Shown here: positions 1 to 34,370 of the stretch, piece after piece
Layout of the letters: each line of letters starts with the position of its first letter
How positions within the stretch are numbered: the stretch's first letter is position 1
Source of the DNA: a virus
DNA length: 34,370 bases
IMG/VR virus record: IMGVR_UViG_3300037628_000196
Location: 1 to 34,370 of that record
Direction: 5' to 3' (one strand)
Notes under the pieces: generated by a model
Told to the model about the DNA's origin: nothing
The model's input: only the letters and a program-made list of their open reading frames with translations
Database searches by the model: none
Made by a program: the position numbers and the translations under genes

Positions 1-10
1 ATCGTATACT

Positions 11-664
11 ATGGATAATGTTACACTAGCAAAAATTATAGACTCTCTCGGCGAAGAACAGGCATTAACCACTTTACAAGCGGTTGGCATGACGGCAGAG
101 GCAGCGCAGACCGAGATCGGCAAAGCAAAGAAAATTGTTGCAGAGGATCAGGTTCAGGGTGTGCTAAAAGAATTCAAGGACGCCCTTGTCAAGAAAATCG
201 TTGAAACTGCCGACGCCTCAATGATTGAGTCTATACCAGACGACCTCGACGAGGTAAGCATAGCACTTTACTTTACTCGTTCAGAAAAGAAATTGGAAAA
301 CGATCAAACCGTTCAGGCTGGTTTCTACACTACCAAAATCAGCGTCAAGCGTCCAGGCGATGAGAAATGGATCAATCTTAGTCGCAAAGGCAGATCGGGA
401 GGTAACGGTTCAGGAGGCGGCGGCGGCGTACCAGTTCCGACCGACGCACCCTTTACTTCATGGGCGGGATACGTTGAGGAATACACCAATTACCACAATG
501 ACAGAGAGCGCAGTAATGAACCAGACTATTGCCCCACAGGAAAAGGCTTTTCCGCCCCCGTGGGTTTGCGCAGAGTAAAGGATGCCCTTTACGCCAAATG
601 TGCTGAAATTTACGAAGAGGGCAAAGTCGCTGCTGAATGGGAAAGCGTTAAGGAATTCGCTTAG
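11..664 (+). CDS. Hypothetical protein with Gly-rich linker, possibly cut at the left edge
   Basis: 217 residues from the ATG at 11. The reading frame stays open to the first base of the window and the ten bases before this ATG carry no ribosome binding site, so the true start may lie outside. Residues about 1-120 look mostly helical and charged; a Gly/Ser-rich linker (SGGNGSGGGGG, about 130-140) separates them from a C-terminal part rich in Tyr, Trp and Glu. I do not recognise the family. The linker suggests two independently folded parts. It is followed by a hairpin-rich gap. That it is coding is well supported; its function is unknown. Confidence 0.75.
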   Translation: MDNVTLAKIIDSLGEEQALTTLQAVGMTAEAAQTEIGKAKKIVAEDQVQGVLKEFKDALVKKIVETADASMIESIPDDLDEVSIALYFTRSEKKLENDQTVQAGFYTTKISVKRPGDEKWINLSRKGRSGGNGSGGGGGVPVPTDAPFTSWAGYVEEYTNYHNDRERSNEPDYCPTGKGFSAPVGLRRVKDALYAKCAEIYEEGKVAAEWESVKEFA

Positions 665-738
665 GTCAAGCATAGCAGGACTACTAACAAACCCTTTACA
701 CAACACGCTAAAACACTGGACTATAGTTTAATAGGTTA

Positions 739-779
739 CAAAAGACCCTTGCATATATTGGGTGTGCGGGGGTCTTTTG
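739..779 (+). terminator. Terminator-like long hairpin after the first gene
   Basis: A perfect 10-bp stem pairs CAAAAGACCC (739-748) with GGGTCTTTTG (770-779). Inside it GCATA (751-755) can pair with TGTGC (763-767). The right arm ends in TTTT and the left arm begins with AAAA, as in a bidirectional intrinsic terminator. It lies about 75 bases after the stop of the first gene and 145 bases before the next start, so it most simply ends the first transcript. The inner helix is unusual for a plain terminator. Confidence 0.6.
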
Positions 780-805
780 TGTGTCTTGTACATACCTCTA
801 CGGGT

Positions 806-897
806 GGTCGAATATACGACCTGTGTTAGCAAATCAGCCAGAACGGGCAAAAAGTACTACACACTTGTTAAGTAGTAGCCTATATCGCTGGTATAGG
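806..897 (+). promoter_or_regulatory. Cluster of three hairpins in the leader of the next gene
   Basis: Three successive perfect hairpins: GGTCG/CGACC (806-810 with 817-821), TACTAC/GTAGTA (855-860 with 872-877) and CCTATA/TATAGG (879-884 with 892-897). They end 13 bases before the GGAGG ribosome binding site (911-915). A structured 5' leader, RNase processing sites, or part of an RNA continuing from the 739-779 hairpin are all possible. No known riboswitch class is recognised. Confidence 0.45.
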
Positions 898-924
898 TAC
901 ATATCAAAACGGAGGCAAAACAAA

Positions 925-1392
925 ATGAAAAAATCAATTAGTACAGTATCTATAAGCAACCCCTATTCGCAAACAAATCACTGTAAACTACATTTTCAAT
1001 TTGAAAAATCCGCCAGTGCGGTACATGTAGACCCTGCACACATAGAGCCTTTAGTCAAAGCAATAGCAAGGCACGATCTTTTTCCCGTTCACTCCGATGA
1101 TTTGCGAAGAATTGCCGACGAGATCGATGCCAACAAATCCTATACACCTCGACCAGAACATACAAAGCCTATGGTATCAGAGGAAGAGGTATTGAAAAAA
1201 CTTTGTTTCTTTCTGCGTAAAGATATTTTGCGCGTACTCAGCAACAAGGAAGATTTAGTCAAGTTTGATATGCATCCAGCAGTCAAACACCACGTTGCCA
1301 AATCTTACGATAAAGAAATTGTCCAAAACAATCAATGGTTACAAAAGTGTATTAACAAATTGCAAATGCTCGACGAATTGACAGAAGGATAA
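925..1392 (+). CDS. Hypothetical protein
   Basis: 155 residues. The frame is open upstream to 781, but the start at 925 is chosen because GGAGG lies at 911-915 at normal spacing and the upstream stretch is the hairpin-rich leader. The protein is basic at the N terminus (MKKS) and looks mainly helical in its second half, with several His and Cys residues but no clear metal-binding pattern. It is followed by a 46-base gap and another unknown gene. Early-region position suggests a host-takeover or accessory role, by inference only. Confidence 0.75.
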   Translation: MKKSISTVSISNPYSQTNHCKLHFQFEKSASAVHVDPAHIEPLVKAIARHDLFPVHSDDLRRIADEIDANKSYTPRPEHTKPMVSEEEVLKKLCFFLRKDILRVLSNKEDLVKFDMHPAVKHHVAKSYDKEIVQNNQWLQKCINKLQMLDELTEG

Positions 1393-1438
1393 ATAACTCA
1401 ACAACACAGAGAAGTGGACACCAAAAGGAGATAATAAA

Positions 1439-1942
1439 ATGGGATACGAATTTAACATCACGGATTGTTCCTTAACCAAAACCAAGTCGTTTTTTATTCA
1501 CCTTGACGATATGGACGACGGTTGGTATTTCCTAGATACCGAACTGCACTACAAAGATAATTGGTTTCAATCCAACTCGGAGGTAATAGCCGACCTCGAA
1601 CATTTTAGAGACTGCGGCGTCAGAGGACACTTTATCGTCTTCGGTGAATGTGGCGAATGGATCAAATATGTTCTCGATGATAATTGTGTCACAGAATACA
1701 ATGCTTCGTTAGTGTGGGGCGATGAGTTGGTTGCACCTATTAAATTTACCAGCGAAGATGTGCAAGAACAATCCGATGGCATGTTTACTAAAGAAGAAGT
1801 TGAACTGTGTATGAAAGATAAAAAAATGGTTCAACGTATTCTCGACGAACTTGCTAACGATATTGATTGTTTATCATGGCAAGAAGTATTGCAAGATATT
1901 ATAGAAAAAGTATTTAATGCCAAGCTGAAAATATTGGCATAA
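1439..1942 (+). CDS. Hypothetical acidic protein
   Basis: 167 residues, with AAAAGGAGATAATAAA directly before the ATG. Clearly acidic: many Asp and Glu residues are spread through the chain (for example HLDDMDDGWYFLD near residue 22), with several Trp and Tyr. I recognise no family. Small acidic proteins in early phage regions are sometimes DNA mimics or inhibitors of host enzymes; that is only a guess from composition and location. The C-terminal third looks helical. Confidence 0.75.
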   Translation: MGYEFNITDCSLTKTKSFFIHLDDMDDGWYFLDTELHYKDNWFQSNSEVIADLEHFRDCGVRGHFIVFGECGEWIKYVLDDNCVTEYNASLVWGDELVAPIKFTSEDVQEQSDGMFTKEEVELCMKDKKMVQRILDELANDIDCLSWQEVLQDIIEKVFNAKLKILA

Positions 1943-2021
1943 CAGCAAATGGAGTAGAGCAGGATCAAACCAAAAGAAAGTTACGAAATTACTCAAAAAG
2001 GGATAAAATGAGGGTAAAACA

Positions 2022-2333
2022 ATGATAGAAAAACTGTTCAAACGATTCGGGTACGAAAAGCCAAAATCGCCACCGCCTTTACGATGTGCAACTATTATAG
2101 TCAAGCAAGAGGGTAAACCAGATTGTTCGTCTGTAAATTTATGTGAAAACGACAAAATGGATATAACCTATGATTTTACTATTATAGCACATCGCAACCT
2201 GAATTCGGATGAGTGTTATATATATTTAGGTAGCGACCGAATAGGTATTATCGATCTAAATGGTCTTACCAATTTGAATGCAAAAAGAATTATTCAAATT
2301 GAATGGAAGAAAGACAAAGAGGAGATAATATAA
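2022..2333 (+). CDS. Hypothetical protein
   Basis: 103 residues with a GAGGGT ribosome binding site upstream (about 2009-2014). A short basic N terminus containing a KSPPP stretch precedes a probably beta-rich body. Not recognised. The stop is followed after one base by the next ATG, and the ribosome binding site of that next gene (GAGGAGATAATA) lies inside the end of this one, so the two are translated as a unit. Confidence 0.7.
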   Translation: MIEKLFKRFGYEKPKSPPPLRCATIIVKQEGKPDCSSVNLCENDKMDITYDFTIIAHRNLNSDECYIYLGSDRIGIIDLNGLTNLNAKRIIQIEWKKDKEEII

Positions 2334-2334
2334 C

Positions 2335-2499
2335 ATGATATATTTCCTACACGGCAAGCCCTTTATACCTGACCACAGCTCTAGCGAAGAGAATCATGGT
2401 ATAGATGTTAGGGCCATCAAGCGACGTGGTGAAGTAAAGATTAAGAATCAGTTTGGTGAACTTGAATATAGATTCAAGAATAGTACCAAGAAACGATGA
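2335..2499 (+). CDS. Small hypothetical protein
   Basis: 54 residues (MIYFLHGKPF ... KNSTKKR). The ATG sits one base after the preceding stop and is preceded by a strong GAGGAG site. The protein is basic, especially at its C terminus, and probably beta-rich. No family recognised. Real coding is supported by the ribosome binding site, the tight spacing and the next gene following after 24 bases. Confidence 0.6.
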   Translation: MIYFLHGKPFIPDHSSSEENHGIDVRAIKRRGEVKIKNQFGELEYRFKNSTKKR

Positions 2500-2523
2500 A
2501 CCTACAATCGAGGAGTGGGAAAA

Positions 2524-2763
2524 ATGATAACCGAAAAAGGCGAAAAGAAATTAAGAATAGAATTTAAAGATAACGAGAATGGAACAGTGAACGAAATCCA
2601 ATTGGCGAGAAAAACAATGCGAGAAGCATTTGAGAAAGATGCTGAATTTAAACATAGCTATATTTGCAATGTAGCCGTAATAATATACCATCATTTTGGC
2701 ACGAAGCACGATGCCAAAGAAGCTATTGCAGAAAAAATACTTGATCGTATTTTTAGTGTCTAG
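2524..2763 (+). CDS. Hypothetical protein
   Basis: 79 residues. An in-frame GTG exists at 2515, but AGGAG (2511-2515) overlaps it and gives ideal spacing to the ATG at 2524, which is therefore taken as the start. It is highly charged at the N terminus (MITEKGEKKLRIEFKD), then helical with a His/Cys cluster near the middle. Not recognised. It is the last gene before a second hairpin-rich gap. Confidence 0.65.
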   Translation: MITEKGEKKLRIEFKDNENGTVNEIQLARKTMREAFEKDAEFKHSYICNVAVIIYHHFGTKHDAKEAIAEKILDRIFSV

Positions 2764-2778
2764 ATCATTGTGGTTCAC

Positions 2779-2900
2779 GGTAGCAACGGCTGACGGCTAC
2801 CTGTTCCACTTCTCGAAATTTATGGAGGGTTGGGTGATTATCATGCTGCGAGATGGCAGTTAAAATCTCGCTTATTAAACTAAGTCGAATTGCTTAATAA
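2779..2900 (+). other. Three hairpins in the second intergenic gap
   Basis: GGTAGC/GCTACC (2779-2784 with 2796-2801), GCGAGAT/ATCTCGC (2848-2854 with 2865-2871, perfect 7 bp) and TTATTAA/TTAATAA (2872-2878 with 2894-2900). The first starts 15 bases after the preceding stop codon. A direct repeat ACGGCTGACGGCT sits in the loop of the first. Together with the larger structure at 2907-2975 these fill almost the whole gap. They could be a structured RNA, a processed leader, or an origin with secondary structure. Confidence 0.45.
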
Positions 2901-2906
2901 CACCCC

Positions 2907-2975
2907 ACCAGCCCTTTGTTGGCATGGAGAGTGCAATCTATTGGTATGATATTGCATAGCCGATAAGGGGCTGGT
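2907..2975 (+). ncRNA. Candidate structured RNA or complex terminator (69 nt)
   Basis: Three nested helices: ACCAGCCC/GGGCTGGT (2907-2914 with 2968-2975, perfect 8 bp), TTGGC/GCCGA (2919-2923 with 2959-2963) and TGCAAT/ATTGCA (2932-2937 with 2951-2956). The right arm is followed by CTTATTTGTT, a weak U-rich tail. The length resembles a tRNA but there is no T-loop (TTCGA) and no anticodon arm, so it is not one. It lies just before the ribosome binding site of the next gene. A terminator or leader RNA is the simplest reading. Confidence 0.4.
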
Positions 2976-3012
2976 CTTATTTGTTACATTGCCGAGGAGT
3001 GAGAATAAACTA

Positions 3013-3246
3013 ATGTATATTAAAGTATTTGAACCAGATGGTCGCTATTTAGAAATGGAACTTGATCAACCGACTGTAATAATAACACCAGATGGACGTG
3101 CTAATATTGTATTAAACTCTACTAACCCTAATTTTGGTGACATACATCTTGATTTATCTTATACAGAATGTGTCGATTTGGCCCTCTTGATGTCCGATAC
3201 AGATACTAAACTAACACGACAACACCTTTGCGGAGTACAAAAATAA
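3013..3246 (+). CDS. Hypothetical beta-rich protein
   Basis: 77 residues. The ATG at 3013 follows GGAGTGAG (2996-3003); the frame extends to a TTG at 2989, which has no ribosome binding site of its own. The sequence alternates hydrophobic and polar residues (YIKVFEPDGRYLEMELDQ), suggesting a small beta fold. Not recognised. Its TAA overlaps the ATG of the helicase (TAATG), so the two genes are translationally coupled. Confidence 0.7.
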   Translation: MYIKVFEPDGRYLEMELDQPTVIITPDGRANIVLNSTNPNFGDIHLDLSYTECVDLALLMSDTDTKLTRQHLCGVQK

Positions 3247-5300
3247 TGCCGATTATAATTGATAGAAAAAACGGTCGCACCGCATCGATAGGCGTAAAGG
3301 GGGCGTCTGGCTATTACGATGAGCAAGACTTGAATCGTATCGGTGGCTGTTTTCGTAGACGTAACGATGAAGCCGATATGGAATGGCGAAGAGCTCATTA
3401 TGAAATTCCAGCCCCCTTAATAACTCGTTTGTTTGAGTCGGAATTAACAGACCTTGCAAACTTAGATTACCCACAACCTCTGTTTATGAATGGCTGGCAA
3501 AATAACATCGTTCACGAACTAGCCGATAATGAAGAATTGTCACCGCAATGGGATAAACTCCAAATATCAGAAGAAGCCGCTGCACTTTACAAAGAATGGA
3601 CTTCCTACGAAAAAGATCTTGCAGAGATTAGAGTGGGCGATCCAAAAGTTATTGGCAATATTCTTAGACGAAACGGAGTTCTGGATAAGTTTTGGGCTAG
3701 AAAGCCTGTTCCGAGTAAATATCCCAATACCGCATCGCATCAAGAAGCAGGAGTTGCGTTTTTTCTGCGCTCTTTAGAAATGGGCGGTGGACATATTTGT
3801 CTATTCGATGAAATGAGAACAGGCAAAACTAAGCAAGCTATCGATATAGCGCGTTATCTAATTCAAAAAGATTTGATTAAGCGCGTGCTTATCATTTGCA
3901 CTAACAGTATTAAGAAAGTTTGGCAAAACGAATTGATGCTAGACTCTCCGGATTATGGTTGGCTAAGTACTGTAATCGAAGGAACGAAAGCAAAAAAAGA
4001 GGATGCGTGGAAGTCTCTTGCCTTTTTTTATATCATCAATTACGAGGGTGCAAGAGCAGATAAAGAACAGATGTATAAATGGCAAGAAATTCACCAAAAA
4101 GATGGATGGATGCTAATTTGCGATGAATCCCATAAGATTAAGAACCCTTTAGCCAAACAGACAAGGGCGATTATGGGGCTAAACCCTACTTACTCTTTGA
4201 TGATGACAGGTACGCCAGTTGCTAATCGCCCAGAGGACGCCTTTTGTATGACAGATTTTGTATGCCCTGGATTGTTGGGTGCAAATCTTGAACAATTTTA
4301 TAGTGAGTTCGCCACGAGAGGTGGATATAACGGTAAAGCGATTACTGGTTATCATAAATTAGATGAAATCACTCATAGGTTATCTAAAATATCTTTAAGG
4401 CGTAAACGTGAAGATATTATGTTCGATGTAACCATTAGACAAGATCGATCTGGTACTATGATTGGCGATCAGCTAAAAGCGTATAACGAAATGCGCGATT
4501 TGCTCTGGACTGAGATTACTAACGAAAAGGGCGAGTTTACCGCAATGGAAGCACAGAATAACCTTGTTAAGATTCTCAGATTGCAACAAATAACTAGTGG
4601 TTATCTTCCGAAAGTTCCAAAGGAGGATATTTTATTGGATCTCTTTGGCAGATTTGACCCCACTTTAACTAGTTTTGATTCCAGGTCATCATCTGGGCCA
4701 CAAGGTAAAGATGATGTTGTATGGTTTGATAATAACTGGAAGCTAAAAGAATTAGATGAGTTTGTGGATGAATATCTTGAGTCTATTGGCAAACTTGTTA
4801 TTTGGTCTAGATATGTACCACCTCTAGAAATGTTGCACGACCGCTATGGTGAACACGGAACAGCCATGATAAAAGGTGGTATGAAAAGCGATTATATCTT
4901 TAATGAAATGACACGCTTTAATAATGATCCAGAATGCCGTATAATGGTATGTAATATTCTATCGGCGGAGGGTAAGGGATTCCCTGCGGCTGATTTCCAT
5001 TGGTTTTGGGATAAATGGTGGTCACCTCATCTTAACAAGCAAGCGCAAGATAGAACGCAAGGTGTGGCCAAATTAGGCGAAGAGCGACCTACGACTGTTA
5101 TCTCTGCTATTACCGATAATGCTATCGACGAGAGGCTTGAATATATACTCGATACCAAGCAAAGTTGGTCTGATCAAATGTTAGGCGACGAGGGCGTTGT
5201 TATTAGTGTACCCAAAATGGATAAAAACAGTTTGTTGTGGCTTATAGCTAAACCAGAAGAGGCGGAGCAGTATAAGAAGAAAATGATGGAGGAGGAATAA
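3246..5300 (+). CDS. SNF2-like superfamily 2 helicase
   Basis: 684 residues. Motif I is DEMRTGKT (188-195, Lys194), motif II is DESH (293-296), motif III is MMTGTPVANR just after. Motif V is represented by the stretch around SAEGKGFPAAD and motif VI by QAQDRTQG (599-606). This order and spacing match SNF2-like ATP-dependent translocases of phages, which remodel branched or protein-bound DNA during replication or recombination. The usual second arginine of motif VI (QxxGRxxR) is replaced by Gly606, while Arg603 is kept. The start at 3246 has GGAG at 3232 and overlaps the preceding stop; an earlier in-frame start at 3228 is less likely. Confidence 0.88.
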   Translation: MPIIIDRKNGRTASIGVKGASGYYDEQDLNRIGGCFRRRNDEADMEWRRAHYEIPAPLITRLFESELTDLANLDYPQPLFMNGWQNNIVHELADNEELSPQWDKLQISEEAAALYKEWTSYEKDLAEIRVGDPKVIGNILRRNGVLDKFWARKPVPSKYPNTASHQEAGVAFFLRSLEMGGGHICLFDEMRTGKTKQAIDIARYLIQKDLIKRVLIICTNSIKKVWQNELMLDSPDYGWLSTVIEGTKAKKEDAWKSLAFFYIINYEGARADKEQMYKWQEIHQKDGWMLICDESHKIKNPLAKQTRAIMGLNPTYSLMMTGTPVANRPEDAFCMTDFVCPGLLGANLEQFYSEFATRGGYNGKAITGYHKLDEITHRLSKISLRRKREDIMFDVTIRQDRSGTMIGDQLKAYNEMRDLLWTEITNEKGEFTAMEAQNNLVKILRLQQITSGYLPKVPKEDILLDLFGRFDPTLTSFDSRSSSGPQGKDDVVWFDNNWKLKELDEFVDEYLESIGKLVIWSRYVPPLEMLHDRYGEHGTAMIKGGMKSDYIFNEMTRFNNDPECRIMVCNILSAEGKGFPAADFHWFWDKWWSPHLNKQAQDRTQGVAKLGEERPTTVISAITDNAIDERLEYILDTKQSWSDQMLGDEGVVISVPKMDKNSLLWLIAKPEEAEQYKKKMMEEE

Positions 5301-5301
5301 A

Positions 5302-5499
5302 ATGGCAGCTACTTTTCAAACTGCACTAAAAGAATCTGAAAAATTGTATCGTACACTTAAATCTTTGATCGATATGCCGCTTGAATATAAAACTGTTGGA
5401 TTTCAGATGGATATGGCAACTATTTCCAATAAGGTACAATCGTGCAATGAGTTGCTGACAAGGATGGCGCAAGAAATTAAAAAAGAGATGGAGGGGTAA
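5302..5499 (+). CDS. Small helical protein
   Basis: 65 residues, almost entirely helical by composition, with regular Leu/Met spacing that suggests a short coiled coil. The GGAGGA ribosome binding site lies in the last codons of the helicase and the ATG starts one base after the helicase stop, so it may be a partner or simply co-expressed. No family recognised. Confidence 0.7.
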   Translation: MAATFQTALKESEKLYRTLKSLIDMPLEYKTVGFQMDMATISNKVQSCNELLTRMAQEIKKEMEG

Positions 5500-5805
5500 A
5501 TGGAAGTAAATATGTTTATCGAAAAAATGAACAAACAAAAAAGTAATCAAGGGATTTTGTTGACATCGTATTATGGTACATTCGAGCGATTTAGAGAATA
5601 TTCGGATAAATTTATAACAGTACAGCTTCATATACCACCACCGAATGTTGTTTTTAATCTTGCTTGCGGCGAACGAGAAGTAGTAGAAAAAATAATTATT
5701 GTATCTGAACTTTTACTTATGCCATATGTGATTTTAGATGATTATGTTAGTTATATATTAAATGATTTGCACGAAACTCTCAAAGAACATCGAAGGATGG
5801 AGTAA
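5500..5805 (+). CDS. Hypothetical protein
   Basis: 101 residues. The ATG directly abuts the preceding TAA, with GGAGGGG inside the end of the upstream gene as the ribosome binding site. The N terminus is short and Lys/Met-rich; the middle (TVQLHIPPPNVVFNLACGE) looks beta-stranded and the C terminus helical and hydrophobic. Not recognised. Confidence 0.7.
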   Translation: MEVNMFIEKMNKQKSNQGILLTSYYGTFERFREYSDKFITVQLHIPPPNVVFNLACGEREVVEKIIIVSELLLMPYVILDDYVSYILNDLHETLKEHRRME

Positions 5806-5809
5806 TTAA

Positions 5810-5929
5810 ATGAAATGCAAACGATGTAACGGAAGAGGTATTGCCGAAACGAGACTCAGGGGCATAGTGATACATTTTATATGTCCAAAATGTAAGGGAA
5901 GTGGAAAATGCAAAAAACGATTTGTATAG
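5810..5929 (+). CDS. Tiny DnaJ-type zinc finger protein
   Basis: 39 residues. It contains two CxxCxGxG units, CKRCNGRG (about 3-10) and CPKCKGSG (about 26-33), the pattern of one zinc-binding half of the DnaJ central domain. The four cysteines would bind one zinc ion. The ATG at 5810 is four bases after the previous stop, with AAGGATGGAG upstream. Its 3' end overlaps the next gene by 22 bases. Function unknown; such mini-proteins may bind protein or nucleic acid. Confidence 0.65.
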   Translation: MKCKRCNGRGIAETRLRGIVIHFICPKCKGSGKCKKRFV

Positions 5930-6372
5930 ATTTTGATGGTGTTCTAGCGCATTATGATGGATGGCGAGGAGAAGATCATTTGGGAGGGCCAATAGAAGGT
6001 ATGAAAGAATTAATTGATAATCTTCGTCTCAACCATAATTATACAATTATAATATATTCATGTAGAAGTTTTGTAAAAATTGATAAATGGTGTAAATTGC
6101 ATGATATATATTATGATTATATCAATATGAATCCAGATTTTCCAGTTGATAATATTGGTAAACCTGCGGCTGATGTTTATCTTGACGACAGGGCAATTAC
6201 ATTTAATCCTAAAGATGTAAAGGCTGGTCTTGAGGGCGCAATCGTTAATTTTATGACATGGAGAGAAAAAGAAAATAAACACTCACTACTCTTTAGTGAT
6301 GCGGCAGAGGTGATTGAAAAAGATGCAAGAATCAAAACCCAATCTCTTAACAGTCGGACAGTTAGCCAGTAA
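5908..6372 (+). CDS. HAD-superfamily phosphatase
   Basis: 154 residues. Motif I is DFDGV with the nucleophile Asp8 and acid/base Asp10; motif II is the Ser in YSCRS (Ser51); Lys85 (GKPAAD) and Asp93-Asp94 (YLDDRA) form motifs III and IV. No large cap domain is present, so this is a small HAD hydrolase of the kind frequent in phages, acting on a nucleotide, nucleic-acid 3' end or small phosphoester. The exact substrate is not readable. It starts inside the zinc mini-gene and overlaps the next gene by 50 bases, an unusually long overlap here. Confidence 0.85.
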   Translation: MQKTICIDFDGVLAHYDGWRGEDHLGGPIEGMKELIDNLRLNHNYTIIIYSCRSFVKIDKWCKLHDIYYDYINMNPDFPVDNIGKPAADVYLDDRAITFNPKDVKAGLEGAIVNFMTWREKENKHSLLFSDAAEVIEKDARIKTQSLNSRTVSQ

Positions 6373-6742
6373 GTTTAGAGTGTCGCCAATATCTATAAGA
6401 CACATGGTATTAAACAGTACAATACCAACTATTTTTATAGATGATCAACCTTACTTTGATATTGAAAAAATCAATGAATGGATCAAAGAATATATCAACC
6501 ATAAAGATAAACAGTCAGTAAGAGTAGTGGGCGATATGGTTATAGATCCTAAAAAACGCGAGAAGTTGGAATACATGCAAGGTTTTGAATGCGAAAGATG
6601 TGAGTATGTTGGTGAGGTAGAAGTTTATAACGATGATACAATACATGGTATTGTAGATAAAATCAAACGCAAACATTCAAACGATTCGCCAGATTGCGAA
6701 AACAATATTCAAGATATTGTAATTGCGAGAAAGGAGTTTTGA
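6323..6742 (+). CDS. HTH and zinc-binding regulator-like protein
   Basis: 139 residues. Residues about 8-60 resemble a MerR/excisionase-type helix-turn-helix (LTVGQLASKFRVSPISIRHM ... FDIEKINEWIKEY). The C-terminal half carries Cys90-x2-Cys93 and His118-x6-Cys125, a probable zinc site. This combination suggests a DNA-binding regulator. The ATG at 6323 is preferred to the TTG at 6314 because AGAGGTG (6306-6312) is at better spacing. The HTH assignment is by pattern only. Confidence 0.7.
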   Translation: MQESKPNLLTVGQLASKFRVSPISIRHMVLNSTIPTIFIDDQPYFDIEKINEWIKEYINHKDKQSVRVVGDMVIDPKKREKLEYMQGFECERCEYVGEVEVYNDDTIHGIVDKIKRKHSNDSPDCENNIQDIVIARKEF

Positions 6743-6743
6743 A

Positions 6744-6857
6744 ATGTTCACATCAATCTTGGACACCATAGCGCTATTGCTAGGAGGTATTGCTATTTTG
6801 TTTTTATTATTAACTACAGCAGTAGTTATAGTTATGAAGGATAAAATATCAAAATGA
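6744..6857 (+). CDS. Small single-pass membrane protein
   Basis: 37 residues: a short N terminus, one long hydrophobic segment (about residues 8-31) and a basic tail (KDKISK), which by the positive-inside rule places the C terminus in the cytoplasm. AAGGAG is at good spacing (6731-6736), and its stop overlaps the next ATG (ATGA). It could act on the host membrane, for example in superinfection exclusion; this is speculation. Confidence 0.65.
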   Translation: MFTSILDTIALLLGGIAILFLLLTTAVVIVMKDKISK

Positions 6858-7294
6858 CAAACGCAACCTTTAGCTATGGCGATGTAGAAGATAGTGATGT
6901 ATATTGTGTATTTTGTGATGTGAATTATAAGCACAAAGATGCATTTATTCATTGTAATTCTCAATTACACATGGAAAATCGTTTTGCCATGCTTGCGCTT
7001 AGACCTCGAACTGGTACATTATTTTGTACTGATGGTGATATCTGTCCGCATCTTATAGAAGAGGATAATGATTTTTGGTGTGGGGTTGGTTACGAATCAT
7101 GCTACGGAAAGAGGGGTGAATTAAGAACTGGCAAAGAGTTTGGCGAAGATGCTCGCAAACCCTGGCGACCTTTATCGTGCACCAAAGCTATAACTGGCAG
7201 AGAGGGATTTGGCAAGAATGGCTCAGAGATACTTAAAATCAAACATTATAAAAGTGTTGGGCAAGGACAAAGAGAGGAGGATGAGAATGGTTAA
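6854..7294 (+). CDS. Cys/His-rich protein with C2H2-like zinc finger
   Basis: 146 residues. The N terminus carries Cys18-x2-Cys21-x11-His33-x5-His39, the spacing of a C2H2 zinc finger of the U1/matrin kind, in the context YCVFC...IHCNSQLH. A second cluster includes Cys58, Cys64 followed by Pro-His, Cys76 and Cys83, so a second metal site is likely. These fingers usually bind nucleic acid or protein. The gene overlaps both neighbours (4 and 8 bases). No precise family is recognised. Confidence 0.75.
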   Translation: MTNATFSYGDVEDSDVYCVFCDVNYKHKDAFIHCNSQLHMENRFAMLALRPRTGTLFCTDGDICPHLIEEDNDFWCGVGYESCYGKRGELRTGKEFGEDARKPWRPLSCTKAITGREGFGKNGSEILKIKHYKSVGQGQREEDENG

Positions 7295-7796
7295 AGAAAT
7301 AGTAAAAATGGATGCAATAGAAGAATATATCAGGGCTTACAATGGCAACGAATTAATGAAAACAAAAGCCAAGCGGGCAAGCACAAAGCTTGCTAATGCA
7401 AAAGAGCGATTGATTGCTCACATGGATAGCGTTGATAACGATTCGGTAAAACGAAATGGATTTTCTATGTCGAGAAGTAAGAGAAATTGGGGCAAGGTTA
7501 CTGATTATGAAAAATTAACCAAATGGGTAGAGGATCAAGATGAACCCCGGTCGCAATATATGGAGGAGGTATTCATAAAGGGGTCGCAGAAAGATCCGAG
7601 AGGCTTGCATATGATATTGAAAGATGCTCAATTAGCATCCGTAGAGTTAAGGCTACCTTTATCAGAATGTATGCCAAAAGGATTTTCGATGTTAACAACC
7701 GATGTCATAACTGTGAGGAAGGTGAAAGATGGCGTTAAGAAGTTACCGCCCAAAACGGCGGTAGAGCAGTTGGCTAATGAAATGGAGGGTTTTTGA
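7287..7796 (+). CDS. Hypothetical helical protein of the replication region
   Basis: 169 residues. ATG 7287 has AGGAGG at 7275-7280. The frame is open further upstream, but that stretch overlaps the previous gene. The N-terminal part is lysine-rich and helical (about 20-60), resembling a coiled coil; the C-terminal part has a beta-like stretch ending TTDVITVRKVKDGVKKLPP. Its place before a probable single-strand-DNA or recombination protein suggests a replication accessory, without recognised homology. Confidence 0.72.
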   Translation: MVKEIVKMDAIEEYIRAYNGNELMKTKAKRASTKLANAKERLIAHMDSVDNDSVKRNGFSMSRSKRNWGKVTDYEKLTKWVEDQDEPRSQYMEEVFIKGSQKDPRGLHMILKDAQLASVELRLPLSECMPKGFSMLTTDVITVRKVKDGVKKLPPKTAVEQLANEMEGF

Positions 7797-7832
7797 TATT
7801 AATCAGAAACTACAATAAGGAGACTTTTAGTA

Positions 7833-8672
7833 ATGGAAAACAAAGATAAAGCCACACAAGATATGACTACTGCGCTGGCGGAACTTAGCGATGAACTCGA
7901 AGAGGATGCACAAGGATATACACCACAGATGGTGGTGATAAAAATAGCTCACGATACTTCGCTGTTTGCAATTCCTTCTTTGAAACCAGTAAAACGAATT
8001 GTGGGTGTAATACTTGCATCTAAAAGAGTGCGAGTATTCTTCCCTAAGTTCGGGGTGGAGGCGGCAGAGAAACAAGTGGCAGAAGTTACTAATAACCGAC
8101 CAATATGTGCTTCTAATGATTACGAAAATGGCATTATGGCCGATGTAGATTGGGCAAGCATAACTGATCAAAAACATCCGGCTATAATTATTAAGGGCGA
8201 GGTTGCTAAGGGTGGTTTATCTTGTCGCACTTGTCCTTATAATGTATGGGGTAGCGTTGGAATGCTAGGCAAAGAGGGCAAGGGTAAAGCTTGTAGCGAT
8301 ATTCGCAGGCTCTTACTTTGGAAAGAAGGAATTAAAATATCTCAGCTCTTGCAAGTTCCCACTACTTCTATAAGAGCGTGGGATAATTACTGCTCTTCTC
8401 TCGATGCGGCAGGTCTTAAACATAACGCGATGATTACAGAAATTGGGTTAGAGGCCAGATCTAATGGTGGTCGTAATTGGTCTGTACTCAATTTTAGCGC
8501 CGGCGATGAAATTACGAACCCTATGGCGAAGGAACTGCTCGCCATAGTTCCAACACCGGATGGGCCAAAAGAATTGCATCGCTATCTTAGAGATGTATTT
8601 CATGGTCGCGAAATTGATCCAGACGACGATGCGGAAACTACAACTAGCGAAGCGGCTGGAGATGGTCTGTAA
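7833..8672 (+). CDS. Phage four-cysteine protein, possible ssDNA-binding/replication factor
   Basis: 279 residues. Four cysteines, Cys92, Cys131-x2-Cys134 and Cys154, sit in the pattern C...CxxCPYN...GKGKAC, followed by a P-T-T-S segment. From memory this matches a widespread phage family of unassigned role often near replication genes. The site would hold zinc. The C terminus is an acidic tail (DPDDDAETTTSE), a hallmark shared with single-stranded DNA-binding proteins, which is the basis for the tentative role. A strong AAGGAG precedes it. Gene confidence is high, function low. Confidence 0.75.
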   Translation: MENKDKATQDMTTALAELSDELEEDAQGYTPQMVVIKIAHDTSLFAIPSLKPVKRIVGVILASKRVRVFFPKFGVEAAEKQVAEVTNNRPICASNDYENGIMADVDWASITDQKHPAIIIKGEVAKGGLSCRTCPYNVWGSVGMLGKEGKGKACSDIRRLLLWKEGIKISQLLQVPTTSIRAWDNYCSSLDAAGLKHNAMITEIGLEARSNGGRNWSVLNFSAGDEITNPMAKELLAIVPTPDGPKELHRYLRDVFHGREIDPDDDAETTTSEAAGDGL

Positions 8673-8684
8673 GGAGATCTGCAA

Positions 8685-8981
8685 ATGTGTGGTCATCACC
8701 TTAATTGTTCGTGTTATTTTTGCTCGGAGTTAGTAAGGAAGAAATTCCGAGCAGAACATGGCGAGGAAACTAAAATGGCAAGAACCAAGAATGTCAATCG
8801 AATCAATGCACCCATCGGTATAACGGTGATGCTTAATAAACGCGTTACGCGCTTGATGTACGATTTGCAAATCGAAGAACCCGATTTGGGTGAAAATCGC
8901 GATGAGTTCATGAGCAATCTTCGACAAGCTACAGCGTATATTGAAAAGGCGCAAGAACTCGTCAACGAAAAGAAGATATAA
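8685..8981 (+). CDS. Hypothetical protein with Cys/His N terminus
   Basis: 98 residues. AAGGAG (8671-8676) overlaps the preceding stop and suits the ATG at 8685. The first 13 residues hold Cys2, His4, His5, Cys8, Cys10 and Cys13, a plausible small metal site. The rest is helical, ending in a likely coiled coil. An internal ATG at 8775 (MARTKN) with GAGG upstream could give a shorter product lacking the Cys cluster. Family not recognised. Confidence 0.7.
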   Translation: MCGHHLNCSCYFCSELVRKKFRAEHGEETKMARTKNVNRINAPIGITVMLNKRVTRLMYDLQIEEPDLGENRDEFMSNLRQATAYIEKAQELVNEKKI

Positions 8982-8988
8982 CTATATT

Positions 8989-9073
8989 TGTCGTCACTCC
9001 GAATAGAGTATACCAGAATCTGTCACACTATCTCTGGTGGCTCTGACACCATCGGCTTATCGGAGTGGCGACA
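8989..9073 (+). ncRNA. Candidate structured RNA with 14-bp closing stem (85 nt)
   Basis: Bases 8989-9002 pair with 9060-9073 over 14 positions (13 Watson-Crick and one T-G wobble at 8994/9068). Inside, ACCAGA (9012-9017) pairs with TCTGGT (9033-9038), and TGTCA (9021-9025) could alternatively pair with TGACA (9044-9048), so two folds compete. The right arm is followed by TCTTTT, so it may work as a terminator after the gene ending at 8981. A 57-base interior is far larger than usual for a terminator. Confidence 0.5.
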
Positions 9074-9143
9074 TCTTTTAGCAGTGCGGGGTGATGGGTA
9101 AGTAATTTCCAGCCTCGTCTTGTTATTCCTGGAGGATATTAAA

Positions 9144-9404
9144 ATGCCATTTTGGTTTGAAGATAAAGGCTTGTGCGAAGATGCATTAGATATGATTGCC
9201 GAAGAAGATGTTTCTCAAATTGAAAAATGGGGCAATCAAAAACATCATATACATAAATGGATGATTATTTTAGGCGAGGAATACGGTGAGTTATGTTTGG
9301 CTGTACTAGGATGTCAATTAAAGGATATTATTAGAGAAGCTACGCATGTTGCTACTGTTGCTCTTAAAATAGCGTGGATGGCAAGAAGAAAGTTTGAGGA
9401 TTAA
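9144..9404 (+). CDS. MazG-like nucleotide pyrophosphohydrolase-like protein
   Basis: 86 residues, all helical. EEYGE (45-49) matches the EExxE metal-binding motif of MazG-type enzymes, and REATHVATVA (64-73) occupies the second ExxD position with His68 in place of Asp, so activity may be altered. The family hydrolyses nucleoside triphosphates to monophosphates, or alarmones. GGAGG at 9131-9135 fixes the start at 9144; the frame also reaches a TTG-type start at 9120. It lies downstream of the 8989-9073 structure. Confidence 0.65.
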   Translation: MPFWFEDKGLCEDALDMIAEEDVSQIEKWGNQKHHIHKWMIILGEEYGELCLAVLGCQLKDIIREATHVATVALKIAWMARRKFED

Positions 9405-9406
9405 AT

Positions 9407-9667
9407 ATGAGAAAAGTATTTCGCATAGAACGTCTAATGATTGTTATTAGTGATGAAATAGAACATCGTTGTTGTCACTGGAAATGGTGTAATCATGGCT
9501 GGAAAAAACGTCACTTAACAATGTTTTATTTTTGGGTTGGTAAGTATTGGATAAATTTTCATACGTTGACGTTGTGGGATAAAAACATAACAGCCTTGCG
9601 ACATAAAATAGTTCGTGAAAAATTAGGCATACCCGATGGCAACTTAAATTTTTGGAGAGGATATTGA
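9407..9667 (+). CDS. Hypothetical basic, aromatic-rich protein
   Basis: 86 residues, starting two bases after the preceding stop. It is rich in Trp, His, Lys and Arg, with a CCHWKWCNHGWKKRH stretch (about residues 22-36) that could bind metal or nucleic acid. Not recognised. Its stop is followed by the methyltransferase start after a three-base gap (9668-9670), so it belongs to the same operon. Confidence 0.65.
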   Translation: MRKVFRIERLMIVISDEIEHRCCHWKWCNHGWKKRHLTMFYFWVGKYWINFHTLTLWDKNITALRHKIVREKLGIPDGNLNFWRGY

Positions 9668-9670
9668 ATA

Positions 9671-10657
9671 ATGCCAACTAAAGATTACGAAACTCCTTAT
9701 TCTGGCTATATTGAAAATGATTTTTATGAAACCAACCGTAATTGGTTATTCAAAACATACGGAACTCATGAATTAGATTGGTATATCCAACAGCGCAACC
9801 ACGAATGGTATGATACATACTTTGCCAAGAAAGCCGTACAAGATCATCAAGCTAAGAATAATTGTAGACTCGGTACGGTTTGCTTGGAATACATGGAAGA
9901 GCAGGGATGGATAGATTCAAGCTGCACTATACTCGATCCTATGTGCGGAATAGCAAGTCTGCTAATAGTGGCCGCCATCAAAGGTTACGATGGATGTGGC
10001 GTAGAATTAGAAGAATTATATTACAACGATATGATCGGATACGATATACCAATAAGCGAAGACGATGATATGGGATTGCTTATCGGCCATACCGCTCATG
10101 TGCAAGGCAATCTCGAAGCTTTTAGAAAAGCCACCGAAGGTATAAATGGCATTGGCGATATTAGAGTATACAATTACGATTCACGCAAATTGGGCACAGC
10201 CCCCATCGCTATCCAGACGCACACAAAATATAACGTCATATCTTCACCACCCTATATGGCTCTTACGGAGCAGACCAAAGAACAGGCGGCGACCGTATCG
10301 GAATACAGTGGACATAAAGAACATCATTATGGCAAGAACAATCCGGCGACTTTGGTTGGAACTAGATATCGTCGTGAAATGGAAAAGATTTACACTCAAC
10401 TTTATAGTGTTTTACAAGTCGGAGCGCATGTTTGTTTACTCACTCGAAATTGTATATCCGAGGGCAAATTAGTTGTGTTGGATAAAATGACAATTTCATC
10501 AATGGAGCGAGCTGGTTTTACTTATATAGAAACCAAGCGCGCATCGCTACCGGATATAAGTTTCTTAAAGCGTAACAACTGGATCAAGCATTTTAAGGAT
10601 AAAAAACTTCCGCTTATTGATTGGGAAGAATGTACGTTCTATGTCAAGGAGAAATGA
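9671..10657 (+). CDS. DNA methyltransferase (N4-cytosine/N6-adenine type)
   Basis: 328 residues. Motif I (SAM binding) is LDPMCG (88-93) and the catalytic motif IV is SPPY (192-195), both in the order expected for amino-methyltransferases. SPPY rather than DPPY favours N4-cytosine methylation, but this is not decisive. No restriction endonuclease is next to it, so it is an orphan enzyme, probably protecting phage DNA from host restriction or marking it. GGAGAG lies about 14 bases upstream. The next gene overlaps its stop. Confidence 0.88.
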   Translation: MPTKDYETPYSGYIENDFYETNRNWLFKTYGTHELDWYIQQRNHEWYDTYFAKKAVQDHQAKNNCRLGTVCLEYMEEQGWIDSSCTILDPMCGIASLLIVAAIKGYDGCGVELEELYYNDMIGYDIPISEDDDMGLLIGHTAHVQGNLEAFRKATEGINGIGDIRVYNYDSRKLGTAPIAIQTHTKYNVISSPPYMALTEQTKEQAATVSEYSGHKEHHYGKNNPATLVGTRYRREMEKIYTQLYSVLQVGAHVCLLTRNCISEGKLVVLDKMTISSMERAGFTYIETKRASLPDISFLKRNNWIKHFKDKKLPLIDWEECTFYVKEK

Positions 10658-11055
10658 TGTTCAAAGAAGCGCAGAATGCAGTAAGAAAATTTCATGAAGT
10701 TTGCGAGCATCCAATAAACGATAAACCAACTATGTTAAATCGTGCTAGATTTGAAAAACGTGTTACATGGATGTTGGAAGAGTTGGGAGAATTAGTATCT
10801 GCTAAAAATTTTGTTGATCAATTAGATGGTTTATCTGATTTGTTATATTTTATTTTTGGTACATTTGTAGAAATGGGTGTTGATGGTAGTGAAATATTTC
10901 AAATAGTTCATGAAGCTAATATGAGAAAACAAAGTTCACGAAATGCTAAATTTAGACACGGGAAAACTGTTAAGCCCGATAACTGGCTACCGCCTGAATC
11001 TGAAATATCGTTATATTTGGATAGTATATTCAATACAATTAAGGAGACTAACTGA
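10657..11055 (+). CDS. MazG/PRA-PH-like nucleotide pyrophosphohydrolase
   Basis: 132 residues. The motif EELGE (41-45) and DGLSD (57-61) are the metal-binding EExxE and ExxD-like elements of the all-alpha NTP pyrophosphatase superfamily. The following stretch (LLYFIFGTF, then VHEANMRK) is typical of phage members. It likely cleaves non-canonical or excess (d)NTPs. Start choice: ATG codons at 10654 and 10657 both follow AAGGAG (10646-10651); the second has better spacing. The first overlaps the methyltransferase stop. Confidence 0.82.
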   Translation: MFKEAQNAVRKFHEVCEHPINDKPTMLNRARFEKRVTWMLEELGELVSAKNFVDQLDGLSDLLYFIFGTFVEMGVDGSEIFQIVHEANMRKQSSRNAKFRHGKTVKPDNWLPPESEISLYLDSIFNTIKETN

Positions 11056-11056
11056 A

Positions 11057-11365
11057 ATGAAGTCAGAAAAACAAGGAGCGTATATAGCTTTTAAGCCAGG
11101 AGTTAGAGAGCTATTGGATGGAATCTGTGGACTTAGAGGCGAGACTCGAACATCTTATATAATCAACTTGGTAGAAAATTCTATCGCGACAACTTACAAC
11201 AATATGCCAAATAGAGATGCTGTACTATTGGCGCAGCAAACCATCGCCCAAACGCGACCGCCACTAACCGAACTTTACGAGCAACTACTGGAACGTGTTT
11301 TTCCAGATATGGTCAATGTTGACGCAACAAGAGAGCCCGAAGAGGAACCTCTTGAAACTTATTGA
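11057..11365 (+). CDS. Hypothetical protein, possible ribbon-helix-helix
   Basis: 102 residues with AAGGAG at 11041-11046. Residues about 7-40 show a beta strand (AYIAFKP) followed by two predicted helices with conserved-looking TSYIINLVENSI, compatible with a ribbon-helix-helix DNA-binding fold. The C terminus is acidic. This is a weak pattern match. It lies directly before the primase-helicase gene and could regulate it or act at the origin. Confidence 0.6.
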   Translation: MKSEKQGAYIAFKPGVRELLDGICGLRGETRTSYIINLVENSIATTYNNMPNRDAVLLAQQTIAQTRPPLTELYEQLLERVFPDMVNVDATREPEEEPLETY

Positions 11366-11412
11366 TACGATTGCTTAATAAAAATAATTTCCTAACTATA
11401 AGGAGTTGAACA

Positions 11413-14400
11413 TTGTGGAAAGCAGAGTATCAATATGTTCATGTGATGTACGAGTTTATGATTGGGCGACAAATCAAACGCTTAAAGTGGTCAACCACTG
11501 AGCGTATAAAATTGGAGGATATAGATAATTGGATTACAGAAAATCCAGACAGAAGAGCCTATTACCATACCATCCAAACTTTTAATAATCATGTACGCAC
11601 GGAAGGGGAAAAGCATTGGTGTCCGATGTACTTCGATTTGGACGCTAATGAAGATAGGAATCTCACAGTTGAAGATGCCTTACAAGATGCACGGAAACTT
11701 GCCGGCTATTTTTCTGAGACATATTCAATTGATTCGCAGGTGTGGTTTTCGGGGAATCGAGGATTTCATATCCTTGTTAATGGGTTGGTGTTTGGTGCTG
11801 TGGAGTCAGATACTCTTACATACTCTTGGCGACACGTCGCCGAAAATATTAAAGAGATGTTGGCTTTGGCAACGCTAGACAACACAGTTTATTCTTATCC
11901 TAGAATGTGGCGGATAGAAAATACACCAAATCCCAAACAAGATTTCTACAAAATTGCACTCACTTTACAAGAGTTAAATACTTTAGATGTTGGCGATATT
12001 GTATCTTTGGCCGTCGAGCCAAGAAATATAAAAATTGCTAATCAAGAAGTAACAATCTCGCATCCGGAACTTGTTAAACTATTCGCCGATAGTAACGATG
12101 AGTATCAAGAACGTCAAGAAGTTCAAGAAATTGAATTTGATAAAGAATATAAGTTCGGAGATGTATATCCAGAATGTATTGCATTTCTTTTAGAAAAAGG
12201 ATTAGCTGTACTTGGTACAAAAAACCGAGCAGATATGGCTATGGCTAATTTTTTCAAAGCTTTTGATGCGCCGATTCAAGATGCTAAAAGAACAATGTGC
12301 GAATGGTCTAGGAATATACCGATAAATTTAACACACGTTCATAATCCAGATACAAGAGAATCGCAAACTATGGCGGTCTTGTCTGCCGTGTATTCTGGTT
12401 CGCAATATCGATTTAGCTGTGGAAGTATATTGACTTGCGGCATGAAGGTTGATTGCGATAATTGTATTGTAAAGGAAATCAAACCAATAGAGGTGGCTTT
12501 GGCTGACCATGCCAAATCGGAATATATGTCTGCTAAAATCTACACCAAAGCCGATGCTATCGGTAGGGATAGTCATGACCTTTTAATACCGGAAGAGATT
12601 AAAGGGTGGTGCAGAAACAATCCAGAAATAAGTAAATGCGTAGATTGTCCTCAGCAATTTTATTACAACGCAGAGAAGGCTCGTAATGAACGTATAATAA
12701 AATTCGATGCCAGTAATCCAAAAACTGTTCCATTGATTGATATGAATCAGCGCGATCTTATGCAAAAAGTTCGGTATGTATTTGGCATACACAACAGATG
12801 TGTCGATTTTAAGTTCGATATAGAATGGATAAATGCAATGGGTTTGTATGTAGCACCCACTTTAACCGACTTCGCTATCGAAGAGAGTGTAGGTCGCGTA
12901 AGGGTTATGTATTTTGGTCATGGATTAAAACTTAATACAAGTTATGGATTGCTAGGATATGTTCATCCGCACCCACGCACAATGCAAGCTACTTTTTTGG
13001 TAGAAGAAGCAACGCCTCTGTCATCGACTTTAGCAAATTTTACACTATCAAAAAGTAGGCTAAAAGAGTTAAAAATATTCCAGAAAAAACCAGAACAAAA
13101 TCCATTGGATAAAATAAAAGAAATACATGCGTATTTTATAAATGATTTTTTGTTTATATTTGGACGTGGAGATTTAATTATGGGAGTTGATTTGGTTTAT
13201 CATTCTGTGCGTCGTTTTAATTTTCAAGAGCGTAACATAAAGGGGTGGTTAGATGCTCTTGTGATTGGCGATACTGGTCAGGCAAAAACCGAAATTATAA
13301 AACAGCTAATGGGTTACTACAATCTAGGTACATTTGCATCTGGAGAATCGTCCAGCAGAACAGGTTTGCTTTATAATATCCAAATGGTTCAAGGACAAGA
13401 CGCTTGGATACAGTATGGCTTACTGTGCAGGGCTAATGGCATGCTTGTTGCTATTGACGAGATACACGGCATGAAACCTGATGATTTCAAAGAGTTTACA
13501 AGGGTGCGGAGCGAGGGTGTTGTTAATGTAATGCGTTATGCTTGGGGTAGTGCGCTGGCAGAGACTAGACTCATATCTATTGCTAATCCAAAAGAAGGAA
13601 TGTCTATGGAAAGCTATGGCTATCCGGTTATGGCTATTTTGGATTTACCTATCTTTAAGTCCAAAGAAGATATAAGACGTTTTGATTTTGCCATTGGAGT
13701 TATGGCTGGAGAAGTGGGCGATGATGTATTACATACGGACGTGCATGATATTTTATCTAAAGACAATCCTTATACTAAAGATTTATGTAGAGACTTACTT
13801 CTTTGGATATGGACTAGAAAGCCAGAAGAAATAACAATAACTAATACTACCGAAAAGTATGTCCTAGAAAAATCAGTTAAGTTTTGTAGAAATTGGATTG
13901 CCGATATACCACTTGTTGAATCAGCAGACATGAGACTCAAGATTGTTAGAATAGCTGCCGCCATAGCTGGTAGGGTATACAATACGGAAGATGGTATAAA
14001 TCTTTTAATAGAAAAAATTCATATCGATGCGGCTATTGAATTTTTGGAAACAATATACCAATCGCCTAGTTTAGATTATTATGGCTACAGCATGGAGCGA
14101 GCTAAAACCATTCTCGATGACGAAGAAATGGATAAGCTTGCAGAACACTTTACACAGAATTTTGGCATCAACGCAGAGGTAATAGCGAAATGGGTATTAT
14201 CTACTAACACTTTTCAAAAGAATATTATAAAGGTGGCGTTAAATTTAGAATCGAGTGAAGTAGATCAAATTATATCTTTGTTTATATCTAATAAATTCTT
14301 AGATATGGGGTACAGTAGCAAGTATCGCAAGACTCCAATGGGTAGAAAATTCCTTAGACTCGTAGCTGGCATAGATGAAATACGAGATGAAGAAGAAACA

Positions 14401-14439
14401 GATCTTATAGATGAAACTATTGCAAAGGATGATTTTTGA
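11413..14439 (+). CDS. Primase-helicase: AEP primase fused to MCM-type AAA+ helicase
   Basis: 1008 residues. The N terminus has archaeo-eukaryotic primase motifs: YFDLD (metal ligands Asp75, Asp77), SGNRGFH (113-119, His119) and the third acid Asp156 followed by RMWRIEN (164-170). A middle part has Cys336, 342, 348, 351 and Cys400, 409, 412, likely one or two metal sites. The C terminus is MCM-like: Walker A GDTGQAKT (619-626), Walker B AIDEIH (Asp682, Glu683), sensor 1 ANP (724-726) and the arginine finger RRFDF (755-759). It should prime and unwind DNA for phage replication. The start is TTG, with AAGGAG at 11400-11405; no ATG with such a site exists nearby. An MCM-AEP fusion is known from a Bacillus cereus prophage. 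Confidence 0.9.
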   Translation: MWKAEYQYVHVMYEFMIGRQIKRLKWSTTERIKLEDIDNWITENPDRRAYYHTIQTFNNHVRTEGEKHWCPMYFDLDANEDRNLTVEDALQDARKLAGYFSETYSIDSQVWFSGNRGFHILVNGLVFGAVESDTLTYSWRHVAENIKEMLALATLDNTVYSYPRMWRIENTPNPKQDFYKIALTLQELNTLDVGDIVSLAVEPRNIKIANQEVTISHPELVKLFADSNDEYQERQEVQEIEFDKEYKFGDVYPECIAFLLEKGLAVLGTKNRADMAMANFFKAFDAPIQDAKRTMCEWSRNIPINLTHVHNPDTRESQTMAVLSAVYSGSQYRFSCGSILTCGMKVDCDNCIVKEIKPIEVALADHAKSEYMSAKIYTKADAIGRDSHDLLIPEEIKGWCRNNPEISKCVDCPQQFYYNAEKARNERIIKFDASNPKTVPLIDMNQRDLMQKVRYVFGIHNRCVDFKFDIEWINAMGLYVAPTLTDFAIEESVGRVRVMYFGHGLKLNTSYGLLGYVHPHPRTMQATFLVEEATPLSSTLANFTLSKSRLKELKIFQKKPEQNPLDKIKEIHAYFINDFLFIFGRGDLIMGVDLVYHSVRRFNFQERNIKGWLDALVIGDTGQAKTEIIKQLMGYYNLGTFASGESSSRTGLLYNIQMVQGQDAWIQYGLLCRANGMLVAIDEIHGMKPDDFKEFTRVRSEGVVNVMRYAWGSALAETRLISIANPKEGMSMESYGYPVMAILDLPIFKSKEDIRRFDFAIGVMAGEVGDDVLHTDVHDILSKDNPYTKDLCRDLLLWIWTRKPEEITITNTTEKYVLEKSVKFCRNWIADIPLVESADMRLKIVRIAAAIAGRVYNTEDGINLLIEKIHIDAAIEFLETIYQSPSLDYYGYSMERAKTILDDEEMDKLAEHFTQNFGINAEVIAKWVLSTNTFQKNIIKVALNLESSEVDQIISLFISNKFLDMGYSSKYRKTPMGRKFLRLVAGIDEIRDEEETDLIDETIAKDDF

Positions 14440-14753
14440 TGACACAATTAAGCTTACCAAAACCAGAAGAGAAGTGGACTAAAGGCGAACTTAATTACGC
14501 TAAAGCTATTACAAAACTTAGTGAATATCTCAATGCTTTAGAAGAAACCGATGAAGTATCGTTTGGTATGTACGAAATTACTTACTATAGACTACGCGAA
14601 TATAAAGAATTTTATGGTGATGTATCGTGGGATGCTATACAAAAAGAAATAGTCGATGATGGCGAGTTAAAACAAGCCAGAGCCGACGAACAGTTTAAGG
14701 GTTATTATAAACTGAGGCTAGAGATTGATAGACTAAAGGTGGTGGGGAAGTGA
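14439..14753 (+). CDS. Hypothetical helical protein
   Basis: 104 residues. The ATG overlaps the primase-helicase stop (TGATG), with AAGGAT at 14425-14430 as ribosome binding site. Highly charged and mostly helical; the segment YYRLREYKEFYGDVSWDA suggests packed helices. Not recognised. Translational coupling to the replicative enzyme hints at a replication accessory, by context only. Confidence 0.7.
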   Translation: MTQLSLPKPEEKWTKGELNYAKAITKLSEYLNALEETDEVSFGMYEITYYRLREYKEFYGDVSWDAIQKEIVDDGELKQARADEQFKGYYKLRLEIDRLKVVGK

Positions 14754-15028
14754 CTCCATTTATTGTGATGCAAATTCTAGATGAAGAAATTGTAATACGA
14801 GATATGGGAGATTATTGTATAAATATTTTGAGACGAGGCAGAAATGTTAAATTAGATTTTACATGGCCACATAGCAAGCGCGAAGTGGGCGATAGATATT
14901 GTCATATCAAAATAGAATATTATCCTTTTGATAATCATTACCAAGAACAAGTTTGGTTGGCAGAAACACGCAATAGAATTAGTGAAGAATTAGATAATAT
15001 TTTCGAGCAATATGGCTCAATAGATTAA
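14750..15028 (+). CDS. Hypothetical protein with GTG start
   Basis: 92 residues, starting at GTG 14750, which overlaps the previous stop. The start is supported by the 13-base stretch TAAAGGTGGTGGG (14734-14746) lying three bases before it; the same 13 bases lie exactly three bases before the ATG of the next gene. The protein looks beta-rich with a helical C terminus. Not recognised. Confidence 0.68.
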   Translation: MTPFIVMQILDEEIVIRDMGDYCINILRRGRNVKLDFTWPHSKREVGDRYCHIKIEYYPFDNHYQEQVWLAETRNRISEELDNIFEQYGSID

Positions 15029-15041
15029 AGGTGGTGGGAAC

Positions 15042-15566
15042 ATGACAAACTCTGAGATACTCGAGCAATTTTCTAAGGTTACAGGTATTGGCGATCCAAA
15101 GGTAGAACAAATTGTACGCCACCAAGAGTCATGGGTGTATAAAAATTTCGATAAGAATGTAACAACATGTGCAGCTATCGACGAGGGTAATGGCGATGCT
15201 TTTAATTCAGTAACTTGGGGTACTTGGCCATCCTGGGAGGATGATGTTAAAAAAGCTACAGAACAATCAGCCGAAGATTATAAAAAATATGTAGATGGTG
15301 ATTGGGAACCACACAAAGCGCAGGAGAAATTCCCTAAGAGCAAGAAACAGTATCGAGCCACAAGTACAAAAAGCATGTGGGGTGCGATAAATCAAATACA
15401 TACCAAACGCGAAGAGATGATCAATGCAATACGGAGCGATTTCAACAACACTCTATGGCCCAACGGCAGAGGTGCTGCATTTGGTGATGAAGAATACTAT
15501 GATGCTGAATGGCAAGAAGTAGAAAAACCATTAGCATTACCACCGCACGAAGAGGAGAAAGAATGA
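15042..15566 (+). CDS. Hypothetical acidic protein
   Basis: 174 residues, preceded by TAAAGGTGGTGGG (15026-15038). Acidic, rich in Trp, Lys and Glu; the C terminus is a Glu-rich tail ending EEEKE. The N-terminal motif VTGIGDPKVEQIV could be a small helical DNA-binding element, but this is weak. Overlaps the next gene by four bases. Confidence 0.7.
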   Translation: MTNSEILEQFSKVTGIGDPKVEQIVRHQESWVYKNFDKNVTTCAAIDEGNGDAFNSVTWGTWPSWEDDVKKATEQSAEDYKKYVDGDWEPHKAQEKFPKSKKQYRATSTKSMWGAINQIHTKREEMINAIRSDFNNTLWPNGRGAAFGDEEYYDAEWQEVEKPLALPPHEEEKE

Positions 15567-15778
15567 CTGAACAACGTATTGATAAATGGCTTATAGAAAC
15601 AGATGATCAAAATGATTATATTTTTAACTTTGGCAATCATTCTGGCGAAAAGCTATCCGATATTGTATTGGATGAGCCTGATTATTTAGTTTGGATGCTT
15701 GAAAATGATTTTCCTAAAGCCGTGCATGAAATAATTGAATTTGCTTTGGCTGATTCGCCAGAACCGGAGAAGGAATGA
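15563..15778 (+). CDS. ExoX C-terminal-like small protein
   Basis: 71 residues. The core FNFGNHSGEKLSDI (about 21-34) followed by DYLVWMLEN (about 38-47) matches the small domain found at the C terminus of exonuclease X and as free-standing phage proteins (DUF3820-like). It may bind DNA or partner a nuclease; it carries no nuclease motifs. GAGGAGA upstream supports ATG 15563. It is followed by a possible nuclease gene with four-base overlap. Confidence 0.7.
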   Translation: MTEQRIDKWLIETDDQNDYIFNFGNHSGEKLSDIVLDEPDYLVWMLENDFPKAVHEIIEFALADSPEPEKE

Positions 15779-16107
15779 TGAGTCAATACAGCAGGACTAA
15801 AGAAGATAGAATGGAACAAGCCTTTCTCGATATAGGCTGGGAGTTAGTCGAAGATACTGGTCGCAGAACAACAGGCGTTGGGGATAAAATAGTTAGAAAC
15901 AAGAAAACAGGATTGACTGTAGTGGTAGATCACAAGTCAACTCGCAACATGGAGGGATTTAATCTACAAAAAAAACAGTTGGTTAAAATAGATAAAGAAG
16001 CTGAGCGATATGGTTATGGAATACCAGCTATAACTATATCCTATTTTAATCATTCAGAAGTTTATGTTGTATTTAATATCAAAGATTTGAAAGGAGTGTT
16101 GGAGTAA
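15775..16107 (+). CDS. Possible PD-(D/E)XK nuclease or Holliday-junction resolvase-like protein
   Basis: 110 residues. The segments GVGDKIVRN (about 35-43) and VVVDHKST (49-56, D-x-K) resemble the catalytic core of PD-(D/E)XK nucleases, followed by KKQLVKIDKEA and a strand (PAITISYF) as in phage resolvases. The size fits a minimal resolvase. The assignment is a pattern match. The start may be 15775 or 15778; GGAG (15766-15769) allows both. TAATG overlap joins it to the next gene. Confidence 0.62.
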   Translation: MMSQYSRTKEDRMEQAFLDIGWELVEDTGRRTTGVGDKIVRNKKTGLTVVVDHKSTRNMEGFNLQKKQLVKIDKEAERYGYGIPAITISYFNHSEVYVVFNIKDLKGVLE

Positions 16108-16292
16108 TGTTATACAATATTGAATTACCGCTAAGTACAGCCAATGCTATACGAATTAAACTAGAACAGTTGGATGGTAAGCAATTAAACTCACCACTCA
16201 ATGCCATTCGCTACGCTAATCTAATAGCCAAATTAGATGGTATTAACGAAGAGCTAACCGATTTAGTAAACAGAACAAAGGAGGAACAATAA
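16107..16292 (+). CDS. Small helical protein
   Basis: 61 residues, with AAAGGAG at 16089-16095. The ATG overlaps the preceding TAA and its own TAA overlaps the next ATG. Helical, with regular Leu/Ile spacing (MLYNIELPLS ... LIAKLDGINEELTDLV), so a short coiled coil is likely. Not recognised. Confidence 0.65.
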   Translation: MLYNIELPLSTANAIRIKLEQLDGKQLNSPLNAIRYANLIAKLDGINEELTDLVNRTKEEQ

Positions 16293-16510
16293 TGTTTTTT
16301 ATTAGACGTAAAACAAAACAACATATTATCGATGGCGCAAAGCAAGCATGGCTAAATTATCGTATACATCTAATCGAATTGTCTACATACCCTGTAGGCT
16401 ATGAAAATATGTGCGATGATAATGGCAATCCTATAGAGTGGACGCAAGACGCACTGGATACTAATGCTGCTGAAATTGTTAAAGTGGATGCAGAGTTGGC
16501 TAAGTTTTAA
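16292..16510 (+). CDS. Small hypothetical protein, last gene of the + strand block
   Basis: 72 residues, with GGAGGA upstream and a one-base overlap with the preceding stop. A basic N terminus (MFFIRRKTKQ) precedes a helical, acidic body ending VKVDAELAKF. Not recognised. It ends 23 bases before the stop codon of the convergent - strand gene. Confidence 0.65.
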   Translation: MFFIRRKTKQHIIDGAKQAWLNYRIHLIELSTYPVGYENMCDDNGNPIEWTQDALDTNAAEIVKVDAELAKF

Positions 16511-16534
16511 TTTCTGTTGAAATGAAGTTTTAGC
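16499..16534. terminator. Weak hairpin at the convergent gene boundary
   Basis: GCTAA (16499-16503) can pair with TTAGC (16530-16534), and ATTTC (16510-16514) with GAAAT (16519-16523) around a TGTT loop; the bases between do not pair. With a T-rich left side and TTTTAG on the right, it could slow both convergent transcripts, but it is much weaker than an ordinary intrinsic terminator. Confidence 0.25.
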
Positions 16535-19500
16535 TATCGAAGAGGTTTTAGGCCTGTCTTCAAACCGGGAAGCCCCTCTAGTATCGAAGGTTCGGTTTCT
16601 TTTTCTCTTGTTTTGGGAAGAAAGATAAAATCTACAGGGGCTTTTCCTGCTCGCACAGAGTTTATTCTCGATAGCGTATTGCCAGCTAAAATATATGGTT
16701 GCATTGCTTTTGGCAAAGATTTAAGGCCATCCTTTAATCTTCTTGAATCCTGCTCGCCTACTGATTCCAATGCACCTACCGCTATATTGCCTAATACGAT
16801 AGCCATCTCCGTTGATGGCGTAACTGGTACAGGCAATTCAAAAAACCCTCCCACTCTTCCCGTAGGCAGCGGCCCGGTAATTGCAAGATAATCCATATTA
16901 TACCCCATGCCGCGCGCGACAGCAGCGATAGCTGCCATTTTAGTTATGTAAGAAAATGGAGCTATTCGCTGTGCGGCCGTTGCCCGCAACCCAAACACGT
17001 TGACACCCTTTACTGCCTGGCGATACATCTGTGGTATAAACGCACCAAAGAAATGAGAAGGCCAGTTGGTAAATTGTAAGGTGTTTTTTCCTACCGAACT
17101 CCATAAGTGCGCTGGCATATCCCAGGGATTATAAGAGAATTGTGTAACCTTTATATTCCTATTCGCCATATCAATCCAATCATCTATTAGTCCATCGTCT
17201 GCCATACTTGCTAATGTATCCCAAAAATTTTGTGGAGTTAGTTTTTTCTGGACACTTTTTTTCGCAGCGTATTCTACTACTCGATTAAGATTAGCTTGCG
17301 AATTATTGGCAATATAAAATAACGCGCCATTGCCCGCGCCAGCTACATTCATATACATATCAACGGCAGAGAATGGCTTTGCTCCAAATTTAATTGCATT
17401 GGCATAGGTAGTTGTTAGTCTATTCAATCCTTCTTTAGTAGATATATCAAAACTAGACATAGCCAATCTGTTACCACCAACAGTAACCGGGAAATGTTTA
17501 AGTAATTGCTTTCCGCCAGGTGTAAACATAGATTCCCATCCGGCTAAAGTGGCCTTGTTTCCGATGGTTGCAATCGTTAGTTGTGATTGAAATCCCTGCT
17601 TGATTAAAGAGCGCGTATTGAAACTTATTGTACCACCATAAGCGAGCTTTCGCATTTCGCCAGCAAATCGTTCAAATGAACGCTCGGACATTTCTTTACC
17701 AAATACATGCGAGTAAGCCGGGCCGAATACCTTTTTGTTTAATCTGTTTAATTTAGAATCCCACGCCGATGGCATACCTCGCACATGACGAACCCAATTA
17801 GTAGAGTACTCTTTAGCCTCATCTTTAATAGCACCATCTAGTAAATCCAATATGCCATCCATGCGAGATGCGGCTGGTTCAAAGTAAAGCTTGCGTAAGG
17901 ATTCGCGATAAGCCATCGAAGTAATGTTAGTCCAATCTCTTCTAAATACATTTTCATCAGCAGAGCGAGCAATTACCTCTGGTGCGGACACACCCTTCGG
18001 TAATTTTTTCGCCATAGCTCTTTGTATTCTATAATCAGATGGCAGCACCCCTTTGCCAGCTTCAACTCGTTTGATAATATCGTGTCTAAAATTTCTTCTA
18101 TGAAAATAGAATTCGTGACGTGCTGGTAGATCATCAATATCAAGCCCTTTGCCTATTAGCCCTGCTTCCTCTAACAGATCGGCCATAGCGTTCCAGTGCA
18201 ATTCCCTATCGGCTTCAACGACTGAACTAATATAGGATCTAATTTCTGAACTAACATCTTTCGCACCTTCGAGTACGGCTTCCGGCCCTTCATCCGCAAA
18301 GCGAGACGCTATATCATCGTATATACTATCATCGGTCCATGTTTCTCCAAACTCCTTTTTGAATTGTTTTTTCATATTAAACACCCAATCGGATCGCTTG
18401 GCATAGGCTATGGTAGATACAGTCATGGCATCATCTATTAGCTTATAAGCTTCCGGTATGCCCATTATTTCATACATACGCCACGATGGTATACCGCCTA
18501 TACTGCCAGCAGATACCCATGCGCTGAAATTCTTTGGTGCATTAGCGGCGGTTGTAATATCGGCAGCTATAGCTTGTATTTGATGTGGTGATAGTTCATC
18601 CAACTTTGCAAGTTTGCCGTGATTGATTGCTTCAATTTGTTTATTCAATTTAGCCGAACTTACAAAAGGTTTAATAGCTATATCTTCTCCATCTGTAACT
18701 TTCTTCAATGTTGGCTTTGTAACTTGATCGATAAACTCTCTAGCCATTAAGGTTTTCTTAACATCGTTGATATCGATGTAAGGAATACCGGCATTTTTCA
18801 TAGCATCTATATAAGCTGCGGCTAATTTATGATGAACATCTCCGGCGCGTCCTTGATTGATAAACGAGAACACTTCTGCAAATGCTTCGACGGTACTCGA
18901 TGATCCGTAAAGGGTTGGGAATAACTCTAAAGTTTTTTCAGATCGCTCCGCCAAATCTTCCATAGTTGGTATTAGTGGAGTTTGTTTTTTGAATACCTTA
19001 CTGCGAGCTTCTCTAATATAGACCGCAAAACTATCTTTAGATTCTTCTGGTAAATTATGCCATATACCATGTCCTAATTCATGCAAAAACACCCCACCCT
19101 CTGTCGTGGATGTCCAATTTGGATCTAGAGCCTTTAGTTTTTCGGCTATATCTGGCCGTATGCGTATTGTGTTATCCAGCCTGGTGAAACTAGCGAGAGC
19201 TTGAGGATTTTGTGGAGCAATTGGCAGAACTGTCATTCCGTATCTTTCCGCCAACTCCATATTTTCTTTTATACTTGGCTCGTGTGGCCATACTCCTTGT
19301 ATCGGCTTAAACCCATACTCCTTGCCCCACACTTCTGCTATCTCTGCCGCATCATCGCCCCACACTTTGCCAGCCCGCTCGCCGTTTTTGCCAACATACC
19401 TACCAGCATCCGATAAGTTATTTATAACATTATCAAACATATTGTACTTTTTTGCTTTCCATTTTACAGCCTCTTGAAATCCTTTATGCAATACATTATC

Positions 19501-20199
19501 TGGTACATCATTAAATATACCTTTAATACCCGGTGCTTTAAGAGCGACTTGACCTATGCCTCCCCAAAAGAAAGCATCCCATAAAATATCTGCACCCATG
19601 TTAATAGTAAATTTGCCGGCCGTAACAAAAGGTTTTACTCTAATGTGTGTGCCGGGGAAGCGTTCATGATTATCGATCCATTTTTCTACTTTGTCATACA
19701 GCGGAGCAGGAAGAACCATTCTTTTAATTTTAGTTGCAGCGTCCGAATATTCTTCGCCATGCCATCCATCGATAAAAGCTTGTACTAATTCATCGTGTGG
19801 TATTCCTTTTCCAGTTCCAAACACAGTCTCTCCAGCTCTAAACAAAAGAGGTATTCCGTGCTTCATTTCTAAATCTTGAATGTTCGATGCAATTCTTCTA
19901 GGTGTATCTATAAGCTGCGCCCCTTTGATAACATTCGTTAATAACGATCCTAACGCCTCTTTCCCAAAGAGTGCTGCCAGCGATTCATCGTTACCTTGCA
20001 TAATCAGCGGCACAGTTTGCTCTAGCGGAACAGCATCGAGTCGCCCTTGTGTTTCGCGCGAAAATATAGATATGGTTTCTGGAAAAAGATCTCCTACTGC
20101 TGGCTCTTCTTCTTCTTCTGGAAACAAATTGCCTGTCGCTGACTTTTCTTCTGGAAAAAGATTACCGACCGCTGGCTGCTCTTTCGATGGCATCTGCAT
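16534..20199 (-). CDS. Large internal (ejection-type) virion protein with HELGH metalloprotease motif
   Basis: 1221 residues from ATG 20199 (TTG 20202 and ATG 20193 are alternatives; AAGGGG precedes). The N terminus holds three copies of a VGNLFPEE-like unit. Residues 373-377 are HELGH (zinc-metalloprotease HExxH), followed about 60 residues on by VEAFAEVF (Glu438, Glu442), resembling the anthrax lethal-factor-like metallopeptidase arrangement. The remainder is long, mainly helical and without recognised domains. Size and position as last gene of the virion operon, after two coiled-coil proteins, match internal proteins ejected into the host. Its start overlaps the previous gene by 38 bases. 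Confidence 0.82.
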   Translation of the reverse strand: MQMPSKEQPAVGNLFPEEKSATGNLFPEEEEEPAVGDLFPETISIFSRETQGRLDAVPLEQTVPLIMQGNDESLAALFGKEALGSLLTNVIKGAQLIDTPRRIASNIQDLEMKHGIPLLFRAGETVFGTGKGIPHDELVQAFIDGWHGEEYSDAATKIKRMVLPAPLYDKVEKWIDNHERFPGTHIRVKPFVTAGKFTINMGADILWDAFFWGGIGQVALKAPGIKGIFNDVPDNVLHKGFQEAVKWKAKKYNMFDNVINNLSDAGRYVGKNGERAGKVWGDDAAEIAEVWGKEYGFKPIQGVWPHEPSIKENMELAERYGMTVLPIAPQNPQALASFTRLDNTIRIRPDIAEKLKALDPNWTSTTEGGVFLHELGHGIWHNLPEESKDSFAVYIREARSKVFKKQTPLIPTMEDLAERSEKTLELFPTLYGSSSTVEAFAEVFSFINQGRAGDVHHKLAAAYIDAMKNAGIPYIDINDVKKTLMAREFIDQVTKPTLKKVTDGEDIAIKPFVSSAKLNKQIEAINHGKLAKLDELSPHQIQAIAADITTAANAPKNFSAWVSAGSIGGIPSWRMYEIMGIPEAYKLIDDAMTVSTIAYAKRSDWVFNMKKQFKKEFGETWTDDSIYDDIASRFADEGPEAVLEGAKDVSSEIRSYISSVVEADRELHWNAMADLLEEAGLIGKGLDIDDLPARHEFYFHRRNFRHDIIKRVEAGKGVLPSDYRIQRAMAKKLPKGVSAPEVIARSADENVFRRDWTNITSMAYRESLRKLYFEPAASRMDGILDLLDGAIKDEAKEYSTNWVRHVRGMPSAWDSKLNRLNKKVFGPAYSHVFGKEMSERSFERFAGEMRKLAYGGTISFNTRSLIKQGFQSQLTIATIGNKATLAGWESMFTPGGKQLLKHFPVTVGGNRLAMSSFDISTKEGLNRLTTTYANAIKFGAKPFSAVDMYMNVAGAGNGALFYIANNSQANLNRVVEYAAKKSVQKKLTPQNFWDTLASMADDGLIDDWIDMANRNIKVTQFSYNPWDMPAHLWSSVGKNTLQFTNWPSHFFGAFIPQMYRQAVKGVNVFGLRATAAQRIAPFSYITKMAAIAAVARGMGYNMDYLAITGPLPTGRVGGFFELPVPVTPSTEMAIVLGNIAVGALESVGEQDSRRLKDGLKSLPKAMQPYILAGNTLSRINSVRAGKAPVDFIFLPKTREKETEPSILEGLPGLKTGLKPLR
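20078..20175 (-). repeat. Three DNA repeats encoding VG(N/D)LFPE units
   Basis: Three related 26-base copies begin at 20078, 20117 and 20150 (+ strand wording TCTGGAAAaAgATtacC), spaced 39 and 33 bases. On the - strand they encode AVGNLFPEE, ATGNLFPEE and AVGDLFPET near the N terminus of the large internal protein, separated by acidic linkers. They could be short linear docking motifs for another virion protein. Confidence 0.7.
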
Positions 20200-21295
20200 C
20201 AAACCCCTTTTCTAATAAGATTTTTCTACTTCGATCATCTAATTTAATACTACTTTTCTTTTGCTGTTTCATTTGTGCTTGAAGCGATTGCACGAACTGG
20301 TTGAACTCGTCACCGCTTGTTGTCAAAACAGGAGTCTTTTCAATAGCGGATATTTTTTTACTCGTTTTTGTTTCCACAGCTTCGACAGGCTTATCGATAG
20401 TCTCGACATCTGTCGGCACTTTCAATCTTGGAAGAAATCCAAACTGTTGATCTCTTCCGAAATTAAATATCCCCTTTCCCCTATCTTCAAATGGCTGTAT
20501 TGTAGGAGGAACTAAGGGTGAGGCCAATCCTTTAGATTCATATATTGGTCTTAACTGATCTGCCCAACGCGCCATCTCGTCAGCGGCCTGGACAGCCTGC
20601 TGATTCAATAATTCATTTTCGGTGTGAACGGGATTTATAAGTATCCCAATAAGTGCATTATAAGCTACTGCCGCACTTTGATAATTAGATACAACTACTT
20701 GCTCTTCTTTAGAAAAAGCTTCGCCGCGAAGATCGCGTTGCAATTCTCGATCTAATTGATTTTCTATTTCTCTAAACTTTTGGCCAGCTTTTCGCTCTTC
20801 TGTTGTAAAAGCCTGCCCTGCTCCACGCTCTCCGGTAGTGAAGGTTTGTCCGGCTTTGCGCTCGCCTGTAGCAAATGCTTGCTCTAAATCTTTTAATCGC
20901 AGATCAAAAGTTTGTTTTAATTTAGACATTTCAAGATCGAATCTTTGCTCATCTTCTCGCGCAAGATTGGTAAAGGTGTTCTTCATATCGCGCATTTTAA
21001 GATCAAATTCTCTATTAAATTGAGCATTTGCTTTTGCAAAATCAAACTTTGCAATATTTAATTCTTGTCCTGCTCCAAACTCTTTAGTCTCTCTAACCTC
21101 CCGCACATCGAATCTACCCTGCTCTCCTCGTTCTCGCAGAATAGTCGGAAGCAGTTGTCTTATCAAAGAAGATTGGTTTTTGGCCTGCACCGCCTCCGCC
21201 TCTTCCATTTGTTTTTTACGCTCGCTCAAACCTTCTAATATTCCAGTAAGTATAGATAGCTTTTTGCTTGGCTCGAAACTTAAACTCTTACCCAC
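20162..21295 (-). CDS. Internal virion protein with 11-residue (hendecad) coiled-coil repeat
   Basis: 377 residues. From residue 86 to 174, Phe recurs every 11 residues without a break (86, 97, 108, 119, 130, 141, 152, 163, 174), with units such as FTTGERGAGQA. Hendecad spacing suits a long, nearly straight helix able to form a bundle or channel. The C-terminal half is mixed, with basic ends. Start is GTG; AAGGAT lies upstream at a wide spacing, and no ATG occurs before residue 30, so the start is somewhat uncertain. Position between two other internal proteins suggests an ejection protein. Confidence 0.75.
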   Translation of the reverse strand: MGKSLSFEPSKKLSILTGILEGLSERKKQMEEAEAVQAKNQSSLIRQLLPTILRERGEQGRFDVREVRETKEFGAGQELNIAKFDFAKANAQFNREFDLKMRDMKNTFTNLAREDEQRFDLEMSKLKQTFDLRLKDLEQAFATGERKAGQTFTTGERGAGQAFTTEERKAGQKFREIENQLDRELQRDLRGEAFSKEEQVVVSNYQSAAVAYNALIGILINPVHTENELLNQQAVQAADEMARWADQLRPIYESKGLASPLVPPTIQPFEDRGKGIFNFGRDQQFGFLPRLKVPTDVETIDKPVEAVETKTSKKISAIEKTPVLTTSGDEFNQFVQSLQAQMKQQKKSSIKLDDRSRKILLEKGFDADAIERAASGR

Positions 21296-21309
21296 TTTAT
21301 ATCACATCC

Positions 21310-21987
21310 TTAAAAGAAGTTTTCTACTGTTACTGGATCTAATGTTTCAACATCAAGATCATCGCTAAACAACTGATCGCCTCCACCGCCGATATCAAAC
21401 AAGCCAAGTAGGTCCGGAGCAAGCTGTATCGCGTTCTTTGCAATAGTAGCATAAAAAGCATTTGTGGCCTGAGCGCGCTGTGCATCAAGCTGTGCGACCG
21501 TCAGATCATACCGTTGTTGGGCTTCTAATGCCCTTTGTTCTAGCCCCAATTTGTCTAACGCTATAGACCCCTCGGCCTGTGCGCTGGCTTGTATGGCGGC
21601 AATACGAAGGTCGTCACGTCGCCCCTGCTGGCCGCCAGTTCGCAAGAAGCCCCTTTGGGCGGCGTCTATGTCCGAAGCCCTTAATGCGGTCGCCAAGCGC
21701 GCACCTATAGCCGCCTGTGACGCCCTTTGTTCAACCCTGGCCGCCTCTTCTATCCTTGCACCCCGACCGGGTAAGCCTGGAGATAATGCTGGAGTACCAC
21801 TAACTTGCACTTGAGGTACATTCGATCCTGGGATACTACTACCCCCTACAGCCAACCCTTGACTTTCCAAAGATGCGCGAATTGCGGAATCATCTAAGGG
21901 ATTGAAGCCAAACGGCAATGGCTCTGGTTCTCGTAATTGACTGCCCCTTAAGTATATACTTGTTAAGGCCAATGGTATGCTCGCCAT
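21310..21987 (-). CDS. Ala/Gln-rich internal virion (ejection-type) protein
   Basis: 225 residues. The N terminus is Pro/Gly-rich (about 20-80) and the centre is a long Ala, Gln and Arg-rich helix (about 80-180), ending in a hydrophobic, Gly-rich tail (LLGLFDIGGGGDQ). The composition and place resemble internal core proteins of podoviruses that enter the host with the genome. AAGGTGAT lies before ATG 21987. Its DNA is much GC-richer than its neighbours (73 of 120 bases are G or C at 21541-21660). Confidence 0.72.
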   Translation of the reverse strand: MASIPLALTSIYLRGSQLREPEPLPFGFNPLDDSAIRASLESQGLAVGGSSIPGSNVPQVQVSGTPALSPGLPGRGARIEEAARVEQRASQAAIGARLATALRASDIDAAQRGFLRTGGQQGRRDDLRIAAIQASAQAEGSIALDKLGLEQRALEAQQRYDLTVAQLDAQRAQATNAFYATIAKNAIQLAPDLLGLFDIGGGGDQLFSDDLDVETLDPVTVENFF

Positions 21988-21993
21988 CTCGTA

Positions 21994-22137
21994 TCACCTT
22001 CCTTGCTTCTCTTGTCGTATCACAACCGATTGAGTTATAGTAGCCGCCGCTTGAGCCGCTCGCTTAACTATAGTTTGTTTGCGAGCCGGCGCGCTATGTC
22101 GTTTACTGAGATTTCCTATCATTTTTTTATTATTCAT
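21994..22137 (-). CDS. Very small basic protein
   Basis: 47 residues (MNNKKMIGNLSKRHSAPARK ... REKQGR-like basic end). AAAAGGAA precedes the ATG at about ten bases, and the stop lies six bases before the next start, with the ribosome binding site of that next gene at its 3' end. Strongly basic and Ala-rich, so nucleic-acid or capsid binding is possible. Not recognised. Coding is inferred from spacing, ribosome binding sites and lack of any other use of this gap. Confidence 0.55.
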   Translation of the reverse strand: MNNKKMIGNLSKRHSAPARKQTIVKRAAQAAATITQSVVIRQEKQGR

Positions 22138-22156
22138 TATTTACAATTCCTTTTAA

Positions 22157-22363
22157 TCAAAATGGCTCATCACTTATATCGGGATCGTAACAATTAACAC
22201 ATAATTTTTTTAAAGAACCTTTTTTCAATCTTATACCACAACACCAACAATATCTATATTCTACCAAGTGGAAAATACAAAAATATAACGGATCATCATC
22301 TTGATCGTAAGCATAACAAGGCACACCCACATTACTACAAGTTAGGCCACTACATGCACCCAT
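22157..22363 (-). CDS. Small Cys-rich zinc-ribbon-like protein
   Basis: 68 residues. Nine cysteines; CWCCG (39-43) and CVNC (55-58) form a likely zinc ribbon, and Cys4, Cys9, Cys16 and Cys29 may form a second site or disulphides. ATG 22363 overlaps the nozzle gene stop (TGATG). It is probably co-translated with the nozzle. Function unknown; it could be an assembly factor. Confidence 0.65.
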   Translation of the reverse strand: MGACSGLTCSNVGVPCYAYDQDDDPLYFCIFHLVEYRYCWCCGIRLKKGSLKKLCVNCYDPDISDEPF

Positions 22364-24303
22364 CAATGTCCTCGCCTCCGTCTATAATGAGTTGTAACCG
22401 ATTCAATAACTCCCTCAAGCCATGTAAAGGTATAAGAGAATAGGCGTCCACTAACATTATCTATACTAAAGAATCTATCGTAAGATTCCATATTAGAAGC
22501 GTACTCGTCGCCACGCTCATTCTCGACCGTCACGAAACAACCTTTATGCAAATCCTTTTTCTGAATTTGCGCCTTGCGAAGTATTGCATCTTCATTAGCT
22601 CGACGCAAATTCAACCAAGCTGTTTTAATTTTACCAAAATATTCAGTTCCATTATCTGTTGTTTGATCTGAATGATAATAGCGATTGATAAACCCACCAG
22701 AACCACCAAGTATATGCCCATCTCTATCTACACAAAAGCAAGGTACATTAACGTTTTCATCGTTCCACCAAAAGCCTTTACCCACATGCAGTATCCAAGC
22801 ATCGCCAGTCGGTGGCGATAACACATAAAATACTTCACCTTTATCATCAACGTGAATAACACCCGATGTATCATCATCTAATCCAAGAATATCTTGACCT
22901 TGAGAAACAGGCAAAATCTGTCCATTTTGTATTTTGTAAACTCCGTAAAGTGCGGTATAAAATAGAATCAAATCCTCGCCGTATGTTGCGATAGATCGAG
23001 GTGCAGTGCATCCTATGCCTATCTCTGTTTGGCTTCCTGTTCGCTCGCCACCAGACAAAGCTTGTAAGGTTGAGGATGCATCCGGATCGCCGGTTAATGC
23101 CCAAATTTCTCTATCTTTGAATATGTAAAGCGAATTGCCGTGAGCGACAAATCCGGTAACAAATCCTCCGCCATCTACTCTTACTTCTAGCCAATTATCG
23201 TAATGCCAGGATTCCAGCTCTGCTAAGTCGCTGTAAAGGGGGCGGGATCTGTCATCCGCACTCACGGCATAGAGTCTGTCTTTGTAATAAGTTGTATATT
23301 TTAATCTGTCTGGCGGATTGCGCCACGAATTTGCTGTATCGAGTTTTGGATGATATATTGCATAAGGCTGATCGAAAGATGAATCCCATAATTCACTAAC
23401 ATCCGCCTCGAATGCAATGCCATCCAAATAGCCATCTGGATATACATCAGTATGTGATGGGAATAAATCATTATCCATTCCAGCATAATTTACATTCCCA
23501 CTTCCTTGAGCAGCATCTATTCTATACCATATTGCACCATCAAGGTCTTGTCCTGTAGAATCTTCTCCACCCAATGTTCCGTAAAGTTCTATATAATTTA
23601 CTTGTTCATCGGTAGCATTTTGGCAAGTTACTGTCATCGTCTTGCTTTGAAAATCCGGCGATAAGGACTCAGGACTAAATGGCGATGCTGTATATTCGTA
23701 TATGCCATCGCCGTCTCGAACAATTCGTATCCATCTGTATTTGTATTTTCTAAAAAAAGGCGAATCGAACTGCGGTGTTAATGGATCGGCAGTTCTCGCA
23801 TAAGTAGGTGCTTGTGTCGGTGCAGTAATACCAGCCTTTAGAAATCTAATACCATCATACTTATACATCGAATCGAGACCATTAACTAGCCACGCCCAAC
23901 CATTATATTGAGCCATCCATAAATCATCTGATGTTAAATTAATTCTAACGGTTGCGCCAGTTTCGTTAATACGATCTATTGTACTTGAAGCATCGCCAGC
24001 CCATCCATAATAATCTACCGTACCATCATCGTGAGTAATTGAAACAATGTATTCCCTATATACAGACCAAGCTGGTGGAGTTTCTCCAGTATCCAGAGCA
24101 TCGCGACTATACTGATACACACTGTTAATATTACCATCCAACTCATGATCGGAATCGTAAATATAAAGCTGCCCTTTGCGAAGGACTGCCTCTCCATTAT
24201 GAGTGCGCACATTTACAGCCTCCAGCAGAGTAAATAAAGATGCCTTACCTCTGCCTGTTGTTGTATCTAATCCTTCAAAATGAGATATATTACGAATGTT
24301 CAT
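22363..24303 (-). CDS. Tail nozzle/hub protein (P22 gp10- or T7 gp12-like)
   Basis: 646 residues, beta-rich. Features typical of the family: an N terminus ending in FEGLDTTTGRGKASL (about 9-23), a segment YKDRLYAVS before PLYSDLAELESW, and LYIFKDREIWALTGDP. Together these suggest the beta-propeller-like nozzle that closes the portal channel in short-tailed phages and stabilises packaged DNA. It is the best evidence for a podovirus-type tail. ATG overlaps the preceding gene (ATGA). Confidence 0.82.
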   Translation of the reverse strand: MNIRNISHFEGLDTTTGRGKASLFTLLEAVNVRTHNGEAVLRKGQLYIYDSDHELDGNINSVYQYSRDALDTGETPPAWSVYREYIVSITHDDGTVDYYGWAGDASSTIDRINETGATVRINLTSDDLWMAQYNGWAWLVNGLDSMYKYDGIRFLKAGITAPTQAPTYARTADPLTPQFDSPFFRKYKYRWIRIVRDGDGIYEYTASPFSPESLSPDFQSKTMTVTCQNATDEQVNYIELYGTLGGEDSTGQDLDGAIWYRIDAAQGSGNVNYAGMDNDLFPSHTDVYPDGYLDGIAFEADVSELWDSSFDQPYAIYHPKLDTANSWRNPPDRLKYTTYYKDRLYAVSADDRSRPLYSDLAELESWHYDNWLEVRVDGGGFVTGFVAHGNSLYIFKDREIWALTGDPDASSTLQALSGGERTGSQTEIGIGCTAPRSIATYGEDLILFYTALYGVYKIQNGQILPVSQGQDILGLDDDTSGVIHVDDKGEVFYVLSPPTGDAWILHVGKGFWWNDENVNVPCFCVDRDGHILGGSGGFINRYYHSDQTTDNGTEYFGKIKTAWLNLRRANEDAILRKAQIQKKDLHKGCFVTVENERGDEYASNMESYDRFFSIDNVSGRLFSYTFTWLEGVIESVTTHYRRRRGH

Positions 24304-24539
24304 TGTGTTTCTTTATTTGTAATAAGATTAAGATTACCGCTTGCTGCTAAAATTCTTATAGCCCTTGCGGATGCAGCAGCTAATCCGGACTGAATATCTG
24401 CACAAATAATTGTCCAATCGGCAGCACTAATCCATCTACCATCTAAATATTTATCTACTTCATCGCCAACTAATTCCGCAGCATCATCGCAGCAGTTTTT
24501 TATTATTTCCTCTATTTTATTGGCATCTTTGTAATTCAT
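24300..24539 (-). CDS. Small hypothetical protein next to the nozzle
   Basis: 79 residues, all-helical and Ala-rich, with Cys18-Cys19 and a WISAADWTIICADI segment. ATG 24539 overlaps the adaptor stop (TAATG), and its TGA overlaps the nozzle ATG. Not recognised; it might be a tail or adaptor accessory by position. Confidence 0.65.
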   Translation of the reverse strand: MNYKDANKIEEIIKNCCDDAAELVGDEVDKYLDGRWISAADWTIICADIQSGLAAASARAIRILAASGNLNLITNKETQ

Positions 24540-25237
24540 TACCAAATCCCACCATCTGTAGTAACATTAAATACTATAGGCTCGGTATTTCTAACAGGAA
24601 ACTTATCGTCAATAGTCGCAAGTCTACTATCTGTTTGGGAATTTAAGAAATTAGTTGTAGCCAAACCGCGAAGCTTTCTAATTTCACGAACCTTTATAAT
24701 CTCAGCATCGGCTGGCGACATTTGATCATCGTCTACTTTTGCTTCATTGATAGCCAATTTCGGTAGCGACGGATGCCATTCTGCTGGAAATTGAGGTTCA
24801 TCATTATCGTTTGTCATATCTTCCGGCCAGCCATAAAACCACCAACTAATTTCAATCCCATCTACATTGAAGGTGGGGTATATGTTTATCTGCTTACGAC
24901 CGCTTTCACCCCAAATATATCCAACTCTTGGTACGCCCTCTAGCGATACATCAAAATTACCAACAACCAATCCTTTAGGACTGCCAACGATCTCTATTAT
25001 ATTCCAATGCGGTTCACCGTAATGAAGCAAATGATTAGATATAAAGCCATGTGGAATAGCATAAGATTCTAAACCTTTTGTGGATGAAAAAGTATATTTA
25101 CGCTCCGCAACCACTTTGAGTTCTTGGGTTATATCATCTTTAATCTGATTTAGCAATGCCTTAACTCTATCGTCATTCCAGTACGCTCTATCATCTATAC
25201 GCTGTTGTACTCTTTCAATCATATTCCGAAGTATCAT
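24539..25237 (-). CDS. Head-tail adaptor-like protein
   Basis: 232 residues. The N-terminal helices (MIERVQQRIDDRAYWNDDRV), then KYTFSSTKGLESYAIPHGF, a beta region with a WFYGWPEDM segment and a helical Lys/Arg-rich end resemble adaptor proteins that sit between portal and nozzle (T7 gp11 / P22 gp4-like role). Place in the operon directly before the nozzle agrees. Start has AAGGAG at good distance. The assignment rests on pattern and position, not a sharp motif. Confidence 0.65.
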   Translation of the reverse strand: MILRNMIERVQQRIDDRAYWNDDRVKALLNQIKDDITQELKVVAERKYTFSSTKGLESYAIPHGFISNHLLHYGEPHWNIIEIVGSPKGLVVGNFDVSLEGVPRVGYIWGESGRKQINIYPTFNVDGIEISWWFYGWPEDMTNDNDEPQFPAEWHPSLPKLAINEAKVDDDQMSPADAEIIKVREIRKLRGLATTNFLNSQTDSRLATIDDKFPVRNTEPIVFNVTTDGGIW

Positions 25238-25241
25238 ATCA

Positions 25242-25463
25242 TCAACTCCTTGAAAAATTAGTTACTCGTTTTCTCATTCGCTTGAATACAGATGCTTCTT
25301 TTTTGGTCTGCACTACAGTTTCTACAAACGATAATGAAAGAGTAGGGCTTCCTACGGATGTAGCATTATATATAGCCCTTGCTGCATATACTGGAAAAAA
25401 CGATGCAATATCAATTACAAAACATTGCACAGCCCAAGCTATTCTTTCAAATGGTATTAGCAT
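25242..25463 (-). CDS. Small protein with hydrophobic N terminus and basic tail
   Basis: 73 residues from ATG 25463, which overlaps the methyltransferase stop (TAATG). The first half is fairly hydrophobic (IAWAVQCFVIDIASFFPVY) and could insert in or sit on a membrane; the C terminus is strongly basic (KRMRKRV). Not recognised. It ends four bases before the adaptor gene start. Confidence 0.6.
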   Translation of the reverse strand: MLIPFERIAWAVQCFVIDIASFFPVYAARAIYNATSVGSPTLSLSFVETVVQTKKEASVFKRMRKRVTNFSRS

Positions 25464-26326
25464 TATACATTTATTCCTAATAAGGATATACAATCATCTA
25501 GCGTAATATTATCATTAAGATTGTCTATATACAAAAATGGAATATTCAGATCCAATACCTTTATAGTGCTTTTATCATTTGCTACAAACCCTGATGATCT
25601 TTTGATCATATCCATTATAATTGCAACATCATCTGGAACATTTACTATTGAATCTTTATCGAAGTGAACTTTACTAGTCAATAAAAATACTACTCCAATT
25701 TCAGATAATCTTATAGCCAAACTTAATAACGCCTTACTAATGTCATTAAATACGTCTACCACATAATAATTAGTTTTGGTATCTATAATAGTTTGTATGC
25801 AAGATAAAAACGCACCATCTGTTGTGTCCGCATTGGATTTAATGGCATCACATATCAAATTGAAATCTCTAATCTCGCCAATATAATTACAATGCAGCCC
25901 GACTTTACCCAACAGTTCGAGTAATTCTTCTTCTTGGTATATCCATCGGTGGCATCCAAAATCATCTTCTTGCGATCCATAAAAACGAGATGCCAATTCT
26001 TTTGCATCAATTATAAGTTCTTCGCCCCGCAAACCTATATATCGCTCTACTATAGTTTGCAAATGAGGCATCTCTAGTGTAATTCTACCACCACATTTCA
26101 ATACCCTGACTAACTCAGATAAAAATTCTTCTTGTTTGTGTCGAGATATATGCTCTAGTATATTTTCCGCAAGAATATAATCTACACTATTATCGGGATA
26201 TGGGAGATGAGTATTAGATAAATCTAAAACTAAGTCTACACCCGGATTAGCATTACCATCTATATTGATCCATCCTTGTTCTTTAGAAAGTATTTTATTT
26301 CCACATCCAACATTTAATTTAATCAT
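25463..26326 (-). CDS. SAM-dependent methyltransferase (type 11 like) with extra C-terminal domain
   Basis: 287 residues. The N terminus has the SAM loop NVGCGN (5-10), Asp23, then LPYPDNSVDYILAENILEHI (41-60), the motif pattern of class I methyltransferases near glycan pathways. Residues about 185-287 form an additional alpha/beta-looking domain with no recognised family. It overlaps the glycosyltransferase gene (ATGA), so both act together, perhaps on the same sugar. Its DNA is AT-rich (32 of 120 bases are G or C at 25681-25800). Confidence 0.8.
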   Translation of the reverse strand: MIKLNVGCGNKILSKEQGWINIDGNANPGVDLVLDLSNTHLPYPDNSVDYILAENILEHISRHKQEEFLSELVRVLKCGGRITLEMPHLQTIVERYIGLRGEELIIDAKELASRFYGSQEDDFGCHRWIYQEEELLELLGKVGLHCNYIGEIRDFNLICDAIKSNADTTDGAFLSCIQTIIDTKTNYYVVDVFNDISKALLSLAIRLSEIGVVFLLTSKVHFDKDSIVNVPDDVAIIMDMIKRSSGFVANDKSTIKVLDLNIPFLYIDNLNDNITLDDCISLLGINV

Positions 26327-27267
26327 ATTATATCAAATCCTTTCATTGCTTGTTCGAGATGGGTAATAATTTTCTTGGGATGAATTGATAAACACGGCTT
26401 CATTTTGCAAGGCGCATACCAACAATACTGTCGTTTGCATCGTTTAAATTTAGGAATCCAGGATGCTTTTTTATATCGTAAAAATAAGTTCGGTGGTGTC
26501 GGCCCGTAGAGACCAAATACAGGGATTTCTAATGCTCCGGCGACATGAGCGTAGCCAGAACACATGCTGATCGTCAAAAGCGAACCAGCTAGTACGCCAT
26601 ATATGTCACCTAAAGTCTCGCCGGCTAACCCTATAGCGCCCTTTACATCAAACTTTATATCCCGATCGAGGGTAACTACTTGAAAATCAAATTTCTTGCC
26701 AAACATTACAAGATATCTGGTTAGCCATTTCATGTAGCGATAATCTTTCCAAAAACCGGACGACCTAATTCCAACTGCTATATATCTATCTGGCAAATTT
26801 AATCTCTTCGGACTATCTAAATCGTTATCGTGCAGTTTGAAATTATAATTATTTATATTAAACTTAACACCGCATGATTCCGCAAATATTTCTACTCTAG
26901 ATCGTCGTTTTAATACCGGCGTAATTCCTTCATGTACTCCACACGGACATTCATGTTCAAAATCATGCAGTATAGCATTGGTTTGTTTTATAATATTTAA
27001 ATGTTCTGCATTAAGATATATATCTATTTCTTCGCGTTTATAAGAAACTATAAAATCTAAACAATTATTATGCCCAAACACGGTAGCCAAATACGATGAA
27101 CACATCATTACAAAAACAGTATCACTTCCGTATTGTTTTCTTACTGCTGTGATTGTAGGCAATATCATGGCACCATCGCCCATGCCAGAAGCCCTACCAA
27201 AAACAACTACAGTAAGATTAGATCTAATCAAACCTAACAAATCTTGAAATGTTATGTAAAGTGGCAC
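26323..27267 (-). CDS. Family 9 (heptosyltransferase-like) glycosyltransferase
   Basis: 314 residues. ASGMGDGAMILPTI (26-39) matches the N-terminal nucleotide-sugar fold, and SGYAHVAGAL (238-247) with VFGLYGPTPPN (250-260) matches the C-terminal donor-binding motif of GT9 enzymes. Cys277, 282, 287 and 292 are spaced five residues apart near the end, as in many relatives. Start is GTG with a weak site; no earlier Met is available. Its role inside a virion operon is unusual: it may glycosylate a virion protein, or modify host surface glycans. Confidence 0.82.
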   Translation of the reverse strand: MPLYITFQDLLGLIRSNLTVVVFGRASGMGDGAMILPTITAVRKQYGSDTVFVMMCSSYLATVFGHNNCLDFIVSYKREEIDIYLNAEHLNIIKQTNAILHDFEHECPCGVHEGITPVLKRRSRVEIFAESCGVKFNINNYNFKLHDNDLDSPKRLNLPDRYIAVGIRSSGFWKDYRYMKWLTRYLVMFGKKFDFQVVTLDRDIKFDVKGAIGLAGETLGDIYGVLAGSLLTISMCSGYAHVAGALEIPVFGLYGPTPPNLFLRYKKASWIPKFKRCKRQYCWYAPCKMKPCLSIHPKKIITHLEQAMKGFDII

Positions 27268-27268
27268 G

Positions 27269-27712
27269 TTAAAATCTTTCTGGATAAATATATATTATAA
27301 TTTCCAATATATCAACAGCAGCTATATCTATATCTTCATCTAATAAAAATCTTACAAATAAATCGCCTCCATGTAACTCGTTCAGCAATCCAACTTCTCG
27401 AAGTATATAAGCATCTCCCGGTTCCCACGTATCGAATATAGCAGAAACAACATAAGCTTTCCCAATCACACTGGCAGAGCCTAACTTTCTATACTTCTCT
27501 GTTTCTATTGTTATATCTTCCGTACTCGGAGCAGTTTCGCCCTGCCCTACCGATACAAACGGCATGAATGGTAAGGGCGAACTAAATGGTGCGGCAAGAT
27601 AAGAAGCAAACTTTTCAAGCCCAACCATAGTAACCTGGGATTGATAAAGTATATCCGCACCATTCAGCGTTAGCCTGCCGGCTACTCTATTATCGGAAGA
27701 TGTAACAGCCAT
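27269..27712 (-). CDS. Appendage/tail-associated protein (paralogue of the right-edge gene)
   Basis: 147 residues. The core, FVSVGQGETAPSTED ... YVVSAIF ... ILREVGLLNEL ... FVRFLLDED, matches in order the right-edge protein (GYIAIGTGTTAVDE ... YFSRAVF ... SITEIGIFAESS ... RRWVLGN). The pattern (GxGT, E-x-R, EVG/EIG) is familiar from phage tail fibre and appendage modules. ATG overlaps the preceding stop (TAATG). The beta-rich nature fits a structural role. Confidence 0.68.
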   Translation of the reverse strand: MAVTSSDNRVAGRLTLNGADILYQSQVTMVGLEKFASYLAAPFSSPLPFMPFVSVGQGETAPSTEDITIETEKYRKLGSASVIGKAYVVSAIFDTWEPGDAYILREVGLLNELHGGDLFVRFLLDEDIDIAAVDILEIIIYIYPERF

Positions 27713-28251
27713 TATTCTGCACCGCGCCTCATCATTATATCTGCAAATTGATTGTTTTCGTCAAGCATTGCGCCAACCGCTTGAATTTTGGATGCTTCCC
27801 ATTCTTTTCTATCGACTATAATATATTCGCATGTCCATTCTTCTTGAGGCAATCTATTCAGCTTAACTTCAAATCTATCAGTAACTATAAGACCCTGTTC
27901 GGTTATTTCTACAGTTGTTGATAATCCAAGTTCTATTGATTTTGGCGAACCGGTAACAATGTCGTACCATCCATTAGTTCCATCAATTTTATCTATTGCC
28001 GACTGGCTGACCTCGAATACAGCCACTTTATCGGGATGCAATCTGTAATTATCTTCTTGTTCAGCAAGTTGTTTCGCTGCTTTAGCTTGACTATCTTGTT
28101 TGACCATGACTCTATTGAGTATTTTCTCAAGAACATCAGGGGTAATTGGACTTACTTCATCGATTTTTGCGTCCTCTTCTTTGGCTTCTTTTTTAATCTC
28201 TTTTTCAATCTCTTCTTTGATCTCTTCTTCTGCTAGTTTTTCCTTATTCAT
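27712..28251 (-). CDS. Hypothetical protein with charged N-terminal helix
   Basis: 179 residues. The first 30 residues are almost only Glu, Lys, Ala and Ile, a single charged helix; a second helical part follows, then a beta-rich C terminus (VAVFEVS ... VEITEQGLIVTDRFEVKL). Position after the terminator-like hairpin and before the appendage protein suggests a virion or adsorption role. AAAGGATTTT precedes its ATG. Family not recognised. Confidence 0.68.
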   Translation of the reverse strand: MNKEKLAEEEIKEEIEKEIKKEAKEEDAKIDEVSPITPDVLEKILNRVMVKQDSQAKAAKQLAEQEDNYRLHPDKVAVFEVSQSAIDKIDGTNGWYDIVTGSPKSIELGLSTTVEITEQGLIVTDRFEVKLNRLPQEEWTCEYIIVDRKEWEASKIQAVGAMLDENNQFADIMMRRGAE

Positions 28252-28273
28252 AACAAAATCCTTTACATAAAAT

Positions 28274-28299
28274 GCGGGAGCGGCCGAAGCCGCCCCTGC
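28274..28299 (-). terminator. UUCG-loop terminator-like hairpin after the decoration-like gene
   Basis: Read on the - strand, an 11-position stem with one mismatch and one G-U pair (28299-28289 with 28284-28274) closes a TTCG tetraloop in the stable C(UUCG)G context. It is followed by ATTTTATG. It lies 12 bases after the stop of the preceding gene and 23 bases before the next start. It should end most transcripts from the capsid and decoration genes, leaving lower expression downstream. Confidence 0.72.
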
Positions 28300-28311
28300 T
28301 TGAGTTGACTA

Positions 28312-29166
28312 TTAAGTGGTAATATAAGTCTCGTCTTTTACATTAAACCACACAGGAACAATGCGCTTTACCGTATCGGTAGTATATGCCGAAAGTGCTC
28401 GTGCAACCATGAGCGACAATGCCGATGTAGATGAGTTGGTCAGTAAACCACCAGTAGTAACAATCATGCCAGTAGTTATCGCAACGGTTGTTCCAGCGGC
28501 AACGATAGCAGCTTCCACAAATCCTTTGCGACAAAACCAGCCCCAATAATTATCGGCAAGACTGGCAGCCATCACAATGCCTCTGGTAGTGAATTTAGTT
28601 GCACCTATCGCACCGATTGTTGAATGACCATTGGCCCTTACAAGCACTCCAGTATCGCCAACTGCTGGAGCGACAGTCAGATCTGGCTGCAAAAATAGAG
28701 TATCTGCATCATTCTTGACAACAATGGCCCATTCGCCCTCTGGGGCAGCACCGGCAGCACCGGCATCATCGAGAATGTAAAGTATATTGCCAACTTCTTC
28801 ATCGGCAACAAATGCAGCCTCGTCCGTAAAAGTACCAACCACATCAGTGACTCCGGTTGTACCTTCATCCTGAGTAACAGCTAGACTTGCGCTCACTGCT
28901 GCAACCAATCCTACGGTCATAGCGGAGCCTCTCCGATTAACTCCCCATACAAACTCGCATGGGCCGTGACACCGCACATTTTTATACTGACCAGCTCCTC
29001 GTATACTATCCTCGTTACGAATTGCACCGGGTTTTGGCAGTTCCTTTACTGCTCCACCCTCGTTGCTGCCATCTTGAGTGGTATATAATTCATCAGATAT
29101 TGTGTCTTCCAAGCGGACACCCCAAGCTTTTCTCTGATAAGGTTCAGATGCTCTTTCCATCGCCAT
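28312..29166 (-). CDS. Capsid decoration-like protein
   Basis: 284 residues from ATG 29166, which has AAGGAG at good distance; the frame extends to 29211 but without support. Beta-rich, Ala, Thr, Val and Gly-rich, with a repeated pattern of short strands; the C-terminal part, from WGWFCRKGFVEAAI on to GTTVAITTGMIVTTGGL, resembles capsid decoration or head-fibre domains (DUF2190-like). It is placed right after the major capsid gene between two hairpins, as expected for a highly expressed coat accessory. Confidence 0.7.
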   Translation of the reverse strand: MAMERASEPYQRKAWGVRLEDTISDELYTTQDGSNEGGAVKELPKPGAIRNEDSIRGAGQYKNVRCHGPCEFVWGVNRRGSAMTVGLVAAVSASLAVTQDEGTTGVTDVVGTFTDEAAFVADEEVGNILYILDDAGAAGAAPEGEWAIVVKNDADTLFLQPDLTVAPAVGDTGVLVRANGHSTIGAIGATKFTTRGIVMAASLADNYWGWFCRKGFVEAAIVAAGTTVAITTGMIVTTGGLLTNSSTSALSLMVARALSAYTTDTVKRIVPVWFNVKDETYITT

Positions 29167-29199
29167 TGTATTTCTCCTTTTAATTAAGAGGATCATTTC

Positions 29200-29226
29200 G
29201 CGGGGCGGCAAGAATTACCGCCCCGC
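29200..29226 (-). terminator. GC-rich hairpin between capsid and decoration genes
   Basis: A perfect 9-bp stem, GCGGGGCGG (29200-29208) with CCGCCCCGC (29218-29226), around a nine-base loop. On the - strand it is followed by GAAATGATCC, not a T run, so it is a poor terminator. It more likely attenuates or stabilises the 3' end of the capsid mRNA. Confidence 0.6.
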
Positions 29227-29256
29227 TTCCGTCCACCTCTTATATTCGTATCTTAA

Positions 29257-30345
29257 CTACGCTTGCCATACTGTTATTCCATGCAATACAGCACAAGTAA
29301 CAGGTTTGAGAAGTACAAGTTGACCTCGTAACATCAAGAAACGAACTTTGGTAAACTGATTCATCGGAGACTTTTCATCCGACCAAGTAAACCAAGCCTC
29401 GCTATCTGTTATCAACTTAATGTACTTCTTGTTAAGAAATCGCATCTGGCCTGATGGTGCGCCGGTATTGATCGTATCGTACAGAATTGGAACTCCCCTG
29501 AAAAGAGCCCCTCCAAAATTCCATTTAACAATTCGATCATCTTGCGAATATGCGATACGGACGTTCTTAGCATGTTGCGCCAATGCTTCGTACTGCTCAT
29601 AAACAAACTGCTCAGTGATAATGGAATAATCAGCCATATTCTCACCCTGAGCGCAGTTGTTTAACATTGTTCCCATCCGTTTAAGACCATTGGATGATCC
29701 TTCGGATATATCGCCAAATGCCCCAACAGCCGCAGGTGCGCCAAGAGTTGTATCATATGGAGGTTTACCATAAACCAACCCGCTGGCATTATTATCCCAA
29801 TAGGTGTTTCTCCACCATATATTAACAGCTCTATCTAAACCAGCAATTATACCAGTACGAGGATCTTGAGGTACGAGTAACTGCAACCCATTCAAATCCA
29901 TACCAGTATTACCAACAGCAGAGGCCCAAAGCATTTGATTCATCTCTTCTCTTACGGAGTCAATAAGATCTTCAACTCTAAGAGTCATCAAATCTACAAC
30001 ACTGCTTTGAGTTCCACCAGCATGTTCTCGTTCTTCAACCCAATCGATCATCACATCGCCCGCGCCTTGCTTATAGTTCCAATAAGCAAACATGGCGGAT
30101 GGATAAATTTGCGGAGTCATAGTCGCACCGCGACCGAAAGTTTTGAACGATGTATTCTTGCCAGTTCTCAACGGAGTTCTGATTCTTGCACCACCATTAC
30201 GCTCCTCTTTGTATGGTGTGCTTTCAAACTCCCCAAGCAGAAGCGATTGCAATGCCACCTGATTGTAAATTTCAGGCAACATTTCATCCAACATAAGCGC
30301 AACCCGCTCGTCATCTAATTGATCTGTAATGTTTCTATTAGCCAT
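29257..30345 (-). CDS. Major capsid protein
   Basis: 362 residues. It follows the scaffold gene by 11 bases. It starts with an N-terminal helical part, then KTFGRGATMTPQIYP ... a long region with SSVVDLMTLRVEDLIDSVRE and NTGMDLNGLQLLVPQ, and ends in a beta-rich domain ending LHGITVWQA. Size, position and the pattern of helix-rich spine followed by a strand-rich end suit an HK97-fold major capsid protein. AAGGTGAA precedes the start. The family is well matched by context rather than a catalytic motif. Confidence 0.85.
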   Translation of the reverse strand: MANRNITDQLDDERVALMLDEMLPEIYNQVALQSLLLGEFESTPYKEERNGGARIRTPLRTGKNTSFKTFGRGATMTPQIYPSAMFAYWNYKQGAGDVMIDWVEEREHAGGTQSSVVDLMTLRVEDLIDSVREEMNQMLWASAVGNTGMDLNGLQLLVPQDPRTGIIAGLDRAVNIWWRNTYWDNNASGLVYGKPPYDTTLGAPAAVGAFGDISEGSSNGLKRMGTMLNNCAQGENMADYSIITEQFVYEQYEALAQHAKNVRIAYSQDDRIVKWNFGGALFRGVPILYDTINTGAPSGQMRFLNKKYIKLITDSEAWFTWSDEKSPMNQFTKVRFLMLRGQLVLLKPVTCAVLHGITVWQA

Positions 30346-30356
30346 TTCAATTCACC

Positions 30357-31265
30357 TTATTCTACGATCTCGCCCTTTCCTCTAAGTTTATCCATACCAG
30401 CTCTAGCCAATTCTTTAAGAGACTTATGCTCTTTCCCTTGATTAGCTAACGCTTGTTTATGCAAACCTTTTATTCCTTCCGGCAAATCCAGAACATCTCG
30501 ATCAGTTTTAAGTTTGCCTGGACGCTCAATTATAGTTTTCTTAATTGATTTTCTTCCACCCGGAGGATTTTCAGGATTAGTTAATAAAGTGGGATCATCC
30601 ATAGCGGCGAGATGAAAAACCTTCTCTAAAGGCATTACTCCGCCATCGCTTCGGACATATTGATTACGAATCCCATTTAATTTTACTAATCCAAAATTCT
30701 TAGCCGCAGGATATTTTGCCACTAGATTTTGAAACTCCAAATCAGTTTGCTGCCCCTTAACAAATTTAGAAACAGTACCGATTTCTTGTTGCAATCCAGG
30801 CATAACCTTACCAAATTCTTCTCTAAAAACTTGAGCCATAAGACCCTTTAGATAACCTTCGGGATCTTCTTCTTGGCTAGGTAATTCTGCTGGCTTTTCC
30901 TGATCTAATTCTTTATCTGGAATACCGTTGTTGATTCTATAAACAACATCATTAATCGCTTGCGCTAGTCTTGGATTTCCTTCAACCTGACGCCATCGTT
31001 CTGCATCATCGCGACTAGCCGCTGCCAATTGCATGGACTGAGTATAACTTGTTTGCATACCACTATACCGCTCTTGTATAGTATCATAAGCTGCTTGCAT
31101 TGCAGGGTCAAGATCATCCCTATTTATATCATCTAATGTAACATCGGTGAATGTCTCTTCATCACCAGAGTCGTCAACCGTCGGTTTCTCTGATGGCTCA
31201 GTATCTTCATCTTGATCCAACTGTTCCTCTTCAAAAGAGTCTTCTGGATTGATTTGACTACTCAT
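30357..31265 (-). CDS. Capsid scaffold protein
   Basis: 302 residues. A strongly acidic N terminus (many Asp/Glu in the first 50) precedes helical parts and a basic, Lys-rich end (KELARAGMDKLRGKGE), the typical charge polarity of scaffold proteins, whose basic end binds the capsid protein. It sits between the portal module and the capsid gene. AGGAGATAATTTA lies before the ATG. No protease domain is visible. Confidence 0.8.
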   Translation of the reverse strand: MSSQINPEDSFEEEQLDQDEDTEPSEKPTVDDSGDEETFTDVTLDDINRDDLDPAMQAAYDTIQERYSGMQTSYTQSMQLAAASRDDAERWRQVEGNPRLAQAINDVVYRINNGIPDKELDQEKPAELPSQEEDPEGYLKGLMAQVFREEFGKVMPGLQQEIGTVSKFVKGQQTDLEFQNLVAKYPAAKNFGLVKLNGIRNQYVRSDGGVMPLEKVFHLAAMDDPTLLTNPENPPGGRKSIKKTIIERPGKLKTDRDVLDLPEGIKGLHKQALANQGKEHKSLKELARAGMDKLRGKGEIVE

Positions 31266-31269
31266 TAAA

Positions 31270-31506
31270 TTATCTCCTCTGTTGTGTAAAGTGATTCGCT
31301 ATTTGCTCTAGTAGCGTTGTTTGCTTCGTTGATTCTCGCGCAAGAGTTATCAAACAAGTGTGAAATTGCTCTTGCTTTTCTTTAGATGCCTCTAACATGT
31401 TGCATTGCTTACTGCCTCTAGCCCAAGATAACATACCAGAAACGATTGATAAAATAAACGCTATAACAATACCAACCGGTATTGCAAGTTTGCTAGAACC
31501 ATCCAT
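31270..31506 (-). CDS. Single-pass membrane protein
   Basis: 78 residues: one transmembrane segment at about residues 8-28 (AIPVGIVIAFILSIVSGML), followed by a charged helical, probably coiled-coil tail. GAAGGAAAG is the ribosome binding site. Holin-like, spanin-like or channel roles are possible; there is no second segment or lipobox. Position between a zinc protein and the scaffold is unusual for a lysis gene. Confidence 0.68.
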   Translation of the reverse strand: MDGSSKLAIPVGIVIAFILSIVSGMLSWARGSKQCNMLEASKEKQEQFHTCLITLARESTKQTTLLEQIANHFTQQRR

Positions 31507-31519
31507 ATCGCTTTCCTTC

Positions 31520-31993
31520 TTATCTCTTTACGACATTTGCCTTTTTTATATCATCTCTTACCTCTTGGTAATCCGCTTTACCCTCTACAGTAATTTCCGA
31601 ACTATCAACTCCACCCGAAACGTTGACAGGACTCCCCCATCCTGGTTTTTTTCTTTTATCAAATAAAGAACTATTGCTATTCGATAACAACTCGCGCTCC
31701 TCTTTGCATAGACGACCAGCAGAGGGATAGCTATTGGTTGGAAGTTCATCCGAAGCTGCATTATGTAAAGCGAGTTGCTCCCTGAGATCCGCTCTGGATG
31801 TAATATACGCTCCAGTAGATTGATCAAATCGAGGTGCAATATCGCCACGCATTATAGGAATTTCTAAATCATGCGCGCGTTTTGCGTTGGCATCACATTT
31901 AAGACATTTCGATCTATCCCTATCTTTTATAGTAGCTCGATACTCATCCCAAGTATGCAGACAATTCAAACATCTATACTGATAAAGAGGCAT
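31520..31993 (-). CDS. FmdB-like zinc ribbon protein
   Basis: 157 residues from ATG 31993; GGAGGAG lies five bases upstream. The N terminus MPLYQYRCLNC ... KCLKC is the signature of the FmdB/CxxC-CxxC zinc ribbon family; the rest is unrelated, charged and partly Ser/Asn-rich. It overlaps the portal gene by 20 bases. In phages such proteins are near portal or terminase genes; their role is not established. The zinc ribbon is well supported. Confidence 0.8.
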   Translation of the reverse strand: MPLYQYRCLNCLHTWDEYRATIKDRDRSKCLKCDANAKRAHDLEIPIMRGDIAPRFDQSTGAYITSRADLREQLALHNAASDELPTNSYPSAGRLCKEERELLSNSNSSLFDKRKKPGWGSPVNVSGGVDSSEITVEGKADYQEVRDDIKKANVVKR

Positions 31994-33656
31994 TATCTCC
32001 TCCACTTAAATTGGCCGGTGCTGGTGCGCCGGGTTGATTCCCTGCTGGTGCGCCGGCAATCAAAAGATTCTTTTCCCACAACTCCAAACCAAGAGCATCA
32101 CTCATCATCTCCATGACTGTCTGAGGATTAACTTGAAGTCCTAACTGAGTCGCGAGTTGAGCGAATGATATAACTCGATTCCATTTTTGTTGCTGCGCTT
32201 GAGCAGCTGTCGAGCCAAACTTAACTTTCAGTGATAACTGATCAAAAGGAGTTATCATATTAGCAAACTCCATAGGCAACCCAATAGCTGCTGCTATCTT
32301 CGCAACTGGAATATTATCACTAGCTATACGGAGTATATTAGACATAACCGATGCAGCAAATTCATTAAGTTTTTTTATGCGACGATTATTTCTATCATCA
32401 GAACCTTCTTCAAGTAGCCCCGCCTCAAAAGCGGTACGCACTCCAGGTTCATGCTTGCCTCTTTCCTGCTGCGTAACACCACTCACTTGTCGTATCATCG
32501 AATCAACAAGCTGAAAATTAACATAAAAATCACTAGATGGCCCCGACATCTTTAATTCTTGCACCGGCATGGAACTCGAAGTCAATCCATCGACAGGTAT
32601 AACCTCGAAATCTTTTACTGATTCTAATTGCTTGATTGCCTCTGGTGTTACCGCACTCGCCTCTACTAGCACTTTAGATGTTCCACCTCGCTTAGAATGA
32701 CTAAGCAAATGATAATATATTTTAGATAACGATACAGAGTGTTCCTCAACTCCTTGAGTAACACTTTTGCCCCAAACCCTGCGAGGTCGCGAATTTGTAA
32801 AAGTGAGTATTTTATAGACATCGTAGCCATAATCATCATCTTCTCTTAGTATTCTTTGGTGACCATCCGCTATGGTTATAATCTTACCCTCTTTGAGATC
32901 GTGTATTTCTACCAACCTAACCAAATCGCGAGATTTATCTGCTGAGTTAATATCCTTTCTTGCAACACCAGCAATTTCTTTGGATGGATGAATCGTAGGT
33001 TGAAGATCTTTAGTATTGCTATACAGATCGTTATCTTTTACTTCATCTACTGGCTTTGTAATTTCTTCCGCAATCCATCTTTTATCTTCCCAATGCTTTG
33101 CTCTAAAATCTATAAGCAAATTTTGAATTTCTACATCTTCCATAAAAACATTTTCATCAAAAATTGCAGGTTCTTTTATGCTCGAATCGCCCAGGGTGTA
33201 TGCAGGACTATCAAAATCGCCAGCATAACCAATTTTACTTACACCAGAGCCTAACAACAAACCATCGATAATAATTTCTTCTGAGCTAGAATCCATATCA
33301 AGCAATTCGTACAAAATATCTGCATACGATTCCCACGCCAAAGCCGAAAATCTCATACGAGGATCGTTATAAACCGATTGTACTTGAAACGCAGGAGAAA
33401 AAACATGAACTTTAGCTAACACACTCTCAATAATTGGCTGTATGATATTTATTTGAGGAATTAAATCCGATGTACTAATTTTAGATCTTCTGCGACCACT
33501 TTCAAATCTACCAGTTGTAAGACCCCATAGATTATCATCGTACATTTGCTCATAATAATTCCAATTACGCAAATAACTCTCTCGGATAGTTCGAGCTATA
33601 TTGATTTCTGCTATCCATTTACTTAGCTTTTCGGACTCAGCTCGACCTATTGCCAT
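31974..33656 (-). CDS. Portal protein
   Basis: 560 residues. The N-terminal part (helices with SYLRNWNYYEQMYDDNLWG), the segment SDLIPQINIIQPIIESVLAK, the acidic and aromatic middle region, the long helix region with SGVTQQERGKHEPGVRTAFE and the Pro/Gly/Ala-rich C terminus all match portal proteins of tailed phages. It forms the ring at the capsid vertex through which DNA is packaged and exits. Position before scaffold and capsid genes agrees. TAGGAGTTGG precedes the ATG. Confidence 0.86.
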   Translation of the reverse strand: MAIGRAESEKLSKWIAEINIARTIRESYLRNWNYYEQMYDDNLWGLTTGRFESGRRRSKISTSDLIPQINIIQPIIESVLAKVHVFSPAFQVQSVYNDPRMRFSALAWESYADILYELLDMDSSSEEIIIDGLLLGSGVSKIGYAGDFDSPAYTLGDSSIKEPAIFDENVFMEDVEIQNLLIDFRAKHWEDKRWIAEEITKPVDEVKDNDLYSNTKDLQPTIHPSKEIAGVARKDINSADKSRDLVRLVEIHDLKEGKIITIADGHQRILREDDDYGYDVYKILTFTNSRPRRVWGKSVTQGVEEHSVSLSKIYYHLLSHSKRGGTSKVLVEASAVTPEAIKQLESVKDFEVIPVDGLTSSSMPVQELKMSGPSSDFYVNFQLVDSMIRQVSGVTQQERGKHEPGVRTAFEAGLLEEGSDDRNNRRIKKLNEFAASVMSNILRIASDNIPVAKIAAAIGLPMEFANMITPFDQLSLKVKFGSTAAQAQQQKWNRVISFAQLATQLGLQVNPQTVMEMMSDALGLELWEKNLLIAGAPAGNQPGAPAPANLSGGDNASLSV

Positions 33657-33666
33657 GTTCCAACTC

Positions 33667-34370
33667 CTATGTAATTATAAAATCAGCATCATCGGTTATT
33701 GATACAGTATCCGAAAAAGCTCTTACAAAAACTGCTACAAATGCTACACTATCGCTTGGAGTTAATGTTTCCAAAAACTCTCTTACGCCTACCATAACGA
33801 ATGTTGCGCTATCACCAACGGAAGCCGCCTCTATCAAATCACTTACTCTTCTTGGAAACATTGCATCTGAAATATCTACTGAATCTTCTAATGTATTTTC
33901 AAATCCTAAAATAGTTCCTTGAAAAAATACTACCCTACACTCAACTGGTAATTCATCTATATTATCTTTCGATATTGCATTACCAAGAACCCATCTACGA
34001 CCCATATTACCGCCGGATGATTCCGCAAATATACCAATTTCTGTAATTGATAAATCATCTCCGGTTGGCTCGTCTTGTCCGAAAACCGCTCTACTAAAGT
34101 AAGTGCTACCAACCGACCAAACATCTGCCTTTTTTCTAAATATCTCGGTTTCTAGTTGATCATCGCGTACTTCATCTACAGCAGTCGTTCCTGTTCCTAT
34201 TGCTATATAGCCCATCCATTCTTTACCATATTCAGATACACCAAGTAAATTTTCTATTATTTCATCTACGGCCTCGCCTTGCAGCGTTGATAAAGAAATT
34301 AAATCTGCAATAGTAGTTACATCTGCAAATATCAAACGAGGGCCATTTAATGTACTAAATAATTCAGTTA
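33667..34370 (-). CDS. Appendage/tail-associated protein, cut by the right edge
   Basis: The frame stays open from 33667 to the right edge. A TTG at 34335 would give 222 residues but has no clear site, and upstream codons read on (ELFSTLNGPR), so the start is probably outside. The N-terminal half matches the 27269-27712 protein (paralogues). The last 80 residues contain four copies of a roughly 20-residue unit such as FLETLTPSDSVAFVAVFVR. A structural role in the tail or adsorption apparatus is likely. Confidence 0.7.
   Translation of the reverse strand, partial: TELFSTLNGPRLIFADVTTIADLISLSTLQGEAVDEIIENLLGVSEYGKEWMGYIAIGTGTTAVDEVRDDQLETEIFRKKADVWSVGSTYFSRAVFGQDEPTGDDLSITEIGIFAESSGGNMGRRWVLGNAISKDNIDELPVECRVVFFQGTILGFENTLEDSVDISDAMFPRRVSDLIEAASVGDSATFVMVGVREFLETLTPSDSVAFVAVFVRAFSDTVSITDDADFIIT
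33670..33905 (-). repeat. C-terminal tandem protein repeats of the right-edge gene
   Basis: The last 80 or so residues divide into four roughly 20-residue copies with consensus (F/V)xxT(L/V)xxSDSaxFvxVxVR, for example FLETLTPSDSVAFVAVFVR and FSDTVSITDDADFIIT. Such Ser-Asp beta repeats occur in phage structural and adsorption proteins. The copies are diverged, so this is an old duplication. Confidence 0.6.

Follow-up and report, generated by a model that had tools for sequence, protein, structure and literature searches.

A divergent AEP-MCM primase-helicase encoded by a phage, from a family in which AEP and DnaG-type primase modules share a homologous MCM chassis

The gene studied here has its closest described counterpart in BcMCM, which is encoded by a Bacillus cereus prophage and joins an archaeo-eukaryotic primase (AEP) to an MCM helicase (McGeoch and Bell, 2005; Samuels, 2009; Sanchez-Berrondo, 2012; reviewed in PMC4538821). 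In vitro, BcMCM shows 3'-5' helicase, primase and polymerase activity and extends primers with dNTPs; its primase activity was absent in one early study and seen in another, and a restart role has been suggested for it (PMC4538821). AEP-MCM fusions have been known since 2005 and are a familiar instance of replication parts of archaeal/eukaryotic type that cooperate in bacteria. The gene analyzed here lies in a linear IMG/VR record of 34,370 bases, hereafter the window (i.e., the whole stretch of DNA that was analyzed), which is probably a fragment of a phage genome. The original prediction that one chain of this locus fuses an AEP to an MCM is borne out by profiles, motifs and predicted folds, and the prophage precedent that it invoked is indeed BcMCM. 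The window protein is a divergent new member of the AEP-MCM family, of a kind already known from BcMCM.

The gene occupies window positions 11413-14439 (+), a single stop-free frame of 1008 codons, with the following features.

11400..11405, plus strand: Shine-Dalgarno-like AAGGAG, with a 7-nt spacer to the TTG start codon (11413)
11413..14439, plus strand: AEP-MCM primase-helicase, 1008 aa (Pfam, PHROG and PDB matches, AlphaFold2 model)
11413..12132, plus strand: PriS-like AEP catalytic domain, residues 1-240 (fold, profile, invariant residues)
12154..12468, plus strand: PriL Fe-S_N / PriCT-1-like helical domain, residues 248-352 (profile similarity; cysteines C255, C336, C348, C351)
12475..13032, plus strand: MCM N-terminal tier, an OB fold with predicted zinc cysteines C400, C409, C412 and C463, residues 355-540 (structure alignment)
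13045..14106, plus strand: MCM AAA+ motor, residues 545-898 (PF00493, 6mii_E, 6sko_4)
13267..13290, plus strand: Walker A GDTGQAKT, residues 619-626, of the MCM type GDxGxAK[ST] (motif alignment)
14119..14367, plus strand: putative C-terminal helical/winged-helix-like domain, residues 903-985 (model secondary structure; weak wHTH match, E 0.11)

Two PHROG families matched the protein: PHROG 18685 from end to end (E 1.8e-103) and the primase family PHROG 16345 (E 7e-35). The proposed TTG start is credible because of the AAGGAG upstream of it and because the relative L095 has an ATG at the homologous codon, where its sequence reads GGAGGAGG followed by ATG. Compared from this start, the two N-termini read MWEEYRYVDV against MWKAEYQYV, and the proteins share about 50% identity over residues 248-981 and 39-43% across the AEP part.

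Judged from its motifs and predicted fold, the N-terminal part is a complete PriS-like AEP, the activity of which is predicted. Residues D75, D77, S113, G114, H119, D156, R164, R167 and K180 were identified in the window protein, and those named beforehand (D75/D77, H119, D156, R164/R167) lie exactly where they had been placed. The catalytic residues (DxD, SGxxGxH, the third Asp and the basic residues) are invariant in 25/25 aligned sequences, many of which are only about 25-30% identical. The window sequence alone gave a weak match to PF01896 (DNA_primase_S; E 1.6e-3, below the cut-off), and a profile of 24 sequences matched archaeal PriS at E 9.4e-6. When the N-terminal 358 residues were modelled alone with AlphaFold (pLDDT 86.7), the fold comparison placed Prim-PolC (Z 14.3), LigD PolDom (Z 13.7) and Sso PriS (Z 13.6) close to the model, and every row of the top 50 matches was an AEP. 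The AEP fold, whose absence had been set as a ground for abandoning the reading, is thus predicted.

The domain that follows the AEP appears from sequence comparison to be of the PriL Fe-S_N/PriCT type. Searched against the PDB, the family profile of residues ~190-395 returned only PriL C-terminal domains, with yeast PriL as the best match (E 1.3e-3), plus one designed binder (E 4.1). Several relatives gave sub-threshold scores with PF04104 and PF08708 (PriCT-1); the relation of PriCT-1 and PriX to the PriL Fe-S domain is discussed in PMC5862659. Two cysteine clusters had been noted between the AEP and the MCM, and both are present: C336/C342/C348/C351, preceded by C255, and C400/C409/C412/C463. 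The role of a plain linker for this region did not hold, as the first cluster appears to be part of the PriL/PriCT-like domain, and the second part of the MCM OB tier that bears the zinc cysteines. Within the family, C255, C336 and C348 are kept with minor exceptions, C400, C412 and C463 are near-invariant, and some of the PriL cysteines, though not all, have clear counterparts.

The remaining two thirds are MCM-like. PF00493 matched residues 601-729 above its curated cut-off (E 1.7e-9), and phmmer against the PDB retrieved MCMs of archaea and eukaryotes, starting at E 1e-8. No SF3 or DnaB model matched the protein at E <= 1 in Pfam; these helicases had been named as the matches that would speak against an MCM, and MCMs came out best in both the profile and the fold searches. 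The Walker A (619-626), Walker B (D682/E683), sensor 1 (A724-N725-P726) and arginine finger (within 752-759, EDIRRFDF) are all positioned as originally described and are invariant or near-invariant across the family alignment, which places the arginine finger at R756 and sensor 2 at R846. The full-length AlphaFold2 model, built on a 48-row alignment, had a mean pLDDT of 87 and a pTM of 0.63, the latter leaving it uncertain how the primase is placed against the ring. The top PDB matches of this model in Foldseek were all MCMs (E 2e-22). With VIA-align, window residues 357-896 were superposed on residues 103-607 of an archaeal MCM (6mii_E; Z 30.4, 458 residues), and 6sko_4 aligned with Z 28.2 and an rmsd of 3.0 across 310 residues within 544-897.

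The alignments to archaeal MCMs begin past the A domain (chain residue ~101-103). By this comparison, the MCM N-terminal A domain is absent from the window protein and the primase stands in its position. In the model, therefore, the OB/zinc tier of the MCM is present, with predicted zinc binding, and the A domain alone is replaced. The MCM N-terminal tier was reportedly missing in early BcMCM work; our data suggest that this tier is present.

Such fusions had been thought rare in podovirus-like genomes. Nevertheless, 84 of 50,697 phage records carry a relative at E <= 1e-5, most of them sharing one half only (MCM or AEP), and in IMG/VR a single alignment-based pattern scan led to 171 confirmed relatives; MCM fusions of this kind are therefore not rare. 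Pattern scans built on a single protein found no match in the viral and genome contig collections, and it was the alignment-based scans that found relatives. Eighty of the IMG/VR relatives were kept: 24 are AEP-MCM proteins, 48 carry a DnaG-type primase as judged by motif, and the other 8 are incomplete or ambiguous. The vB_BboS-125 protein matches the window protein over 92% of its length. For the Bacillus BSP7/BSTP, Microbacterium, Arthrobacter, Weizmannia and Manatee Spring phages, the match starts at about residue 350-386 or later, and the N-termini of their proteins are TOPRIM domains, mostly with a recognizable CHC2 zinc finger, i.e., DnaG-type. No CHC2 plus TOPRIM N-terminus is present in the window protein.

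The two halves were then compared separately with the kept IMG/VR relatives and the named phages (E <= 1e-3). Window residues 1-350 matched 26/26 AEP proteins (self included) and 0/55 TOPRIM proteins, and residues 355-1008 matched both groups, so that the joint is sharp and the chassis common; the matches of the TOPRIM proteins start at a median window residue of 359. At the level of sequence, two unrelated primase types, AEP and DnaG-type, sit on homologous MCM chassis in different phages. No description of a TOPRIM-MCM fusion or of a primase exchange was found in the open-access literature searched.

The covalent AEP-MCM fusion is not universal, given L095 (571-3581) and L097 (5941-9245), the two closest relatives of the window protein, where the AEP and the PriL-like plus MCM parts lie in separate ORFs; in L097, an ORF of 111 aa separates the two. 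The frame of L095 breaks at TTTTTTT/GGGGG homopolymers; this may be an assembly error, and we do not claim a programmed frameshift.

Other arrangements were also observed. In L100 (IMG/VR 3300027675_000004, 175 kb), the AEP-MCM gene contains an intein with a LAGLIDADG endonuclease at 5926-7671 (PF14890, E 3.5e-13; PF14528, E 1.2e-7). It directly precedes the AEP active-site motif SGsKGFH, and the frame then shifts to an ORF at 7740-10328. Also, Vibrio and Pseudomonas phages (L010, 5836-8805; L011, 6016-8904) encode AEP primases of about 970 aa with a different ATPase half, DUF927-like or unrecognized, which is an additional partner of the AEP module. The Vibrio phage gene adjoins a SNF2-type helicase.

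The phylogeny of the MCM chassis was based on 77 rows and was rebuilt without the long-branch rows and with closer relatives added. All 21 AEP rows and 4 TOPRIM rows form one clade (support 96), and the rest of the family consists of TOPRIM forms. The window, L095 and L097 form a branch of their own (support 100). Rooting with distant archaeal-virus MCMs weakly suggests a change from TOPRIM to AEP. Two independent AEP fusions, one for the window and one for BcMCM, were considered and are not claimed: AEP and TOPRIM rows are intermingled in the best tree, yet a single AEP origin was neither rejected (p-AU 0.21) nor demonstrated.

The following genes lie with the AEP-MCM gene in the early strand block.

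3228..5300, plus strand: SNF2-type helicase, same strand block, upstream of the AEP-MCM gene (PF00176, E 5e-25)
10621..11055, plus strand: MazG-like nucleotide pyrophosphohydrolase, just upstream (PF01503, E 2e-15; phrog_671)

Most of the related phages examined likewise have a SNF2-, DEAD-type or otherwise annotated helicase gene upstream of their primase-MCM gene. Two near-complete genomes, both with terminase, portal and capsid genes, resemble the window: G001 (47,300 bases, holding L095) is collinear with it across nearly all larger genes and circularly permuted, and G003 (47,730 bases, holding L097) is similar but more distant. G001 includes a terminase, whereas none was recognized in the window; from these two genomes, the complete genome would measure some 47 kb, of which the window would cover about 70%. 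The capsid and portal proteins of the window have distant relatives only (about 20-25% identity), in phage records from Myxococcus, Bradyrhizobium, Stenotrophomonas and spring water. In a collection of 84,980 species, at the sensitivity of one pattern scan, relatives of the AEP-MCM protein were found at 7 loci, all in Bacillota (Paenibacillus, Brevibacillus, Sutcliffiella, Lachnospiraceae).

Other genes of these phages deserve mention. A glycosyltransferase family 9 (heptosyltransferase-like) gene lies among the virion genes (window 26323-27267, minus strand), a phosphoheptose-isomerase-like gene was detected at window 5908-6372 (plus strand), and in G001 a PfkB kinase and a HAD phosphatase adjoin the terminase (L178, 10343-11951). 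This is possibly a heptose-pathway set for glycosylation of the virion or the host surface. A 1222-aa protein (window 16534-20202, minus strand) matched no Pfam or PHROG family significantly; its G001 counterpart is about 26% identical.

The absence of a DNA polymerase, which the original prediction had pointed out for this 34 kb fragment, holds for PolA, PolB, PolIII-alpha and PolY profiles, which detected nothing in the window and nothing in five records with AEP-MCM relatives (47-175 kb; G000-G005). Also, neither G001 nor G003 has an unassigned early ORF of polymerase size. A search with PF03175 (protein-primed PolB) gave no match and was uninformative, as the control genomes were silent too. 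By contrast, PolA was found by profile search in 4/4 BcMCM-type genomes (G009-G012), two genes downstream of the primase-MCM gene in vB_BboS-125, and in 3/3 TOPRIM-MCM genomes by the same search or by annotation. The lineage of the window would therefore depend either on a host polymerase or on elongation by the AEP itself.

We consider it probable that the gene encodes the replicative primase-helicase of the phage, with elongation most likely carried out by the host polymerase. The C-terminal two thirds would assemble as an MCM-type hexameric ring, made of the OB/zinc tier and the AAA+ motor, which would load on DNA and unwind the fork, with 3'-5' polarity by analogy with BcMCM. On the N-tier of this ring, the PriS-like AEP, aided by the PriL/PriCT-like domain, would take the place of the A domain and lay down primers. 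A priming role fits the observation that a DnaG-type primase is swapped in on the same chassis. Bulk DNA synthesis would be left to another polymerase, most likely that of the host, given that no polymerase could be recognized in the near-complete relatives.

Alternatively, the AEP could be both the primase and the main DNA polymerase, so that one chain would unwind, prime and copy the genome, a role proposed for the PrimPol of phage NrS-1. This self-sufficient replicase seems to us unlikely, while deserving serious attention. It would account for the lack of recognizable polymerases described above, and it agrees with the proximity of the AEP fold to Prim-PolC and the LigD polymerase domains and with the extension of primers by BcMCM (PMC4538821). 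Yet the BcMCM-type genomes examined carry PolA, so that possession of an AEP-MCM does not spare those phages a polymerase, and IMG/VR records may be fragments or may hold a diverged polymerase that escapes the search. Moreover, lambda, P22 and other phages without a polymerase use that of their host, and AEPs do not proofread; for these two reasons we favor the host polymerase.

That the protein is a restart or repair enzyme, acting in repriming or gap filling and not at the fork, is in our view highly improbable. The Prim-PolC and LigD-like folds at the head of the AEP list and the restart role suggested for BcMCM (PMC4538821) would agree with it, but neither the window nor the scanned ORFs of G001 and G003 revealed another primase or, the SNF2 translocase aside, another replicative helicase. 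About equally improbable is a structural or DNA-binding AEP on a protein acting as an MCM helicase only, which the lack of primase activity in the early BcMCM work (PMC4538821) would permit, but which is at odds with the retention of every catalytic residue in such diverged sequences and with the fact that relatives substitute another primase and not an arbitrary domain.

With a replicative primase-helicase as the preferred reading, the window adds to the known fusions a divergent AEP-MCM lineage, collinear with near-complete genomes in which no polymerase is recognizable, and makes replication of a whole phage genome by a PrimPol-helicase directly testable. Also, two non-homologous primases on one MCM ring constitute a natural experiment on helicase-primase coupling. 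The added interest lies in this exchange on one ring, in the presence of the MCM N-tier and in the lineage without a recognizable polymerase. We advance tentatively, and with more doubt than conviction, the broader proposal that the AEP, PriL-like and MCM polypeptide is the whole virus-encoded DNA synthesis machine of a genome of ~47 kb and that the primase is a plug-in, AEP and DnaG-type modules replacing one another at about residue 355.

Among known systems, the NrS-1 PrimPol has an AEP domain that can be likened to that of the window by description only. The AEP primases of Vibrio, Pseudomonas and Thermus phages have the same catalytic residues as the window AEP, but another helicase half or none, and no MCM module was found in them. 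Conversely, the TOPRIM-MCM proteins of Bacillus BSP7/BSTP, Microbacterium Krampusvirus, Arthrobacter Wollypog, Weizmannia Youna2 and ctokW459 share a homologous OB tier, MCM motor and tail with the window protein (identity of about 26-30% in the common part) behind a CHC2 zinc finger and TOPRIM N-terminus of DnaG type, unrelated to the window AEP. The nearest annotated protein of an isolated phage is the 'DNA primase small subunit' AYP68415 of vB_BboS-125, a PolA-encoding phage; it is collinear with the window protein, at 27% identity. Finally, BcMCM, which probably corresponds to 1028-aa IMG/VR proteins such as L017, given their length and lineage, comes from genomes that carry PolA where examined, unlike the relatives of the window, and stands outside the fully supported branch of the window, L095 and L097. 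At 27-28% identity to the window protein, it nevertheless has an identical domain order, from the AEP and the PriL/PriCT-like domain through the OB tier and the MCM motor to the C-terminal tail, with all active-site residues kept.
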